The position numbers were made by a program, and so were the translations under genes. The notes under the pieces were generated by a model. The model worked only from the letters and a program-made list of their open reading frames with translations, was not told the origin of the DNA and did not search any database. Of a stretch of 64,000 bases of DNA, positions 1-64,000 are shown piece by piece. The stretch is from Bacillota bacterium (GTDB taxonomy: Bacteria; Bacillota; Sulfobacillia; JABLXB01): the NCBI GenBank assembly GCA_013178305.1, contig JABLXB010000001.1, positions 328,203 to 392,202 of the forward strand, read 5' to 3'. Numbering within the stretch: position 1 is the stretch's first letter; every line of letters begins with the position of its first letter.

Positions 1-75
1 AAGGTAATCGTAGTCCGAGACGTCCCACCGTGAAGTGGCAACGGGGTTAATCACCAGTATTCTGCTCACGATCAT
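1..75 (-). CDS. Asp/Glu/hydantoin racemase family protein, N-terminal fragment at the window edge
   Basis: Only the first 25 codons are in the window; the gene continues past position 1. The peptide begins MIVSRILVINPVATSRW, and the ILVINP strand is the usual N-terminal signature of the aspartate/glutamate/hydantoin racemase family. These cofactor-independent racemases act on amino acids or hydantoins. An AGGTGAG ribosome site precedes the ATG at 75, and the upstream gene stops at 77, so this is the last visible gene of the operon that starts at about 9.1 kb. A hydantoin or amino-acid racemase fits the DUF917 and M29-like neighbours. The call rests on a short N-terminus only. Confidence 0.6.
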   Translation of the reverse strand, partial: MIVSRILVINPVATSRWDVSDYDYL

Positions 76-76
76 C

Positions 77-1192
77 TCACCTGCCAGTCAGCCCTGACGT
101 AAGCTCTTTGGCCTCCGGATCGACGACCCGGCCGCGGTCGAGCAGCTGCGCGTCGTCAAGCCACACAGACGAATTGAGGCAAATGCCATCACAGTGCGAT
201 ACGGCGGGAATGCCGTCGGGCGGAACGTCGGCGGCGCTCTGGTAGCCCATCCCCCATTCGGTACAACCCCATACGCGCTCATCCTCGAGAACGTTGCCGG
301 TGAGCCGTGCCCCGGGGTTAAACCCGTAGCACACGTGTGCCAGGCGGAACATGTTCGGGTCGTTCAGCCCCTCCAACCATTTCACGAATGTAATCGCCCC
401 CGGCCCTCCCGCGATGTCGATCACGCGCCCATGTCGCACGGTAAGCCGCACCGGTTCCTTGAGGAGGCCGGCAGGAGGCGTCAGCGAACCGTCGAAAACG
501 ATGCTCCCTTCGATGGTGTCGAGCACGGGCGACCAGCCGATCTGTCCCGACAGCATGTGCACCCCGGGCTGGCCGGCTTCACCTATATCGCAGGTCATGG
601 GGTGCATGGGCGAATTGTCGAATTCCACAGCCGTCCCCGCGGGCGTTTCTATGCACATGTGGCGCGCCTGCCTGGTGAGGCCGGCGACCCGTCGCAGAAA
701 TAGGCTCAGCCGGCTCCTGTCAACGCGGCCTATCGTGCGTATCATCATGTCCGCGTTCATGCCCACGAGACACATGTAGCGCAGGCGCGGGTTGGACGCC
801 ATGGCCTTTTCGTACGGCGTGGAATACAGCATCCACTGGTTGTTGAACTCCACCCACACGTCCGCTCCGTTCAAAGCTCCTGCGATCGCGTTAACCGGAA
901 GGTACGGGTCTGCCGCTTTCCCGACTCCTTGCGGCGCCGCGACCAGTGCGACGAGTGGCTTCGCCCCCACGGCGAACGCCGCTCGCGCGGTCGAATTCAC
1001 CACCCTCATGTCCGACTCGGTGTCCGCCGTAATAACCACCGTCTCGCCGGGCCGTGTCTCGAACATGTCCCGGATCAGAGTCTCCGCCGCGCGGCCGAGC
1101 TCGAATTCGTAGAGAGATTGACCGTCCACCTGTACGACCCCCCAAATACCGTCAGTAAGCACCGAGCCGTTGCGGGATGCTAGATCAACCAC
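77..1192 (-). CDS. M29/NicX-like metal-dependent hydrolase or dioxygenase (371 aa)
   Basis: This protein resembles the group that joins M29 aminopeptidases and the 2,5-dihydroxypyridine 5,6-dioxygenase NicX. The C-terminal half carries conserved-looking metal-site stretches: HVCYGFNPGARLTGNVLEDE, then WGCTEWGMGYQS, then VSHCDGICLNSSVWLDD. The family uses a divalent metal bound by Glu, His and Asp residues. The GTG start at 1192 follows a GAGG ribosome site and overlaps the end of the upstream M29 gene, so translation is probably coupled. It is a paralogue of that neighbour, and the pair may act in succession or as two subunits. Whether it cleaves a peptide bond or opens a ring cannot be decided from sequence. 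Confidence 0.65.
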   Translation of the reverse strand: MVDLASRNGSVLTDGIWGVVQVDGQSLYEFELGRAAETLIRDMFETRPGETVVITADTESDMRVVNSTARAAFAVGAKPLVALVAAPQGVGKAADPYLPVNAIAGALNGADVWVEFNNQWMLYSTPYEKAMASNPRLRYMCLVGMNADMMIRTIGRVDRSRLSLFLRRVAGLTRQARHMCIETPAGTAVEFDNSPMHPMTCDIGEAGQPGVHMLSGQIGWSPVLDTIEGSIVFDGSLTPPAGLLKEPVRLTVRHGRVIDIAGGPGAITFVKWLEGLNDPNMFRLAHVCYGFNPGARLTGNVLEDERVWGCTEWGMGYQSAADVPPDGIPAVSHCDGICLNSSVWLDDAQLLDRGRVVDPEAKELTSGLTGR

Positions 1193-2220
1193 GCTCCGTC
1201 CTCGATGACCGGCCGGCCGTCGATGTACAGCGTGGGGTCTCTCAACACGAAATCCTCATGCATGCCGGCCGTCACCTTGCCACCCATGTGGCTGTTGTCC
1301 CCGATCGCAACGTGGACTGTGCCCTTGATCTTCTCTGCCTCCAGCACGTTGTCCGGCCGCCGCGCGTTGGGGTTGGTGCCTATCCCCAGCTCGGCGAGGT
1401 TCCTCCTCCCCATGAGCGCCGGTGAGTCGGCATCGAGGTCCAGAAGCCCGCGGAACTCATCGCCTATCCGGCCGCCGCCCTCAATCGCCACAACCAGGCC
1501 GTCCCTGAAAGATATCGCCATGTCCTCCCGAAGGCCTGGATGCCACCCTTTCTCAATGACCACACGACCGTTCGCGGTCCCTTCCAGCGGCGCTATGAAG
1601 GCCTCTCCAGCGGGCAGGTTGCCCCAGGCCCCCGGGTGATTCAGGGCCCCGGTGTCGGCTTCGCCCTTGCGGCCTTCGAGGCTCATCTGCAGCCGGGTTC
1701 CCGCCGGCGTGGTGAGCAGCACGGCTGACCCCCGCGTCAGTGCGGACGCAAAGAGCTCGGATCCGGAGCGGATGGCCTCCACGCCGGCGGAGACCGGTCC
1801 GCCGGGGAGAAGCATCCCTGGCTCAATCGACGGCATGCTGGCCAGCCTCTTACCCGAGCGGGTGGCGATTTCCCTCGCATCCGTGTGGCTAAGCGAGAAG
1901 GTGGTGACAGCGAGCACGACGTCCGCAGACCTCATGGCCCCGGCCACCTCCGCCGGCGGCTCCTGGCCATTCCGCCCCGTGCACGCATAGGTAAGAAGAT
2001 CGACCACGCACCCGGGAAAAGCCTCCCGCCCGATATCGGCAACGATCCTGGCCAGCATGCTTCTTGTGCTCATGTCGGCGAGGAGAGCGAGGGGCATACG
2101 GCGCCAGTCGGTCACCGCGGGAACATCGTTGACGACCAGGACCCGTTCACCCCGCTTGAGCCCCATGTTGTCCCCCAGGATCTGAACCACGGCGGGGGCA
2201 ATCGCCTCTCTATCGATCAC
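1180..2220 (-). CDS. M29 (AmpS/leucyl aminopeptidase)-like protein (346 aa)
   Basis: The gene encodes a cytoplasmic protein of the M29 metallo-aminopeptidase family, whose members remove N-terminal residues using a dinuclear metal centre. The C-terminal metal-binding region is visible: NLAELGIGTNPNARRPDNVL, EAEKIKGTVHVAIGDNSHMGG, then GMHEDFVLRDPTLYIDG. The length is slightly below the roughly 370-410 aa usual for AmpS. The GTG start at 2220 has an AAGGAGGG ribosome site and overlaps the upstream stop as GTGA. Its place behind a peptide-type ABC importer suggests it processes the imported compound in the cytoplasm. The true substrate may be an amide or hydantoin-derived product rather than a peptide. 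Confidence 0.75.
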   Translation of the reverse strand: MIDREAIAPAVVQILGDNMGLKRGERVLVVNDVPAVTDWRRMPLALLADMSTRSMLARIVADIGREAFPGCVVDLLTYACTGRNGQEPPAEVAGAMRSADVVLAVTTFSLSHTDAREIATRSGKRLASMPSIEPGMLLPGGPVSAGVEAIRSGSELFASALTRGSAVLLTTPAGTRLQMSLEGRKGEADTGALNHPGAWGNLPAGEAFIAPLEGTANGRVVIEKGWHPGLREDMAISFRDGLVVAIEGGGRIGDEFRGLLDLDADSPALMGRRNLAELGIGTNPNARRPDNVLEAEKIKGTVHVAIGDNSHMGGKVTAGMHEDFVLRDPTLYIDGRPVIEDGAWLI

Positions 2221-3353
2221 CTCGTACCCTCCTTACCTCGACCGAACCTTACCTCGACGGGGGTGTATTTCACGCCGAGCCCCAGGTACGCGGGGCCCAG
2301 CACGCGCAGGCCCGCCGGCGTCCGCCAGGCCTCCGGGGCCGGCATCACCACCACGGCAAGCCGCGTCCCTTTCCGAATAACGGGGTTAAGCAGGGGCTGG
2401 CCGGATTCTCGCTCGAGCAGTGTGATGAGGTCCGGCACCGTCACCGCGATTTCGCCATCCAGCCAGGCTGCCATGTGTTCGTTCCGGTAATTCACGCGGC
2501 ATTCCCGGCCATGGAACTGATCGCGCCCGTCGACGAAGACGTCGCCCTCAGTCACGCCGTTGCGGTCCTCCCAGCGGGAATCCTCGCGCACCACGCCCTC
2601 GAAGATTACCGCCCCGCACCCCTCTTCGGCCACCGCCGGAACCGGGTCACGGCCCTTTTCACGCGCTTCCCGCAGAGCCCTGCCGATCCTCTCTGCATGG
2701 CTTATGGCACGTGGAATGACGGCCGTCTTGAGCCTGGCGCCGGTGACCGGATGGTCGCAAACTCCCGCACGGCCGCCGCTGAGAACCGCGACGGAGCGCG
2801 CCAGCGCCTCGGCGCGGATGTCGTTCGGGACACGGCGCACCACCATGACCTCGCCGTAGCGAGTCGCCACGGCGAACGGAGCGATGCTCACTCCGCTCAG
2901 GCTCAGCGTGGAATGTATGAGCTCGGGGACCGAACGTCCCGCGGGATCCGCATCTATCAGGGGTAACCCCCGTTCGGCGGCAACCGCCATGGCCACGGCG
3001 GTATTTCCCCCGCCCAATTCCGTGGAAAGCACGCCGTAGAATCTGCTGCCCACGGCCTCCTCGAGCGCCTGGAACGCCACGGCAGGCTCACTCTGGCAAA
3101 CCGGTTCCAGGCCAGCCGCCGACGGATCGAGGCTGCGGGTACCCTCGGGTGAGACAGCCCCGCAGTAGTAAGGGGAGGCCACGAGCAGGTTGTCCGGCAC
3201 CTCGGAGAGGTCCGCTAACCGGAGAGTAACGCCCTTTTCCTCGAAATCCTCCACCTGCCGCAAGCCCCGGTCCAATTCCCCGCCGCCCCCACACCCGAGG
3301 ACAGCGCAACCGAGAAGCACATCGCGCCTGGCCTGTTTGTCGAGAACCTTCAT
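2217..3353 (-). CDS. DUF917 (S-methyl-thiohydantoin desulfurase-like) family protein (378 aa)
   Basis: The protein matches the DUF917 family by its N-terminus MKVLDKQARRDVLLGCAVLG followed by CGGGGELDRG, and by the DADPAGRSVPEL motif. Pfam groups these with S-methyl-thiohydantoin desulfurase and near hydantoinase-like proteins; most members have no proven substrate. The open frame extends to 3515, but residues before the ATG at 3353 overlap the end of the ABC ATPase gene and look non-coding, so I place the start at 3353. The gene lies between an ABC importer and two M29-like genes, with a racemase fragment beyond. That context favours a role in breaking down a hydantoin, thiohydantoin or N-substituted amino acid. 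Confidence 0.8.
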   Translation of the reverse strand: MKVLDKQARRDVLLGCAVLGCGGGGELDRGLRQVEDFEEKGVTLRLADLSEVPDNLLVASPYYCGAVSPEGTRSLDPSAAGLEPVCQSEPAVAFQALEEAVGSRFYGVLSTELGGGNTAVAMAVAAERGLPLIDADPAGRSVPELIHSTLSLSGVSIAPFAVATRYGEVMVVRRVPNDIRAEALARSVAVLSGGRAGVCDHPVTGARLKTAVIPRAISHAERIGRALREAREKGRDPVPAVAEEGCGAVIFEGVVREDSRWEDRNGVTEGDVFVDGRDQFHGRECRVNYRNEHMAAWLDGEIAVTVPDLITLLERESGQPLLNPVIRKGTRLAVVVMPAPEAWRTPAGLRVLGPAYLGLGVKYTPVEVRFGRGKEGTR

Positions 3354-3403
3354 GAGTCTGAATGCCCCCTTCGAACACACGACCGAACTATTGAACCGAC
3401 GCT

Positions 3404-4369
3404 CTAATCCACCAGGTGGCAGGCCGCAAGGTGCCCGGGGGTCACCTCCACCAGTTCCGGCTCCAGTCCCCGGCAGATATCGCGCGATTCCTGGCAGCGC
3501 GGGTGGAACCGGCAACCACTGGGTAGATGCGCTGGGTTCGGGACGTTGCCTTCCAGGATGATCTGGGGTCGCCCCGTGCTATCCATGGTTGGAATGGCTG
3601 CCAGCAGTGCCTTCGTATACGGATGCAGGCAGCCGCTGAAGACCTCGCCGGTGGGCCCTATTTCCACGACACGCCCCGCATACATGACCGCAATTCGCTG
3701 CGACAGATATTGCACCACGCCGAGGTCGTGGGAGATCAGCACGTACGTGAGCCCCATCCTCTCCTGCAGGTCGCGCAACAGGTTGAGGATCTGCGCCTGG
3801 GATAGCGTATCGATTGCCGACGTGGGCTCGTCCAGGACGACCAGTTTCGGGTGCAAAGCCAGCGCGCGTGCGATCGCCAGCCGCTGCCTCTGCCCACCCG
3901 AGAACTCGTGCGGGTACCGCCGCACGTGGTCGGGCTGCAGGCCGACGAGCTCCAGCAAATCGGACACTCTCTCGGAAAGCGCGTGGAACCTTAGTCGCTG
4001 GTGTACCGAGACCGGTTCGCCAACGATATCGCGCACCATCAGGCGCGGGTTGAGCGACCAGTACGGATCCTGGTAGACGATCTGCATGTCTTTCCTCATC
4101 TGGCCCAGTTCGGCCTCGGTGAGGGACATCATGTCCCGCCCCTCGAACCGGATGGAGCCCGTGGTTGGGCGAGCGATCCGCAGCACGACCCGCATGAGCG
4201 TGGTCTTACCGCAGCCGGACTCGCCGACAACCCCGAACGCTTCTCCTCGACGCACGTCGAACGACACGCCGTCGACCGCCTTGATCCAGCCCACGGGTCT
4301 GGACAGCAGCCCCGCCCTGATCGGGAAATGCTTCTTGACGTCCCTGATCTCGAGAAGTGCATCCTCCAT
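3404..4369 (-). CDS. dppF: Oligopeptide/dipeptide ABC transporter ATPase, DppF/OppF type (321 aa)
   Basis: This is one of the two nucleotide-binding subunits that drive peptide import. Walker A (GVVGESGCGKTT), signature (FSGGQRQRLAIARAL) and Walker B (LVVLDEPTSAID) are intact. The C-terminal oligo_HPY region has LHPYTKALLAAIP and a Cys-rich end (GCRFHPRCQESRDICRG) typical of OppD/F proteins. The ATG at 4369 follows a GAGGAGGG ribosome site; the in-frame extension to 4477 lies inside the upstream gene and is rejected. It is the last transport subunit of the operon. Confidence 0.93.
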   Translation of the reverse strand: MEDALLEIRDVKKHFPIRAGLLSRPVGWIKAVDGVSFDVRRGEAFGVVGESGCGKTTLMRVVLRIARPTTGSIRFEGRDMMSLTEAELGQMRKDMQIVYQDPYWSLNPRLMVRDIVGEPVSVHQRLRFHALSERVSDLLELVGLQPDHVRRYPHEFSGGQRQRLAIARALALHPKLVVLDEPTSAIDTLSQAQILNLLRDLQERMGLTYVLISHDLGVVQYLSQRIAVMYAGRVVEIGPTGEVFSGCLHPYTKALLAAIPTMDSTGRPQIILEGNVPNPAHLPSGCRFHPRCQESRDICRGLEPELVEVTPGHLAACHLVD

Positions 4370-4383
4370 CGTCAGCCCTCCTC

Positions 4384-5367
4384 TCAACCCGCCAGGTGGC
4401 AGGCCACGAGCCGACCGGGGCCGGCCTCCCGTAGCTGCGGTCTTTCGGACTCGCACAAGGGAACGACCTGCGGGCATCGCGGGCGGAACGAGCAGCCCGG
4501 TGGAATGCGCAGAGGGTCGGGCGGGAAGCCCTCCGTGACCGCCAGCCTCCCGGATCTCATCTCCGCGCGCGGCAGCGCTGCGAGCAGCGCCCTGGTGTAC
4601 GGGTGCGCCGGGCGCTGGAATACATCCCCGGCAGCCCCCACCTCTACGATCCGTCCCGCGTACATCACTCCAACGCGGCTACACATCTGGGCGAGAACGC
4701 CGAGGTTGTTCGCGATGAACAGCACCGTCATACCGGTGTCCCGCTTTATCTCGTTGAGAAGATTGAGGATGCCGGCCTGGATGGTCACATCGAGCCCCCT
4801 AGTCGGTTCGTCGGCGATCAGCAGTTCGGCCCCGCATGACAGGCCCATGGCTATCATCACTCGCTGGCGCATGCCCCCCGATAGTTCGTGCGGGTACTTC
4901 GCGAGGATCCCTCCGGGATCAGGAAGCCTCACAACCTCCAAGACCTGTGCGGCCTTTTCCTCGGCCTCGCGCCTGGAGAGACGGTGGTGGGTCCGGATTA
5001 CCCTGATCACCTGCTGGCCGACGGTGAACACCGGGTTCAGAGACGACATCGGGTCCTGGAATATCATCGACGTCTTGCGACCCCTGATCCGTCTCAGTTC
5101 CTCTTCCCTCATGGCCAGCAGGTCCTGCCCACGCAGGAGTATCCGCCCGCCCGCTATCACGCCCGGCGGGGAGGGGACCAGCCGGAAGATGGACAGCGCC
5201 ACCACTGTCTTGCCGGCCCCGCTCTCGCCGGCCAGGCCGAAGGTCTCGCCCTCCGCAACGGAGAGGTGTTCCAGGTCGACGACCTGGGCCAGGCCCTCGC
5301 GGGTTTGAAACTGCACTTTGAGGTCGCTTATCTCGAGCAGCGGCTGTCTCTCGGCAACAGCTGTCAT
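4384..5367 (-). CDS. dppD: Oligopeptide/dipeptide ABC transporter ATPase, DppD/OppD type (327 aa)
   Basis: This is the second ATPase of the peptide importer. Walker A (GLAGESGAGKTV), signature (LSGGMRQRVMIAMGLS) and Walker B (LLIADEPTRGLD) are present, and the Opp-type Cys-rich C-terminus (GCSFRPRCPQVVPLCESE) is intact. A GTG at 5379 is possible, but the ATG at 5367 has the better ribosome site (GAGGTGG, 8 nt away). It sits 13 nt after the permease gene and 14 nt before the partner ATPase, as expected for a DppD-DppF pair. Confidence 0.92.
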   Translation of the reverse strand: MTAVAERQPLLEISDLKVQFQTREGLAQVVDLEHLSVAEGETFGLAGESGAGKTVVALSIFRLVPSPPGVIAGGRILLRGQDLLAMREEELRRIRGRKTSMIFQDPMSSLNPVFTVGQQVIRVIRTHHRLSRREAEEKAAQVLEVVRLPDPGGILAKYPHELSGGMRQRVMIAMGLSCGAELLIADEPTRGLDVTIQAGILNLLNEIKRDTGMTVLFIANNLGVLAQMCSRVGVMYAGRIVEVGAAGDVFQRPAHPYTRALLAALPRAEMRSGRLAVTEGFPPDPLRIPPGCSFRPRCPQVVPLCESERPQLREAGPGRLVACHLAG

Positions 5368-5380
5368 GATTTCCACCACC

Positions 5381-6292
5381 TCAGGCCCGCCTGGCCTTGG
5401 GGTCCAGAATCTCCCTCAACCCGTCACCGAGCAGGTTGAATACCAGCACTGTCACGAAGATCGCGAGTCCGGGGAAGAGCCCGTACCACCAGGCAGTGAA
5501 GAAGTAGTTGCGGCTTGTGCTGAGCATGAGTCCCCATTCCGGCGTGGGTGGCTGAGCCCCCAGGCCGAGGAAACTCAGTGCGGCCGCCGTCAGCACGACC
5601 GACCCGAAATCCATGGATGCCTGCACGATAATGGGCGCCAGGCTGTTCGGCAGGATGTGGACCATGACGATCCGCGGGTGTGCCGTACCGATGGTCTGTG
5701 CCGCCTCCACGAACGGCCGCTCCCTGACGCTCATGGCCTGGCTGCGGGCGATGCGCGTGTACCAGGGCCACCACGACAGCGCAATGGCGATCATGGCGTT
5801 CGTGAGGCTCGGACCCAGGAACGCCGCAATCGCGATGGCCAGGAGCAGCGGGGGGAAGCTCAGGAATATGTCCGTGAGCCTCATGATGACCTCGTCCGTC
5901 CAGCCGCCCCGGTAGCCCGCTACCAACCCCAGCGGCACGCCGATAAGCAGGGATAGCCCTACCGCCAGCATGCCTATCTGGAGCGATATGCGGGTGCCGT
6001 AGAGCACCCGGCTGAGGAGGTCGCGCCCCAGTTCATCAGTTCCCATCCAGTGCCCCGGTCTCGGGGAAAGCAGCTTTGTGGACGGGTGGGCCGTCCCGGC
6101 CGCCTGGTCCGGGTACGGGGCGAGCACCGGGGCCAGGATACCGATGAGAACAAGCAAGAGCACGATTACCGTCCCCACGCGGGTGAGCGTGTTCTGCCTG
6201 ATGAGGTATGCCGCGTATCCCAGGCCATTCAGGCAAGGCTGAACGCACTCCTTTTGCAGGTCCTGCCAGGTACCCGCCATGTTCCTTCCCAT
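5381..6292 (-). CDS. dppC: Peptide ABC transporter permease, DppC type (303 aa)
   Basis: This inner-membrane permease has the DppC layout: a cytoplasmic N-terminus, a first membrane segment (VGTVIVLLLVLIGILAPVLAP), a periplasm-facing stretch with HWMGTDELGRDLLSRVLYGTR, and further membrane segments. The EAA loop that contacts the ATPases is visible as PFVEAAQTIGTAHPRIVMVHILPN. Start ATG at 6292 with an AGGAGG ribosome site. It pairs with the upstream DppB gene, which ends 13 nt before it. Confidence 0.93.
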   Translation of the reverse strand: MGRNMAGTWQDLQKECVQPCLNGLGYAAYLIRQNTLTRVGTVIVLLLVLIGILAPVLAPYPDQAAGTAHPSTKLLSPRPGHWMGTDELGRDLLSRVLYGTRISLQIGMLAVGLSLLIGVPLGLVAGYRGGWTDEVIMRLTDIFLSFPPLLLAIAIAAFLGPSLTNAMIAIALSWWPWYTRIARSQAMSVRERPFVEAAQTIGTAHPRIVMVHILPNSLAPIIVQASMDFGSVVLTAAALSFLGLGAQPPTPEWGLMLSTSRNYFFTAWWYGLFPGLAIFVTVLVFNLLGDGLREILDPKARRA

Positions 6293-6305
6293 GCTCCACC
6301 GCCTC

Positions 6306-7316
6306 CTAGGTCCTCACGCGCGGATCGAGGCTGATTACGATGTCGGCGAACAGGTTCAACAGCACGTAGGTGCAGGCGGCGAATATGGTAATGCCCATTA
6401 TGGCAGTGTAGTCGAGCGTTATGACCGACAGCGCGGTGTAACTCCCGAGGCCCGGCCAGGTGAAGATGGCCTCGATCAGGAAGGTGTTTACCAGCGAGTA
6501 TCCAGCCGACAGGGCCAGCACCGTGACTGTGGGGCCGAGGGCGTTCTTGAGCGCCAGCGAGTATACGACCGACGTCTCAGGTATGCCAAACGAGCGCGCC
6601 GCCCTTATGTAATCCTCGTTGAGTATTTCGATCAGGGAAGAGCGCACCATCTTCGCCACGAGACCCACGGGGTATGCGGCGAGGGTCACGGCTGGCAATA
6701 CAAGGTGCCGGAGAGCGCTGGCCAAAGCGGGTTTATTCCCGGTGAGTAAGCAGTCAAGCACGATGAAGCCGGTGACCCTTTGGAGCGGGTGGGTGAGGCG
6801 CACCATGGTGTCGAGCTGCCCGCCCAGCGGCAGGAGTCGCAGCTGGCGGAAGAATACGAACTGCAGCGCCATGGCCAGCCAGAACGTAGGCAGCGATACG
6901 GAGCCCACCGACATCAGCCGGCACAGATGGTCCGGCCACCTGTCCTTGTGCACCGCTGCGGTTGTTCCAAGGGGCACCCCCACAAACAGGGCGAGGAGCG
7001 TACTCACGACGACGAGCTCGAGCGACGCCGGCACGTACGTGGCCAGGTCCTTCAACACCGGCTGGTGGGTACGGATCGATTTGCCCCAGTCGCCCTTCAC
7101 GATGCCGGTCAGGTAGCGCCAGAACTGAATATGAAGGGGCTTGTCGAGGGCCAGCTCCTTCTCCGCCTGCGCTATCTGTTCCGCCGTGGCGTGCGGCCCC
7201 ACCCAGCGCGCGGCCGGGTCAGACGGCACCGCCCTCGCGAGGAGGAAAGTGACAGTGCACACTCCTGCAAGCACGACCACGCCCATTAACACTCGCCTGA
7301 CGCAATACGTCCACAA
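6306..7316 (-). CDS. dppB: Peptide ABC transporter permease, DppB type (336 aa)
   Basis: The protein is a DppB-type permease with the N-terminal membrane segment VLMGVVVLAGVCTVTFLLAR and the EAA loop DYIRAARSFGIPETSVVYSLALKNAL. An open frame runs to 7367, but family members begin near the residues WTYCVRRVLMG. A TTG at 7316 lies directly before them with a GGAGG ribosome site 9 nt upstream, so I choose that start. About 120 nt with a strong hairpin separate it from the binding-protein gene, which probably lowers permease output relative to the binding protein. Confidence 0.9.
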   Translation of the reverse strand: MWTYCVRRVLMGVVVLAGVCTVTFLLARAVPSDPAARWVGPHATAEQIAQAEKELALDKPLHIQFWRYLTGIVKGDWGKSIRTHQPVLKDLATYVPASLELVVVSTLLALFVGVPLGTTAAVHKDRWPDHLCRLMSVGSVSLPTFWLAMALQFVFFRQLRLLPLGGQLDTMVRLTHPLQRVTGFIVLDCLLTGNKPALASALRHLVLPAVTLAAYPVGLVAKMVRSSLIEILNEDYIRAARSFGIPETSVVYSLALKNALGPTVTVLALSAGYSLVNTFLIEAIFTWPGLGSYTALSVITLDYTAIMGITIFAACTYVLLNLFADIVISLDPRVRT

Positions 7317-7399
7317 ACGGCCATCCCTCCACGAAAGCGTCTGCCACAGGCCACAGCCTAAGTGCAACAGGTCACATCACAGGCCTGCACTGGGAGTGC

Positions 7400-7426
7400 G
7401 GTAGGGGCGGGTCGCCCGCCCCTACC
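7400..7426 (-). terminator. 12-bp perfect hairpin between binding-protein and permease genes
   Basis: Arms GGTAGGGGCGGG and CCCGCCCCTACC pair perfectly around a 3-nt loop, 11 nt past the binding-protein stop. No T-run follows on the minus strand, so it is more likely an mRNA-stabilising or attenuating stem than a full terminator. Similar stems are common between binding-protein and permease genes. Confidence 0.6.
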
Positions 7427-7437
7427 TGTTGTGCTGT

Positions 7438-9078
7438 TCACTCCCGGTAAGCGTCGTAGAAGAACAGCACGTGCGGGTACGCAGGGTTGTCACGCACCCC
7501 TTTCAGGTTCGCGATCTTCGGCCGCACGTACTGGAGGTCCGCTACCCACGCTGCAGGAGCGTCCTCGATCAGGGTCTTCTGAGCCTGGCTGTACAGCGAG
7601 ATCGCCTTCGCGCGATCGGCGCCTGCAACACTGTTGGCCTCGTCGATAAGCCGGTCGAACTCGCGGCTCTTGTAGTAGGAGAGGTTGAACACTATCTCTT
7701 TCTCCGAGTGGAATACCGCGTTCAAGAAGCTGTATGGGTCGGCCAAGTCGGGCCACCAGTAGAACAGGAAGATGTCCTGCCTGTCCTTCGGCTGCTTTGC
7801 CTTGCCCATCTCCCACTGGGCATCCCACGGCATACCGCGGATGTCCATCTGGATGTTGAGCTTCGCCAGCTCGGATTTCATCAACTCGGCAACCTGGCGC
7901 TCCTTTTCGTCGCCGCCCACGTACGTCAGGACGATCTTGAAGCCGCCGTTCGGATACCCCGCCTTCGCCAGCAGCGACTTAGCCTTCTCCAGGTCATAGG
8001 CATACTGCGGCAGACTGTCGTCGTGCCCCCAGAGCCCTTGGGGGACCGCACCCTTCGATTGTGTGGCGTAGCCGTGGAACACGTGCTTCACGATGTCGTC
8101 GTATGGGATGGCGTACGATATGGCCTGGCGAACCAGTTTGTTGTTGAGGGGAGGCTTATCCATGTTGAAGAGTGCCATCAGCATCTGATAGCTGGGAGTC
8201 GTCAGGATCTCGATCTTGGGGTTGTTTGCGAGCGCCCCGATGTCCTCGAACGGCATCTCGTTGCAGTAGTCGGCCTGGCCGGATTCGAGCATCTGCCTGC
8301 GGGTGGAAGGCTCGGGCACCATCTTGATGATTGCCTTGTCGAGGTGGTTGCCGCTCCATCCTCGCCAGTAATCGTTGAACCTGGTCATGACGACCTCGTC
8401 ACCGCGTTTCCAGCTCTCGACCTTGTACGGTCCGGTCCCGCAAGTGTTGCCCTGGCCGAACCAGTCTGTCCCAAACTCTTTCGCATGCTTTGGGCAGTAC
8501 ACGAAGGCCGAGTAGCCGGCAGCCGCGATGAAGTCGAGGGGCGCGGGCACCTTCAGGTGGAATTCCACGGTGTTTTCATCGGGGGTCTTGATCTCCTTTA
8601 CCTGGCTCCATATGAACGAAGCGCCTTTGCCGCGTTGAATCGTGCGGTCTATCGAGTACTTTACGGCGGCAGCGTTCATCGGCTCACCGCAATGGAACTT
8701 GACCCCTTTCCGAAGATTGAACGTCCATACGAGGCCGTCCTTGGATACCTGGTAGTTCTCCGCCAGCACCGGGACGAACTTCTTGGTAGCCGGGTCGAAC
8801 TGGATCAACTGCTCGTAGGCGTTGTTCATCACGATGATCTCGTTGGAGAACACGTCCGCCGGATCCCAGAAGATGACCGGTTCACTGTGGTACGCATAGA
8901 CGGCGATCTGCGGCACCTTGGGGGCTACGGCAGGGGTTTTCGGTTCTTCCGCCGGCTTCTTCGGCTCCCCGGCAGGCTTGTCACTCCCTCCACAACCGCC
9001 CAGTCCCAAGACAATGGCCAGGACCAGCAACGACGCCAGAATACGAACCGCCGGTCGTCTCCAAACTGGCCGCTCCAT
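7438..9078 (-). CDS. Peptide-type ABC transporter substrate-binding lipoprotein (SBP family 5, 546 aa)
   Basis: This is the extracellular solute-binding lipoprotein of the importer. A signal peptide (RILASLLVLAIVLGLGGC) ends in a lipobox whose Cys would be lipidated, followed by a Pro/Lys/Glu-rich linker. Family 5 features include YEQLIQFDPATKKFVPVLAE, WTFNLRKGVKFHCGEPMNA, and a C-terminal region with SYYKSREFDRLIDEA. The frame is open to 9123, but the ATG at 9078 has a GGAGGGGG ribosome site 9 nt away. Family 5 proteins bind peptides, opines, nickel or other amino compounds, so the ligand is not certain; downstream genes suggest a peptide-like or hydantoin-like compound. Confidence 0.93.
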   Translation of the reverse strand: MERPVWRRPAVRILASLLVLAIVLGLGGCGGSDKPAGEPKKPAEEPKTPAVAPKVPQIAVYAYHSEPVIFWDPADVFSNEIIVMNNAYEQLIQFDPATKKFVPVLAENYQVSKDGLVWTFNLRKGVKFHCGEPMNAAAVKYSIDRTIQRGKGASFIWSQVKEIKTPDENTVEFHLKVPAPLDFIAAAGYSAFVYCPKHAKEFGTDWFGQGNTCGTGPYKVESWKRGDEVVMTRFNDYWRGWSGNHLDKAIIKMVPEPSTRRQMLESGQADYCNEMPFEDIGALANNPKIEILTTPSYQMLMALFNMDKPPLNNKLVRQAISYAIPYDDIVKHVFHGYATQSKGAVPQGLWGHDDSLPQYAYDLEKAKSLLAKAGYPNGGFKIVLTYVGGDEKERQVAELMKSELAKLNIQMDIRGMPWDAQWEMGKAKQPKDRQDIFLFYWWPDLADPYSFLNAVFHSEKEIVFNLSYYKSREFDRLIDEANSVAGADRAKAISLYSQAQKTLIEDAPAAWVADLQYVRPKIANLKGVRDNPAYPHVLFFYDAYRE

Positions 9079-9191
9079 TTTGTCTATCCCCCTCCGCCCA
9101 GGAAGTGTAATCAGGCTAGACACAATATTGGAGCGGCGCCTGCGACCTCCTTTGTTGCTGCCGACAATAATGGGGCTGCCGTTTGTGGAGA

Positions 9192-9220
9192 TCTCTAACG
9201 GCGGTCCGGTATTCTGTCAA
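9192..9220 (-). promoter_or_regulatory. Candidate sigma-A-type promoter for the peptide-importer operon
   Basis: On the minus strand a perfect TTGACA (9220-9215) is followed after 17 nt by TAGAGA (9197-9192), a partial -10 match. It lies 114 nt upstream of the binding-protein start and overlaps the stop of the PucR gene, so the operon could be expressed separately from its regulator. Confidence 0.45.
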
Positions 9221-10911
9221 TGGCCGGCGGCGTCCAGCAGCCGTCCGATCTTGAGGCATATCTCGATCTCAAAACGCCTCGGCCCCTGGCACGGGTCGTA
9301 CCCGAGGATGGTCGTTACCCTCTTCAACCTGTACCTGACGGTGTTCTCGTGGACTGCGAGCTTGAGCGCGGCCTCCCTTGTGTTGCCGCACTCGAACACG
9401 GCCTCGAGTGTATGGATGAGTCCAGGCCCATCCGCGCCGGAGGTCTCCACCTTGCCGAGCACGCGGTCGTATTCGCGGCGCAGTTCTCCCACAGATCTGT
9501 CGGCGAGAAACCGGTACACTCCGAGGTCGGCGTATTTGACGGTGCGGCCATCGCCGAACAGCCACCTGCCCATTTTGAGGGCCTTGCAGGCGGTGTGGTA
9601 GCTGTCGGCTATCTCGGGCGCCTTCGCTCGCGGGTCACCTACCCCGGCCGAGACCGCGCGCCCGCCCATTTCCGCAGCCATCGTGGAACGCAGTGTCTCG
9701 CCGAGGCTCGCCCCGTATTCCAGGACCTGCTCATTGTCCCACTGCCCACCGCGCGCGAACCCTACCAGCACAACCACCTGGCAGTCGCGGACCATCAGGT
9801 AGCTCTCGGGCGACAGCTGTCGCAGGCGCGTGCCCACTCTCTTGACAGCACGCTCGAAAGACTCCCGGTCGGGCCCCGGAAGCCAGTACTCAGGCCCATT
9901 CCCGTTCGACTGCCGCGACGCGCCGGCGTCCAGCACGACCGCAACCCGTTTGCTCCTGAGCTCGAGTTTGAGCCCATCAGCCCGCGGCAGTAGTTCCTCC
10001 TCGCTGCGAAACGCCCCCTGGAACACCTCCTCGAGCAGGTCTCTTTTCAGCCCCTCTTCCGCGTCCTGGATAGTAAGCCGCCGGATTAGGTCCAGGGCTG
10101 CCACGACGCTGGCATGTTCCAGCGCGAGAAGTTGCCACGGCTCATGAGGGCTCCCGAGCGAGTAGCTGATCACCGCTCCCCTGGGATGCCCACGTACCAG
10201 GACTGGAACGACGACCTCCTCCACGGTAACGTCCCTGCTCCCACCGCACTTGAATGCGGTCACAGACGGAGTGAAGTCGCGGAGCGCGTGAAGGCGGGCC
10301 TCCCCCTGGACCTTCCAAAATGCCTGCCAGGACCTTGTCTGCGTGGCGGGGATCTCCACAACCACGTCGCCTTCATCCTCGCCCACCACGACCACCGCCA
10401 TCCCCGTAGAATTGGCGAACGAGCGGAAGACCCGCCTGAGGTCAGTCCCGACGAGGAACATATCCATCAGATGCCTGCGCAACTCGTCAGCACGGCGAAA
10501 GACCATGAAGTGCCTGTCGAGTATCGCCTCCATCAGGGGCCCGACCACGTCCATGTGGCCCAGGTCCGGAGGGAGCTCGAACAGGGGAAAATCCTCCTCG
10601 TCGGCCGCGGCAATGGCTGCGTTGGGGACGCTTATGAAGCATTCACCCGTGAACACTCCCAGGCCAGCGCTTCCCTTGCGTTTGAGCAGGCGGATAAGGA
10701 AGGGCAAGGATCCCGGTGAATCGCGAAAGGCATACAGGGATGAAACCATGAAAAGGCCGGGGCGTATCCAGCGCTCCACATTGGGGATTTCGAGTACGTC
10801 CACCCAGCTGACGGTCCCGCTCATCCCCCGGCGCCCCGCAACCAGGCGGCCTCGCTTTAACCCGCCGATGTTCGCCGCTTCTGCCAACGGTATGCCGATA
10901 TCACGAACCAA
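9217..10911 (-). CDS. PucR family transcriptional regulator (564 aa)
   Basis: The protein has the full PucR layout: an N-terminal PucR ligand-sensing domain (from GIPLAEAANIGGLKRGRLVAG), a central GGDEF-like region, and a C-terminal helix-turn-helix (TREAALKLAVHENTVRYRLKRV). PucR regulators control purine, hydantoin, proline or amide catabolism in Gram-positive bacteria. The TTG at 10911 follows a GGAGG site 8 nt away. It lies directly upstream of the ABC importer operon and is its likely regulator. The decayed protease locus ends only about 15 nt before its start. Confidence 0.88.
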   Translation of the reverse strand: MVRDIGIPLAEAANIGGLKRGRLVAGRRGMSGTVSWVDVLEIPNVERWIRPGLFMVSSLYAFRDSPGSLPFLIRLLKRKGSAGLGVFTGECFISVPNAAIAAADEEDFPLFELPPDLGHMDVVGPLMEAILDRHFMVFRRADELRRHLMDMFLVGTDLRRVFRSFANSTGMAVVVVGEDEGDVVVEIPATQTRSWQAFWKVQGEARLHALRDFTPSVTAFKCGGSRDVTVEEVVVPVLVRGHPRGAVISYSLGSPHEPWQLLALEHASVVAALDLIRRLTIQDAEEGLKRDLLEEVFQGAFRSEEELLPRADGLKLELRSKRVAVVLDAGASRQSNGNGPEYWLPGPDRESFERAVKRVGTRLRQLSPESYLMVRDCQVVVLVGFARGGQWDNEQVLEYGASLGETLRSTMAAEMGGRAVSAGVGDPRAKAPEIADSYHTACKALKMGRWLFGDGRTVKYADLGVYRFLADRSVGELRREYDRVLGKVETSGADGPGLIHTLEAVFECGNTREAALKLAVHENTVRYRLKRVTTILGYDPCQGPRRFEIEICLKIGRLLDAAGH

Positions 10912-10926
10912 TCCCCGGGCCTCCGC

Positions 10927-11335
10927 TCAAAGGAGTGTTTGCATAATTCGACGTTTTCTGTGCCCTTTGGGGAGAGGGTTCGACTTTCCAGGACCTGGTC
11001 CCTCCTGGCCAATCTCGCGCAAACCGCTAATTATGCCGTCGGACACCGTACCCTTCAATAACCCCCGCGGATTCCCGACCGCGACGATTCTCTCGCCAAC
11101 CTTGAGCTGGCTGGAATCGCCCAGCTCCGCCGGCTCAAGCGGTTCTCTTGACTTCAGCAACGCGAGGTCCAGCGGGTCATCCTTCCCAACGATTCCGTCC
11201 ACGAAGAACCGGGTGTTCTTGTAGTCCGTCACGGCTATGTAAGCCGCGCCCTGGATCACATGGGCGTTTGTGAGAATCAGGTCTCTGCCAACGGCCACTC
11301 CGCTGCGCCCGCGCCACAATCTAGGACCTGCTAGG
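10927..11335 (-). pseudogene. Remnant of a trypsin-like (HtrA/DegP-type) serine protease, catalytic Ser region missing
   Basis: One reading frame holds a recognisable S1C protease core: SGVAVGRDLILTNAHVI (catalytic His), DDPLDLALLKSR (catalytic Asp), then VGERIVAVGNPRGLLKG. In intact members a stretch ending in GNSGGP with the catalytic Ser follows shortly after; here the frame runs GHRKRRIMQTLL and stops, and the PucR gene begins about 15 nt later. No start codon or signal peptide joins it in frame. It therefore looks like a 3'-truncated, 5'-disrupted gene. A 10-bp tandem duplication (TAGGACCTGC twice) sits at 11323-11342, where the fragment meets the neighbouring membrane-protein frame. Confidence 0.65.
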
Positions 11336-11690
11336 ACCTGCCCAGCCATGTGGCCAGGCCCAGCAGGAACAGGCATCCGGCGATTATCGTGATCCCTATC
11401 GGGACGGGGTCGGTCTGTCTGGTGATTATCCAGCCGACCACCGCGAACACCACGACCGCCATACACATGAACGCGTACCTGGCGATCTTCTCGTCCTTCC
11501 TCAAGAATCCGCTCCCGCCTTTCTTTCGCAACACAGTACCCGGATCCGGCAAGACAGTGTCGGTTACCCACAATGACATAAGTAGAGACAAAGGTGCTGC
11601 CAAGGATGCAGCCGAAGATGCCGTCGCCGGTGCTGTTGCTGGCGTTACGGGGATGCCCGCCGCGTTGACATATTCCGGGGTATCGTTCAA
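11331..11690 (-). CDS. Small hypothetical membrane protein, possibly part of the decayed protease locus (119 aa)
   Basis: The peptide ends with two hydrophobic segments (MCMAVVVFAVVGWII and GITIIAGCLFLLGLATWL) preceded by a charged stretch LRKDEKIARYAF. The first 40 residues are Ala/Thr/Pro-rich and may not be coding. The TTG at 11690 has no clear ribosome site, but it overlaps the stop of a short upstream frame (TTGA) whose peptide VVFRAAVYYASRSEHDPELL also has protein-like composition. The stop lies next to the protease remnant, so this may once have been its membrane anchor, or an independent two-helix protein. No family recognised. Confidence 0.35.
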   Translation of the reverse strand: MNDTPEYVNAAGIPVTPATAPATASSAASLAAPLSLLMSLWVTDTVLPDPGTVLRKKGGSGFLRKDEKIARYAFMCMAVVVFAVVGWIITRQTDPVPIGITIIAGCLFLLGLATWLGRS

Positions 11691-11860
11691 GGTGAGGGGT
11701 CAGGATTCCTGCCAGGCGCGGGCGCCACAGCGGCGGGAAGTTGCCTGTCTTTCCAGTTCCACCACTTGAGAAGCTCGGGATCGTGCTCAGACCGGGAGGC
11801 GTAGTACACGGCAGCGCGGAATACAACCGTGACGGTATCCGGCTCATGACTCGGACAACA

Positions 11861-12868
11861 TCATTTCAGGCTATCTGGGTCCTCGAGGAGCGCCTTGACC
11901 CGTCCGAGAAAACGAGCGGCCACCGCGCCATCGACCACCCTGTGGTCGAACGCCAGAGTCAAACTCATGGACTGCTCTTCCTCAAGTGCCCCGTTGCGCA
12001 CGACGGGTTCGGGTCGAATCTCGCCCACGGCAAGGATGGCGCACTCCGGCTGGTTGATGATCGGCCCGAACGACTCTACGCCGAACATCCCCAGGTTGCT
12101 CACGGTGAAGGTGCCACCTGAGATGTCATCCGGATCGAGGCTTCCAGCCCGCGCAGCCTGAACGAGCCGCCTCGACTCCCGGGCGATCTCTCGCAGCGAC
12201 TTCGCGCCGGCACCCTTGATCACGGGGACGATGAGCCCGTCCTCGAGCGCCACAGCGATACCCACATTCACAGCGGGGTGGAGCAATATGGCGTCACCGT
12301 CAAACGACGAATTGAGCACGGGGTACTCTGACAGGGCCCGCGCGGTAAAGAACACTACTAAGTCGTTCACCGAGACCCTCTCACCGTCCGGACACGACGA
12401 GTTGACGGCGGCCCTGAATCGAAGGGCGTTTTCCATGTTCACCTTCACGGTGACCCACGAGTGCGGGACCGTCGTCCAGCTCTTCACCATGCGCTCGGCT
12501 ATTGTCCGCCTCATGACCCCGAGGACTTCGCGGCGCGCCGGCGTCCCTACGTCGCCTTGCCCTCCGAGCGCGTCTTCCGGCGTCACCGGCGCTGCCCCGG
12601 CCACATCGGATGTGACCTGCGTACTGCCTGAGGCCACATCCTCCAGGTACCCGATTAACGACGCAACCGGAACAACGGAATCCGGCGGCGACACAATGCG
12701 CAACGCCCCATCCGCCGGCGCCTCCACCTCGTTGACGATCTTGTCGGTGGCCACTTCAACCACCGGCTGCCCCTTCCGGATAGTCTGACCGTCCGCCGCC
12801 AGCCACTGGACGACACGGCCTTCAGTCATGGTCAAGCCGAGCTTCGGCATGATGATCTCCGTTCGCAT
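11861..12868 (-). CDS. acoC: Dihydrolipoyl acyltransferase (E2), acetoin/2-oxoacid dehydrogenase complex (335 aa)
   Basis: E2 carries an acyl group from the E1 ThDP enzyme to CoA on a swinging lipoyl arm. The N-terminal lipoyl domain has the attachment lysine in VATDKIVNEVEAP (Lys43). The catalytic domain runs from about residue 110 to the end with the active-site motif DHRVVDG (His309). Only a short linker (residues about 85-108) joins them, and I see no peripheral subunit-binding domain, which usually binds E1 or E3. It is the last gene of the operon. No E3 gene is in the window. Confidence 0.88.
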   Translation of the reverse strand: MRTEIIMPKLGLTMTEGRVVQWLAADGQTIRKGQPVVEVATDKIVNEVEAPADGALRIVSPPDSVVPVASLIGYLEDVASGSTQVTSDVAGAAPVTPEDALGGQGDVGTPARREVLGVMRRTIAERMVKSWTTVPHSWVTVKVNMENALRFRAAVNSSCPDGERVSVNDLVVFFTARALSEYPVLNSSFDGDAILLHPAVNVGIAVALEDGLIVPVIKGAGAKSLREIARESRRLVQAARAGSLDPDDISGGTFTVSNLGMFGVESFGPIINQPECAILAVGEIRPEPVVRNGALEEEQSMSLTLAFDHRVVDGAVAARFLGRVKALLEDPDSLK

Positions 12869-12889
12869 CAGTCCATCGCCACCTTTGGG

Positions 12890-13894
12890 TTATACGCTGA
12901 ACAGGCCGGATTGCTGCGCCTCGAGCAGCGCCCCGGCGATGTCCACCACGAGAGGGCCTTCGAGCGACAACTCCACTTCGAGACGACCCCCGCCTTTGAT
13001 CAAACGTTCGCGCTCTCCGTCGAACGCTGCTGCGCACGGCCCGCGTCCTGCGGACACCCGCCCCGCGGGTCCTATTTCAGTCCATCCCGCTATGCGCACT
13101 TCCTCGATTAAACCCGGGCCCACCGGCGCCCGGACAGTCGCGCAACAGGGGGCTCCAGGACCGGCGAGGCGCAGGTGGACCGCCCTGGACTCGTAGCGCC
13201 CAAATGGCTTGAAACAACCTGCGATAGCCGACAGCCCAATCGCGGCCGGCTCGCCGATGGCGCATATCACGTCCCTGACGTGCCCCATGTCCCACAGCGC
13301 CCTGGCCCCAACGAACTGGTCGTCCGTCAGCGCAATGTCAACGAGCGCGAAATCCCCCAGAGTCCCGTCAACGTACAGGAGGAGGCGTTTGGCCCTGCGG
13401 TATGCAGTGGACAGGCCGCGTGCGACTGCTCCCGCAGCGATGCCCGCGGTCGTTCCCTCAACCATGGCTGGGAACACGTTGTTAGTCCCCGTCGACACCG
13501 GGACCAGGGGGACATCGCCGCAACCCCTGGAGACGGCCCTGCACGTGCCGTCCCCACCCAGTACAACGATGGCTCCACAACCGTTCGAACGCATGATGGA
13601 TGCAGCGGTGGTGGAATCGGAGCTCCCCTCGCCTATGCGCATTTCGAGAAATCGCACACGGGCGCGCAAACCTCTTCTCCCAATGCCGCCCAGGGCCTTA
13701 TCCCCGACCCCGAACGTGTCCGGCATAATCAGGACCTCATTCACCCCCGCGGCATCCAGCCCGAGGAGGATCCTCCTGAGGATGTTCGCTTTCTCCAGGT
13801 TGTCGAACACCGAACCGTATGCCACAAGGCGCCGGACGTCTTTCCCGGAAGCAGGGTTCGCGATTATCCCAACACGGGCCTCCGATTCCACCAC
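12890..13894 (-). CDS. acoX: AcoX-like ATP-NAD kinase family protein (334 aa)
   Basis: The protein opens with VGIIANPASGKDVRRLVA and has the diacylglycerol/NAD-kinase nucleotide motif VVLGGDGTCRAV followed by VPVSTGTNNVFP. AcoX proteins of this type are encoded in acetoin dehydrogenase operons; their biochemical role is not settled. The frame is open to 14104 inside acoB, but homology begins after a GTG at 13894 (GTGGTGGAATCG), preceded by a GGGGGA sequence. Position between acoB and acoC matches known acetoin loci and supports that assignment over a general pyruvate dehydrogenase. Confidence 0.8.
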   Translation of the reverse strand: MVESEARVGIIANPASGKDVRRLVAYGSVFDNLEKANILRRILLGLDAAGVNEVLIMPDTFGVGDKALGGIGRRGLRARVRFLEMRIGEGSSDSTTAASIMRSNGCGAIVVLGGDGTCRAVSRGCGDVPLVPVSTGTNNVFPAMVEGTTAGIAAGAVARGLSTAYRRAKRLLLYVDGTLGDFALVDIALTDDQFVGARALWDMGHVRDVICAIGEPAAIGLSAIAGCFKPFGRYESRAVHLRLAGPGAPCCATVRAPVGPGLIEEVRIAGWTEIGPAGRVSAGRGPCAAAFDGERERLIKGGGRLEVELSLEGPLVVDIAGALLEAQQSGLFSV

Positions 13895-13920
13895 GTCATT
13901 CCCCCGGAGCCCCTGCTGCG

Positions 13921-14940
13921 TCAGGCGGCCATTACCTTGCGGACAGCCCCCGTTATGTCGGCTTTGCCGGGTAGCACGAACTGCTCGAGCACGGGGCTGA
14001 ACGGCACCGGTACCGCCTTCGCTCCGACGCGAATAATGGGGGCCTTGAGCGAACCTGCGGCCTTCTCGGCGATGATCGCGGCGACTTCCGCCCCGAAGCC
14101 GCACCTTGCCACTGCCTCGTGGGCGATGGCCACTCTTCCGGTCTTACGGACGGAAGCGAGTATGGTATCCTCGTCCAAAGGTACCAGCGTCCTCGGGTCC
14201 ACGACCTCAACGCTGATACCGTCCTTCTCAAGGTCGGCGGCAGCCGCCACGGCGTGGTTGACCATGATCGAGGTCGCTACTACGGTTACGTCGGAGCCCT
14301 CGCGCTTCACGCAGGCCTTCCCCAGCGGTATCGTGTAGCTTCCTTCAGGCACGGGACCTTTCGAGCTATACAGCACTTTATGTTCGAAGAACATGACAGG
14401 GTTGTCGTCCCGGATCGCCGAGATCAGCAGCCCCTTTGCGTCGGCGGGATTTGACGGCATCGCGACCTTCAGGCCGGGGATATGCGCAAACCACGCCTCC
14501 AGGCTCTGGGAGTGCTGCGCCGCCGCGCATATGCCGCCGCCGATGGGGGACCGGACCACTATCGGCAGTCGCGCCTTGCCACCGAACATGTACCTCATCT
14601 TCGCCGCCTGGTTCACCAGCTGATCCATACACACGGTGAGGAAGTCGCAGAACATTATCTCCGCAACGGGCCTCATGCCGGTCGCTGCCGCTCCCACGGC
14701 CGTGCCGATGATGGCTGTCTCCGAAATCGGTGTGTCGCGGACTCTGTCCTCACCGAATTCCGTCCAGAGGTTCCCGGTTACACCGAAGCACCCGCCGAAT
14801 CTGGCCACGTCCTCTCCCAGAACGAACACCGACGGGTCGCGCCGCATTTCCTCCCTCAGCGCATCGCGTACCGCCTCGGCGTACGTCATCTCCCGCGGCG
14901 CGGCCTGGCCGGCGGTCTCCTGGCATGCGTATTCGTGCAC
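13921..14940 (-). CDS. acoB: Acetoin/2-oxoacid dehydrogenase E1 component beta subunit (339 aa)
   Basis: This is the beta chain of the thiamine-diphosphate E1 enzyme. Typical stretches include MTYAEAVRDALREEM, VFVLGEDVARFGG, DTPISETAIIGTAVGAA and HSQSLEAWFAHIPGLKVAMP, with the C-terminal transketolase fold (VVDPRTLVPLDEDTI). The GTG start at 14940 has a GAGGAGGG ribosome site. It follows acoA by 12 nt, as expected for an alpha2beta2 enzyme. Substrate (acetoin versus a 2-oxoacid) is inferred from acoX and acoR in the cluster. Confidence 0.9.
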   Translation of the reverse strand: MHEYACQETAGQAAPREMTYAEAVRDALREEMRRDPSVFVLGEDVARFGGCFGVTGNLWTEFGEDRVRDTPISETAIIGTAVGAAATGMRPVAEIMFCDFLTVCMDQLVNQAAKMRYMFGGKARLPIVVRSPIGGGICAAAQHSQSLEAWFAHIPGLKVAMPSNPADAKGLLISAIRDDNPVMFFEHKVLYSSKGPVPEGSYTIPLGKACVKREGSDVTVVATSIMVNHAVAAAADLEKDGISVEVVDPRTLVPLDEDTILASVRKTGRVAIAHEAVARCGFGAEVAAIIAEKAAGSLKAPIIRVGAKAVPVPFSPVLEQFVLPGKADITGAVRKVMAA

Positions 14941-14952
14941 AACAAACCCTCC

Positions 14953-15906
14953 TCAAGCGAAAAGGTCTTCGAGGGCTTCCTCGGGCGAAGGGAACGGGCT
15001 CTCCGCCGCGCACTTCACCGCGTCCTCGACTTCGGCCTCGGCTCCGGACTGGATGGAGGCGGCTTCCTCCGGCGAGAGAGCCTCCATTTCGAGGAGGCGG
15101 CCATTGAACGCGAGGATGGGGCACCTCCGCTTCCACTCCTCCAGCTCTTCTACCGACCGGTAAAGCGTCGGATCACCCTCAAAATGACCCTTCCAGCGGT
15201 ACGTCTTGCACTCCAGGAGCGTCGGGCCGTCTCCGGCCCTGGCCCGGCCGATCGCTTCTTTGGCGGCCTCGTATACGGCCATAACGTCATTGCCGTCGAC
15301 TGTCACACCCGGGATCCCGTACGCCCCCGCCCTGTCCGCCACGTCGGCCACCTTCTGATGACGGGACTGGTGCATTGAAATGCCGTACAGGTTGTTTTCA
15401 CAAACGTAGACCACGGGAAGATTCCATATCGAAGCGATGTTCAATCCCTCGTGGAAGGTCGTCTGGTTCGATGCGCCGTCACCGAAGAAACACACAGTCA
15501 CCTGGTCGGTCCCGCGCATCTTCGCGGACAGGGCGGCGCCGGCCGCGACCGTCAGGCCGCCGCCGACTATACCGTTGGCGCCCAATATCCCGATGTCAAC
15601 ATCGGCGATGTGCATTGAGCCGCCCTTGCCCTTGCAGTACCCGCTCTTGCGGCCGAACAACTCGGCCATCATGGCCTTCATGTCCCCGCCCTTGGCAAGG
15701 CAGTGACCGTGTCCCCTGTGTGTGCTTGTTATGTAATCGGACGGTTTCAGGTTCGAGCATACGCCCACTGCCGTCGCCTCTTCGCCTATGTACAGGTGGA
15801 CGAAACCCGGGATCTTGCCCTGTGCGAATAGCTCGCCGACCCTCGTTTCGAAAGCGCGGATCCTCACCATTTGCCTGAACATCTCGAGCAGGAGACTGCG
15901 ATCCAA
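14953..15906 (-). CDS. acoA: Acetoin/2-oxoacid dehydrogenase E1 component alpha subunit (317 aa)
   Basis: This alpha chain binds thiamine diphosphate through the motif GDGASNQTTFHEGLNIASIW...CENN (GDG to NN). Other family marks are STHRGHGHCLAKGGD, GKGGSMHI and GISMHQSRH. The TTG at 15906 has a GGGGGG ribosome site 8 nt away and matches the usual N-terminus (LLLEMFRQMVRIRAFE). With acoB it would cleave acetoin to acetaldehyde and hydroxyethyl-ThDP in the cytoplasm. A branched-chain or pyruvate enzyme is possible but less likely given acoX and acoR. Confidence 0.9.
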   Translation of the reverse strand: MDRSLLLEMFRQMVRIRAFETRVGELFAQGKIPGFVHLYIGEEATAVGVCSNLKPSDYITSTHRGHGHCLAKGGDMKAMMAELFGRKSGYCKGKGGSMHIADVDIGILGANGIVGGGLTVAAGAALSAKMRGTDQVTVCFFGDGASNQTTFHEGLNIASIWNLPVVYVCENNLYGISMHQSRHQKVADVADRAGAYGIPGVTVDGNDVMAVYEAAKEAIGRARAGDGPTLLECKTYRWKGHFEGDPTLYRSVEELEEWKRRCPILAFNGRLLEMEALSPEEAASIQSGAEAEVEDAVKCAAESPFPSPEEALEDLFA

Positions 15907-15937
15907 AGTCTTAACCCCCCTTGCGCCGGGCCCCCGC

Positions 15938-16297
15938 TCACACGTCGACCATCACGGTCAGTGCGGCGTTTGCCACGAGAATCTCGTCGGAGCCGTCGTC
16001 CAACCCCGGGATCGCGATGCCCCGTGCGGTCATACCACCCTCGACGGCTCGCAGCGTCTTCTTGCCGTAAGGGATGGCGCCGAAGACCTCGGCTTCCCGC
16101 ACCATGCCGGGGTGGGGGACGGCCACGACAATGTCCACCACCATGTCATCCAGGTTTTGGAGCCCAACCACCTCCCTCAGCCCAACGATACATACCTTCG
16201 AGACAGCGTCTTTGACAGCCTTGACCGCCGCTTGTGTGGGATCCTGACCGTGCTGGTCCACCCCCGATCCGATCTCGACCAACAGTCTCTTGAGCAA
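15938..16297 (-). CDS. Lin0512 family protein (119 aa)
   Basis: A small cytoplasmic protein beginning LLKRLLVEIGSGVDQHGQDP, with repeated ValAspIleVal-type strands, which matches the Lin0512 conserved hypothetical family. The frame is open to 16474, but the TTG at 16297 has an AGGAGGGG ribosome site 7 nt away and coincides with the start of family similarity. It is the first gene after the sigma-54 promoter, ahead of acoA. Family function is unknown; the high fraction of short beta-strand segments suggests an enzyme-like or scaffold fold, but nothing more can be claimed. Confidence 0.75.
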   Translation of the reverse strand: MLKRLLVEIGSGVDQHGQDPTQAAVKAVKDAVSKVCIVGLREVVGLQNLDDMVVDIVVAVPHPGMVREAEVFGAIPYGKKTLRAVEGGMTARGIAIPGLDDGSDEILVANAALTVMVDV

Positions 16298-16326
16298 CGC
16301 TTGACCCCTCCTGAGGAATACCTGTA

Positions 16327-16342
16327 TGCAAGACCCATGCCC
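16327..16342 (-). promoter_or_regulatory. Sigma-54 (-24/-12) promoter of the aco operon
   Basis: On the minus strand GGGCATGGGTCTTGCA matches the consensus TGGCACGNNNNTTGCA at all key positions, with GG and GC correctly 12 nt apart. It ends 30 nt before the first start codon (16297). The AcoR-type activator gene lies immediately upstream, as expected for an enhancer-dependent promoter. Confidence 0.8.
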
Positions 16343-16390
16343 GGAACGGGCCTGACAAGACCGCTGCACGGACGACTCAGGGAAGACAAG

Positions 16391-16429
16391 GCGACCGGCT
16401 ATTGCTCCACGACGGAGCACGCCGGTCGC
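16391..16429 (-). terminator. Long stem-loop after acoR
   Basis: Arms GCGACCGGC and GCCGGTCGC enclose a second stem GCTCC/GGAGC. On the minus strand it follows acoR and is trailed by TTGTCTTCC, a weak T-rich tail, so it may end the acoR transcript before the sigma-54 promoter. Confidence 0.45.
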
Positions 16430-16445
16430 CTGGACAGGGCAGGCG

Positions 16446-16484
16446 CTGTTCCAGAGTGGACCACACAGTACCATTCTGGAACAG
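16446..16484. promoter_or_regulatory. 14-bp-arm inverted repeat, candidate AcoR enhancer (UAS)
   Basis: Left arm CTGTTCCAGAGTGG and right arm CCATTCTGGAACAG are inverted repeats with one mismatch and an 11-nt spacer. The dyad lies about 110-150 nt upstream of the sigma-54 promoter, the normal position for an activator enhancer, and 11 nt after the acoR stop codon. Confidence 0.6.
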
Positions 16485-16495
16485 CTGCCGGGGAA

Positions 16496-18496
16496 CTATC
16501 TTCCTTGCGCCTGCTGAGTGTTCACCCCCCAGTCCCGCAATCGCCGGTAGAGTGTGTTCCTCCCAATGCCGAGCGTGCGGGCTGCGCGTGATATGTTCCC
16601 GCCGCTTTTATCCAGGGCATCCATTATGACCTCCTTTTCGACTGCCTTCAGACGCAGGCCCTCGTCAGGCCCCGTTATTCCCTGGGCTTTACTCGTTTCC
16701 TTGCCTGAGGCGGCTACGCGAAGGGGGTCCGGCAGATGCTCCATCCTGATAACGTCATTGGCGAGACACGCCGCTCTCTCAAGCGTGTTTTCCAGCTCCC
16801 TTACGTTGCCCGGCCAGGTGTATGCAAGCAGGATCTCCATCACACCGGCCTCCAGCTCGAGGGCGCGCTTGCCCAGCCGCCCCGTGAGATCTTTCAGGAA
16901 ATGATTGGTGAGCACCGCTATATCCTCGGGCCGCTCCCTCAAAGCCGGCATCCGTATGGGCATAACATTTAGCCTGAAGAACAGGTCCTTCCGGAAATCC
17001 CCCCGGGCCGCCGCTTCGGCAAGGTCAACGTTGGTAGCCGCGATCAGGCGTACGTCGACCGGGGTCTCGTCGTGGCTGCCGAGCCTGGCGACCTTCCGCT
17101 CCTGGACGACCCTCAGGAGTTTCACCTGCATTTCTAAAGGCATCTCCGCAATCTCGTCGAGGAACACGGTTCCGCCGTCGGCCAGCTCGAACTTCCCCGG
17201 CCTGCCCTCGCGCCTTGCGCCGGTGAACGCGCCCCCCTCGTAACCGAACAGTTCGCTCTCGATGAGTTCGCGCGGGATGGCCCCGCAGTTAAGAGCCACG
17301 AAAGGCCCGCGCGCCCGCTGGCTGGCGTTGTGGATCGCCTGGGCTACCATCTCTTTCCCAGTTCCCGTCTCTCCCGTAATAAGGATGTTCAGCGGCGTCG
17401 CGGCAGCGTGTCTGGCCAGGGTTACCGCACTCTTCACGGCGTCCGAACAGTACACGAGATCGTCGAAGGAGAAGGTGGCCTTGTGCCCAGCGATCTTGTG
17501 GACGAGTCTGTGCACTCCCTTGGCCTCCCTCAACGTCATCACCATGCCAGGGGCGCTTGCCTCCGAACCCATGATGGCCCTGGCGCTGCTGGTGCAGTAC
17601 ACCTTGCCGGCAGGCGTCACGACAAGGGCCTCCTGGTCTGCGTATTCGCGGCGCTGCAAGAGACTTCGGGCCACCGGGTTCGACTCGTCGAAGAACGAGA
17701 TTATGGGGCGGCCCAGGATATCCGTCTCGGACCTCCCCAGAAGCCGGGCCGCGGCTGCGTTAACCTGCTTGACGACGCCGCCGGAATCCACGGAAAGCAC
17801 ACCCTCGGAAATGGACGAAAACGTGGCGCGGAACGCCCTGTTGCTGATCTCCACCTCGCGGACGGCCGCTTCCCACCTCAGCTGATTCTCGATGGCCCGG
17901 GCAGCCGCCATGACCATTCCGAGGGTATGCGGGTGCACCAATTCGCACGGCCCCGTCATGTCGAGGACCCCAATGAACCTGCCCGCCTGGTCGTGGACCG
18001 GGGCGGCCGAACATGTCCATGGGTGGTGGAGTGAGCAGTAATGCTCCGCACCGCAGACCTGCATGGGGGCGTCAATCGCCAGCGCAGTGCCGATGGCGTT
18101 GGTGCCGACCGCCTGCTCGTTCCATCTCGCGCCGGGCACAAAGTTGAGTTCGCCGGCACGTCTCGAAACCGCGGGGTCGCCCACCACTTCGAGGAGGACG
18201 GGCTCGTCGTCCGTCAATACCACGATGAAACCCGCCCCGGCAACGCGGTAGAGATCCTCCATGAACGGCCTGGCGATGCTGATGAATTGCCGGTTGGCCT
18301 CGATCTTGGCGCGAAGAACCGGCTCGTCCACCACCGGGCCGGTGCCGCCGTAGGGGTTGACTCCGTACGATCTGCACCTCAACCACGATGCGAGGATTCC
18401 TTCTTTGACCTTCGGGCCGGGCATGACGTTCCGGTTTACGAACCCCTCCCACGCATGGAGCACGGGGTCCGGTCGGGGCGCACCGATGCCGGCCAT
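16496..18496 (-). CDS. acoR: Sigma-54-dependent transcriptional activator, AcoR family (666 aa)
   Basis: Domain order is an N-terminal region with a GAF sensor (about 60-200; [20 protein letters not shown]), a PAS domain (about 220-330), an AAA+ sigma-54 interaction domain and a Fis-type helix-turn-helix at the C-terminus ([20 protein letters not shown]). Walker A GETGTGKE, the sigma-54 contact loop GAFTGA, and Walker [14 protein letters not shown] are intact. Start ATG at 18496 with an AGGAGGG ribosome site. The adjacent enhancer dyad and -24/-12 promoter make it the activator of the aco operon. The likely inducer is acetoin or acetaldehyde, by family. Confidence 0.92.
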
Positions 18497-18839
18497 GGTG
18501 GTCCCTCCTGGGTTACATACTGGCGCACCTGCGGTACTGAAAGGGCTTCAACTGACCTGTGGAAGCATGTTTGGTGAGCATCGCGTTTGAACGAGGCAAT
18601 TCAGTCACGTTGCGGGGAGTCTTCGACGGTCGAATTGCAGATCCTGCCAGCCAGCCGGTATGCGCCGGACTCCGGTCAGGCCGGCAACGTCATAAGGCCT
18701 CCAACCTGCGATTTGATGGAGGAGGCGGACCAGGTCGGGAGCCTTTACGTACCACCAGGGCACATTGGCCCAGGCCGCTCTGTGGTACACGACCGAGTAA
18801 CGCAAACCGCCTCATACCATTATCCCGCCCTCATCGATT
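18497..18839. other. Intergenic stretch without a recognised gene
   Basis: This 343-nt stretch lies between the endonuclease III-like gene and acoR. It has short GC-rich inverted repeats (for example around 18655-18690, near CCGGACTCCGG) but no convincing open frame, tRNA or terminator with a T-run. It should hold the acoR promoter. I could not identify a confident -35/-10 or -24/-12 element. Confidence 0.5.
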
Positions 18840-19631
18840 TCATCTCAGCGGGCACTCTCCGCACGCCGGTCCCCGCTTCGTACAGTAATGCTTACCAAGG
18901 TGTACCAATAGCGCGTGGTACTCGTTGAACATGCGCGGGTTCGCAGGCAGGTTATTCATGAACAGCGCGCGGACGTCTTCATACGCCGCGTCCGGCGGGA
19001 CCAGGCCCAGCCTGCTGAGCACCCGGACTGTGTACGCGTCCACGACGAACGTCGGGAGGCCGCCGGCGTAGAGCATGATCGAGTCCACCGTCTCGCGGCC
19101 GAGGCCCCACACCGCGAGCAGCTCGCCCCTGAGCTCGCCGGCGGGCGTCGCGAACATCCGGATGAGGCTGCCGCCGTGCCTACCCCAAAAGTATTCGAGG
19201 AACGACTTGAGCTTCTTCACCTTCTGCCGGTAGTAACCCGTCGGGCGAACGAGGGGTTCGATCTCCTCGTTGGGTGTTACGAACAGGCCGCGCGGGTCGA
19301 GAAGTCCCGCCTGTTTGAGATTGGCTATCGCCTGGGCAACGTTTGTCCAGGACACCGACTGGGTTAGGATGGCCCCTACGATCACCTCGAATGGCGTCTC
19401 CGCAGGCCACCAGCGTTGCGGGCCGAAACTCGCGTGCAGCCGGTCGTACATCTCGCTCAGTGCTCGACCCGCGGCGTTGCTTCCAGCGCCCATCGTGTCG
19501 CCCGCCACCCCGCTCTCAGCGCCTTCAAAAGCGCCGCCCGCCGCGCACCACCGGCGACGGCACGGCGCCGTCACGACGGCCGGCGCATCGGCGGTCTTCG
19601 CCTTTCGTGCCGCTCGCGCCGTCAACGTCAT
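18840..19631 (-). CDS. Endonuclease III-like (HhH-GPD) DNA glycosylase with shortened Fe-S loop (263 aa)
   Basis: The HhH-GPD fold is visible: [26 protein letters not shown], the helix-hairpin-helix [24 protein letters not shown], and the catalytic Asp region [16 protein letters not shown]. These enzymes excise damaged bases. The C-terminal iron-sulfur loop reads C-x6-C-x2-C-P-L-R and then stops, so the fourth Cys of the usual C-x6-C-x2-C-x5-C is absent. The ATG at 19631 has a GGAGGGGG ribosome site and overlaps the exporter stop (ATGA). Residues before about 60 are low-complexity and may be an alternative extension; an internal ATG at 19493 is possible. Confidence 0.8.
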
Positions 19632-21487
19632 CCGGTTGCCCCCTCCACCTGCCGCGCCCACAGCCTCCTGTAGACGCCGTCCTTCTGCAACAGCGCCTGG
19701 TGCGTTCCCTTCTCGGCGACCGCCCCGGAGTCGATCACGTAGATCACGTCCGCGTCCATGATCGTGGTCAGCCTGTGTGCGATGACGACCGACGTCCTAC
19801 CCCTGAACACCGCCCGCATGGCCTTCTGGATCATCGCATCAGTCACGGGATCGACGCTGGACGTCGCCTCGTCCAGGATCAGTATCCGCGGGTCCGCGAG
19901 GAGCGCCCGCGCAAGGGCGACGAGCTGGCGCTGCCCCGGCGAGAATCTCACACCGCGCTCCATCACCTGCGTGTCAAACCCGTCCGGGAGTTCCCTGATA
20001 AAATCGAGGAGCCCAACCGCGCGCGCCGCCGCCTCGATCTCCCCCACAGTGGCGCCGGGCCGGCCGAAGGCAATGTTCTCCCCCACGGAGGCGGAGAACA
20101 GGAACCCATCCTGCGGTACGATGCCCATCTGCCTCCTGAGTGACGACTGCTTGACGCGCTTGAGATCCAGGCCGTCCGCGAGGATCCGGCCCGACACGGG
20201 GTCGTAGAACCGCGTCAGCAAGTTGATGATCGTCGTCTTGCCGGCGCCCGTTGCGCCGGCGATCGCCACCACCTGCCCGGGCTGCGCCTCCAGATTGACG
20301 TGGGAGAGCACGGGGTTTCCGGCCTCGTACTGGAACGTGACGTCCTCGAACACCACGTGCGCGCCGGGCACCAGCATACCGGCGGTGTTACCACCCGCAG
20401 CCTGCGCAACCTCCGCCCGTGGGTCCGGGAGCTCGACAGCATCCGGCGCGTCCACGACCTGCGGCCGTGCGTCCAGGAGCTCGAACACCCTCTGCGCCGA
20501 CACGGCGGCAGACAGGAACATGTTGTACACTTGACTGATCTCACGGATGGGCATGAAGAAGCGCGTCACGTAGTTCACGAATGCGACCACGAGTCCCACC
20601 GTGATGTCCCCGCGACCCGAACGGATTCCCGCTATCCAGATGACGCCTGCAACGCCCAGCGCGCCGATGAGCTCGACCACCGGGAAGAACAGGTAGAAGA
20701 GCGTGGCCGCCCGCAGTCCGGCCCTCATCACACCGGCGTTGACCTGGTCGAACTGTTGCTCGTTGAACTCCTCGCGGCCGAACGCCTGCGCCACCCGCAC
20801 CCCGGAGATGCTCTCCTGGATGTTGGCGTTTACGTCGGCGGCGCGCCTCCGCTGTTCGTGAAGCGCGCGGCTCATCGCGCCCTGGAATACGGTCACAAGC
20901 AGGACCAGCATTGGTACGGTGGTGAGCGCCACCAGTGCGAGGCGCCAGTTCATCGCCAGCATCGCGGCCGCGATCCCGGCGATGGTCAATACGTCCGATA
21001 TCGTCGAAGTCAGCCCGCCGGATATCAGGTGATCCAGGGAGTCGATGTCCCCCATCACCCTGGACATCACTCGGCCGACCTGCGTGTTGTCGTAGAAGCT
21101 GATGCTCAGATCGTGGAGATGGTGGAACAGGTCGCGGCGTAGCCTGTACACCACGTCCTGGCCGATTTCCGTCATCAGGCGGCCCTGGCGGTAACCCGCG
21201 AACCAGCCCACTCCGGCTATGACCAGCATGAGCGCGGCGACGAGGCCGAGCCCCCTGAGATCGCCCCGCGCTATGAACCCGTCGATGCCCACCTTCGTGA
21301 GGTACGGTCCGGCGAGTGATGCCAGCGTGCCTATGACGACGAGCAGCGCCGCGACCAGCACCCCGTTCCGGTGAGGCCTGACGTACTTCCACAGACGCGC
21401 GACTGCCGCCTTGTTGACAGTCGAGAGAGATAGCCCTTCCTCGCGGTCCATCGCGCCGAAACGGCCGGGGCCGTGTCCCTGCATCAC
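19628..21487 (-). CDS. ABC exporter half-transporter, TM288/BmrD-like subunit (619 aa)
   Basis: A type IV ABC exporter half: six membrane helices, then an ATPase domain with Walker A (GATGAGKTT), signature (FSPGQRQ), Walker B with catalytic Glu ([12 protein letters not shown]) and an intact H-loop (IAHRLTTI). The signature deviates from LSGGQ at two positions. The start overlaps the stop of the upstream exporter gene. The two adjacent, translationally coupled halves form a heterodimer that exports drugs, lipids or peptides. Nothing in the sequence fixes the substrate. Confidence 0.9.
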
Positions 21488-23292
21488 GGCCGCCCACCCC
21501 CTTCGCCGCCGCCGGCAACCGCGTCACTGCCGCCGGCCGCCGCACCGCCACCCGCGCCGGTCTCACCAAGCAGGTTCTGCTGGAATATCGACGCGTACAG
21601 CCCGCCCGCGGCGAGCAGGTCGTCGTGCGTGCCCTGTTCGGCTATCCTGCCCTGGTTCAGCACGAGGAGCCGGTGCGCGAGGCGCACCGTGGATAACCTC
21701 TGCGCCACTATGAAACACGTCCGGCCCTTCAGAAGTCGCGAGAAGGCGGCCTGTATCCGCGACTCGGTCTCGGCGTCGACGCTCGAAAGCGATTCGTCGA
21801 GGATGACGACGGGCGCCTTCATGAGGATGGCGCGCGCAATGGATACGCGCTGCTTCTGCCCGCCGGAGAGTCCGATGCCCCTTTCGCCCACCACCGTGTC
21901 GTAACCGTCCGGCAATCCTACGATGAAATCGTGAATTTGAGCCGCCTTCGCGGCCTCGATCACGTCCGCGAGGGGCGCGCCGGGCCGGCCGTAGCTGATG
22001 TTCTCTCTGATAGACGTCGAGAACAGGAAGACATCCTGGCTGACGACGGCAACCTGCCTGCGCAGGCTGTCCACCGTCACCTTCTTTATGTCGTGACCGT
22101 CGATTAGCACCCTGCCCGAGCTGGGATCGTAGAACCTGGGAATCAGGTTCACCAGCGACGACTTGCCCGACCCTGTCGGGCCGAGAATGGCCACGATCTC
22201 GCCGGGCGCGACGTCGAGGTCGATCGAGTCGAGGATGCGCTTGCCCTCGCGCTCGAACGTCACGTTCTCCACCCGTACAGATCCCCTCACGGGCGGGAGT
22301 GGTGTCGCCCCGGGGGCATCCACTATGTCAGAGCGGGTGTCGAGGATGTCGAATATCCTTTTGCCGGACGCCATCGCCATCTGGTACATCGCGATCACGA
22401 ATCCGAACATCCTGACGGGCATCGTGATCTGCGACAGGTAGAGTCCCATGGCGGCGAGCGAACCGAGGCTCAACTTGCCGGCAAGCACGATGCTCCCGCC
22501 CACCAGGAGGGTGACAGCAGGGCCGATCGCGCTGAGAAAGTTCATGTAGTTGGCGTAGTAGGAGAGGGTCCTGCCGAGACGCACCTGCCGAACGTAGTTC
22601 TCGCGGTTCTCGCGGTCGAACCTCCCGATCTCGTGCTCCTCGCGGGCGAACGCGCGGACCACCCTCACCCCTGAAATGCTCTCCTGCAATACGGCGTTCA
22701 TCTGCGCCTGCTGTTCCCTTATGCCCCCGAACTGCGGCCTCACGGAGCCCGAGAACCGGAGCACCGTGTACAACAGCACCGGCATGAACGCGAGGGACGC
22801 CGCGGCGAGAGTGGGGTGGATGTAAACCATCGCCATGAGCCCGCCGGCGAAGCCGAGGACGCCGCCGCCGATCCAGATGAACCCCATCCCGACAAACCGG
22901 TAAATGGAGTCGACGTCGCCCGTGAGTCGCGACATCAGTTCCCCCGTCCGCGCGCGGTCGTAGAAGGAGAAAGAGAGTTCCTGCAGGTGGCGGTACAGGT
23001 CGCCGCGCAACCTGTACGATACCTTTTGGGCGCTCAACTCCATCGTGTACCGCTGGACGAACATGGCCACCCCGCGGAGCACGGCGACTCCGACGATGGC
23101 GAGCGCTCCGGCCACCGCCACCCCTACCTGGCCCTGCCCGATGGCGGAGTCGATCGCCCAGCGCACCACCAGTGGCTGGACGAGGCCGAGGCCCGACACG
23201 GCCACGACCATCATCAATGAAACCGTGGCCAGGAACCAGTGTCCGGCCACGTAACGCATCAGTCTCAACAACGTGGGCGCCTTTGTTGCCAT
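21484..23292 (-). CDS. ABC exporter half-transporter, TM287/BmrC-like subunit (602 aa)
   Basis: The partner half of the exporter, with six membrane helices and an ATPase domain: Walker A (GPTGSGKSS), canonical signature (LSGGQKQR), Walker B ([12 protein letters not shown]). The H-loop reads VAQRLSTV, with Gln in place of the usual His. In heterodimeric exporters such a change marks the degenerate ATP site, which is completed by the signature of the partner. Here the partner signature is also unusual (FSPGQ), so both changes fall in the same composite site. Start ATG at 23292 with GAGG; it follows the aminotransferase gene by 39 nt. Confidence 0.9.
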
Positions 23293-23331
23293 ATCCTCAC
23301 TTTCCGTCAGCGCGCCGGGGCCGTCTACCGG

Positions 23332-24459
23332 CTAACCGCGGCCCGCGTACCGCCTCGTAAAGCGCGTCAACCTGCGGAGTCCCTCCGCGAGCTTCTCCGT
23401 CGCGTATCCAAAGCCTATCCTGAAATGCCCCTCCGTGTCAAAACGCGAACCCGGCACCAGCAGGACGTCTTCCGCTTCGACCAGGCTCGAGCAGAACTCC
23501 TCCGACGAGGCGGGGAACTTGAGCCACGGGAAACACACTACCCCTTCGAGCGGGGGCACGAGCCCGATGATATCCACGTTTTCCTTCGCCCACTCCTCGA
23601 GGATCCCGGAGTTCTCCAGCGCGAGCCGCCTGTTCCTGGCAAGGACGCGATCTCGATTCTCGAGGACGACCTGCGCAACGACTTCGCTCCAGACCGGCGG
23701 ACAAATCGAGACGTAGTCACGATGTTCGAGACACCTCCTCACGACCCCGGGGGTCCCGACGACCCACCCGATCCTGGCCCCTGAAAGACCAAACGCTTTC
23801 GACGTAGACCCGACAACGGTGGCCTCCGGCAGGAACTCCAGCGCGGACGGCGACGGTTCGCCGCCGTCCAGCCGCAGGCCACGGTATACCTCGTCACTGT
23901 GCACCGCGATGCCCCGCTCCGCCGCAAACCGGCACACATCCCGGATGAACTCCGGCTCGGGCGCGAACCCCGTGGGGTTGTGCGGGAAGTTCAACACGAT
24001 GAGACGCGTCCGATCGTCAACGAGTTCCTTCAACTCATCGAGATCCGGCGCCCATCCGTTTTCCCTGCGCATCGGCCATTTCTTGATACTCGCTCCCAGC
24101 GAGGCCGGGATCTCGTGGAGCTGCTGGTAGGCGGGGTATACTGCGATAACCCCGTCCCCGGGTTCGAGTTGCGCGGCGAACGCCAGGTAGTTCGCTTCAA
24201 TCGCCCCGTTGGTGACCATGACCGAGTCCTCGGATAACCCCGGGTATAGCGCCGCTATGGCGCGGCGCAGCGCGGGATTGCCGTTGCACTCGGTGTACCC
24301 GAGCGGCATACCTGCCGTTTCGGCTGCCAGGTCGCGGCCGGTGATTTGTCTGATCTCATCTACGGTGAGTGGCTTGATGCAGCTTTCGGCGATGTTCAGC
24401 CCCGTTGTGAATTCGTACTTGCCGAACCACCGCTCGACCCCGAACGGCCTCGGACGCAT
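23332..24459 (-). CDS. PLP-dependent class I/II aminotransferase (375 aa)
   Basis: A fold-type I aminotransferase of the aspartate-aminotransferase superfamily. Marks are NFPHNPTGF, HSDEVYRGL and the PLP lysine in GSTSKAFGLSGARIGW, plus the C-terminal substrate arginine region HFRIGFG. The ATG at 24459 follows GGGGGATTCC. It is the last gene of the imidazole cluster, 78 nt after the FMN hydroxy-acid enzyme. I infer it may link an alpha-keto acid (for example imidazolepyruvate) with its amino acid. Family members also act on aromatic amino acids and capreomycidine precursors, so the substrate remains open. Confidence 0.88.
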   Translation of the reverse strand: MRPRPFGVERWFGKYEFTTGLNIAESCIKPLTVDEIRQITGRDLAAETAGMPLGYTECNGNPALRRAIAALYPGLSEDSVMVTNGAIEANYLAFAAQLEPGDGVIAVYPAYQQLHEIPASLGASIKKWPMRRENGWAPDLDELKELVDDRTRLIVLNFPHNPTGFAPEPEFIRDVCRFAAERGIAVHSDEVYRGLRLDGGEPSPSALEFLPEATVVGSTSKAFGLSGARIGWVVGTPGVVRRCLEHRDYVSICPPVWSEVVAQVVLENRDRVLARNRRLALENSGILEEWAKENVDIIGLVPPLEGVVCFPWLKFPASSEEFCSSLVEAEDVLLVPGSRFDTEGHFRIGFGYATEKLAEGLRRLTRFTRRYAGRG

Positions 24460-24537
24460 TGGAATCCCCCCAATATGCAGGCTTACCGCTGGCCGGACCG
24501 GCAGCGAAAAGCTCTCGTGACGTTCAGGATCGGTGCG

Positions 24538-25560
24538 TTATACCAGTACACCCGGGCCGACATCGGTCAGGCTGGCGCAACCCGTCATTATCATCGCGGT
24601 CCTGAGTTCGCTGCCCAGTTGTTCCATCTGGGCCTTCACGCCATCGACCCCACCGCCCACCGCAGCGACAGCCAGGGGCCTGCCGACGAGTACCGCATCG
24701 GCGCCGAGCGCGAGCATCTTCAGCACATCCGCGCCAGATCTCACGCCCCCGTCGGCCAGCACCAGAGTGCGACCGCGAACGGCCCGCGAGATCGCGGGTA
24801 GCACGTCGGCGGTGCCGGGCGTGTGGTCCAGCACACGGCCACCGTGGTTGGATACGACAATGGCAGCCGCTCCCGCCTCCGCAACGACTTCCGCCTCATC
24901 GACAGTCATCACGCCCTTGACAACGAATGGCAGCGACGTGCTGTCCACGAGCTCGGCTATCATCGCGGGCGACTTCGGCTCGACCTTCTGTCCCGTCAGC
25001 GTCATGTTTATGAACGCGGCCGCGTCCACGTCAACGCCGACTGCGACGGCGCCGGCCTCCTCCACCCGCTTCATCCGCTTGACGATCTCTTCTTGCACGC
25101 GGGGCTTCAGGATCACCATCCCGCCACCGCTCGATGCCAGCCGCTTTATCACCTGCAGGCCCGAGTCCAGAACCTGCGGGTCGCCGCCGTCGCCGCCCGT
25201 GCCGATGCTACCAGCAAGCGCGGGGCCGCATATCATCGCGTCAGCCAGCTCGAATTCGGTCAGCGCGCCAAGACGGTTGACCTTGACGCCGGCGACCGGC
25301 GCCCCCAGTATGGGAAAGGCCAGTCTCCTGCCGAAAAACATGAAGCCGGTATCGGGATCCCCGGCTTCGTGAAGCACACGCATGTTCAGTTTCAGCGACG
25401 CCAGCGCCGCAACGTTGTTGACGAACGAGGCCCCTGTCCCCACGCCGCCGAATCCCGGGACCTCGCCCCTGCAGGTCCTGCCGTCGCATACCCTGCACAC
25501 GCGACAGGAGCCACTGAGCCGTTCCCTCGCCGCTTCCCTGATCTCGGCCAGAGTCATCAT
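24538..25560 (-). CDS. FMN-dependent alpha-hydroxy-acid dehydrogenase family protein (340 aa)
   Basis: The protein has the FMN TIM-barrel of the lactate/glycolate oxidase family. The active-site His lies in VVSNHGGRVLDHTPGTADVLP and the phosphate-binding part is DGGVRSGADVLKMLALGADAVLVGRPL. The N-terminus carries a tight Cys cluster (CRVCRVCDGRTC, C-x2-C-x2-C-x4-C) not found in classical oxidases, which could hold a metal or cluster. Start ATG at 25560 with GGAGGTGG. The neighbours (aconitase X, LarA, urocanase, aminotransferase) suggest oxidation of a 2-hydroxy acid to a 2-keto acid. Isopentenyl-diphosphate isomerase type 2 is a related fold but a poorer match. Confidence 0.85.
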   Translation of the reverse strand: MMTLAEIREAARERLSGSCRVCRVCDGRTCRGEVPGFGGVGTGASFVNNVAALASLKLNMRVLHEAGDPDTGFMFFGRRLAFPILGAPVAGVKVNRLGALTEFELADAMICGPALAGSIGTGGDGGDPQVLDSGLQVIKRLASSGGGMVILKPRVQEEIVKRMKRVEEAGAVAVGVDVDAAAFINMTLTGQKVEPKSPAMIAELVDSTSLPFVVKGVMTVDEAEVVAEAGAAAIVVSNHGGRVLDHTPGTADVLPAISRAVRGRTLVLADGGVRSGADVLKMLALGADAVLVGRPLAVAAVGGGVDGVKAQMEQLGSELRTAMIMTGCASLTDVGPGVLV

Positions 25561-25704
25561 CCGCCACCTCCACGCGTTACGTGTGGGCCAAAGGCCAAAC
25601 CAGGCTGAAGGTGGCGGGACCCGCTATTGGGCACCCGTCAAGGCCTGTCGTAATCCCGCCGAGCGCCCACCGCGCGCCCGTGGACACCCGTCAGGCAGCC
25701 GGGA

Positions 25705-26181
25705 TCACGGCGCCTTCACGACCGTGATCGTCCCTTTTTCCGCGTCCACCTTCACTTTATCCCCGTTCTTCACAACGCGGTAGAACTCCTTGTCAACGCG
25801 GTCAACCATGGGAACCTCCATGATGATGGCGGACGCAACCAGGACCGTCTCCGGGTACTCGATAATCAGCGCGCTCGGGGAGTTTCCCTTCACGGCAAGC
25901 TGGTACATGCCGTCCGCCTGGACGACCGAACTCCCCTTGCCCCCGGGGAATACGAGCACCTTCCCCGCGACGCTCTCACCCTCTATAGAGTGGCCTTCCT
26001 CTATGACCTTCCCCGCGGTGGGGTCGGTGAGGTAAAAGCAGATGTTGTCGCTTGAGACCAGCGCATCTCCCTCAGCCACCCCGCGGCATATCGGATGGCA
26101 CTCGAACACGTACGTCTGCGACCCCGCACCAAACGGCGCTCCCACACCGGTGCAGGCGCCCTGTCCGTTTCCGCTACTCAC
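25705..26181 (-). CDS. Aconitase X small (swivel) subunit, module 1 (158 aa)
   Basis: This is the DUF126-type swivel domain that completes the aconitase X active site. Family marks are HSIEGESVAGKVLVFPGGKGSS (the serine loop GGKGSS), VVQADGMYQL and the C-terminal KNGDKVKVDAEKGTI. Translation probably starts at the GTG at 26181, inside the end of the large-subunit gene; a GTG at 26190 has a poorer ribosome site. The large subunit precedes it with overlap, so the two form one hydro-lyase. A second copy is at 35.4 kb. Confidence 0.9.
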   Translation of the reverse strand: MSSGNGQGACTGVGAPFGAGSQTYVFECHPICRGVAEGDALVSSDNICFYLTDPTAGKVIEEGHSIEGESVAGKVLVFPGGKGSSVVQADGMYQLAVKGNSPSALIIEYPETVLVASAIIMEVPMVDRVDKEFYRVVKNGDKVKVDAEKGTITVVKAP

Positions 26182-27382
26182 CGGCCTCACCCCTGATCGC
26201 CGCCTCGACGCACTCCCGTAGGCTGCGGATTATGAAGTCCATGCCGCGCCGTTTGGAGTAGTAGGCGCACTTGAACGACTCGGTGACGCCCACCTTGCCC
26301 GAGAGGTGGTGGAAGCAAGGCTGGTCCATGCAGGTCTGGTCGACTATGTGGCCACCCGCGCTCCTGATGATCTGCAAAAGACCCATCCGCCTGGCGAGTT
26401 CGAGCGTCGTGGAGGACGTCATGATCCAGAGCTCAGCCTTGAGCTTCTTCCTCTCGACCATTCTCGCGATCTCACGGACCTGCGAGATCGTGAAGTGCGG
26501 GCACCCGAACAGGGCGAAATCCACCTTCCCCGGCGGCTTCGAAATCGAATCGCGGGTCTCCTGGAGGTCCTCTCTGGTGATCACCACGCGCTGTTTCGGC
26601 GACCCACCCCCGAAGGCGGCCTCGACCGTCGGGGCCTCGGGTGTGACGCCGGCGACGTGGTACATGGGCACCGCGCCCGCGGTGTTAAGCTCCGCCCCCA
26701 GATTCATCAATCCCTCGGGGCTGGGAGTCCGCGGCATCCCAACGAACACCGGCACGCCATAGGCCACCTTGCGCGGCAGGCAATAGCCGAGCAGCCGGTA
26801 GTCGAAGTCGTCCTCGATCTCGGCCTGGACTTCGACCAGTACCTCGCCGCGCCGGTTTTCGTCAAGCAAGAGGCCGTATTCCGGGACCCTCCCCGTCACC
26901 GCTGCGCACAGCGCGCTCTGCGCGGCCTCGCGGTTCGTACGCGCGCCCCAGACGGAGTTTACGTACGGTGTCGCGCTGGACTCCGAGAACGCCACGATCT
27001 CGCCGAATCGCGGGATGTTGTCCATGAGGTACGGCGTGCAGCTATATGTCAGCAGCGCGCCCACCGCCTTGTACGCCCTCCTCGTGCGGGTGATTATCTC
27101 GACGTCCGCCTCCGAGAGGCTCGTTACCTCCTGGAAATACTCGAGGTTGAAGCCCGGGTTGATCGTCGGCGGGACGCGGCAGGTGGCGCCGCCTCCCACC
27201 AGCTTCTCGACGAACCACAGGTCGGCTTCCTGGTTGCTCAACGCCACGTGGGCGCGGCTCACCGGAACCATCCGCTCGGCGCCGAACGCCTCGCCGATGG
27301 CGACCTGTACCTTCATTGCCGTGGCGACGCCCGGCCCGTACTTGCCGTCCAGCATCGCCCTTTCTTCACCGGTCAGGTGCAC
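26174..27382 (-). CDS. Aconitase X catalytic subunit, module 1 (402 aa)
   Basis: A full-length AcnX (DUF521) large subunit. Motifs include MLDGKYGPGVATAMKVQVAI, SRAHVALS, TYSCTPYL, AFSESSATPYVNSVWGARTNRE, and candidate Fe-S cysteines in FGCPHFT and QTCMDQPC. Characterised AcnX enzymes are hydro-lyases (cis-3-hydroxy-L-proline dehydratase, phosphomevalonate dehydratase). The GTG start at 27382 follows GGGAG. It lies 25 nt after the canonical urocanase, so the product or substrate is probably tied to urocanate. I infer a dehydratase for a hydroxylated imidazole acid; a hydroxyproline role is the main alternative, but no proline-reductase or P4C genes are seen here. Confidence 0.9.
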   Translation of the reverse strand: MHLTGEERAMLDGKYGPGVATAMKVQVAIGEAFGAERMVPVSRAHVALSNQEADLWFVEKLVGGGATCRVPPTINPGFNLEYFQEVTSLSEADVEIITRTRRAYKAVGALLTYSCTPYLMDNIPRFGEIVAFSESSATPYVNSVWGARTNREAAQSALCAAVTGRVPEYGLLLDENRRGEVLVEVQAEIEDDFDYRLLGYCLPRKVAYGVPVFVGMPRTPSPEGLMNLGAELNTAGAVPMYHVAGVTPEAPTVEAAFGGGSPKQRVVITREDLQETRDSISKPPGKVDFALFGCPHFTISQVREIARMVERKKLKAELWIMTSSTTLELARRMGLLQIIRSAGGHIVDQTCMDQPCFHHLSGKVGVTESFKCAYYSKRRGMDFIIRSLRECVEAAIRGEAGE

Positions 27383-27407
27383 GAGTCAGTCTCCCTTCAG
27401 CCTCCGC

Positions 27408-29069
27408 CTAGCGGAGCATCGGTATCTTGACGCCCCTCTCACGGGCCGCCTTCACCGCAATGTCATAGCCGGCGTCAACGTGGCGCGCGACGCCGGTCCC
27501 CGGGTCGGTGGTGAGTACCCTGCGGAGCTTCTCCTCCGCCGTGCTGGAGCCGTCGGCCACGACGACCATGCCCGCGTGGATCGAGTACCCGATCCCCACA
27601 CCGCCGCCGTGGTGCACGGAAACCCAGCTTGCGCCGGCCGACGTGTTGACGAGCGCGTTCAAGATCGGCCAGTCGGCGATCGCGTCGCTGCCGTCCTTCA
27701 TCGCTTCCGTCTCGCGGTTGGGCGAAGCGACGGAGCCGGAGTCGAGGTGATCCCTGCCGATGACTATCGGGGCCTTCAGCTCGCCCTTCCGGACCATCTC
27801 GTTGAACTTCAGGCCGGCCTTGCTGCGCTCACCGTACCCGAGCCAGCATATCCTGGCGGGCAGACCCTGGAAGCTGACCCTCTCCTTAGCCATCTTGAGC
27901 CAGCGCGCGAGCGCCTTGTCCTCGGGGAACAGGGCCAGGACAGCTTCGTCCGTCCTGTATATGTCCTCCGGGTCTCCGGAGAGCGCGACCCACCTGAACG
28001 GGCCCTTACCCTCGCAGAACAGGGGTCTTATGAAGGCGGGCACGAACCCCGGGAAGTCGAACGCGTTCTTGAGTCCGCGCTCCAGTGCCTGCTGCCGGAT
28101 GTTGTTGCCGTAATCGAACACCACGGAGCCCTTCTTCTGCCAGTCGAGCATGGCGCGGACGTGAACGACCATGCTGTCCTTCGCGCGTTCGATGTACTGC
28201 TTCGGGTCCTTCACCCGGAGGTCAGCCGCTTGCGCGAGGGTCAGCCCCGCCGGCACGTAACCGCCCAGCGGGTCGTGGGCGGAGGTCTGGTCCGTCACGG
28301 CGCCGGGGACGATGCCACGCCTGACAAGCTCAGGGTGCACCTCGGCGGCGTTGCCCAGGAGTCCGATCGAAAGCGGCCGTCCGGCTGCCCTGGCCTCGTC
28401 AGCCATCCTGAGGGCCTCGTCTATGCTCGAAGTCATGACGTCGCAGTACCTGGTCTTGATGCGCCTTTCAATCCTGGAGGGGTCGACCTCAACGCATATC
28501 ACGACGCCCTCGTTCATGGTGACGGCCAGGGGCTGCGCGCCACCCATGCCTCCCAGGCCAGCGGTGATGACGAGCCGACCCTTGAGCGTCCCGCCGAAAT
28601 GCTGGCGGGCCATCTCCGCGAACGTCTCGTACGTGCCCTGCAGGATCCCCTGCGTTCCGATGTAAATCCAGCTGCCCGCAGTCATCTGGCCGTACATGGT
28701 GAGCCCCATCTTCTCGAGTTCCCAGAACTTCTCCCACGTGGCCCACGCCGGCACGAGCATGGAGTTGGAGATAAGCACGCGCGGCGCCGCCGGGTGAGTG
28801 CGAAACACCGCCACGGGTTTGCCTGATTGGACGAGGAGCGTCTCGTCACACTCGAGGTTCTTGAGCGTCTCGACGATCGCTTCGAAGCAATCCCAGTTCC
28901 TCGCCGCCTTACCGCGGCCGCCGTAGACCACCAGGTCCTCCGGCTTCTCGGCGACTTCCGGATCGAGGTTGTTACATATCATCCTCATGGCCGCTTCCTG
29001 TTCCCAGCCCTTGCACGAGAGCTGGCCGCCCCGCGGGGCCCTCACGGTGCGCGCTGCAGCAGTCGCCAT
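27408..29069 (-). CDS. hutU: Urocanate hydratase, canonical (553 aa)
   Basis: Urocanase adds water to urocanate with tightly bound NAD+ to give imidazolonepropionate. The protein is typical throughout: NAD-binding [33 protein letters not shown], the urocanase signature [10 protein letters not shown] with its active-site Cys, and [19 protein letters not shown]. The ATG at 29069 has a GGAGG site 8 nt away; a TTG two codons upstream is less likely. It lies after the Liv transporter genes and behind a terminator with a HutP-type RNA site, and leads the segment urocanase, AcnX module 1, FMN enzyme, aminotransferase. Confidence 0.95.
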
Positions 29070-29100
29070 TCTCAATCCCTCCCTGGAGTGGTTTATTCAA

Positions 29101-29137
29101 CAAACAAAACAGGGGACTCCAATACCAGAGCCCCCTG
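29101..29137 (-). terminator. Rho-independent terminator between livF and hutU
   Basis: On the minus strand a stem CAGGGGGCTC/GAGTCCCCTG (one mismatch, 8-nt loop) is followed by GTTTTGTTTG, giving a good terminator just before the urocanase gene. HutP-type triplets overlap its 5' edge, so read-through may be conditional. Confidence 0.75.
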
Positions 29138-29151
29138 TCGCCTTGTGTCTG
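29135..29151 (-). promoter_or_regulatory. Candidate HutP binding site 1 (CAG-N4-AAG-N4-CAG)
   Basis: The transcript reads CAGACACAAGGCGACAG: three NAG triplets separated by exactly four nucleotides. B. subtilis HutP binds UAG/NAG triplets with this spacing next to the hut terminator. The last CAG overlaps the base of the terminator stem. A HutP gene is present at 44.0 kb. Confidence 0.6.
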
Positions 29152-29214
29152 AACGGGCTTTGTCGTCGTTACCTTTGGCTGTTCGCGTTGCCTGGACCTA
29201 GAGTGCCGTTCGAT

Positions 29215-29931
29215 TCAGGCTGACGAGGCGGCTCCCAGGTATGCCTTTTGAATCTCGGGGTCCGTGGAAAGCGCCCGCGCGGGCCCCTCCCTGACTATGC
29301 ACCCCGTTTCCATCACGTAGGCGCGGCTCGAGAGCGCCAGCGCGCCCCGCGCATTCTGCTCCACCAGCAGGACAGTAGTGCCCAGCCTGTTGATGTCCCG
29401 TATCGCCCCAAAGATGGCCTTGACGAGTATCGGGGCGAGGCCCAGGGACGGTTCGTCCATCAGCAGGAGCCGCGGGTTGGACATGAGCGCCCTGCCGATG
29501 GCGAGCATCTGCTGCTCGCCGCCTGACAGCGTGCCGGCCCGCTGTTTCGACCTCTCCTGGAGCCTGGGGAACAACTGGAATACCTTCTCCAGGGTCTGCT
29601 TGGTGCCGGCAGCGTCCCTCCGCAAGAACGCCCCCATCTCCAGGTTATCCAGGACGGACAGGTTGGCGAAGATACGCCTTCCCTCGGGGACCTGGCAGAT
29701 CCCCAGCCCCACGATATCGTACGGTCGCTTCGCGAGGAGGTCAACGTCGCGAAACTTGATGGACCCGCTGCGCGCGCGAATGAGGCCGGAGACGGCCCTC
29801 ATCAGAGTGGATTTCCCTGCGCCGTTTGCCCCGATGATGGCGACGATCTCCCCCTCCTCCACGTTCAAGGAGACGCCCCTCAGCGCGTGGATACCACCGT
29901 AGAATACGTTGAGATCCTGCACCCTGAGCAT
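29215..29931 (-). CDS. livF: Branched-chain-amino-acid-type ABC transporter ATPase (238 aa)
   Basis: The LivF-type ATPase with Walker A (GANGAGKST), signature (LSGGEQQMLAIGRALM), Walker B (LLLMDEPSLGLAP) and H-loop VEQNARGAL. The start ATG shares its A with the stop of livG (TGATG), so the pair is coupled. It powers import with LivG through the LivH-LivM channel. In this cluster the ligand may be histidine, urocanate or a related acid rather than leucine. Confidence 0.93.
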   Translation of the reverse strand: MLRVQDLNVFYGGIHALRGVSLNVEEGEIVAIIGANGAGKSTLMRAVSGLIRARSGSIKFRDVDLLAKRPYDIVGLGICQVPEGRRIFANLSVLDNLEMGAFLRRDAAGTKQTLEKVFQLFPRLQERSKQRAGTLSGGEQQMLAIGRALMSNPRLLLMDEPSLGLAPILVKAIFGAIRDINRLGTTVLLVEQNARGALALSSRAYVMETGCIVREGPARALSTDPEIQKAYLGAASSA

Positions 29932-30707
29932 CAGGCGATCTCCTCCCCTTCACCCAGGTAGGCGGTGATTACCTCGGGATTCGCCTGAATCTCCCCGGGG
30001 CTCCCCTGGGCGATCGTCTTCCCGAAGTTGAGCACGATCACCCGCTCGCAGATCCGCATGACGATGTCCATGTGGTGCTCGATCAGCAGGATGGTCAAAT
30101 CGAGCTCCCGCCTGATCCGGAGGATGAACTCCACGAGATCGGCCGACTCCTTCGGGTTCATGCCCGCGGCGGGCTCGTCCAGAAGCAGCAGCGCCGGGCC
30201 GAGGGCGAGTGCCCGGGCGATTTCGAGACGCCGCTGGTGGCCGTAAGGAAGGTTCCTCGCGATCTCGTCCTTGCGCGTGTCGAGGCGCACCCACTCGAGG
30301 AGCGTGTCGGCCCTCTTCGTGAGTTCTGCATGCTCGCGCCTGAACCTGGGGGTCCTGAACACGGCGTCCGCGATCGAGTAGCCTGCCTGGCCGTGGCAGG
30401 CGGTAAGCACGTTATCGAAAACCGTGAGGTTTGAGAACAACCTTATGTTCTGGAACGTACGGGCCATGCCGAGTTCGGCGAGGCGGAACGGGGGAAAACC
30501 GGTCACGTCCTTTCCGTCGAACGCTATGGTTCCTGTCGTCGGCTTGTAGAGCCCGGTCAACAGGTTGAACACAGTGGTCTTGCCGGCGCCGTTAGGGCCT
30601 ATCAGCCCGATGAGCTCGCCCTTCTCGACTGCCAGGTTGAAGTCATCCACGGCGACCAGCCCGCCGAACGACCTGCTCAAATTCCTGGTGACCAGGATAT
30701 CCGGCAT
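29931..30707 (-). CDS. livG: Branched-chain-amino-acid-type ABC transporter ATPase (258 aa)
   Basis: The LivG-type ATPase has Walker A (GPNGAGKTT), the long LivG insertion GMARTFQNIRLFSNLTVFDNVL, signature region NLPYGHQRRLEIARAL, Walker B (LLLLDEPAAGMNPKE) and H-loop EHHMDIV. The frame is open to 30884, but similarity starts at the ATG at 30707, which overlaps the livM stop (TGATG). It functions as a heterodimer with LivF. Confidence 0.93.
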   Translation of the reverse strand: MPDILVTRNLSRSFGGLVAVDDFNLAVEKGELIGLIGPNGAGKTTVFNLLTGLYKPTTGTIAFDGKDVTGFPPFRLAELGMARTFQNIRLFSNLTVFDNVLTACHGQAGYSIADAVFRTPRFRREHAELTKRADTLLEWVRLDTRKDEIARNLPYGHQRRLEIARALALGPALLLLDEPAAGMNPKESADLVEFILRIRRELDLTILLIEHHMDIVMRICERVIVLNFGKTIAQGSPGEIQANPEVITAYLGEGEEIA

Positions 30708-31612
30708 CACGACCGCCCCCCTTCGCCGGCCCCGGCGCCTGGAGCGGCCGATTCGCCGGGCACGCTCCTCGGCCGGCCGAAACCGCAGAGTGACTGGGGG
30801 CTTATCTCGCGATACCCGAGGAGTCCCTTGGGTTTCGCGATGATTATGAATATGACCGTCGCCCCGTACAGGACGAGTCGCCATTCGGCCACCGCCCTGA
30901 GCACCTCGGGGAGGAGCGTGACCAGGAACGCGGCGAGTATCGAGCCGGTGAGGCTCTTAACCCCTCCCAGTATCACGCCGATTATGAGCTCGGTCGACTT
31001 CTGGAAACCGAACATCGACGGGTGAAGCACCGTCGTATACGACCCGATGAGTCCACCGGCCAGTCCTGCCAGTCCGGCGCTGATCGCGAACACGATCATC
31101 TTGTACTTGAAGACGTTTATGCCCAGCGTCTGCGCGGCCATCTCGTTCTCGAGGATGGCGACGAAGCTGAATCCGTGACGCGACCACAGCAGGTTGCGCA
31201 CGGCGACGATGCACAGCACCGCGATGATCCCCACCAGCAGCAACGTGCTCCTGAATGGGATGCCGGGGAGGCCGCGGGAGCCTCCGGTCAGCCCGTCCCA
31301 CGCCTCGATGAGTCGCGCTACTATCTCCCCCACACCCATCGAGCCGACCACGAAGTAGTCGCCCTTCAGCCTCAGCGTCGGGTAGCCGATAACCAGGCTG
31401 CACATCACGGCTGCTACGACGCCGCCGGCGAGCGCCAGGTAATACGGGACATTGCCGCGCAGTATGAGGAGGGCGCACGTGTACCCGCCGATTCCCATGA
31501 ACGCCGCGTGCCCGAAAGTGAAAAGCCCCGTGAACCCGAACATGAGGGCGACGCCCAGCATGGCGATTATGTTGATTCCTGTTAGCACGAAGACGGATTC
31601 AAAGTAACCCAC
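30707..31612 (-). CDS. livM: Branched-chain-amino-acid-type ABC transporter permease LivM (301 aa)
   Basis: A hydrophobic permease with LivM features: MFGFTGLFTFGHAAFMGIGGYT near the N-terminus, NEMAAQTLGINVFKYKMIVFAISAGLAGLAGG in the middle, and GGVKSLTGSILAAFLVTLLPEVLR towards the C-terminus. The last 30 residues are Gly/Ala/Pro-rich and may be a nonconserved tail. GTG start at 31612 with a GGGGGTG ribosome site. It forms the channel with LivH. Confidence 0.92.
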   Translation of the reverse strand: MGYFESVFVLTGINIIAMLGVALMFGFTGLFTFGHAAFMGIGGYTCALLILRGNVPYYLALAGGVVAAVMCSLVIGYPTLRLKGDYFVVGSMGVGEIVARLIEAWDGLTGGSRGLPGIPFRSTLLLVGIIAVLCIVAVRNLLWSRHGFSFVAILENEMAAQTLGINVFKYKMIVFAISAGLAGLAGGLIGSYTTVLHPSMFGFQKSTELIIGVILGGVKSLTGSILAAFLVTLLPEVLRAVAEWRLVLYGATVIFIIIAKPKGLLGYREISPQSLCGFGRPRSVPGESAAPGAGAGEGGRS

Positions 31613-31625
31613 CGGGCTTCACCCC

Positions 31626-32501
31626 CTACGCCTTCTCGTCAACCGGCTTCCCCATCAGCCCCGTGGGACGGACGAGGAGCACCGCAATGAGCAGCAGGAA
31701 TGAGAAAACGTCGCGGTACGTGGTCGAGACGTACCCCGCGACGAAGGTTTCCGTAATGCCGAGAAGCATCGCCCCCAGGAAGGCGCCGGGGACGCTGCCG
31801 AGTCCGCCGAAAATGGCGGTTATGAATGCCTTGAGAATGATGAGCCCCATGTTGGCGTGAACCGTGTACTTGACGCCACGGAATATCCCGGAGAAACCGG
31901 CCAGGATCCCCGCAAGGAGGAAGGTGTAAGAACAGATCTTGTCGACGTTCACTCCCATCAGGAAAGCGGCGTCGGAGTCGTACGCGGTCGCGCGAATGGC
32001 CTTGCCCAGCCTGGTATAGTTCAGGAACAACTCGAGAGCGACGACCCCGGCAAGTGCGGTCACCAGGGTCAGCAGGTCGATCGAGCTTATCACAATCTCA
32101 CCCAGCTCGAGGCTGGTCTCCACCACGGCTTCCTCGGGGAAAGACCTGAACTTGGCACCGATAGTGACGATGGTCAGGTTCACGAGGAGGGTCGAGACAC
32201 CGCACGCGCTGATGAAGTAGTAGAACTTGGGCGCGTTCCGGAGCCTCAGCGGCCTGTAGGCGACCTTTTCGACGAGCATCGCGAGGCAGCCGGCTACGAG
32301 GACGCCACCGGCGACCGAACCGAAGAATGGGAGATTCACCAGGCTTACTCCGAAGAACGCAGCAAAAGCAGCGATCATAGTGAGCTCGCCGTGAGCGAAG
32401 TTGCTGAAACCCAGTACGCCGTATATCATCGAATACCCGACGGCAGCCAGAGCGTAAACAGAGCCCACAACAAGTCCGTTAACCAGCTGTTGAAGAAACA
32501 T
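31626..32501 (-). CDS. livH: Branched-chain-amino-acid-type ABC transporter permease LivH (291 aa)
   Basis: The LivH-type permease has the N-terminus MFLQQLVNGLVVGSVYALAAVGYSMIYG, the loop LGFSNFAHGELTMIAAF, and the conserved GKAIRATAYDSDAAFLMGVNV cytoplasmic loop followed by FGGLGSVPGAFLGAMLLGITE. ATG at 32501 preceded by GGGGGAACG. It follows the binding-protein gene after a 103-nt gap that holds a hairpin. Confidence 0.93.
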   Translation of the reverse strand: MFLQQLVNGLVVGSVYALAAVGYSMIYGVLGFSNFAHGELTMIAAFAAFFGVSLVNLPFFGSVAGGVLVAGCLAMLVEKVAYRPLRLRNAPKFYYFISACGVSTLLVNLTIVTIGAKFRSFPEEAVVETSLELGEIVISSIDLLTLVTALAGVVALELFLNYTRLGKAIRATAYDSDAAFLMGVNVDKICSYTFLLAGILAGFSGIFRGVKYTVHANMGLIILKAFITAIFGGLGSVPGAFLGAMLLGITETFVAGYVSTTYRDVFSFLLLIAVLLVRPTGLMGKPVDEKA

Positions 32502-32536
32502 GTCGTTCCCCCAATCCGCGCCTGCCCTGCTCCGAG

Positions 32537-32572
32537 GGGACAGGGGGCGGCGGCCATGCCGCTCCCTGTCCC
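32537..32572 (-). terminator. Hairpin between livK and livH
   Basis: Outer arms GGGACAGGG and CCCTGTCCC and inner arms GCGGC and GCCGC pair in the spacer between binding-protein and permease genes. No T-run follows, so it probably stabilises livK mRNA or attenuates read-through. NAG triplets nearby are spaced by three or five nt, not four. Confidence 0.5.
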
Positions 32573-32604
32573 TGTCCCTGTAATACTACGCTATCGTACC
32601 TGCG

Positions 32605-33819
32605 TTACTCCTTCGTCGCCTCGATGAAGGCGAACTTGCCGTCCTTGACCTGGAGGAGCACTGGATGGAGCTTCGGGTTATGCGTCTTGGGATCGAACGT
32701 GATGGCGCCGGTCACCGCCGGGAAGTCCCTGGTGGCCTCGATCTGGTCCCTGACAGCCTCCCTGTCGGCCTTGCCAGCCCTCTTGATGGAGTCCACGATG
32801 ATGTAGAGGGCGTCGTACGCAGCCGCCGCGTTGCAGTCCGGCTCCACGTTCCACTTCGCCTTGAACGCCTTGCGGAACTCCTGGTTCTTGGGCGAGGGAT
32901 CCTCGGGCGACCAGTGGGTCACGATGTAGGTGCCCTCGGTGGCCTTGCCGCCTATCTTGACGAAGTCGTCGGAGTCAAGCCCGCCACCGCCGACGAAGGG
33001 CGCCTTGATACCGAGGTCGCGCGCCTGCTTGATGATGAGCGCGGCTTCCTTATAGTAGATGGTGAGAGCGATCAGGTCGGGGTTCTTGGCCTTTACCCTG
33101 GTAAGGATGGCCTTGAAGTCCTCTTCGCCGCCCTTGATGGTCTCCTCAGCAACGATCTGGCCGCCCCACTTCGGGAACTTCTCTTTGAATACTCCGAGGA
33201 GCGTCTTGGAGTAGTCCTGGCTGACGTCGTAGATCACGGCGACCTTCTTGGCCTTAAGCTTCTCGCCGGCCGCCCACGCCACGCCGCCGCCCTCAACGGG
33301 CGAGGTGAACGAAACCCTGAAGAAGTACTTCCGTACCTGGTCCGGAGCAGGCTGCGTCACCGACGGGTGGATGGCCATGGTGCTGATTGCCGCTACCTTG
33401 GCCTCCTCGACTACCGGGGCCATGGCGAGGCTCATGGAGCTCATGTTCTCGCCCACGATCGCGACCACGTTGTCCTGGTTGATCAGCCTGCGGACGACGT
33501 TCACTACTTCGACCTTGTCGCCCCTGTCGTCGTACTGGACGACCTGGATCTTCTTGCCGAGGACGCCACCCTTCGCGTTGATCTCCTCTTCAGCGAGGGT
33601 GATACCCATCTTCTCCTGCTGTCCCCAGGCAGCTGCATCACCGGAAAGCGGGCCGGTGTACCCGATCTTGATTACGTCGTCCTTCGGCTGGGCAGGCTGC
33701 GGCGCCGGCGCCGGTGCGGGTTTCGCCGGCTCGGCCGGTTTCTGGGCCGGCTGGCCACCGCAACCCGCCAGCGACACGATGATTACCAGCGTCGCTATGA
33801 GCGCTATAACCTTCTTCAC
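32605..33819 (-). CDS. livK: Branched-chain-amino-acid-type ABC transporter substrate-binding lipoprotein (404 aa)
   Basis: A periplasmic-binding-protein type I lipoprotein: signal peptide VKKVIALIATLVIIVSLAGC with lipobox Cys, a Pro/Ala/Lys linker, then IKIGYTGPLSGDAAAWGQQEKMGITLAEEEINAKGG. The frame is open to 33852, but the GTG at 33819 has an AGGGGGTG ribosome site and gives a standard signal peptide. It would capture the transported amino acid or acid outside the membrane. The position between larA and the permeases in a histidine-type cluster makes an imidazole compound a plausible ligand. Confidence 0.93.
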   Translation of the reverse strand: MKKVIALIATLVIIVSLAGCGGQPAQKPAEPAKPAPAPAPQPAQPKDDVIKIGYTGPLSGDAAAWGQQEKMGITLAEEEINAKGGVLGKKIQVVQYDDRGDKVEVVNVVRRLINQDNVVAIVGENMSSMSLAMAPVVEEAKVAAISTMAIHPSVTQPAPDQVRKYFFRVSFTSPVEGGGVAWAAGEKLKAKKVAVIYDVSQDYSKTLLGVFKEKFPKWGGQIVAEETIKGGEEDFKAILTRVKAKNPDLIALTIYYKEAALIIKQARDLGIKAPFVGGGGLDSDDFVKIGGKATEGTYIVTHWSPEDPSPKNQEFRKAFKAKWNVEPDCNAAAAYDALYIIVDSIKRAGKADREAVRDQIEATRDFPAVTGAITFDPKTHNPKLHPVLLQVKDGKFAFIEATKE

Positions 33820-33950
33820 TCGATTACACCCCCTGCGTGTTTTCGTTTCCATTCGCTACCGTCCTGTTGGTACTTCGTTCTGACTCCCTGCCAGATGTGG
33901 TTTCCGCCCACCACTCCCTTCGGCTGCACCGAACCGCCTTTTCTGCACAG

Positions 33951-33993
33951 GTAAACAAAAAGAGAGTAAACCCGTGAATCAGGAACTCTCTTT
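33951..33993 (-). terminator. Rho-independent terminator at the 3' end of larA
   Basis: On the minus strand AAAGAGAGT pairs with ACTCTCTTT and is followed by TTTGTTTAC, a T-rich tail. The stem overlaps the larA stop codon and lies about 130 nt upstream of livK. HutP-type triplets run directly into its 5' arm. Confidence 0.75.
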
Positions 33994-35337
33994 ACTGATA
34001 GCTGCTGACTTGATTCGGTTGTCCCGATTGTCTTTCGACGTCCGCGACCCGACTCCTTCAAGTACCGGCAGGCAAACACCGCCCATCGGCAAGACGCCTA
34101 TCGTCCCGCCGGGGACCCGTCGCAGAGCGGTGTCCACCGCTTCCTGCAGGTCTTCGACCTTCGTGTAACCAAGGACTGCGCTGTCCTCACCGGTGAGCCC
34201 GTCCGAAACGAGTAGTACGCTGGCTTTCTCCCGAATCCTCGAGTTGCAGATACCGAGGTCGGCGGCCACAAGATCGTTAGTCTCGTCACCGGGCGAGGTG
34301 CTCCTCGCGAGGCAACACGCCTCGCGGTAACCCAGTTTCAGCCAGTCCCTCAACCGCGGGTGGTTGTGCTCGAGGCCCTCCGGGCAGGGGGTCACAAAAA
34401 TGATGCAGCCGCCCTTCTTCACCGCGAAGTACGCTGAAATGAGGCCCTTCTCGGCCTGCCAGTAGTCGATGTCGCACGGGAAGGAACTCACGATCACGAT
34501 GTCGGCCGGCTCCGGCACGTCAACCCCATAGGCCTCGGTGGCGATAGCGGCGCCCTCACGCTGCGCCTTCACGAAGTCGCCGGCGACGACGCCGACTATT
34601 TCGCCGCGGTGATTCAGCACGGTGTTGACGATGAACGCGAGCCCAACCCTCCGCGCCACTTCTTCCATGCCGGCCCTGCACGGGTTGTCCATGACCCCGA
34701 GCGGGATCTCGTCCAGCAGCGCCGCGGCGACGTGGGTCGCGGCGGTCGTCGCGAACCCGCATATCCCGGGCTGCACGATCTTCGCCCCGCCCGAGAATCC
34801 AGCGTCGGAGTGCGGGACGATGTTACCCGTGCCGATGACGAAGTCGGCCTCGAGCGCTTTCCTGTTCACGTGGACGGGTATCTTGCTCGGCCCGACCTCG
34901 ACGACGCCAAGGTCGACCATCTGGGTTTTGTCCCTGAAGTCGTGCTGGGATATCTTCACCCTGTCCACGACCACTTGTCCGACCTTGTCCACGATCTCCT
35001 GGCTGGTCATCACCCTGTGAGTGCCCGGGGCGGTCAGGAGCTCTATGTGCTTCGACGCAACGCCGCAGCCCTCGAGGTAATCGAGCAGCACCGGCAGCAT
35101 CATCTTGAGAGGGGTGTTGCGCGTATTGTCCTCGATGAGGATGAGCACCTTGTCCCCGGCCGAAACAAGGTCCCTCAGAGCCGCGCAACCGGTGGGGTTG
35201 TCCAGCTTCCGCCTGATGGCTTCCCTGGGATTACCTACCGGGGCCAGGTCCTTCATCTTGCCGTCGAAAAGAAGCCGGCCCGCCGGGATCCGGGCCTTCA
35301 CGGAACCCGATCCGTAAGGTAGCGTTATCGTTGTCAG
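33979..35337 (-). CDS. larA: LarA-type nickel-pincer racemase/epimerase family protein, probable CTG start (452 aa)
   Basis: The LarA superfamily (DUF2088) uses the nickel-pincer nucleotide to racemise or epimerise 2-hydroxy acids. Visible are the His in APGTHRVMT and the cofactor-lysine motif HSDAGFSGGAKIVQPGICG. The first ATG/GTG/TTG is the GTG at 35301, but translation upstream of it gives ITLPYGSGSVKARIP, which is the conserved LarA N-terminal strand. The only start-like codon there with a ribosome site (GGAGGGAGG, 8 nt) is CTG at 35337. LarB, LarC and LarE for cofactor synthesis are not in the window. Neighbours suggest a hydroxylated imidazole acid as substrate. Confidence 0.85.
   Translation of the reverse strand: MTTITLPYGSGSVKARIPAGRLLFDGKMKDLAPVGNPREAIRRKLDNPTGCAALRDLVSAGDKVLILIEDNTRNTPLKMMLPVLLDYLEGCGVASKHIELLTAPGTHRVMTSQEIVDKVGQVVVDRVKISQHDFRDKTQMVDLGVVEVGPSKIPVHVNRKALEADFVIGTGNIVPHSDAGFSGGAKIVQPGICGFATTAATHVAAALLDEIPLGVMDNPCRAGMEEVARRVGLAFIVNTVLNHRGEIVGVVAGDFVKAQREGAAIATEAYGVDVPEPADIVIVSSFPCDIDYWQAEKGLISAYFAVKKGGCIIFVTPCPEGLEHNHPRLRDWLKLGYREACCLARSTSPGDETNDLVAADLGICNSRIREKASVLLVSDGLTGEDSAVLGYTKVEDLQEAVDTALRRVPGGTIGVLPMGGVCLPVLEGVGSRTSKDNRDNRIKSAAISKESS
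33988..34011 (-). promoter_or_regulatory. Candidate HutP binding site 2 (AAG-N4-CAG-N4-CAG-N4-GAG)
   Basis: The transcript carries four NAG triplets in a row, each separated by exactly four nucleotides (spacers TCAG, CTAT, TAAA). The last GAG lies within the 5' arm of the terminator. This repeats the arrangement seen before hutU at 29.1 kb. Confidence 0.65.
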
Positions 35338-35368
35338 GTCGGGCGCCTCCCTCCGCGAGTGTTGTCCG

Positions 35369-35776
35369 CTACTCGAGCGTCACAATCTCGTTGTCTGCGT
35401 CCACGGTCACCTTCTGCCCGTCTTTCAGGTTTTCGTAGAACCCGCGGTCCACCCTGTACACGGCCGGTATCTCCATGACGATGGCGCTCGACACGAGCAC
35501 GGTATCGGGGTGCTCGATGACCATCGCCTTCGGGGCCTTGTCGTGCTTCATGAGCTTGTACAACCCGTCAGCCTGCACGACCGAGCTACCCTTGCCCGAC
35601 GGCATGACAAGGATTTTCCCCGCGACGCTGCTGCCTTCCAGTGAATGATTCTTTTCTTTGACGATGCCTGTCTCAGGTGCTACGAGGTAGAAGCAGACAG
35701 CGTCGCGGGAAATCATGACCTCGCCTTCGGCCTTGCCTGCCGATATGCGACGGCACATGAACTGCTTACCGGGCAT
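35369..35776 (-). CDS. Aconitase X small (swivel) subunit, module 2 (135 aa)
   Basis: A DUF126 swivel subunit with NHSLEGSSVAGKILVMPSGKGSS, VVQADGLYKLMKHDKAP and VKDGQ-type C-terminus (LKDGQKVTVDADNEIV). It is a paralogue of the 25.7 kb copy but shorter at the N-terminus and clearly diverged. The ATG at 35776 overlaps the large-subunit stop (TAATG). With that subunit it forms a complete hydro-lyase. Confidence 0.9.
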   Translation of the reverse strand: MPGKQFMCRRISAGKAEGEVMISRDAVCFYLVAPETGIVKEKNHSLEGSSVAGKILVMPSGKGSSVVQADGLYKLMKHDKAPKAMVIEHPDTVLVSSAIVMEIPAVYRVDRGFYENLKDGQKVTVDADNEIVTLE

Positions 35777-36993
35777 TATCGCGACACCTCCCCTTTGATA
35801 GCGGCCTCAACGGCCTCCTTAAGGGGCCTGATGATGAACTTGATGTCCCTGATCTCGTTGTAATAGGCGCACTTCGGCGAGTCGGTCACGCCGGTCTTAC
35901 CGTAATATGGCTGCCAGCACGGCGGGACATCGATGCAGGTGTCCGACACGATGTGGCCCCCGGCTCGCTGGATCGTGCTGAGGTATCCCATCCGCCGCGC
36001 GAGCTCTTTTGTGGTCGAGCTGGTCAGCGCCCAGAAGTCGACCGCGAGCCGCTTTCCTTCGAGGGTCCGCGCTATTTCGGCGACCTGGTTGAGCGTGAGG
36101 TGCGGGCACCCGAACATCGCGAAGTCGATCTTGCCTGGTTCGCCCATTATCAGGTGGCGGACGTGGTCAAGATCCTCATCCGTGATCACTATCCGCTCCT
36201 TCGGCTTCCTCCCGCCGAAGGCGGCCTCCAGAGTGGGTGCTTCCGGGGTTATGCCTGCGATGTGGTACATTGGGACGGCGCCCGACGTGTTGAGCTGGGC
36301 GCCGAAGTTCATGAATCCCTCGGGGGTTGGTCTCTCCTTGATTCCGGTGAACACGGGGATCTCGAGGCCCTTGTACTTGAGGGGGTAGCTCCACCCCAGC
36401 AGCTGGTAGTCGAAGTCGTCCTTCACGCGGGCCTCGACCTCGACGAGTATCTCGCCCTTGCGGTTTTCGTCGAGAAGCAACCCGTATTCGGGCACGAGTC
36501 CGGTTATCGCCGCGCACAGCGCGCTCTGGGACGATTCCCTGTTGGACCTCGCCCCTATAACTGAATTGACGTATGGCGTTGCGCTCGATTCCGAGAACGC
36601 TACCACTTCGCCATACGCCGGCACGTTCTGGCCGAGGTATGGGGTACAGTCGAAAGTGAGGGTCGCGCCGATCTTCCTGTAGGCCTCGTCAGTGGCCGTG
36701 ACGATGTCCCAGCCCTCTTTGGGGATTTCGAACAGGTGCTCGCTGAGGTACGCGCAGTCGATGCTCGGGTTGACAGTCGGGGATACCTTGCACCGCGCGC
36801 CCTTGTTCAGGAGTTTCTCGACGAACCAGAGGTCGGCGTCCTGCGCGCTCAGCGCCACGTGCGCCCTGGTTATCGGCACCATCCGCCGCGCCTCGAACAC
36901 ATTCCCCACGGCTACCTGGATCTTCATGGCCAGGGCCGTGCCCTCGCCGTACTTGCCGTCCAGCATGTCTTTCTCGTAGGCGGAAAGATTCAC
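35776..36993 (-). CDS. Aconitase X catalytic subunit, module 2 (405 aa)
   Basis: A second full-length AcnX large subunit: MLDGKYGEGTALAMKIQVAVG, TRAHVALSAQDADLWFVE, TFDCTPYLGQNVP, SESSATPYVNSVIGARSNRE, and candidate Fe-S cysteines in FGCPHLT, DTCIDVPPC and SPKCAYY. The frame is open to 37032, but similarity begins at the GTG at 36993 with GGGGGTG upstream. It is about as long as the first copy and shares its key residues, so both are probably active on related but different substrates. It lies between ftcD and larA. Confidence 0.9.
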   Translation of the reverse strand: MNLSAYEKDMLDGKYGEGTALAMKIQVAVGNVFEARRMVPITRAHVALSAQDADLWFVEKLLNKGARCKVSPTVNPSIDCAYLSEHLFEIPKEGWDIVTATDEAYRKIGATLTFDCTPYLGQNVPAYGEVVAFSESSATPYVNSVIGARSNRESSQSALCAAITGLVPEYGLLLDENRKGEILVEVEARVKDDFDYQLLGWSYPLKYKGLEIPVFTGIKERPTPEGFMNFGAQLNTSGAVPMYHIAGITPEAPTLEAAFGGRKPKERIVITDEDLDHVRHLIMGEPGKIDFAMFGCPHLTLNQVAEIARTLEGKRLAVDFWALTSSTTKELARRMGYLSTIQRAGGHIVSDTCIDVPPCWQPYYGKTGVTDSPKCAYYNEIRDIKFIIRPLKEAVEAAIKGEVSR

Positions 36994-37079
36994 GATTTCA
37001 CCCCCGCGAACCCGCGAATGGTTGGAGGTCATCCGGTCGCCAACCGTTGCACTGGTCGGCCGGTCTGTTAGCCGCTCTA

Positions 37080-37970
37080 TCAGTCGATCAACGTGTTCTC
37101 TATGATCTGGCCCATGTTGAAATCGTGTACCTGCAGGTAGTGCTTGACGACCTCGTCAAGCGCCATGAGCGGGACCGGGCCGACGAGCTCCGCGCCCGCT
37201 ACCAGCACCCCGTAGCGCGCGGCCTCCGACCTGATGGTCTCCATGACCCGGGGAATGGGGGTCTTGCGGTAGTCGATGAGGTTCATCGACACCTGGACCA
37301 TCCCCTTATCCTCGAGGGAGAGCCCCATCGCCCGGACGTACCGGTACCCGCCGTTTATGTGCCTGACTGCCCTGGCGATCCTCTCCGCGATGGAAAGGTC
37401 GTCCGTCCTGAGGTTGACGTTGAAGGCCACGAGCGGGAATCTAGCGCCCGTGATCACCGCGCCCGTCCTGGCGTTGAACTCAGCGGGGCCCTCGTCGGGC
37501 TTCCAGTTCGGGTCGCAGAGCTTGTCGCGGAGACCCTCGTACTGGCCCTTGCGCACGTTGACAAGGCTCTGGCGCTCGGGTCGCGTCGCCGCGTCCTCGT
37601 AGTAGTAGACAGGGATACCCTTCGCGCCCACGAACTTGCCGAACACCCGCGAGATCTCGACCGCTTCCGCGGTCTCGACATCGCGGATGGGTATGAAAGG
37701 AACGACGTCGAGCGCCCCCATCCTGGGGTGGGCGCCGCTGTGCTTCGTCATGTCGATGATCTCGAACGTCTTGTCTGCGAGCTTCTTTGTGGCCTCGAGC
37801 ACCGCTTCCGGAGCCCCAAGGTACGTGATGACCGAGCGGTTGTGGTCCTCGTCCGACGAGTAGTCGAGCAGCTTGGCGCCGGCGGTCGTCCGCACCTGGT
37901 CCACCACGGCCTCGACCATTTCGCGGTTCCTGCCCTCACTGATGTTTGGAACGCACATCAGGACTCTCAT
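37080..37970 (-). CDS. ftcD: Glutamate (or glycine) formimidoyltransferase (296 aa)
   Basis: The protein matches the stand-alone formiminotransferase domain: VPNISEGRNREMVEAVVDQV, DYSSDEDHNRSVITYLG, MTKHSGAHPRMGALDVVPFIPI with the catalytic-site His, and GFNVNLRTDD-like AFNVNLRTDDLSIAERIA. It transfers the formimino group from formiminoglutamate (or formiminoglycine) to tetrahydrofolate. The start overlaps the cyclodeaminase stop (ATGA), so the two partners are coupled. Their presence shows that the pathway ends in a formimino-amino acid. Confidence 0.93.
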   Translation of the reverse strand: MRVLMCVPNISEGRNREMVEAVVDQVRTTAGAKLLDYSSDEDHNRSVITYLGAPEAVLEATKKLADKTFEIIDMTKHSGAHPRMGALDVVPFIPIRDVETAEAVEISRVFGKFVGAKGIPVYYYEDAATRPERQSLVNVRKGQYEGLRDKLCDPNWKPDEGPAEFNARTGAVITGARFPLVAFNVNLRTDDLSIAERIARAVRHINGGYRYVRAMGLSLEDKGMVQVSMNLIDYRKTPIPRVMETIRSEAARYGVLVAGAELVGPVPLMALDEVVKHYLQVHDFNMGQIIENTLID

Positions 37971-38572
37971 ACGCCACCTCCGACTTCCAGGCCGGCAAAG
38001 CCGGCAGCCGTTTTCAGAAACGAATCAGCCTCGGCCTCAAACCGGGCCTTTGCTGCGGGGTCCTTCAGTGAATCGAGGTTAATCCTTACGTTAAACACAC
38101 AGCCTGTTACACCCGTCGTTGCCAGAAGCCGCGCGACCTCGAGGTCGGATGCGGCATTCGGGTTGGACTTCCCCTTCAACCGCCTGTACAGGTCCAGCAC
38201 CTTCAAGCAGGAGACCGCGTTGTCGCGCGGGACCTCCGTGGCGTTGACCAGGGCGGCCTGGATCGCCCTGCTCCTGGCCTGTTTCTCCTCATCGGTGGAC
38301 TTCGGGAGCTTGTAGGCGTCGGCCACCCTGCTGAATGCCTCGGCATCCTTCACCGCGCCCGTCAACAGGGCATCCCGTAGCTCGACCGCCGCGGAAACAA
38401 CGGCGTCATATTCCCCGTCGCTCAACGCGCTGTCAGGGCGTCCCCTGGACAGGCCGGCCACCATCCCCACCAGTCCGGCGGCCATACCGCCGGCGAATGC
38501 GGATGCCGAACCCCCTCCGATCGTCTTGTCCGACGGATCGAGGATTCTGTCCATTACGTCATACCTGGTCAA
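37967..38572 (-). CDS. fchA: Formiminotetrahydrofolate cyclodeaminase (201 aa)
   Basis: A small all-helical cyclodeaminase with the folate-site motif TIGGGSASAFAGGMAAGLVGMVAGL near the N-terminus and EVPRDNAVSCLKVLDL in the middle. It converts 5-formimino-THF to 5,10-methenyl-THF and ammonia. The TTG at 38572 overlaps the upstream stop (TTGA). It works with FtcD. Confidence 0.92.
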   Translation of the reverse strand: MTRYDVMDRILDPSDKTIGGGSASAFAGGMAAGLVGMVAGLSRGRPDSALSDGEYDAVVSAAVELRDALLTGAVKDAEAFSRVADAYKLPKSTDEEKQARSRAIQAALVNATEVPRDNAVSCLKVLDLYRRLKGKSNPNAASDLEVARLLATTGVTGCVFNVRINLDSLKDPAAKARFEAEADSFLKTAAGFAGLEVGGGV

Positions 38573-39867
38573 TGCGTACCACCATCCCCATTAACAATAA
38601 CCCTGCCCCCTTCAACGACAACCTTCCCCCGCTTGATCACCTTGTCGACCACGTTTCCGCCGAGGCGGTATATCACGTGCTCGTACGAAGGGACGTCCCA
38701 AACCTGGATGTCCGCCAGCTTCCCGGGTTCGAGCGAACCGCGGTCGGACTCGAGGCCGAGCGCCTTAGCGCCACCGAGCGTAGCGGCCCGCAACGCTTCC
38801 GCCGGCGACAGGCGGTGATTCCTGCACGCCAGCGCCATCACGAGCTGCATGGACTCGGTCCACCCGCCCGGGCACAGGTTCGTGGCGAGGGCGACCGTCA
38901 CCCCCGCGTCAACGACCGCGCGCGCATTCACCGGTCGCGGATGACGTACCGCGAAGTCTATTCCGGGCAGCAGCACGCCCGGGACTCCCGATCCGGCCAG
39001 TTTCCCGAGGGCCTCGGGTGGCGTGTAGTTGAGGTGGTCCGCGGACGCCATTCGCATGTCCGCCGCGAGGTCAGAACCGCCGATGTACGAATAGGCGTCC
39101 GTGTGGATCTTGGGGCGCAGCCCGGCGCCGGCCGCCGCCTCGAGGATGCGCTCGGAGTCCGCGGTGGTGAAGTGGCCGTCGTCGCACCACACGTCACAGA
39201 AGGTGGCGACCCCGATGCCCGCCACCCAGGGGATCATCTCGCCTATCAGCATATCGATGTACATCTCGCGGGACACGTCCGGCGGCCACCCATGGGCCCC
39301 CAGGAACGTGCTGACGATGTCCACCGGGGTTTCCTTGCCAAGCCGCGCGTTGACGCGGAGCATCTTTATCTCATCTACGGTGGTGAGGCCGTAGCCGCTC
39401 TTACTTTCCAGCGTGGTGGTCCCAGCGGCGAGCATCCTGAGGAGCCGCGCCCTCGCGGAGGTGAAGAGTTCTTCCTCGCTCGCCTGCCTCGTCATCTTCA
39501 CGGAGACCATTATCCCTGTCTCGATCCCCATCCACTGGAGATCGGCAGGGTCGTCGGTCGTCATCCTCGCCGCGTACTCGCGGACCCGTGACCCACCGAA
39601 CACCAGGTGGGTGTGGCAATCCACGAAGCCCGGCGCCACGACCTTGCCCGTGGCGTCGATGACGGCGGCGCCACTCGTATCCACGGCGCGGTTTACTTCC
39701 TCTCGCGCGCCTGCTGCGACGATACGGTCACCCGCGATCGCCACGCAGCCGTTCTCTATCCTCCCGATCAGGTCGCGGGCATTCTCCGTGCAGGTGATTA
39801 TCTCGGATGCGCCGGTAATTACGACGCTTGCCTCCGGTTTCTGTCGCCTGTCCCCCATCCAGCTCAC
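38569..39867 (-). CDS. hutI: Imidazolonepropionase-like amidohydrolase, divergent (432 aa)
   Basis: An amidohydrolase with the HutI layout: metal ligands in VDCHTHLVFGGSRV, TTTLESKSGYGLTTVDEIKML, FLGAHGWPPD, KIHTDAY and SADHLNYTPPE. It departs from canonical HutI at two catalytic positions: the metal-binding Asp in the usual ATDFNPG is Asn (ATNLCPGG), and the acid after KIHAD is Ala. The first ATG is at 39858 within a GTG-initiated frame at 39867. It probably still hydrolyses an imidazolone-type ring to a formimino compound, since ftcD and fchA follow. The exact substrate may differ from imidazolonepropionate. Confidence 0.78.
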   Translation of the reverse strand: MSWMGDRRQKPEASVVITGASEIITCTENARDLIGRIENGCVAIAGDRIVAAGAREEVNRAVDTSGAAVIDATGKVVAPGFVDCHTHLVFGGSRVREYAARMTTDDPADLQWMGIETGIMVSVKMTRQASEEELFTSARARLLRMLAAGTTTLESKSGYGLTTVDEIKMLRVNARLGKETPVDIVSTFLGAHGWPPDVSREMYIDMLIGEMIPWVAGIGVATFCDVWCDDGHFTTADSERILEAAAGAGLRPKIHTDAYSYIGGSDLAADMRMASADHLNYTPPEALGKLAGSGVPGVLLPGIDFAVRHPRPVNARAVVDAGVTVALATNLCPGGWTESMQLVMALACRNHRLSPAEALRAATLGGAKALGLESDRGSLEPGKLADIQVWDVPSYEHVIYRLGGNVVDKVIKRGKVVVEGGRVIVNGDGGTH

Positions 39868-39953
39868 GCCTCACGTTTTCAGCCGTCTCGCCCTGCAACG
39901 TCGGCCGCGCAAAGAGCCTTTGCACCTTACACACATCTGCCTGCCTTCGCCCA

Positions 39954-39991
39954 CCCGGACGCCGGTCCGATAACCGGGCCGGCTGTCCGGG
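39954..39991 (-). other. Strong stem-loop between the urocanase paralogue and hutI
   Basis: Arms CCCGGAC-GCCGG and CCGGC-T-GTCCGGG form a 12-bp stem with one bulge and a 13-nt loop, in a 149-nt intergenic space. There is no T-run. A second small stem (GCAAAG/CTTTGC at 39909-39923) lies beside it. Likely an mRNA processing or stability element. Confidence 0.5.
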
Positions 39992-40016
39992 TTAGTTGTC
40001 GGGTCACCGGCTACAT

Positions 40017-41723
40017 CTACTTCTCCAGGTCCTTCGGCCCAAAGGTGGCCCTGGGGCTCCACCAGAGAGGTATCTTGATGCTCTCCTTCGTCAACTTACC
40101 TTTGCCCATCGCGACGTCGCGCGCGGTCTCGTACCCGGCCTGGGCGTGGCGGACCACACCGATGCCTGAGTCGGTGGTCATGCACACCGAGAGACGGAAT
40201 TTCGCTTCTTCCGTGCCGTCGGCGATCATGGTGACGCCGGTGTGCACTGCCTCGCCCATCGAGTAATTGGCCTGGATGGCGACCAGGTCGGCCATACCCA
40301 CCGCGTTGAGCAGGCCGTTCAGGTACGGCCAATCAGAGATCAGGTCGCTGCCGTCCTTCATGTTCTCCGATTCAAACGTCGGGTTCACTATCGAGCCGGA
40401 GTCGAGGTTATCGCGCGAGAACGCGACCGGGCCGGCGAGCTCGCCGCGACGGATCATCTCGTTGACCTCGAGCGCGAATTCCTTACGCTGGCCGAACCCC
40501 ATATAGCAGATGCGGGCGGGCAGGGCCTCGATCGGGATGTGCTTCTTCGCAAGGCTGATCCACCTGGTCACCAGGATGTCATCCTCGAACTTGTTGAGTA
40601 TCATCTCGTCGATCTTCGCCAGGTCGCTCGCCTCACCCGAGAGGCAGGTCCACCTGAAGGGCCCACGGCCTTCGCAGAACAGCGGCCTGATGTACGCCTG
40701 GACGAACCCGGGGATCTTCATGGCTTCTTTCTCGGCCATTCCGGCGTCGCGGGCCTCCTTGCGGATGCTGTTGCCGTATTCGAACGAATGCACGCCCTTA
40801 TCCAGGTATTTGTTGAGCATGGTGAGCTCGCGGATCATGGTCTCGCGGGCTTTCTTCAAGTACAGCAGGCGGTCTTTCGCCCTCAGCTCGGCAGCCTGAT
40901 CCGGGGTGTAGCCGGACGGAATGTAGGAAATTGGGTCGTGGGCCGGCGTCATGGATGACATGATGTCGGGCATGAAGCCCTTCGCGAATGCCTGCTCGAA
41001 TATGTCAGCCGAGTTGCCGACCACCGCGATGCCGAGTGGCTTCTTTTCGGCGGCGTACTTCTTCGCCATCGCTATGGCCTCGTCGAGCGACGGAGCGAGC
41101 ACATCTATGAACTTCTTCTCGATCCTGCGCTTGATTATCTTCTCATCCGCGTCGCACAAGAGGCAGACGCCACCGTGCATTGTCATGGCCCTGGTCTGGT
41201 TGCCGCCCATTCCACCGGCGCCGGCCGTCATGTAGATCTTGCCGACCAGCGAGTCGTTATAGTGCAGGCGAGCAATAGCCGAGAGGGTCTCGAACGTCCC
41301 CTGGATTACGCCCTGCGTCCCGATATACTCCCACGGGCCGGCGGTGTACTGCGCGAACATCGTGAGGTTCTTGTCCTGCAGGTCGTAGAATATCGGCCAA
41401 GTCGCCTTCATGATGTTGGTGTTGGCCATGACTACTTCGGGCGCGTACTTGTGGGTCTTGAAAATGGCGACCGGCATGCCGGACTGGACCACGAGTGTCT
41501 CATCGTCTTCGAGGTTCTTCAGGGCGTCGACGATCGCGTGATACGACTCCCAGTTCCGGGCGCACTTCCCGATGCCACCGTAGATTACCAGCTCTTCCGG
41601 CTTCTCCGCGTTCTCCATGTTGTTCTCGAGCATGCGGAGAATACTTTCCTGCCTCCAGCCCTTGCACCGGAGGGTCTTACCGCGTTGCGCCTTGACCGAA
41701 TACAGGATCTCGGGCTTCGCCAC
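40017..41723 (-). CDS. Divergent urocanate hydratase paralogue (568 aa)
   Basis: The protein is homologous to urocanase over its full length: CKGWRQESILRMLENN, NAEKPEELVIYGGIGKCARNW, NAD-binding TAGAGGMGGNQTRAMTM, AHDPISYIPSGY and LPARICYMG with the active-site Cys. It lacks features of true Hut[10 protein letters not shown] is SSMTPAHDP, the signature FQGLPxRICW is IEALPARICY, and the glycine-rich HHGGGVG loop is QANYSMGEAVHTG (about residues 482-495). Substrate specificity is probably altered. The GTG start at 41723 follows GGAGGAGG; it is the first gene after the sigma-54 promoter. Confidence 0.85.
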   Translation of the reverse strand: MAKPEILYSVKAQRGKTLRCKGWRQESILRMLENNMENAEKPEELVIYGGIGKCARNWESYHAIVDALKNLEDDETLVVQSGMPVAIFKTHKYAPEVVMANTNIMKATWPIFYDLQDKNLTMFAQYTAGPWEYIGTQGVIQGTFETLSAIARLHYNDSLVGKIYMTAGAGGMGGNQTRAMTMHGGVCLLCDADEKIIKRRIEKKFIDVLAPSLDEAIAMAKKYAAEKKPLGIAVVGNSADIFEQAFAKGFMPDIMSSMTPAHDPISYIPSGYTPDQAAELRAKDRLLYLKKARETMIRELTMLNKYLDKGVHSFEYGNSIRKEARDAGMAEKEAMKIPGFVQAYIRPLFCEGRGPFRWTCLSGEASDLAKIDEMILNKFEDDILVTRWISLAKKHIPIEALPARICYMGFGQRKEFALEVNEMIRRGELAGPVAFSRDNLDSGSIVNPTFESENMKDGSDLISDWPYLNGLLNAVGMADLVAIQANYSMGEAVHTGVTMIADGTEEAKFRLSVCMTTDSGIGVVRHAQAGYETARDVAMGKGKLTKESIKIPLWWSPRATFGPKDLEK

Positions 41724-41814
41724 TATGTCTTCCTCCTCCTCCTCACTCCGAGTTGAGCATTGACAGCCACTAACTCAACATCTACAAACCGGCGTCTCGT
41801 CACACCCAACACCA

Positions 41815-41830
41815 TGCAATTCTCTTGCCA
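41815..41830 (-). promoter_or_regulatory. Sigma-54 (-24/-12) promoter of the imidazole cluster
   Basis: On the minus strand TGGCAAGAGAATTGCA matches TGGCACGNNNNTTGCA at 11 of 12 defined positions with correct spacing. It lies 92 nt upstream of the first gene. A divergent sigma-54 activator gene starts about 290 nt away. The 398-nt region 41724-42121 holds no gene. Confidence 0.85.
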
Positions 41831-42027
41831 GCCCAACTCATCCTTGAGGTAGCGGCGAGGTAGTGGCGGGACGTTACGCCCGCGGTCGCTTTTCGGCTGC
41901 TTAAAGGCCATTTCGCCGGCCACCCGGCAGCAGTCCTGCAATCTCGCAAGCCCGGCCGTTCCCCCTCCAGCCGGCCTCAGCAGCCGGCTCTCGCGGGCCT
42001 TCAGCACGCCACGGGTTTATGCACTCC

Positions 42028-42042
42028 GCAAAAATCCTTTGC
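42028..42042. promoter_or_regulatory. Candidate activator enhancer (GCAAA-N5-TTTGC)
   Basis: A perfect 5-bp-arm inverted repeat lies about 200 nt upstream of the sigma-54 promoter and about 80 nt before the activator start. The GCAAA/TTTGC arms recall RocR-type enhancer half-sites, and the position fits an enhancer for an AAA+ activator. Arms are short, so confidence is limited. Confidence 0.4.
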
Positions 42043-42121
42043 ACCAGACCCCGCGGACGGGAGGAACAACCGCCGCCGCCACAGAAATCTTGGAGAATAC
42101 CTGCGGGAGGAGGTTGAAGCC

Positions 42122-43942
42122 GTGGAGTTCGAGGCTATCGGATCGCTGCTGAGCGACTTCGTCGAGGGCATCGTGATCGCCGGGGCGGACGGTGTCATAG
42201 CCTGGCACGGCGGCCGCATCGACGCCTCATACGAGGTCCAACGGGGGAAACGGTTCTCCGAGGTTTTCGGAGTAGACGCTCCCGGGACTGGCGAAAAGGG
42301 GACCGTACTCACTACCCCCCAGGGGCGCAAGATAGTACTCCGCGGCAAGCGGGTTGCGGTCGGCGGAGCCTCCTATCACGTCGTGTTCGTCGACGACATG
42401 ACCAACCTCAAGTCAAAGGAGAGCCGCCTCCACTGCCTGGAGACCATAATCGAGTCGATCAACGACGGGGTGCTCATGAGCGATTTCGAGGGGCGCATTG
42501 CGCTGTACAACCGCGCCCAGCAGAACCTCGAGGGTATACGCGGTGAGGAGGCCGTCGGGAAGTACCTGTGGGACACGTACCACTACAATCCGGAGCTGTC
42601 CGAGCACCGCAGGGTGTTCAAGACCGGCGTCCCCATCATCGAGAGGTACCGCGCGCACGCATACAAAGACGGAGTCCCGCAATACCTGACGTACAGCACC
42701 TACCCACTCGTCAAGGACGGCGAGACCATTGCCGTCTACTCCATCAGCAGGAACGAGACCAAGCTGCGTGCGCTGCTGTACGAGACCATCGAACTCAAGC
42801 GGAAGCTCCTGAACGGCCCCGATCAGCGGGAGGATCTACCCAACAACGGGACTGCCTACACTTTCGCCGACATCAAGGGCGAAAGCCAGGCAATCCGTGG
42901 GCTGGTCCAGGAAGCGCAGATGATGGCCCTCCTGGACACCAACGTTTTGATCGTCGGCGAGACGGGAACCGGTAAGGAGCTGTTCGCGCAGAGCATCCAC
43001 AACCACGGGATGAACTCGAAGAAGCCGTTCGTGGCGATCAACTGCGCGGCTATTCCGGAGGCCCTGCTCGAGAGCATCCTGTTCGGCACCGTCAAGGGAG
43101 CATACACCGGCGCCGTGGACCAGATCGGCCTGTTGGAGCACGCGCAGGATGGCACCCTGTTCCTCGACGAGATAAGCTCGATGCCGGTCCCGCTCCAATC
43201 CAAACTCACCCGCGTCCTCCAGGAAAGAGCCGTTCGAAGGGTTGGCGGGCTGTCCGTCGCGCCTGTCCGCTGCCGCATAATCAGCGCCGCCAACGAGGAC
43301 CCGCACAGGCTCATACAGGAGGAGAGGCTACGCCTTGACCTGTTCCACCGGATAGCCGGCACCTGCCTCATCATCCCGCCGCTCCGCGAGCGCAAGGATG
43401 ACATCCTGTACCTGTCCCAGCACCTGATAAACTACTACAACAGGGCCTTCAACAAGCGTATCGATGGGCTGGCGCCTGAACTCAAGGACCTGATGCTTTC
43501 ATATCCATGGCCCGGCAACGTGAGGGAACTCGAGCACTTCGTGGAGAACCTCATGGTCCGCGCTGGGGACGACCAGACCGTGCTGGACGTGCACAACATC
43601 CCGCTGTACCTGCGCCGCGATATCCTCGGGAAAGCGGCTTCTCTCGACCCTGCGCCCAGGCCGGCCACACCTGGCTGGGCGGTCGCACCTACCGCACCCG
43701 CGACTGTTGATGAACGCGCCAGGCAGGCCTCGCTGCCGGAGCACCTGCGCGACTACGAGGAACAGACATTGAGGAAGGCACTCGACGAGAACGGCTGGAA
43801 CATCAGCCGCGCGGCGAGGAGCCTCGGCATCCTGCGCCAGAGCCTGCAATACCGGATGAAGAAGATGGGCATCATCAAGCCCTCACCCGTGTTGTTGGGG
43901 CCGTCTGGAGCTTCGGGCTCTTCAAGCCCTTCAGCCGGGTAG
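42122..43942 (+). CDS. Sigma-54-dependent activator with PAS domain, RocR-like (606 aa)
   Basis: Domains in order: N-terminal sensory region with a first PAS-like repeat (about 1-95), a PAS domain (about 100-220; GVLMSDFEGRIALYNRAQQNLEG), an AAA+ domain with Walker A (GETGTGKE), sigma-54 contact loop GAYTGA and Walker B (GTLFLDEISSM), and a Fis-type helix-turn-helix (NGWNISRAARSLGILRQSLQYR). A GTG at 42122 has a GGAGG site. It is divergent from the imidazole operon with its sigma-54 promoter between them, and is the obvious activator. The usual inducers of the group are arginine, ornithine or related amino acids. Confidence 0.92.
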   Translation: MEFEAIGSLLSDFVEGIVIAGADGVIAWHGGRIDASYEVQRGKRFSEVFGVDAPGTGEKGTVLTTPQGRKIVLRGKRVAVGGASYHVVFVDDMTNLKSKESRLHCLETIIESINDGVLMSDFEGRIALYNRAQQNLEGIRGEEAVGKYLWDTYHYNPELSEHRRVFKTGVPIIERYRAHAYKDGVPQYLTYSTYPLVKDGETIAVYSISRNETKLRALLYETIELKRKLLNGPDQREDLPNNGTAYTFADIKGESQAIRGLVQEAQMMALLDTNVLIVGETGTGKELFAQSIHNHGMNSKKPFVAINCAAIPEALLESILFGTVKGAYTGAVDQIGLLEHAQDGTLFLDEISSMPVPLQSKLTRVLQERAVRRVGGLSVAPVRCRIISAANEDPHRLIQEERLRLDLFHRIAGTCLIIPPLRERKDDILYLSQHLINYYNRAFNKRIDGLAPELKDLMLSYPWPGNVRELEHFVENLMVRAGDDQTVLDVHNIPLYLRRDILGKAASLDPAPRPATPGWAVAPTAPATVDERARQASLPEHLRDYEEQTLRKALDENGWNISRAARSLGILRQSLQYRMKKMGIIKPSPVLLGPSGASGSSSPSAG

Positions 43943-44033
43943 GCGGCCGGGTCGTAGGCTCTCACCACGAGCGACGCCCACAGGAATGCCCGAACAGGGC
44001 CAGGAAATAGCCCTTCGAGCGCCCGAGACGGGT

Positions 44034-44519
44034 CTAGACGTGGTTCAGCCCCAGGCCGAACGCCTCGTGTTCCCAGCCTTTCACGGGCGCCCCGATGGTC
44101 CCGTACAGCGCCACCGCGAGCCATTCACCTTCCTGCGGGTCCACCTCGCTCTTCGATCCCCGCAGCACCACGAAACTCAGGCCCACCGTGCGCAGCACGC
44201 TGCCGAACTCGATCTGCCCGCGCGAGACCCCCTGAAGGGCTTCTATGATCGCGTGGTAGAGCGCGTGCTCTTCGCGGAAGCTGGTCTCGTCGACGAGACC
44301 GCTCCTGCGGGCGGCCGTCTCGACTGCGGCCACGACCTTCGCCGGCTCCATCGTCCCCACGCGGCCCCTGACCATCCTGAAGCCTCGAGCCCTGATGACG
44401 TCGTCGACCGCACCGGCGGCGGCCTGGGGGTCGTCGAGCATGACCGCCAGTACCGCTGACTTCCCTATCCGGTTACCCCGCAGAAGCGTCTCGAGTATCT
44501 GCAAGACGTTAACCTCCAT
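44034..44519 (-). CDS. hutP: HutP-type histidine-dependent RNA-binding antiterminator (161 aa)
   Basis: The protein matches B. subtilis HutP along its core: IGKSAVLAVMLDDP, VRGRVGTMEPAKVVAAVETAARRSG, FREEHALYHAIIEALQGVSRGQIEFGSVLRTVGL and GTIGAPVKGWEHEAFGLGLNHV. The histidine/Mg-binding His residues (His85, His89, His151) are kept. HutP binds NAG triplets in hut mRNA when histidine is present and prevents formation of a terminator. It is cotranscribed with a phosphoribosyltransferase-like gene and lies 2.3 kb beyond the operon it may control. Two fitting RNA sites are found at 29.1 and 34.0 kb. Confidence 0.95.
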   Translation of the reverse strand: MEVNVLQILETLLRGNRIGKSAVLAVMLDDPQAAAGAVDDVIRARGFRMVRGRVGTMEPAKVVAAVETAARRSGLVDETSFREEHALYHAIIEALQGVSRGQIEFGSVLRTVGLSFVVLRGSKSEVDPQEGEWLAVALYGTIGAPVKGWEHEAFGLGLNHV

Positions 44520-44526
44520 CCGCCGG

Positions 44527-45084
44527 CTACCTCGAGAACACGGGTAGCGGTTCCAGGTAGATGAGATCCTCCTGGTAGAAGTCGCCCTCCTTGAGTACGG
44601 CCGCGCGGCAGACTATCTGTCCACCGGCCTGCCTGATAAGATGCTCCACAGCGTAGATGGTGCCTCCGGTCGATACAACATCGTCCACGACCACGATCCT
44701 CCGTCCCTTGACCCTCTCGACGTCGACACCATCCAGCACGAGCTTCTGGGTGCCTTTCGTGGTGATGGACTCCACGTCCACTACCAGCGGGTTCTGCATG
44801 TACGCCTTTATGCTCTTGCGGCAGACGATGTACCTCTTGTGTCCGAGGATCGTCGCCAGCGATTGCAGGAGCGGGACCACCTTGGCCTCGGGCCCAAGCA
44901 TCAGGTCGAAGTCGACCGCACAGAGTCTCGCGGCGAGGCCGCCGGCGCAGACGTTGATCAGCTGCGCGTCCCCCATCATCACGAACGACGCTATCCACAG
45001 GTTCTCGGCCACGCGGATTACAGGGAGCCTGCGCTTCAGACCGCATACCTGAATGTCGTAGTACTGCTGACCCGTGTATTGCAT
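44527..45084 (-). CDS. Phosphoribosyltransferase family protein (185 aa)
   Basis: A type I phosphoribosyltransferase fold with the PRPP-binding motif IVVVDDVVSTGGTIYAVEHLI near residue 140. The N-terminal half has the features of adenine/xanthine-type or PurR-like regulators. The frame opens at 45117, but the ATG at 45084 has an AAGGGGGA ribosome site. It is 7 nt upstream of hutP and shares its operon. PRPP is the first substrate of histidine synthesis, so it might sense or recycle a nucleotide base; that is speculation. Confidence 0.8.
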   Translation of the reverse strand: MQYTGQQYYDIQVCGLKRRLPVIRVAENLWIASFVMMGDAQLINVCAGGLAARLCAVDFDLMLGPEAKVVPLLQSLATILGHKRYIVCRKSIKAYMQNPLVVDVESITTKGTQKLVLDGVDVERVKGRRIVVVDDVVSTGGTIYAVEHLIRQAGGQIVCRAAVLKEGDFYQEDLIYLEPLPVFSR

Positions 45085-45209
45085 CGACTGTCCCCCTTGA
45101 CGGCGCGGCGGTGGCAAGGTCGTCCGGCGTAGTCGCCACCCCGGCCTGCGTACGGTTTTGTCCCGCCATCTTCTTCGTTGACGGGGGTTGTTTTCCTTTT
45201 CGGAGCGGT

Positions 45210-45239
45210 TTGCCGCCGGCAGGGTCTATTGTGTAGAAT
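45210..45239 (+). promoter_or_regulatory. Candidate sigma-A promoter upstream of the BtuF-like gene
   Basis: TTGCCG and TAGAAT are separated by 18 nt. The transcript would start about 90 nt before the BtuF-like start codon. The leader has a repeated GGGCCTCAGCAG and a small GGGCGG/CCGCCC stem. No cobalamin riboswitch core is seen. Confidence 0.4.
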
Positions 45240-45338
45240 GTCTGTGTCACGCAACGGTGGACAGGGCCTCAGCAGCGCCCTGATAGGGCCTCAGCAGGGC
45301 GGATGATACCGCCCGCTGGCCGAGAGGGGAGTCAACAC

Positions 45339-46379
45339 ATGCGTTCGAGCGTAAATGTCATCGCACCCACGAGGAGACCTCGAAACGTCCGGCGAGGTAC
45401 CCACCTCCTCACCACAGCCCTCATCATCGCAACACTCATCGCGGGATGCGGCGGCGCCGCGTCCAAATCACAGCAGTCTGCGCCCTCGCAGGAGCCATCG
45501 CAGGGGTCTTCGCAGGCGCCGTCGAAAGACGCGCAGTTGCCGCAGGAGCCTGCGCCCGCGCCCGAGTACCCGCTCTCGTTCGTGGACGGCCTCAAGAGGC
45601 CGGTTACGCTCCAGGCCAGGCCCTCGCGCATAGTCTCCGTGATCCCGGCGGGGACGGAGATACTGTTCGCCCTCGGGGCCGGCGACAGGGTTGTCGGGGT
45701 CAGCACGTACTGCAACTATCCCGAGCAGGCAAAACAGAAAGAGAAAGCCGGCGGCTATTCGAACCCCAGCGTTGAAAAGGTCGTCAGTCTCAAGCCCGAC
45801 CTCGTGCTCGGCGACTTCGTGCACGGCGAGTTCGCCACCCACCTGGGCAAGCTGGGCATCCCGGTGATGCTCCTCAACTCCCAGAGCGTGGCGGAGGCGC
45901 TCGACTCCATCAAGATGTTGGGGCGGGCCATCGGGTCCAGGGATGCCGCCGAGTCGCTGTGCGCCGCGATGGGGTCGCGAGTCGACGAGGTTCAGAAGAA
46001 GGTGGGTTCTGTCCCCGCCTCCCAGCGGCTCAAGGTATTCCACGAACTCTGGCACGAGCCGCTTATGACGTCGGGCCCCGGGACCATAATGGACGACCTC
46101 ATCAGGCTGGCGGGCGGGATCAACGTCGCGGCAGACGCCAAGACCCAGTACCCCGAGTACAGCCTCGAGATGCTGGTGGCCAAGAACCCGGACGTGATCG
46201 TGTACACGTACCACTACGACCAGCGCCAGCTCAAGCGGAAGGGCTGGGACAACCTGCGAGCGGTGAAACAGGGCAGGGTGTACGTCTTGACTGACGACCT
46301 CGTTTCGAGGCCGGGGCCCAGGATCGTGGACGGGCTCGAGGAACTCGCCCGGAAGCTCTATCCCGACGCGTTCAAGTAG
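45339..46379 (+). CDS. BtuF-like ABC transporter substrate-binding lipoprotein (346 aa)
   Basis: A class III periplasmic-binding protein. The signal peptide ends in a lipobox (LIATLIAGC), followed by a Gln/Pro/Ser-rich linker and the fold of cobalamin, heme or siderophore binders: RIVSVIPAGTEILFALGAGDRVVGVSTYCNYPE, NPSVEKVVSLKPDLVLGD and KQGRVYVLTDDLVSRPGPRIVDGL. The ATG at 45339 has an AGGGGAG ribosome site. No permease or ATPase is adjacent. A B12 ligand would suit the B12-dependent fusion at 60.1 kb, but the binding residues do not prove it. Confidence 0.85.
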   Translation: MRSSVNVIAPTRRPRNVRRGTHLLTTALIIATLIAGCGGAASKSQQSAPSQEPSQGSSQAPSKDAQLPQEPAPAPEYPLSFVDGLKRPVTLQARPSRIVSVIPAGTEILFALGAGDRVVGVSTYCNYPEQAKQKEKAGGYSNPSVEKVVSLKPDLVLGDFVHGEFATHLGKLGIPVMLLNSQSVAEALDSIKMLGRAIGSRDAAESLCAAMGSRVDEVQKKVGSVPASQRLKVFHELWHEPLMTSGPGTIMDDLIRLAGGINVAADAKTQYPEYSLEMLVAKNPDVIVYTYHYDQRQLKRKGWDNLRAVKQGRVYVLTDDLVSRPGPRIVDGLEELARKLYPDAFK

Positions 46380-46444
46380 CGAGCGCGGGGAGCGTGCGAG
46401 CGAGCGCGGGCGCACCCAGCGTGGGCCGCGCGGATGGCAGCGCG

Positions 46445-46466
46445 GGCGGCGACCTGACCGTCGCCG
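46445..46466 (+). terminator. Stem-loop after the BtuF-like gene
   Basis: Arms GCGGCGAC and GTCGCCGC pair around a 6-nt loop 66 nt past the stop. The tail GTTAAGT is not T-rich, so termination would be weak or rho-dependent. Confidence 0.4.
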
Positions 46467-46597
46467 CGTTAAGTCAGAATCTGCCATCTAGCAGGAAGAA
46501 TCTCGCCCGCGGTGAATACCACGGCATCCGCTGGAGTCACAGGACCCCGCACGGTTGAGGCATTGAGAATGCACGGACTACAACAACGGAGGGAGAG

Positions 46598-47659
46598 ATG
46601 GTTTTGGCCGACGTACTTGCCGCAATCGCCGTAGTCATCAACGGTTTGCCGCAGGGCCTGCTCGCGCTGTCTTACGGATTCGCCGCCTTCCCCACCGCGC
46701 TGGGATTCGCGATCGGTGTGGCGGGCGCGTTGCTGTTCGGCTCCGTGGCCCCGATATCGTTCCAGGCGGAGTCGATCGTGCTGGCCGGGACGATCGGCCG
46801 CGACCGGTACGAAAGGTGCACTATTGTCGTTATTACCGGTATCGCGATGGCCGTCGTCGGGGCGCTGGGCCTCCTCCAGCCGACGATCGCGTTCATCGGG
46901 CCCGCCATCGAGAACGGCATGATGGCCGGCGTCGGGATAATCCTGGCGACCGTCGCGGTCAACATGGTGAAAAGCAACTCTAAAGTGGGTATCGTCTCTG
47001 TTGCTGTCGCGCTCCTCGTCTATGCTTTCAAGAAGGACCTGGTGTGGACCATCGTCTCGAGCGTGGTGGCGAGCACGATACTCTGGCTGGCTGTGAAGCC
47101 GAAGACTGACGACGCCGGGACGGGCGCCTACACCGATATCGAGGTAATGCGGCCCATCCAGCTCAAGTTTACCCCGCAGGTCATCCGCGGTGCGCTCGCG
47201 ATGATATGCCTGCAGATAGGCGGCAACATAGCGTATGCCGGCATTACAGGCAAGATCGCCGGCAAAGGGGTCAACGTCGACCACGTAACGCTATATTCGG
47301 GCCTGGCCGACGCCGCCAGCGCGTTCTTCGGTGGCGGACCCGTCGAGGCGATCATCAGTGGTACCGGTGCGGCCCCGCGGCCACTCATTGCCGGAGTCAT
47401 GATGATGGCGATAATGGCGGCCATCCTGCTGCTCAAGCTCCTGCCCACTATCGGTAAACACGTCCCCAGCGAGTCGATCGCGGGCTTCCTGTTCGTGCTT
47501 GGCGCCATCGTAGCGTTCCCGATCAACGTCAAGGCGGCGATAGGCGCCGACCCGATCACCGGCGGTGTGACGACGGTCGTCACCGCCGCTACCGACCCGT
47601 TCATCGGCCTGGTCGCCGGCGTCATCGTCCGCGCGCTGATGGCCGCGGCCGGGAGCTAG
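46598..47659 (+). CDS. NCS2-like nucleobase permease family protein (353 aa)
   Basis: A very hydrophobic protein with many membrane segments and the internal motif FFGGGPVEAIISGTGAAPRP, which resembles the substrate and QH-site region of xanthine/uracil permeases; length is shorter than the 430-450 aa of typical NCS2 proteins. The ATG has an excellent GGAGGGAG ribosome site. Substrate is unknown; a purine or imidazole base would fit the phosphoribosyltransferase and imidazole cluster nearby. The terminator after it indicates a single-gene transcript. Confidence 0.65.
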   Translation: MVLADVLAAIAVVINGLPQGLLALSYGFAAFPTALGFAIGVAGALLFGSVAPISFQAESIVLAGTIGRDRYERCTIVVITGIAMAVVGALGLLQPTIAFIGPAIENGMMAGVGIILATVAVNMVKSNSKVGIVSVAVALLVYAFKKDLVWTIVSSVVASTILWLAVKPKTDDAGTGAYTDIEVMRPIQLKFTPQVIRGALAMICLQIGGNIAYAGITGKIAGKGVNVDHVTLYSGLADAASAFFGGGPVEAIISGTGAAPRPLIAGVMMMAIMAAILLLKLLPTIGKHVPSESIAGFLFVLGAIVAFPINVKAAIGADPITGGVTTVVTAATDPFIGLVAGVIVRALMAAAGS

Positions 47660-47691
47660 GCGGCGGCCTGGCGGAACTGTAGTCTCCATCG

Positions 47692-47720
47692 CGGGCGCCG
47701 GTCAAGCGGCGCCCGTTCTT
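47692..47720 (+). terminator. Rho-independent terminator
   Basis: Perfect arms CGGGCGCCG and CGGCGCCCG with loop GTCAAG are followed by TTCTT, 32 nt after the NCS2-like gene. Confidence 0.75.
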
Positions 47721-47760
47721 CGCTAGGCCGCCGCGGCCACGCGTCGCCCCGGCAGCCGGT

Positions 47761-49302
47761 GTGGCTGTATTGCCCCGTTCCGCCCTCGACATACTGAGCA
47801 CTGTGAAGGACGCTCTCAAGCGCGGTCTGGGTTCGAGGCACCTCTCGATGATATCGATAGGCGGCGTGATCGGGGTGGGTATGTTCCTCGGCAGCGGCGC
47901 CACCGTCAGGCTGGGCGGGCCCGGCGTCGTGCTGTCGTACCTCCTGGGCGGCGTTATAATGATGATGGTCATGCTGGCGCTGGGGGAGATGTCGGTCGCC
48001 TACCCCGTACCAGGGTCGTTCCGCGTCTACGCCTCCCAGTACCTTAGCCCGTTCGTAGGGTACGTCACAGGCTGGCTGTACTGGGTGTCCTGGGTTGGCA
48101 TAATGGCCGCCGAGATCGTCGCCGCCACGGTTTACATGGAGTACTGGTTTCCCGGCGCCCCGAACTGGATATTCGGAGCCCTGTTCGCGGTCCTGATGAC
48201 CGTGATCAACCTGGTCTCCGTGAGGTCGTTCGGCGAATTCGAATTCTGGTTCTCGCTCGTTAAAGTGATCGCCATCGTGGCGTTCATCGTCGTAGGCACG
48301 GCGGCGATAACCGGCGCCGGCGCGCGGTTCGGCGTGCCCGCCATCGGCCTTGCCAATTACACCGGGCAGGGCGGCTTCTTCCCAAACGGCGTGCGGGGCG
48401 TAGCGCTGGCGATGGTCATGGTCATGCTCGCCTATGGTGGCACCGAGGTCATCGGCGTCGCCGCCGCCGAGACGAAGAACCCCGAAGTCAACGTCCCGCT
48501 GGCGATTCGCGGCGTCGTCGTGCGGACGCTCGTGCTGTACGTGGGGTCCATTGCGGTCCTGGTGGGGGTGATACCGTGGACCCGCGCCGGCCTCACGGAA
48601 AGCCCGTTCGTGTCGGTATTCGGCCTGGTGGGCATACGAAAGGCCGCGACGCTCATGAACCTCGTCGTCATCAGCGCCGCCCTCTCGTCCATGAACAGCG
48701 GGCTATACACGAGCTCGCGCATGCTACACTCGCTCGCGTCCCAGGGAATGGCTCCCGTGCTGTTCTCCCAGGTCAGCACGAGTACCGGCGTACCATACTG
48801 GGCTGTGCTGGCCAGTACAGCCTCCCTGTACCTCGGGGTACTGGCATATTACGTCTCGCCCCACGGCGCCTTCCTGTTCGTGGCCGGCATCTCGGCTTTC
48901 GGCTTTTTCTTCTCCTGGCTCGTAATCACACTCACCCACCTACGGTTCAGGCCCGCGGTCGCGGCGGCCGAGCCCTGGAGGCTGAAGTTCAAGGCCCCCG
49001 GTTTTCCCCACACTTCGATCATCACGTCCATCCTGCTGGTAGTCGTGACTTCGGCGCTGTGGCTCATTCCCGAGCAGCGTATGGGCCTGTATGCGGGACT
49101 CGTGCTGCTGGCGTTCATAAGCCTGGCATACGCACTCGGGTTCTTGCTGGAGCGCCGGAGGCCCGGCCCGGCGCTCGAACCAGGCCCCATGTCCAGACCC
49201 GCGGAGGCTCTGCGACTGGCCTCCTACTTCGGCTTCGAACAGGCGACGGACGAGCCGGAGGAAAGACCAGGCGACGGCGAGAGCGGGACATCATCCCGGT
49301 AA
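47761..49302 (+). CDS. Amino acid permease, APC superfamily (513 aa)
   Basis: A 12-helix APC transporter: LSMISIGGVIGVGMFLGSGATVRLGGPG (the helix 1 substrate loop GxIGxG), YPVPGSFRVYASQYLSP, AYGGTEVIGVAAAETKNPEVNVP and SSMNSGLYTSSRMLHSLASQGMAP. About 40 charged residues follow the last helix. The GTG at 47761 lacks a good ribosome site, and a nearby GTG at 47803 is an alternative. Family members import histidine, arginine, lysine or proline by proton symport. Position close to the hut-like cluster makes histidine uptake plausible. Confidence 0.85.
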   Translation: MAVLPRSALDILSTVKDALKRGLGSRHLSMISIGGVIGVGMFLGSGATVRLGGPGVVLSYLLGGVIMMMVMLALGEMSVAYPVPGSFRVYASQYLSPFVGYVTGWLYWVSWVGIMAAEIVAATVYMEYWFPGAPNWIFGALFAVLMTVINLVSVRSFGEFEFWFSLVKVIAIVAFIVVGTAAITGAGARFGVPAIGLANYTGQGGFFPNGVRGVALAMVMVMLAYGGTEVIGVAAAETKNPEVNVPLAIRGVVVRTLVLYVGSIAVLVGVIPWTRAGLTESPFVSVFGLVGIRKAATLMNLVVISAALSSMNSGLYTSSRMLHSLASQGMAPVLFSQVSTSTGVPYWAVLASTASLYLGVLAYYVSPHGAFLFVAGISAFGFFFSWLVITLTHLRFRPAVAAAEPWRLKFKAPGFPHTSIITSILLVVVTSALWLIPEQRMGLYAGLVLLAFISLAYALGFLLERRRPGPALEPGPMSRPAEALRLASYFGFEQATDEPEERPGDGESGTSSR

Positions 49303-49341
49303 TCCCAACTTGGTTGGCCTCTGAAACGGTCCAATTGGCTG

Positions 49342-49369
49342 TTGCACGGCCCCCCACATCCGGTATACT
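49342..49369 (+). promoter_or_regulatory. Sigma-A-type promoter of the MocR gene
   Basis: TTGCAC and TATACT are 16 nt apart, ending just before the MocR coding frame. The predicted start of transcription lies within or next to the repeat described in the following entry. Confidence 0.55.
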
Positions 49370-49374
49370 GGCAT

Positions 49375-49388
49375 TTGGGTGATCCCAA
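49375..49388 (+). promoter_or_regulatory. Palindrome TTGGGTGATCCCAA, candidate MocR autoregulatory operator
   Basis: A perfect 5-bp-arm inverted repeat spans the predicted transcription start of the MocR gene. The half TTGGGTG recurs 20 nt downstream (ATTGGGTGG), and AATCCCAA occurs 70 nt upstream. MocR proteins often bind repeats at their own promoter. Confidence 0.4.
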
Positions 49389-49411
49389 TCATCTATTGGG
49401 TGGCAGAGGAC

Positions 49412-50929
49412 ATGCGCATCACGATAGACCGTGACATCTCAACGCCGGTCTACCGGCAGATCGCGGACCAGATTCGCGACCTGATCCTTTCCGGTGAGTT
49501 CGGCCCGGGCCGGCGCCTACCCGCGGAGCGGAAGCTCGCGGAGTCACTCGGCGTAAACCGGAGCACGATCATCAACGCATACGGCGAGCTCCAGGCCTCG
49601 GGGCTTGTCGAGTCCCGTTTCGGTCGCGGTACGACTGTTCTGGCTGCACCTCTCGGCAGCCCCCCGGCGGGAGACAGGCAGGCGGCGCCGCTTCCGTGGC
49701 GCCAGTTCTTCGGCGAGACTGCGGGAAGGACGCGGGAACCCCTCCTCCGGGACCTCATGGAATTGGCCGGTCGGGAGGACATCATCTCTTTCGCCGCAGG
49801 CATACCCGCGCCCGAGACGTACCCTCTCGATGCTTTTCGCGAGATACAGGACCAGGTGCTAAGGGACCACGGCCGTGCGGCGCTCCAGCACAGCCCCACC
49901 GAGGGCCATCTTCCCCTCAGGGAGACCATTTGCCAGATCATGCACGCGCGAGGGGTCAACTGCTCGCCGGACGAGATACTCGTGCTCTCCGGCTCCCAGC
50001 AAGGACTCGACCTGGCAGCACGCGTTTTCGTAGATCAGGGTGACGTGGTGCTGGTCGAAGAACCATCTTTCTTCTGCGCCGTTCAGGTTTTCCAGACCTC
50101 GGGAGCAAGGGTCATCGGTGTGCCGCTGGACGAAGGTGGGGTACGCCTCGACGTGCTTGAGACGCTGCTCTCCCGCTACCAACCGAAGTTCGTCTACACG
50201 CTGCCAACGTTTCAGAACCCGTCCGGGGTGACGATGAGCCTGGAAAGGCGGCTCGCCCTGCTTGAACTCGCTTATCGCTACCAGGTTCCGGTCCTCGAAG
50301 ACGACCCGTATGGGGAGCTTCGTTATGAAGGCAAATTCGTCCCTGCGTTGAAGGCTCTCGACCGCAACGGCTACGTGATTTACCTCAGTACATTCTCAAA
50401 GGTCTTGTTCCCGGGCCTGCGTGTGGGCTGGATGGTCGCTCCACGGCCGGTTGCGCGGCAATTCGCGCTGGCGAGGCAGCTCGTGGACCTGCACTCGAAC
50501 ACGCTGGCCCAGTGGCTAATCGATGGGTTCTTCCGCCGCGGCCTGTTTGACGTTCACATCGCCGGCGTGCGGCGGGAGAACGAGCGCCGCCGCAATACCA
50601 TGCAGCTGGCCCTCGGGCGCAAGGCGCCGCCGGGGTTCCGGTTCAACCGGCCGGAAGGAGGACTGTACCTGTGGTGTACACTACCCAGCGGCATGAACGG
50701 TTCCAGACTCCTGGCCCACGCCACGGAACACGGGGTCACGTTTGTCCCGGGTGAGCCCTTCTACGCCGGGGGACAGGGGCAGGACCACATCAGGCTGAAC
50801 TACAGCTACCTCCCGCCAGACCGCATCGAGGAGGGCGTGGCAAGACTGGTCACCGTCATACGGGAGTCGACGAGCCATGGCCGGGAAATGCCGGCAGGAG
50901 TGGTGCCCGGGATGATGCCCATCGTGTGA
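49412..50929 (+). CDS. MocR family (GntR helix-turn-helix plus aminotransferase-like) regulator (505 aa)
   Basis: An N-terminal GntR winged helix (PVYRQIADQIRDLILSGEFGPGRRLPAERKLAESLGVNRSTIINAY) is fused to a full aminotransferase fold-type I domain with FAAGIPAPETYP, LPTFQNPSGVTMS, EDDPYGELRYEG and the PLP lysine in STFSKVLFPGLRVGW. MocR proteins sense PLP or an amino acid. I prefer the ATG at 49412 (GGGTGG 8 nt upstream) to the GTG at 49379, which overlaps the operator. The azlCD pair follows 59 nt later and is its likely target. Confidence 0.9.
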   Translation: MRITIDRDISTPVYRQIADQIRDLILSGEFGPGRRLPAERKLAESLGVNRSTIINAYGELQASGLVESRFGRGTTVLAAPLGSPPAGDRQAAPLPWRQFFGETAGRTREPLLRDLMELAGREDIISFAAGIPAPETYPLDAFREIQDQVLRDHGRAALQHSPTEGHLPLRETICQIMHARGVNCSPDEILVLSGSQQGLDLAARVFVDQGDVVLVEEPSFFCAVQVFQTSGARVIGVPLDEGGVRLDVLETLLSRYQPKFVYTLPTFQNPSGVTMSLERRLALLELAYRYQVPVLEDDPYGELRYEGKFVPALKALDRNGYVIYLSTFSKVLFPGLRVGWMVAPRPVARQFALARQLVDLHSNTLAQWLIDGFFRRGLFDVHIAGVRRENERRRNTMQLALGRKAPPGFRFNRPEGGLYLWCTLPSGMNGSRLLAHATEHGVTFVPGEPFYAGGQGQDHIRLNYSYLPPDRIEEGVARLVTVIRESTSHGREMPAGVVPGMMPIV

Positions 50930-50988
50930 CGATCGGCCGGATCTCTGTTGACGCTGGAGCGACTACTACCGTTTCAGAGGGGATTTCC

Positions 50989-51756
50989 GTGATCGAAGAC
51001 AGGCAAATGCTTTCGGAATCGTTTCGCTGGGACGACTTCACCCTCGCGCTGAGGCAGGCGCTCCCACTCACTGTGAGCATATTCGGGTACGGTCTGGTGT
51101 TCGGAGTCCTCGCCCGGCAGAGCGGTCTCACCACGTGGGAAGTCCTGCTGATGTCGACGGCTGTCATCGCCGGCTCATCTCAGTTCGTTGCGGTCGGCAT
51201 GATCTCGGCGGGAGCCGCCGCCGGGCAGATCGTGCTCGCGACCCTCCTCCTGAACATGCGCCACCTTCTCATGGGCGCCTCCCTCGCGCCGTACCTACGA
51301 GGGGTCAGGACCTGGAAACTGGCGGCCCTGGCGCACCTGTTGAACGACGAGTCATACGCCCTGATAATCGATCGCTTCCAGAAACACGGCGGAAGCGTGG
51401 CGTATTTCCTGGGGGCCGGGCTGGGCACGGTCTCCGGGTGGATTCTCAGTTCCGCTCTTGCGGGCGCCCTTGGAAACCTCGCCGGCAGCACCCAGAAGTT
51501 CGGCCTCGACTTCGCGTTCGCCGGCACGTTCATCGGCCTCCTGGTGCCCCAGATCAAGAACAGAGAAACGTGGATCTCGTTCGGAGTCGCAGCCATTGTC
51601 TCCCTGGCGTCGGTTCAGCTGATCCCAGGAAAGTGGTATATGGTGATCGCCGCCGTCGCGGCAGCGGTCGCAGGAGTGGTGGTGGAATCACTTGCGAGCG
51701 GAAGTCGTGCTAGTCATACTGGGCATGGCCCTGGTCACTTATCTGACGAGGGTTAG
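50989..51756 (+). CDS. azlC: AzlC family branched-chain amino acid exporter, large subunit (255 aa)
   Basis: An AzlC permease: ALRQALPLTVSIFGYGLVFGVLARQSGL, MSTAVIAGSSQFVAVGMI and LLNMRHLLMGASLAPYL are characteristic. The frame opens at 50926, but the GTG at 50989 has a GAGGGG ribosome site. AzlC and AzlD together export branched-chain amino acids or analogues. The MocR gene precedes it. Confidence 0.88.
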   Translation: MIEDRQMLSESFRWDDFTLALRQALPLTVSIFGYGLVFGVLARQSGLTTWEVLLMSTAVIAGSSQFVAVGMISAGAAAGQIVLATLLLNMRHLLMGASLAPYLRGVRTWKLAALAHLLNDESYALIIDRFQKHGGSVAYFLGAGLGTVSGWILSSALAGALGNLAGSTQKFGLDFAFAGTFIGLLVPQIKNRETWISFGVAAIVSLASVQLIPGKWYMVIAAVAAAVAGVVVESLASGSRASHTGHGPGHLSDEG

Positions 51757-52021
51757 CCTCCTGGTCCTGGTCGGGCGGGTCTCGCTGCCCGCACCCCTGA
51801 TGGCGGCGCTCAGGTACATCCCGATAGGCATAATTACTGCGCTCGTCGTCCCAGCCATACTGGTAGTCGGCGGGAAGATCGACGTTTCCCCCGCGAACCT
51901 CTACATCCCGGCGGCCCTGGCCTCAGCCCTGATAGCCGCGAAGTGGAAAAACATACTCCTCGCCATGTGCGGCGGCGTCGCGGTCGTAGTCATAATGAGG
52001 CTGGCTCTTTCGCCCGCCTGA
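51692..52021 (+). CDS. azlD: AzlD family membrane protein, exporter small subunit (109 aa)
   Basis: A small AzlD-type protein with four hydrophobic segments; TYLTRVSLLVLVGRVSLPAPLMAALRYIPIGI is typical. The TTG start lies within the last 65 nt of azlC, preceded by GGTGGTGG, so the two are translationally coupled. Confidence 0.88.
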   Translation: MRAEVVLVILGMALVTYLTRVSLLVLVGRVSLPAPLMAALRYIPIGIITALVVPAILVVGGKIDVSPANLYIPAALASALIAAKWKNILLAMCGGVAVVVIMRLALSPA

Positions 52022-52153
52022 GGACCGCACAGCAGGCCGCCGTTGCGCTGGCCGCAGGCAGGACTCGGCCCGAATGTGGGGCGGTATGGAAGTAGACGTC
52101 ACACAGCTAGAAGGAATATCCTCGTCCCCGTCGAATAACGTGCCTACCAATAG

Positions 52154-52173
52154 GGCCGTCTTTGCAGACGGCC
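52154..52173 (+). terminator. Weak stem-loop after azlD
   Basis: Arms GGCCGTCT and AGACGGCC pair around a 4-nt loop. No T-run follows, so it is at best a weak terminator for azlCD. Confidence 0.35.
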
Positions 52174-52189
52174 GCAGTTGAAGGCCAAG

Positions 52190-52209
52190 TGGTCCTAACC
52201 AGTTATACT
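52190..52209 (+). promoter_or_regulatory. Candidate operator and -10 box upstream of the C26 hydrolase
   Basis: TGGTCCTAACCA is an inverted TGGT-N4-ACCA repeat of the kind bound by GntR/FadR-type regulators. A TATACT box follows at 52204-52209. No matching -35 at 16-18 nt was found. Confidence 0.35.
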
Positions 52210-52231
52210 AACCTGGCAGGAGGGCTTCACC

Positions 52232-53002
52232 GTGAGGCCTTTAGTAGCGGTAACGTCGTCAGCGCTTACCTCAAGCCCCCAGGTCCCCAACAGGATCTCC
52301 TGCTACGTCGACAGCGTCTACACAGACGCGCTGGTTTCTTGCGGCCTCCAGCCCGTGATTCTGCCGGCCACGTCCCCCTGCAGCCCGGACAACTCCGAAG
52401 ACCCCGTCAGGCTAATGTGTGCTTTCTCCGGTCTTCTGGTGACGGGGGGACCGACACTGCCGTCCACAACACCGCTGGATTCGCCCATCCTGCCCCTGAG
52501 AGAGCAGGACCCGGCTCGATGGGAGCACGACACAACTGTCATCAGAGCCGCGCTCGCGTCGGGAATCCCGGTTCTGGCGGTCTGCCGCGGGATGCAGGTG
52601 CTTAACGAGGTCCTTGGTGGGACTACTCACCTTAACCTGGTGCTCGACGGTGTCACGAGCCTTGATCACAACCAGGGAACCCTCCCGGAATCCGCGCCGT
52701 ATCACAGGGTCAACGTGGTAGGTAGTTCCCTGCTTGCGCGACTCACGGGCACCAGCACTCTCGAGGTCAACAGCTTCCACCGGCAAGGGGTAAAGGCCCC
52801 CGGAAAAAGCTTGACCGTTTCGGCGGTCTCGGCCGATGGCGTGGTCGAGGCTATCGAGATGGAGGCCGGTTTCTGCCTCGGTGTACAGTTCCACGCCGAA
52901 CGAATGCCCGGCAGCGCCCCCATGAGGGCAATCATGGCGGGTTTCGCCTCGGCGTGCCGTGCTCGACGGAAAGCCTTGTCCAGGGAGGGATGCCGCTCGT
53001 AA
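52232..53002 (+). CDS. Gamma-glutamyl-gamma-aminobutyrate hydrolase-like (peptidase C26) protein (256 aa)
   Basis: A class I glutamine-amidotransferase-fold hydrolase. The nucleophile Cys lies in PVLAVCRGMQVLNEVLGGTTH, and the His/Glu pair in GVQFHAERMPGS. PuuD-type members hydrolyse gamma-glutamyl bonds of glutamylated amines. The GTG start has an AGGAGGG ribosome site. Standing at the head of the glutamate-linked TRAP region, it may release glutamate from a gamma-glutamyl compound. The substrate is not visible. Confidence 0.85.
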   Translation: MRPLVAVTSSALTSSPQVPNRISCYVDSVYTDALVSCGLQPVILPATSPCSPDNSEDPVRLMCAFSGLLVTGGPTLPSTTPLDSPILPLREQDPARWEHDTTVIRAALASGIPVLAVCRGMQVLNEVLGGTTHLNLVLDGVTSLDHNQGTLPESAPYHRVNVVGSSLLARLTGTSTLEVNSFHRQGVKAPGKSLTVSAVSADGVVEAIEMEAGFCLGVQFHAERMPGSAPMRAIMAGFASACRARRKALSREGCRS

Positions 53003-53060
53003 ACCGTTTTCCGGGTATAGCCGCGAATCGTAGACAGTAGACAGGGAGGAGGTTTGAGGA

Positions 53061-54437
53061 ATGCAGTATATCGGCCCGTTCCCGCTGCAGGTCTTTTACC
53101 TGTTTGAGGTCCTTCTGGTCGTCCTACTGTTCCTTGTCCTGTACAAACGCCCGGTATATGAAGCAATGGCTCTCGCCTACCTCGCAACCATCATGATGAC
53201 CGGAAGGTACGACCTGTTCTGGAAGTATCTCACGTACTCGTCGACCAGCACTCTGTTCTATGCCATCGTAGCGTTCCTGTTAGTCGCACACATCTTCGGC
53301 GAGACCAAGGTCGTGGAGAAAATCATCAATTTCATCCTGGCGTCGGTTGGGCGATTCCGGGGCGGCGCCGGGTATGTATCGCTTCTGGCGAGTACATTCA
53401 TGGCAGCCCTATCCGGTACCGGACCCGGCAATGTGGCGGCAACCGGCGTGTTCACCATCCCCGCGATGATTGAGACCGGCTTCTCGAGAGCTCTGGCCGC
53501 GACAGTCGAGATGAGCTGCTCCACCCTGGGCAACATCATCCCGCCGTCAGGCATAGTGATTCTGTCATGGGGCCTGCTAGACAAGCTGTCCCCCGGCGCG
53601 ATCAGCTCTTCGCAGTTCGTGATAGCCGCCTACGGAATAGGCCTCTGGTTCGTGATACAGCGCTGGCTGACGCTGCTCGTGATGTGCAAGTACTACAACG
53701 TCAAGCCGGTCCCGGCCGAGGCAAGGCCCTCGCTAAACGACTCCTGGAACAAGGGCAAATGGGCGCTCATCCTGCCGTTGCTCATATTCATCCCGCTGTT
53801 CCTCGACGCAAAGTTCCCCGGGTTTCTGACAGCGCGGCTCGGGAAAGAAGGCGTGAAGGCGTTCTCCACGTGTGTGCTCCTGTTCACGCCCGGGATGGCC
53901 GGCGCATATGCCCTCTGGATAGCCCGCAGGGATATCCCTGAGAAGATGAATCTGAACGGTCTGGTGGGGATGTTCCGCCGCAGCGTCATGCAGACAGTTC
54001 CGGTTGCCGCGACAATCTACCTGGCGTACGGTCTTTCGATGGTGTTCAGGGAGATCGAGATGGAAAAAGCCGTCCAGCAGTGGTTCCTCGGGATGGGCCT
54101 GAACGCGTCGTCTATGATAATCGTCGCCCCCGTATTCTTCATGCTCCTCGGGATGGTATTACCGGGCTCCTCACAGATCGCGCTCCTGGGCTCGGCAATG
54201 ATAGCAACCTTCGCATCGATGGGCGGGAACCCGGTGCTGTTCGCTTCCATGCTGCCGGCCATGACGGGAGCGATGGAAGGAATGACCCCGCCCCTTGCGC
54301 TCTGCATGTACGCCGCGATGGGCATAGCCAAGTCGGGCTTCGTGGAGACGACCAAGATAACGCTGGTGTGGGTGGCGCTGCACCTCCTGGTATCGATAAT
54401 CCTGCTTACGGGCGTACTGCCCATCTTCGGACTATAG
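53061..54437 (+). CDS. TRAP transporter large permease subunit (DctM-like, 458 aa)
   Basis: A multi-helix secondary carrier subunit of TRAP type: AALSGTGPGNVAATGVFTIPAMIETGFSRALAATVEMSCSTLGNIIPPSG and a matching C-terminal half with GSSQIALLGSAMIATFASMGGNP...MTGAMEGMTPPLALCMYAAMG. These repeated G/S/T-rich re-entrant loops carry substrate and Na+ sites. ATG at 53061 with GGGAGGAGG. The small subunit follows after 12 nt. No DctP-type binding protein sits next to it; the nearest is the TAXI protein at 55.8 kb. Confidence 0.82.
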   Translation: MQYIGPFPLQVFYLFEVLLVVLLFLVLYKRPVYEAMALAYLATIMMTGRYDLFWKYLTYSSTSTLFYAIVAFLLVAHIFGETKVVEKIINFILASVGRFRGGAGYVSLLASTFMAALSGTGPGNVAATGVFTIPAMIETGFSRALAATVEMSCSTLGNIIPPSGIVILSWGLLDKLSPGAISSSQFVIAAYGIGLWFVIQRWLTLLVMCKYYNVKPVPAEARPSLNDSWNKGKWALILPLLIFIPLFLDAKFPGFLTARLGKEGVKAFSTCVLLFTPGMAGAYALWIARRDIPEKMNLNGLVGMFRRSVMQTVPVAATIYLAYGLSMVFREIEMEKAVQQWFLGMGLNASSMIIVAPVFFMLLGMVLPGSSQIALLGSAMIATFASMGGNPVLFASMLPAMTGAMEGMTPPLALCMYAAMGIAKSGFVETTKITLVWVALHLLVSIILLTGVLPIFGL

Positions 54438-54449
54438 GGGGTGAGAACG

Positions 54450-54701
54450 GTGAAGGCGATATCCGATTCCTTGAACGTGTGCTACGGCTTGCTCGCTCTC
54501 TTCACCCTGGGCGTCGGGGCGGCGGCCTTCTTCATGTTCCTGGCGGGCCTAGTCATCGGTGGGGCGACCGCCACAAGCCTGGCCGTGACCGCCCGCGACT
54601 GGATGATGTTCGCAATCAAGACCGCGTCGCTGGCTACATTGTTCGGGCTTGTTGACATCTACCTGAAGGGGTCTCACTCCCTGACGATAGACCAAAATTG
54701 A
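54450..54701 (+). CDS. Small two-helix membrane protein, likely TRAP small subunit (83 aa)
   Basis: The peptide has two hydrophobic segments (YGLLALFTLGVGAAAFFMFLAGLVIGG and a second after RDWMMFAIKTASLATLFGLVDIYL). It is shorter than four-helix DctQ proteins. The GTG at 54450 follows GGGGGTGAG. Its place directly behind the large permease gene suggests that it replaces the DctQ subunit. Confidence 0.65.
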   Translation: MKAISDSLNVCYGLLALFTLGVGAAAFFMFLAGLVIGGATATSLAVTARDWMMFAIKTASLATLFGLVDIYLKGSHSLTIDQN

Positions 54702-54726
54702 GCGTCCTCGTGCGGAGGTGTTGGGT

Positions 54727-55770
54727 TTGGACCGCAATGGTCTCCTGGATCTCGCAGCACAGAGAATAGACAGCCTGATAAGTATCGATGTCCCGTCACG
54801 GAACGTGATTCACGTACTATACCCACTTGCCCGGGAGAAGACGGGAAAACCCCTTTGTATGGCCGCCGCACAACTCCTGATGAAGAGTGTAACGAGGGGC
54901 GGGGTTGTCCTGATCGCGACTGGCTGGCCCGACCGGCCCCATATATCGCCCTCGATAGCCGAAACGGACGGTCCGCCCGGGGCCGCCGCACTTGCGAGGG
55001 CTCTGCACAGGGGCCTTGGGGCGGTACCTATCGCGGTAGTTGAGGAAAACCTGGTCGAAGCGATGGAAGCAGTGATGCGCGCAGCAGGTTTTCGGGTAGT
55101 AACGCCCCAACAGGCAGTCGAAGCCGCAGTTTCATCCGCGCCCATCCATGCGGCCAGCGTCGTTGGGTTTCCGACTGACGCCGAGGACGCGAAGCACAAT
55201 GCACAGTACCTGTTCGACCGACTCTCACCGCAGGCGGTAGTGACGATCGAAAAAGGCGGCATGAATGAAAAAAGCAGAATTCACACGAGTCGCGGGGCCG
55301 ATACGAGCACGCACATGTCCAAGGCCGATTACCTGGTCCTCGAGGCTCAAGGCCGCGGCGTCAAGACAGTGGGTATCGGAGACGGAGGAAACGAAATCGG
55401 GATGGGGGTGATAAGGGAAGGAATAGTCAGGCTTATCCGTTTCGGCGATCGCTGCAATTGCGGGTGCGGCGGCGGCATTGCTCCCAGTACCGTTACTGAT
55501 GTGCTGGTTGCCGCCGCCATCTCCAATTGGGGAGCCTACGGCGTTGCGGCGTGCCTGGCGATCTTGCTCCAGGATGCCGATGTGTTTCACAACCACGTTG
55601 TCGAAGGGCGTATGTTGGACGAAGCGTGCCGAGCGTCGCTGATTGACGGTATCACGGGCTATTGCGAACCAAGCGCCGATGGCCTACAGGCCCCGGTACA
55701 CCAGGCATTCGTGACGCTAATGCTTGAGACTGTCAGGCAGGTAATCCGCTCGCTAGATGCAATCGGCTGA
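54727..55770 (+). CDS. D-glutamate cyclase (DUF4392) family protein (347 aa)
   Basis: The protein matches the D-glutamate cyclase family, which converts D-glutamate to 5-oxo-D-proline. Marks are VLIATGWPDRPHISPSIAETDGPPGAAALARAL, HMSKADYLVLEAQGRGVKTVGIGDGGNEIGMG and GDRCNCGCGGGIAPSTVTDVLVAAAISNWGAYG. The TTG at 54727 has a GGAGG site 8 nt away. The TRAP genes around it suggest uptake of D-glutamate or a glutamate conjugate. Confidence 0.88.
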   Translation: MDRNGLLDLAAQRIDSLISIDVPSRNVIHVLYPLAREKTGKPLCMAAAQLLMKSVTRGGVVLIATGWPDRPHISPSIAETDGPPGAAALARALHRGLGAVPIAVVEENLVEAMEAVMRAAGFRVVTPQQAVEAAVSSAPIHAASVVGFPTDAEDAKHNAQYLFDRLSPQAVVTIEKGGMNEKSRIHTSRGADTSTHMSKADYLVLEAQGRGVKTVGIGDGGNEIGMGVIREGIVRLIRFGDRCNCGCGGGIAPSTVTDVLVAAAISNWGAYGVAACLAILLQDADVFHNHVVEGRMLDEACRASLIDGITGYCEPSADGLQAPVHQAFVTLMLETVRQVIRSLDAIG

Positions 55771-55829
55771 CCCACAGTTGAATTCGTACCATAGAACGAC
55801 AAGAGCACAGCCTGGAAGGGGGTAGTGAA

Positions 55830-56813
55830 GTGAATGCTCGGAAGAACACGATGGTAGCCGCCGCCCTTGTAATGGTCCTGCTCCTCGCATTATCGGGTTG
55901 CGGCCAGAAACCCACTCAGGGGAAAAAGGTCGACAAGATCCTAATGCAGGCATCGAGTATGGGCGGTATAGGCTATGGTTATTCACTGGGGCTGTCAAAA
56001 GTCGCCGCCAAGGTTACACCCGACGTCAGCTTCACTGTTGAGGCGACTGCAGGTTATATAGAGAACGCCAAGCGATTGTCGCAGGATGTCGGGCACATTG
56101 GTGTGATTAGCCAGGACGACGGTTATGCCGTCTTTAAGAAACAGGGGGATTTCGCCAGCGCAAAGGCCAGACTGCTAACAATGTTCCCTGTTCACACCCT
56201 CGACTGGCACATCATTGTGCCTGGTGACGGGCCTGTCAAGACAATCTGGGATTTGAAGGGCAGGAAGGTGTCCGTACAACCTAAGGGCAGTTTCAACGAA
56301 CGGTTGTCCTCGAACATACTCGCCGCCCTTGATATCGAGTGCAACAAGGTGTACCTGACCCACTCGGAAGCCGCGGAGCAGATGGCGTCAAAATCGCTCG
56401 ACGCCCACATCGCGTCGGGGTCGTCCCCCGCTTTCGCGGAGCTTGCCGTCCGCATGCCGCTGAAGGTCATTTCTCTGTCGCCCGACGACATATCCAAAAT
56501 CCGGCAGAAGCTCCCGTATTTGAACGAGACCGATTTCAAGGCGGAGGCTTACTACAAGGGGACGGGCACCGTCAAGAGCGTGAACGTTTGGGCCATCGTG
56601 GCCTGCAGAGAAGACCTCCCCGAAGACCTGGTCTACAAGCTTGTAAAGGGTGTTTACGAGAACAAGGACCTGATGGTCGAGGGGCACCCCAGCGCGAAGT
56701 TGATGGATCCCGCCCAGGTAACGAAACTGACAGTCCCGCTCCATCCCGGTGCGTACAAGTTCTTCACCGAGAAAGGCATCGCGGTTCCAGACAGCCTGAA
56801 GCCGCCCAAGTAG
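55830..56813 (+). CDS. TAXI family TRAP transporter substrate-binding lipoprotein (327 aa)
   Basis: A TAXI-type binding protein: lipoprotein signal ending in LALSGC, then MQASSMGGIGYGYSLGLSKVAAKV, a central WDLKGRKVSVQPKGSFNE and VNVWAIVACREDLPEDLVYKLVKGVYENKDLM. It delivers its ligand to the fused TRAP permease encoded next. GTG at 55830 with GGAAGGGGG. TAXI proteins of known ligand bind glutamate or related acids. Confidence 0.9.
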   Translation: MNARKNTMVAAALVMVLLLALSGCGQKPTQGKKVDKILMQASSMGGIGYGYSLGLSKVAAKVTPDVSFTVEATAGYIENAKRLSQDVGHIGVISQDDGYAVFKKQGDFASAKARLLTMFPVHTLDWHIIVPGDGPVKTIWDLKGRKVSVQPKGSFNERLSSNILAALDIECNKVYLTHSEAAEQMASKSLDAHIASGSSPAFAELAVRMPLKVISLSPDDISKIRQKLPYLNETDFKAEAYYKGTGTVKSVNVWAIVACREDLPEDLVYKLVKGVYENKDLMVEGHPSAKLMDPAQVTKLTVPLHPGAYKFFTEKGIAVPDSLKPPK

Positions 56814-56892
56814 TCGTCGGCCCGAACACGGCTGATCGTGGCGTGAGAGAGAAGGCGCGCCTACAGCGTCGCGCACGGAGGGGAGACTCACA

Positions 56893-58782
56893 ATGGCCGA
56901 ATCCGGCACCACAGGGAACGCACCAACAAGGGGTCTAGTAGTCGGGGCAATAGCGATCGCGACATCCGTATTCCACCTGTATTCGATGGTTACTCCGGTG
57001 CCACTCAACCCGTACACTCAGCGTGCTGTACACCTCCTGTGCGTCTTAACGCTGTGCCTGGTGTTGAACCCCCTCCGCGACAGGCGGGCGCGCCTTCTTG
57101 ACTATGTGGCCATAGGCGTTGTACTGATTTCGTGCGGCTATATTCTCCTCGAGTACCCAAGAATTCAGGAGCAGGCCGGCCTGCCGTACGGACTGCAGCC
57201 ATTGGTATCCGCTCTGCTGGTCATTGTAATACTCGACGCCACCCGCAGAGTCGCAGGGTACGCCCTGCCTATCCTCGCCGTCCTGTCCCTGCTGTATGCG
57301 TATTTCGGCGACTTCATCCCCGGTGCATGGGGGCATACGGGGTTCTCGCTCGAGAGGATTCTGGGCTACCTCTACCTGACCCTGGACGGAATATGGGGAG
57401 TCCCCGTCGCGGTGTCTTCCACTGTCATCATGGCGTTCACGATCTTCGGGGCATTTCTCAAACAAGCCGGCGTTGAGAGGGCTTTTACCAACCTGTCATT
57501 CGCCGCCGCAGGCCGCCTGGTTTCCGGGCCAGCCCAGGTGTCGGTCATAAGCAGCGCGCTGTTCGGCACGGTTAGCGGCAGCGCCGTGGCAAACGTCGTC
57601 GCCACGGGTTCATTCACGATACCGCTCATGAAGAGTAGAGGATTCCCGGATTACTTCGCCGGAGCCGTCGAGGCGGCCGCGTCCACGGGCGGGCAGATCA
57701 TGCCCCCGATCATGGGGGCGGGCGCGTTCATCATGGCGGAGACGCTCGAGATGCCGTATCTCAAGATATGTATCGCAGCCGTGATCCCTGCAGTGCTCTA
57801 CTTCCTGTGTTGCGGATTGAGCGTTCATTTCGAGGCGCTGCGATTGGGCTTCAGGGCGCCCCGGCAGGATGAGGCCGGCGAGCACCCCACGCTGCTCAGG
57901 GTTATTATTCGGGACGGTTACATGTTCCTGCCCTTGCTTGTTATGCTTTATGTCATTTCGCGCGGGGTTTCGCCGATGAAAGCGGCCCTCTATGGAGCCG
58001 TCTCCGCGGCGGTACTGAGTATCGTGAACCGGAGAGCCAAGAACGATCTATTTAACCTGAAGGGAATGGTTGAGGCTCTCAAAGACGCTGCAACCGGAGT
58101 TGTTGAGGTGGCAACAGCCTGTGCGTGCGCCGGCGTAGTCCTGGGCGTAATATCGATGACGGGCCTCGGCGTTAAACTCACGAGCCTCCTCATAGCGGCG
58201 TCCGGCGGCCGTGTCTGGCCGGCGCTACTGATGGCTATGCTGGCGGCTATCATACTCGGCATGGGCCTTCCGACCGCGGTCGCATACGTTGTCGCGGCAG
58301 CGGCGACCGCGCCGGCTCTCATCCAGTTCGGGATCCATCCCCTGGCCGTCCACATGTTCATATTCTACTTCTCGATTCTCGGCACGATCACCCCCCCTGT
58401 GTGTCTTTCGGTCTATGCGGCTGCGGGCCTCTCGGGAGCCAACTGGCTCAAGGTCGCGTGGACTGCGATAAGGTTGGCCTTACCGGGCTTTATCGTGCCG
58501 TTCTTCGCAGTTGCCGATAACTCCCTGCTCATGGTAGGTTCTCCCGGCGCCATACTCCGGACATCCTTGACGGCGGCGCTGGGCGTCTTACTCCTGGCGT
58601 CGGGCTCGATGGGCTGGCTCAGGGGCCGTCTCTCCGTCGTCGAGCGCTTCCTGATGGTTGTGGCGGGAATCGCGCTGCTCGACCCCGCCCGAATCACCGA
58701 CCTGCTCGGGCTGGGGCTCATGGTTATCGTCTACCTCCGGCAGCGTTACCTTGCTCAACGATCGGCAAGGCAAGCCACCTAG
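56893..58782 (+). CDS. TRAP transporter fused permease subunit, TAXI type (629 aa)
   Basis: The small and large TRAP subunits are fused. After about four N-terminal helices the large-subunit motif GPAQVSVISSALFGTVSGSAVANVVATGSFTIPLMKSRGFPDYFAGAVEAAASTGGQIMPPIMGAGAF is visible in several parts, and the second half has MGLPTAVAYVVAAAATAPAL and TITPPVCLSVYAAAGLSG. The start is 79 nt after the binding-protein gene with GAGGGGAG. Together they form a Na+-driven importer. Confidence 0.92.
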   Translation: MAESGTTGNAPTRGLVVGAIAIATSVFHLYSMVTPVPLNPYTQRAVHLLCVLTLCLVLNPLRDRRARLLDYVAIGVVLISCGYILLEYPRIQEQAGLPYGLQPLVSALLVIVILDATRRVAGYALPILAVLSLLYAYFGDFIPGAWGHTGFSLERILGYLYLTLDGIWGVPVAVSSTVIMAFTIFGAFLKQAGVERAFTNLSFAAAGRLVSGPAQVSVISSALFGTVSGSAVANVVATGSFTIPLMKSRGFPDYFAGAVEAAASTGGQIMPPIMGAGAFIMAETLEMPYLKICIAAVIPAVLYFLCCGLSVHFEALRLGFRAPRQDEAGEHPTLLRVIIRDGYMFLPLLVMLYVISRGVSPMKAALYGAVSAAVLSIVNRRAKNDLFNLKGMVEALKDAATGVVEVATACACAGVVLGVISMTGLGVKLTSLLIAASGGRVWPALLMAMLAAIILGMGLPTAVAYVVAAAATAPALIQFGIHPLAVHMFIFYFSILGTITPPVCLSVYAAAGLSGANWLKVAWTAIRLALPGFIVPFFAVADNSLLMVGSPGAILRTSLTAALGVLLLASGSMGWLRGRLSVVERFLMVVAGIALLDPARITDLLGLGLMVIVYLRQRYLAQRSARQAT

Positions 58783-58881
58783 AGAGTAGTGGCACTGCCG
58801 TAAGATAGGATCACGCCCTGTACAGGTAATAACACGTTATGATATGGCACTGACGAGAACGGTAAACGGGAGGGCGAGAGA

Positions 58882-60066
58882 TTGGGATCACAGACTAAGG
58901 TAGTCGTCTGCGGCGGCGGCAACGCCGCCCACGTACTCGTGCCTGCCATAAAGGAAGCAGGCGGGACGTGGGTGGCGGTTCTGGCTACGTTCGGCGATGA
59001 GTCGCAGAGAATCGCCAATGGAGTTGCGCAAGGGGGCATCATAGCCGCCTACCGAGACCATCATTACAGGGGGGTTCCCGATCTCGTTACCTCGTCTCCA
59101 TCCGAGGCGATTCCTTCTGCCGACGTGGTTATCGTCTCGGTTCCCGCGTTTGCGCACGCGCAGGTGGTTGAGTCGATTGCGCCCTATCTTAAGTGCGGTG
59201 CGTTCCTGGGGGCAATGCCGTCCAGAAGTGGTTTTGAATTCTACGCCACCAATAAGCACCTCCGCGACAGGGATATAACGCTCTTCGGCTTTCAGACTCT
59301 CCCGTGGGCCTGTAGGGTGGCGGATTACGGCAGGCTCGTAAACGTCCTCGGCCGGAAGAACATCGTAAGCATGGGGGCATTCCCCACGTCCAAGACGGCC
59401 GGGGTTGCCCAGGTGCTCGCATCTATTACCGGGCTCAGGATACGACCCGCCAACTCCATGCTTTCAATAAGCCTGGGAAACGTCGGCCAAATAATTCACC
59501 CGGGTATTATGTACGGTTTCTTCCACGGAAGGGAGGACCTTGATTACGACAGCGACTCTGTCCCTCTATTCTACCAGAGTGTGAACCGCGAGACCTCCAT
59601 GATTCTCGACCTTATGAGCCGGGAGATCCTGGCCGTGGCCCGCTTGATTGAGCAGAAGCACGGCGTCAACTTGGGCGATGTTATCGGCTTGAAGCAATGG
59701 CTCCTGGACTCCTACGGGGATCAGATCCGCGACAAGACCGACATACAAACGTGTTTCGCTACAAACAGCGCATACGAGGGCATTAAAGCTCCGGTAATAG
59801 GCGAGGGCAACAAGTTCAGGCCCGATTTCAAATCGAGATACCTAACGGAAGATGTCCCGTACGGACTGGTCGTGACAAGAGGTGTTGCCGCCATTTGTGG
59901 AATCGAGACACCGGTTATCGACAGGGTAATAGACACCTGCTCGCATTGGATGGGAGTCCAGTACCTCATCGGCGGGAAGCCTTGCGGGCGGGACGTATCC
60001 GGAACCAGGCATCCCGTTGTCTACGGCATACGGGACATCGATCGCCTAATCGCGACTAGCGTTTGA
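58882..60066 (+). CDS. NAD/NADP octopine/nopaline (opine) dehydrogenase family protein (394 aa)
   Basis: The N-terminus holds a Rossmann fold (VVVCGGGNAAHVLVPAIKEAGG) and the C-terminal domain carries the opine-dehydrogenase helical region (LSISLGNVGQIIHPGIMYGFF with the conserved Asn-Val-Gly/His pair). These enzymes join or split an amino acid and a 2-keto acid by reductive amination. TTG start at 58882 with GGGAGGG. Its position after TRAP genes and a D-glutamate cyclase suggests opine catabolism that yields glutamate. Confidence 0.88.
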   Translation: MGSQTKVVVCGGGNAAHVLVPAIKEAGGTWVAVLATFGDESQRIANGVAQGGIIAAYRDHHYRGVPDLVTSSPSEAIPSADVVIVSVPAFAHAQVVESIAPYLKCGAFLGAMPSRSGFEFYATNKHLRDRDITLFGFQTLPWACRVADYGRLVNVLGRKNIVSMGAFPTSKTAGVAQVLASITGLRIRPANSMLSISLGNVGQIIHPGIMYGFFHGREDLDYDSDSVPLFYQSVNRETSMILDLMSREILAVARLIEQKHGVNLGDVIGLKQWLLDSYGDQIRDKTDIQTCFATNSAYEGIKAPVIGEGNKFRPDFKSRYLTEDVPYGLVVTRGVAAICGIETPVIDRVIDTCSHWMGVQYLIGGKPCGRDVSGTRHPVVYGIRDIDRLIATSV

Positions 60067-60113
60067 CGCTTGACATAATCTTACGGACGAACAAGGGATA
60101 GGGGGAGAAAACG

Positions 60114-63100
60114 ATGGCAAAGAAACGCAGGGTCCTGGCGGCATCGATCGGCGAATGCGTACACTCGCTCGGGGTCGAGACGTTCGCCGAGTGGCTCGAG
60201 GACCAGGACCTCGGGTACGTGTCGGTCAAGCTGGGGCCGGCGGTGCCCATAGACGACCTCATAAACAAGATCCGTGAATCCCAGCCCGAGGTGGTAGCGC
60301 TCTCGTACCGCCTCGGTGACCTTCACGTCGATAAGATGCTGAAGGAGTTCATGGACAAGACGTACCAGTACGGTATCGACCCGAAGACCAGCCCTATCAG
60401 GTATTGCTTCGGAGGCCTGAGGACGGCGGCGAACCTGGCGCGCGCGCTTACCGGCCACGCGATCTTGCCCGACAAGTTCTCGAGGCCCGAGGACAGGCAT
60501 TACGACCTCGAGGCCCTGGCGCGGGAATTCAAGGGCTACTCGAAATACGATGGCTTCTTCGAGATGGTCGCAGACGATTACATCACGATGGAGCAGCTGA
60601 TTGAATTCGCCCAGCGTAAGACTCAAAAGAGCAAAGATAAGAGGGTCGAGTGGTCCGACGACCTCCTCGAGAGGATCCGGCAGGTGCGCGAGCGCGAGAA
60701 CAGGCCGGTAATCAGGGCGCACATCGGGATCGCGGCGGAGTCGATCGAGCCAACGGTCGAGGACATCAAGAAGATATGCGACGCCGAGGCGATCGAGATC
60801 GTCTCCCTCGCCCCCGACCAGCCATCGCAGACGTTCCTCGCCAAGTTCATCCGCGGCGAGGAGGACCCGGCCAAGTACCTGAAGGGCCAGGGCGGTGTCC
60901 CGATCCGTAGCAAGGAAGACCTGAAGGCGCTCAAGGACGCGTCGCTCCGCGGGAACTTCCCGATGACGCGCATCTACTCCGGCACGGACGAACTCCTCGA
61001 GCTCGCGAAGGTATTCGAGGAAGCGTTCCACATGCCGTTCCCCGCGGTGCCGATATTCTACTACAACCAGCTGGACGGCCGCGGCCCGCTGCCGATTCGA
61101 GAGGGCATTGACGAGCATTTCGAGGTCATGAAATGGTGGGCGTCGATCGGCAAACCGCTGGAGATAAACGACCCGCACCAGTGGCAGCTCCGCAATTGCT
61201 CGGACGACATGTACGTCACCGACCACATCGTGGCGGGGATCGTCGCGCTCAAATGCGGTATCAAGACGTACGTGATGCAGCTGATGTTCGACCTGCCCCC
61301 GCAGATCGCGCCGATCTACGACCTCGCGAAAATGCGCGCGTCATACGAGCTCATGGAACCGCTCACGAGGTACTTCGAGTTCAAGATCGTGCGCGAGACC
61401 AGGGGCGGCCTATCGAGCTTCCCGCCGAACCTGGACATGGCCAAGGGGCACCTGGCGACGACGACGTACTGGCAGATGTTCATGGAACCGGACATCGTCC
61501 ACGTGGTGAGCTACCCCGAGGCGCACCACGAGGCGAGGGCCGAGGACATCATCGAGAGCTGCGACATCGTCAAGCAGGTGTTCAAGAACTTCTACAAGCC
61601 CGGGCAGCCCGATATCTGGTCCGACCCGAGACTCCAGGCGCGAAAGGCGGATCTAAAGAAGGGCGCGATGTACAACATGCTGCACCTCGCGCTCATGGCG
61701 GGCTACGAGGGCAAGGTGACGGTAAAGAACTACCTCGAGTGGGCGAAAGAGCCGTCCGAGGACGCCGAAAAGAACTTCGAGGCGATGCTCCTCGACATAA
61801 TTGACGAGCAGAATTACCCGACGAAGGACGCCGCGCTGATCGGCGCCGACAACCTCGATCTGGCGCTGCAGACGGGCCTGTTCCAGGCACCACAGATCAC
61901 CGTTGTCGACAAGCGTTACGAAATGGCGGGCAAGTGCAGGACCAAGACCACAGGCGGCATGTGTAGGATCGACGAATTCGACGGGATCAAGGTGCGCGAC
62001 GAGATCCACAGGGTAGACCTCGTGAGGCAGAAATACCCGTGGTACTTCAACAAGAGCATAAGCATGGCGGACGACAAGTCGTACATCACCGAACTCGAGG
62101 AGAAGATCGAGGACTCCACGGTGAGGGAATTCCGCCGGCAAATCGGCGTATCCGACGTGACAGACAAGAACGTCCTCGCGGTGGACTTCGGCAGCACGTT
62201 CACGAAGATCGCCACGTTCAACACTTCGTCGGACGAGGTAAAGCTGCTGTACGTCCCTACGACGGTCGACGATATCCGCATCGGCCTCGCCAACGGGCTC
62301 GGGTGCCTCGAGGCTTGCCAGAAGGCGGGCAACTGGGAACCCCTGCGCGAGGCGATGTTCAAGTTCGACATACGGCTCCCCTGCTCGAGCGCGAAGGGCG
62401 GCCTCAAAATGGTGACGGTGTCGCTCTGCAAGGAGGAGAGTGGCTTCGCAGCCGAGCTCGCGGCGCTGACGGCCGGCGCGAAGCTCCTGAACACCTACGA
62501 AGGCCGCCTTACAGACGAGCAGGTCCGCGCGATCTACGAGGTCGACCAGCCGGAGATCATCCTGATCGCGGGAGGCGTCAACGAGGGCGGCGAGGCCGAC
62601 ATCCCGCTGCACAACGCGCGGATGCTGGCAGCCAACGCACGGCTGGCGACGTACGCGAAGTACGGGGTCCCCGTGATCTATGCCGGGAACCAGGATATCG
62701 CGAGCGACGTGGAGGGGATATTCAAGGAATACGGCGTGGACGTCCGCGTGACGGGCAACGTCATGCCCGAAGTCAACATGTTCAACATCGAGACCGTGAA
62801 CGAGGCGATCCGCGACCTGTTCCAGACGATAATCATCCGCGGCAAGGGTTTCGACGTCGTCGAGGAATACATGAGCGCGAGGTTCCTGCCCACCCCGCGC
62901 GCGGCATTCCTCGGCATCAACCTCCTGGCGAAGGGTTACGGGAGCGAGTCCGGCATCGGAAACATAGTGTCGCTGGATGTCGGCGGCTGCACGACGGACT
63001 TCTTCGCCAACGTGAAGTCGAACCCACTGTATGCTTACCCGTGGGAAGACGAGAAGAAGCGGGTCAAGCGGACGATCCTGAAGACTCCCAACGCCCCGCT

Positions 63101-63776
63101 CGCGTACAGGCGGGTCGAGGGCAAGTACGGGATGAGCTACAACGCCGAGAACCTGATGGAGATTGAGAGGTTCAAGTCGGGCGCCATGCAGAAGGACCTC
63201 GAAGAGTTCTTCAACGAGAAGTTCCCGTCGTTCGCCCCGGGCAAGGGCGCCTTCCCGCAGTTCCTGTCGCGGGTGGATGGGCGGCCCGACGGGCGGTGGC
63301 GTTTCGACCTCGGCCGGTACCTCGCGTGGGTGCACGCGAACCCGCACGCGCTGTCCGAGTGCCGCGAGGAAGATGGTGTCAGGGCGTTCCTGACCAGGGA
63401 AATCATGAAGGTGGCCACCGGCAGGAACGTTGGGTACGTGAAGGAGACCGACACCTACTTCCTCCAGTACGGGGTGAACTTCTTCACCGAGGAGTGCACG
63501 CTGCTGCTGATCGGCGGCCCGATATACCACAAGTGCCAGTCGGGCGCGGACTACAACTTCGACGACCTGCGACTGATCGCCCAAGGAGCGCTGTTCGCCC
63601 CCGACGAATACACGGTGCTGAGACCCGATGGCAAGGTCCTGATGGACGCCTCATACCTGGTTTCCACGGTCGGTGGCCTGTACGGCAGGGTGGACCCGGA
63701 AGGCGCGCTGAGGATATTGAAGAAGAACCTGAAGCATCTCGACATGACGGCGCGCCAGCAGGCATGTGGTGTGTGA
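60114..63776 (+). CDS. B12-binding-like domain / unknown central region / GlmL-MutL ATPase fusion (1220 aa)
   Basis: Residues 1 to about 140 resemble a cobalamin-binding Rossmann domain (GECVHSLGVETFAEWLEDQDL; the DxHxxG Asp is Cys, the His is present). Residues about 160-680 are a conserved-looking region I cannot assign with confidence; it is long enough for a mutase TIM barrel (VPIFYYNQLDGRGPLPIREGIDEHF, PPQIAPIYDLAKMRAS). From about 688 to the end lies a GlmL/MutL-type ASKHA ATPase: VDFGSTFTKIATFN, LIAGGVNEGGEADIPLHNARML, SLDVGGCTTDFFANV. GlmL-type proteins accompany glutamate mutase. The ATG at 60114 follows GGGGGAG. It may be a B12 mutase with built-in reactivase. Confidence 0.75.
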   Translation: MAKKRRVLAASIGECVHSLGVETFAEWLEDQDLGYVSVKLGPAVPIDDLINKIRESQPEVVALSYRLGDLHVDKMLKEFMDKTYQYGIDPKTSPIRYCFGGLRTAANLARALTGHAILPDKFSRPEDRHYDLEALAREFKGYSKYDGFFEMVADDYITMEQLIEFAQRKTQKSKDKRVEWSDDLLERIRQVRERENRPVIRAHIGIAAESIEPTVEDIKKICDAEAIEIVSLAPDQPSQTFLAKFIRGEEDPAKYLKGQGGVPIRSKEDLKALKDASLRGNFPMTRIYSGTDELLELAKVFEEAFHMPFPAVPIFYYNQLDGRGPLPIREGIDEHFEVMKWWASIGKPLEINDPHQWQLRNCSDDMYVTDHIVAGIVALKCGIKTYVMQLMFDLPPQIAPIYDLAKMRASYELMEPLTRYFEFKIVRETRGGLSSFPPNLDMAKGHLATTTYWQMFMEPDIVHVVSYPEAHHEARAEDIIESCDIVKQVFKNFYKPGQPDIWSDPRLQARKADLKKGAMYNMLHLALMAGYEGKVTVKNYLEWAKEPSEDAEKNFEAMLLDIIDEQNYPTKDAALIGADNLDLALQTGLFQAPQITVVDKRYEMAGKCRTKTTGGMCRIDEFDGIKVRDEIHRVDLVRQKYPWYFNKSISMADDKSYITELEEKIEDSTVREFRRQIGVSDVTDKNVLAVDFGSTFTKIATFNTSSDEVKLLYVPTTVDDIRIGLANGLGCLEACQKAGNWEPLREAMFKFDIRLPCSSAKGGLKMVTVSLCKEESGFAAELAALTAGAKLLNTYEGRLTDEQVRAIYEVDQPEIILIAGGVNEGGEADIPLHNARMLAANARLATYAKYGVPVIYAGNQDIASDVEGIFKEYGVDVRVTGNVMPEVNMFNIETVNEAIRDLFQTIIIRGKGFDVVEEYMSARFLPTPRAAFLGINLLAKGYGSESGIGNIVSLDVGGCTTDFFANVKSNPLYAYPWEDEKKRVKRTILKTPNAPLAYRRVEGKYGMSYNAENLMEIERFKSGAMQKDLEEFFNEKFPSFAPGKGAFPQFLSRVDGRPDGRWRFDLGRYLAWVHANPHALSECREEDGVRAFLTREIMKVATGRNVGYVKETDTYFLQYGVNFFTEECTLLLIGGPIYHKCQSGADYNFDDLRLIAQGALFAPDEYTVLRPDGKVLMDASYLVSTVGGLYGRVDPEGALRILKKNLKHLDMTARQQACGV

Positions 63777-63790
63777 CGTCGGGGCGGGCC

Positions 63791-64000
63791 ATGCGGCCCG
63801 CGGATGGTGTGGTGTCGGATCCGATGCACCCGTATACAAGGGCACTCACGGCTCCATTCCGGTCATCGGCGTACGGAAGCGACTGAAGACGATAGAGGGG
63901 ATCGTACCGGATCCCGTGAGCGTGAATGACGAATGCCCCTTCGCCGCGCGATGCGACGAAAAACGCGGTGATTGCTACAGATCAACTGGATGTGTCGAGA
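63791..64000 (+). pseudogene. Frameshifted remnant of an oligopeptide ABC transporter ATPase C-terminus
   Basis: The frame from 63791 encodes VSDPMHPYTRALTAPF, the HPYTRAL motif of OppD/DppD C-termini, then meets a stop at 63886. The next frame from 63862 continues VIGVRKRLKTIEGIVPDPVS and a Cys-rich end (ECPFAARCDEKRGDC), which is how such ATPases finish. A one-base change would join the two. No Walker A, signature or Walker B region lies upstream, because the fusion gene ends 14 nt before. The remnant continues past the window end. Confidence 0.75.

Follow-up and report, generated by a model that had tools for sequence, protein, structure and literature searches.

Why would a bacterium that possesses an ordinary urocanase keep a second, divergent one next to a divergent imidazolonepropionase? 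The question arises from a stretch of 64,000 nucleotides of a Bacillota bacterium (hereafter the window), in which an earlier note had described a urocanase paralogue and a HutI-like protein lacking family hallmarks and had proposed that the two co-diverged for a modified substrate. Both open reading frames are present with the listed changes; we refer to them as HutU_par (40017..41723) and HutI_par (38569..39867; all features lie on the minus strand unless stated otherwise). A canonical urocanase, HutU (27408..29075; TIGR01228, 1001 bits), is indeed kept separately, as the earlier note had it. With a probability of roughly 0.7, we consider HutU_par and HutI_par to be the core of a second histidine-type pathway, most likely for N-tau-methylurocanate, which would be fed here by an aconitase X (AcnX_A) and a LarA-like racemase.

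Divergent urocanase and imidazolonepropionase

The 568-aa HutU_par, whose GTG start is preceded by an AGGAGG-type ribosome site, belongs to the urocanase family, as it scores 654.7 bits with TIGR01228 (cut-off 375) and matches all three Pfam urocanase domains. Loss of the FQGLPxRICW signature had been overstated: HutU_par reads IEALPARICYMG at this site and departs from the signature in its opening residues and at the Trp, but retains the LPARIC core and the Cys. The reported replacement of the HHGGGVG loop is genuine. HutU_par carries VAIQANYSMGEAVHTG in this region, with a two-residue deletion, and in 91 of 91 HutU_par sequences a QANYSM loop, Met-x-Pro and Asn replace the HHGGGVG loop, the QTS motif and the His following Asp443, respectively. 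These three features are retained in canonical and long-type urocanases alike, and by them HutU_par falls outside both. The catalytic core (Arg362, Asp443 and Cys) is entirely retained, and the NAD motif GAGGMGG and the catalytic Cys are present as previously described; the long-type urocanases of anaerobes have Leu at the Cys position, so the Cys is not universal among urocanases.

HutI_par (432 aa) is likewise a member of its family, an imidazolonepropionase-type amidohydrolase scoring 388.5 bits with TIGR01224 (cut-off 298.15). In B. subtilis numbering, the window protein has KIHTDA in place of KIHADE (E252A) and ATNLCPGG in place of ATDFNPGS (D324N). The metal ligands His80, His82 and His249 are kept in all 79 HutI_par sequences, and Glu252 is Ala or Gly in all 79, which bears out the claim that the acid after KIHxD is missing; HutI_par consequently lacks the full ligand set of His80, His82, His249, Asp324 and Glu/Gln252. 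The Asp-to-Asn change is present in the window as reported but is only one of two family states, position 324 being Asp in 49 of the 79 sequences and Asn in 30. D324N can be discarded as a loss of function: the family contains both states, and the tree requires no fewer than three changes. The state of this position does not track the context of the gene (M20 hydrolase or FtcD).

HutU_par orthologues with 72-83% identity were found at 74 loci across many phyla. Phylogeny and co-occurrence, both suggested in the earlier note as checks, agree: HutU_par forms one clade in the urocanase tree and HutI_par one clade in its own (support 100 each), and the two genes adjoin each other at every locus with complete flanks. 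The residue changes are therefore old, shared and, D324N excepted, fixed across the families. The hallmarks were not lost in this organism, contrary to what had been supposed, and conservation of orthologues and residues rules out decay or pseudogenes.

Distribution, control and operon partners

The pathway is present in many bacteria of soil and sediment, and its bearers include Desulfobacterota, Chloroflexi, Synergistota, Syntrophomonadaceae, Actinomycetota and Burkholderiales. A second, ordinary urocanase is encoded in 37 of the 42 genomes with HutU_par, and a second histidine ammonia-lyase (HAL) in most. A PAS-containing sigma-54 activator (42122..43942, plus strand; PF00158, 1.5e-58; PAS and HTH_8 domains) is transcribed divergently from HutU_par in the window, and a homologue of it (43-57%) lies beside HutU_par at most loci. 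Upstream of HutU_par we identified a sigma-54 (-24/-12) promoter by motif match, TGGCAAGAGAATTGCA (41815..41830), the sole match with at most one mismatch in the window; among the regions upstream of 73 orthologues, 48 contain this site with 0-1 mismatch, against about 0.2 expected. A search of Rfam gave no match.

The HALs found in operons with HutU_par have Asp or Cys instead of the imidazole-contacting His83 in 57 of 57 cases, whereas the other HALs have His in 22 of 22; on the tree, the lyases without His83 have at least three separate origins. Replacement of His83 abolishes activity on histidine (PMC11432326). Family searches revealed no such dedicated lyase in the window genome, which encodes a single HAL of the ordinary type. 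Next to HutI_par lie genes for an FchA/FTCD_C-type cyclodeaminase (37967..38572; PF04961, 1e-49) and an FtcD-type formiminotransferase (37080..37970; TIGR02024, 422 bits). The 21 FchA proteins adjoining HutU_par form their own clade (support 100) and the adjoining FtcD proteins form one as well (support 99). Since only positions 4, 160 and 262 separate this FtcD clade from the others, we dropped a structural explanation of the split. The window further encodes a LivKHMGF-type ABC transporter (29215..33852; substrate-binding protein matching PRK15404, two permeases and two ATPases), which likewise adjoins HutU_par/AcnX_A at loci L102 and L195, an FMN-dependent 2-hydroxyacid dehydrogenase family protein (24538..25560; PF01070, 1.4e-60) and a class I/II aminotransferase (23332..24459; PF00155, 1.8e-43). 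An S-methyl-thiohydantoin desulfurase-like gene is located at 2217-3515.

Proposed substrate and pathway

Fixed residue changes, a lyase without His83 and separate FtcD and FchA clades point to a substrate that is a urocanate modified on the ring but free at C2. The dedicated FtcD and FchA suggest that the modification is probably still there at their step and that C2 carries a hydrogen. Together with the co-occurrence of the pair, its single clades and the parallel ordinary pathway, these observations support the earlier proposal of co-divergence for a modified substrate; among the examples it offered, methylurocanate would fit best, judging from the sequences, while thiourocanate is disfavoured.

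Beliaeva, Atac and Seebeck reportedly described a bacterial N-tau-methylhistidine degradation pathway (in ACS Chem Biol, 2022). In Siminovitchia terrae, HutU_par, HutI, an M20 hydrolase and a lyase are encoded in a single operon (L056), which is probably their gene cluster, judging by the species name, Siminovitchia (Bacillus) terrae. The systems are alike in grouping homologues of lyase, urocanase and imidazolonepropionase in one cluster, in soil Bacilli including this species. A dedicated lyase is found in the orthologous clusters but not in the window genome, where AcnX_A and LarA stand for the lyase, FtcD/FchA stand for the M20 hydrolase and a Liv-type ABC transporter is added. The canonical hut pathway (HutH, HutU, HutI and FtcD/FchA or HutG) shares the same families and gene logic, yet four proteins here belong to separate clades with fixed active-site changes, and the ordinary pathway is mostly co-resident.

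HutU_par would add water to N-tau-methylurocanate, giving N-methyl imidazolonepropionate, whose ring HutI_par would open at the bond to the methylated nitrogen to yield N-(N'-methylformimidoyl)glutamate, a product assigned by chemistry only. In Bacilli, the M20 hydrolase would probably release glutamate and N-methylformamide, as is reported for the N-tau-methylhistidine pathway. In the window genome and other anaerobe-type genomes, the dedicated FtcD/FchA probably move the one-carbon unit to tetrahydrofolate and free methylamine. The unsaturated acid is expected to come from the ammonia-lyase without His83 in other genomes; in the window, AcnX_A and the LarA-like racemase probably supply it by dehydrating methyl-imidazolyl-lactate.

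Aconitase X and LarA-like proteins

Two aconitase X enzymes are encoded in the window. The large subunit AcnX_A (35776..37032; PF04412, 4.9e-125), a proposed (methyl)urocanate-forming dehydratase of what we term the RAH subfamily, is accompanied by a small (swivel) subunit (35369..35776; PF01989, 3.4e-27) with a GKGSS motif containing the catalytic Ser, and by a LarA-like nickel-pincer 2-hydroxyacid racemase (33979..35301; PF09861, 1.9e-50). AcnX_B (26174..27382; NF051439 match under the cut-off), also in the RAH clade, lies directly downstream of canonical HutU with its small subunit (25705..26190; PF01989, 2.9e-25). Both domains (PF04412 and PF01989) and the catalytic core are present. The window proteins share with characterised AcnX the fold family, the cluster Cys, Glu292, Ser293, Lys530, Tyr534 and the catalytic Ser; they differ by the absence of Asp203 (amine binding), a four-residue deletion with the RAHVA----LSxQ motif, Asp at 510 and a distinct clade. 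The missing Asp203 and scores of 225.8 and 244.2 bits with the hydroxyproline-dehydratase model (cut-off 700) rule out that function. Subclasses IIc-IIf are listed as uncharacterised in the paper on characterised AcnX.

Among loci found by AcnX search, a HutU gene lies within 10 kb at 6 of 7 RAH-type loci and at none of 19 other AcnX loci (p = 3e-5). AcnX_A homologues with at least 71% identity occur in five genomes, each with HutU_par, and the HutU-AcnX_B adjacency is shared with two genomes (G044 and G053). Members of the subfamily thus adjoin urocanases even in distantly related genomes; in one of these, the complete genome G310, HutU, HutI and AcnX_B are encoded in one cluster and HAL is absent. 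AcnX is no mere replacement for the lyase, given that genomes G132 and G140 hold both AcnX_A and a lyase without His83; RAH-type AcnX is found without a nearby urocanase in G125, G129, G141 and G246, and HisD-like genes lie beside it in G070, G129 and G246. LarA-like homologues (56-67%) are located beside AcnX in G125, G126, G140 and G141, LarA being near AcnX in some cases but not all. The LarA-like protein contains the Pfam Lar_N and LarA_C domains but remains under every NCBIfam LarA cut-off (NF033504 LarA, 257 vs 460; LarAH6, 296.9 vs 500).

We tentatively propose that AcnX_A forms N-methylurocanate and AcnX_B urocanate from the corresponding imidazolyl-2-hydroxy acids, that the LarA-like protein makes both stereoisomers usable, and that the dedicated FtcD/FchA give methenyl-tetrahydrofolate and methylamine. 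AcnX_B would probably perform on imidazolyl-lactate the dehydration assigned to AcnX_A. Such dehydration of a 2-hydroxy acid would need to run in the reverse direction to the known loss of a beta-hydroxyl after alpha-proton removal, with the imidazole as activator. We found no literature report of AcnX or imidazole-lactate dehydration yielding urocanate.

Alternative explanations

HutU_par and HutI_par could be ordinary enzymes of a separate lineage, unchanged in substrate and kept for different regulation or conditions. Retention of Arg362, Asp443 and Cys in HutU_par and of the His ligands in HutI_par agrees with this, as do the long urocanases of anaerobes, which keep the ordinary function despite large divergence. 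We nevertheless regard it as improbable: these genomes are already equipped with an ordinary set, the lyase lost His83 convergently at least three times, and the residues altered in HutU_par are kept by all histidine-type urocanases, long ones included. Another modified imidazole acid, such as N-pi-methylurocanate (from anserine) or a further ring-substituted form with a free C2, appears about equally unlikely. FtcD/FchA or an M20 hydrolase would suit any product keeping the formimino carbon, and tau and pi forms are not distinguishable by sequence; the pi form, however, would leave N-methylglutamate, for which no enzymes were seen beside HutU_par loci, and the published pathway concerns the tau form. 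Least credible by far is a thiourocanate or S-methyl-thiourocanate hydratase. Ergothioneine and S-methyl-ergothioneine degradation (NF058530, NF058531) does employ a urocanase-family hydratase on a modified urocanate, and PDB 7ned, presumably like 8q9u a thiourocanate-type hydratase, has several changed active-site positions and branches near HutU_par, albeit with long branches; the desulfurase-like gene could also be cited in its favour. Yet HutU_par fails both curated models (NF058530, 611.6 vs 930 bits; NF058531, 642.1 vs 880 bits), other residues are changed (7ned lacks the Cys and keeps QTS/GGG), and the downstream enzymes differ, FtcD/FchA requiring a C2-H because C2 leaves as the one-carbon unit. 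We therefore reject this identity on models, residues and partners.

A different doubt concerns AcnX and LarA, which may well serve a separate neighbouring route, from beta-hydroxy imidazole acids to imidazolepyruvate or on glutamate-derived hydroxy acids, and not feed HutU_par. Known AcnX chemistry is a beta-hydroxyl loss (PMC8184944), and several RAH-type loci have a gene for an aminotransferase, a 2-hydroxyacid dehydrogenase or a HisD-like protein next to them. Conversely, AcnX_A tracks HutU_par, and G310 lacks HAL, which leaves neither histidine nor imidazolepyruvate a way to the urocanase of its cluster.

Implications

On the methylurocanate reading, a gene pair that is assigned to ordinary histidine breakdown in every annotation represents an ancient, widespread pathway, very probably for methylated histidine, a constituent of muscle and cytoskeletal protein. 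A pathway known from soil Bacilli is now traced to further groups, with a different last step. What looks new in the window is a distinct aconitase X subfamily with a LarA-like racemase where the lyase of the N-tau-methylhistidine pathway would stand. A concrete function is thereby offered for an uncharacterised aconitase X subclass, which may provide an entry to urocanate without an MIO-dependent ammonia-lyase.

The operon and its divergent pair

The divergent urocanase (HutU_par, 40017-41723, minus) and imidazolonepropionase (HutI_par, 38569-39867, minus) are encoded by the first two genes of a minus-strand operon that continues with FchA, FtcD, both subunits of an aconitase X (AcnX_A, large then small), a LarA-like racemase and a Liv-type ABC transporter. 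A canonical urocanase (27408-29075, minus) follows, then a second aconitase X (AcnX_B), an FMN 2-hydroxyacid dehydrogenase family protein and, last, an aminotransferase. Re-reading of both proteins bears out in substance the residue changes listed in the earlier note. HutU_par nevertheless retains the LPARIC core of its supposedly lost signature, Cys included, and the Asp-to-Asn change of HutI_par is present but not diagnostic: residue 324 (B. subtilis numbering) is Asp in 49 and Asn in 30 family members, the tree requires no fewer than three switches between them, and Bacilli and the Pseudomonadota rows each contain both.

Other genes of the window include a HutP family protein (44034-44519, minus; PF09021, 1.8e-25) near the sigma-54 regulator, HutP being the histidine-dependent antiterminator of Bacillus hut operons; a D-glutamate cyclase-like protein adjoining TRAP transporter genes (54718-55770, plus); and a protein of 1220 aa that combines a B12-binding region with a MutL domain (60114-63776, plus). 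An S-methyl-thiohydantoin desulfurase-like protein (2217-3515, minus; PF06032/PF20906) adjoins a dipeptide-type ABC transporter and a PucR regulator, a group that may belong to S-methyl-ergothioneine-type catabolism.

A conserved family

Scanning 84,980 species genomes yielded 171 relatives; HutU_par itself is present at the best 74 loci (72-83% identity; Bacilli, Syntrophomonadaceae, Clostridium, Synergistota, Desulfobacterota, Chloroflexota, Actinomycetota, Spirochaetota, Calditrichota and Burkholderiales). The phylogeny and residue mapping proposed in the earlier note give one clade (support 100, long stem; the tree also included urocanases of the canonical, the long anaerobe and other types) and a fixed residue set: Q264M, M132Y, S136P, A365C, W412Y, H444N and a QANYSM-type loop in 91/91 rows, some loci being sampled twice, and S266P in 90/91 (P. 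putida chain numbering), with Arg362, Asp443 and the Cys unchanged. The long urocanases of ordinary histidine operons in anaerobes, which are without the Cys, retain the QTS motif, the His after Asp443 and the GGG loop; the HutU_par changes therefore hit what all histidine-type urocanases keep. Decay is ruled out by such close orthologues in many phyla and by the residues common to every row; HutU_par is a family.

HutI_par likewise forms a single clade (support 100). Residue 252 is Ala or Gly in all 79 members and Glu or Gln in canonical HutI, that of A. tumefaciens included; Ile253 is replaced by Tyr, Val274 by Asn and position 298 by Asp, while the His ligands are retained. Of the 55 loci whose flanks are complete, an automatic tally found HutI_par close to HutU_par in 54; the remaining locus, L067, does contain HutI, the tally having been misled by a second HutU_par copy. 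The co-occurrence that the earlier note proposed to check thus holds at all 55.

Three further observations concern these urocanases. The long ones (~670-690 aa, e.g., L132 7539-9557, L131 18027-19901, L145 and L148) carry Leu where the Cys usually called catalytic stands. A second divergent group, 50-60% identical to canonical urocanases and in part without the Cys, is found next to canonical urocanases and transporters of Liv type in genomes related to that of the window (L033, L035, L038, L039, L041, L155, L156). At L111 (Lutibacter sp. B2, JADPRS010000026.1), named Bacteroidota, the HutU_par, HutI, FtcD and FchA sequences fall among those of Clostridia and other anaerobes; the record is possibly contaminated or mislabeled.

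A parallel pathway and its probable substrate

HutU_par and HutI_par belong to a parallel pathway beside the ordinary histidine set. An ordinary urocanase, canonical in Bacilli and long in anaerobes, is also found in 37/42 genomes carrying HutU_par, most of which encode at least two histidine ammonia-lyase family proteins (HALs). The HAL of the par operons has Asp or Cys at the imidazole-contacting His83 in 57/57 cases, versus 0/22 ordinary HALs (all His), with the MIO and other checked catalytic residues intact. The equivalent change H82L abolished histidine activity in the G. kaustophilus enzyme (PMC11432326). At least three separate origins of His83-less lyases are required on the HAL tree, so unrelated HALs recruited beside the pair converged on loss of this residue. 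The adjoining FtcD and FchA form clades (support 99 and 100, respectively) apart from their ordinary hut-locus counterparts, and one FtcD of each kind was read in the same genome, G135. Most HutU_par loci have a divergent sigma-54 activator; a -24/-12 site with 0-1 mismatch occurs in 48/73 upstream regions (~0.2 in shuffles), the one in the window lying 107 bases upstream of HutU_par.

Given these separate clades, the His83-less lyase and the retained ordinary urocanase, the earlier proposal that the pair co-diverged for a modified substrate was right in kind. Thiourocanate and S-methylthio-urocanate, however, are disfavoured, also by curated models: FtcD/FchA, or the HutF/HutG-like genes of a Burkholderiales locus (product names by sequence reading), require that C2 be free of substituents and depart as a one-carbon unit. 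Bacillus terra reportedly degrades N-tau-methylhistidine through lyase, urocanase and imidazolonepropionase homologues, a last enzyme yielding glutamate and N-methylformamide. Siminovitchia (Bacillus) terrae (L056) carries HutU_par, HutI_par, an M20 hydrolase and a His83-less lyase in one operon, and we therefore assign the family to N-tau-methylhistidine breakdown with a probability of about 0.7; the sequences fit tau and pi alike. This pathway type is ancient and probably already published.

Aconitase X in place of the lyase

The window genome (97.7% complete) has only one HAL, an ordinary one of the SH type, which is encoded on a different contig together with HutI and a formate-THF ligase-like gene. 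The par operon of the window has AcnX_A and LarA in place of a His83-less lyase. At 71% identity or more, AcnX_A occurs in five genomes, namely G000 (the window genome), G126, G132, G140 and G141, all with HutU_par; the HALs of G126 likewise include no His83-less lyase. Of the seven aconitase-X large subunits that the window genome encodes, two are of RAH type and the other five are not.

The AcnX_A and AcnX_B groups fall within one clade, the RAH type (support 100). Its hallmarks are the motif RAHVA----LSxQ, four deleted residues, the absence of Asp203, which binds the amine, and an Asp at position 510; the cluster Cys is retained, as are Glu292, Lys530 and Tyr534. In AcnX-seeded searches, a urocanase lies within 10 kb at 6/7 RAH-type loci versus 0/19 other AcnX loci (p = 3e-5), the sole exception, G246, being at a contig edge. 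In G044 a LarA homologue is followed by AcnX_B, HutU and a 2-hydroxyacid dehydrogenase-like protein, with HAL-HutU-HutI at a separate place. HutU, HutI and AcnX_B are clustered in G310, a complete genome that lacks HAL altogether.

Two other arrangements were observed. A G070 cluster without HAL (L223, 4670-20000) encodes HisD-like, AcnX_B, oxidase-like, HutI-like, HutF-like, ErtE-like and HutU proteins (several named by sequence reading), which may form a route that starts from an imidazole alcohol. At L189 and L191, AcnX_B and a long urocanase adjoin an osmoprotectant-type ABC transporter and MttB-like methyltransferases, which suggests histidine betaine use.

In the simplest reading, RAH-type AcnX would form urocanate from a hydroxylated imidazolylpropanoate, and the LarA partner would make a 2-hydroxy acid the likely substrate form. 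A mechanistic caveat applies to this form, as characterised AcnX enzymes take the alpha proton and then remove a beta-hydroxyl (PMC8184944). In the window this type of pathway takes a new form that differs at both its entry and its exit, and the most novel part is the urocanate-making role that we infer for RAH-type AcnX.
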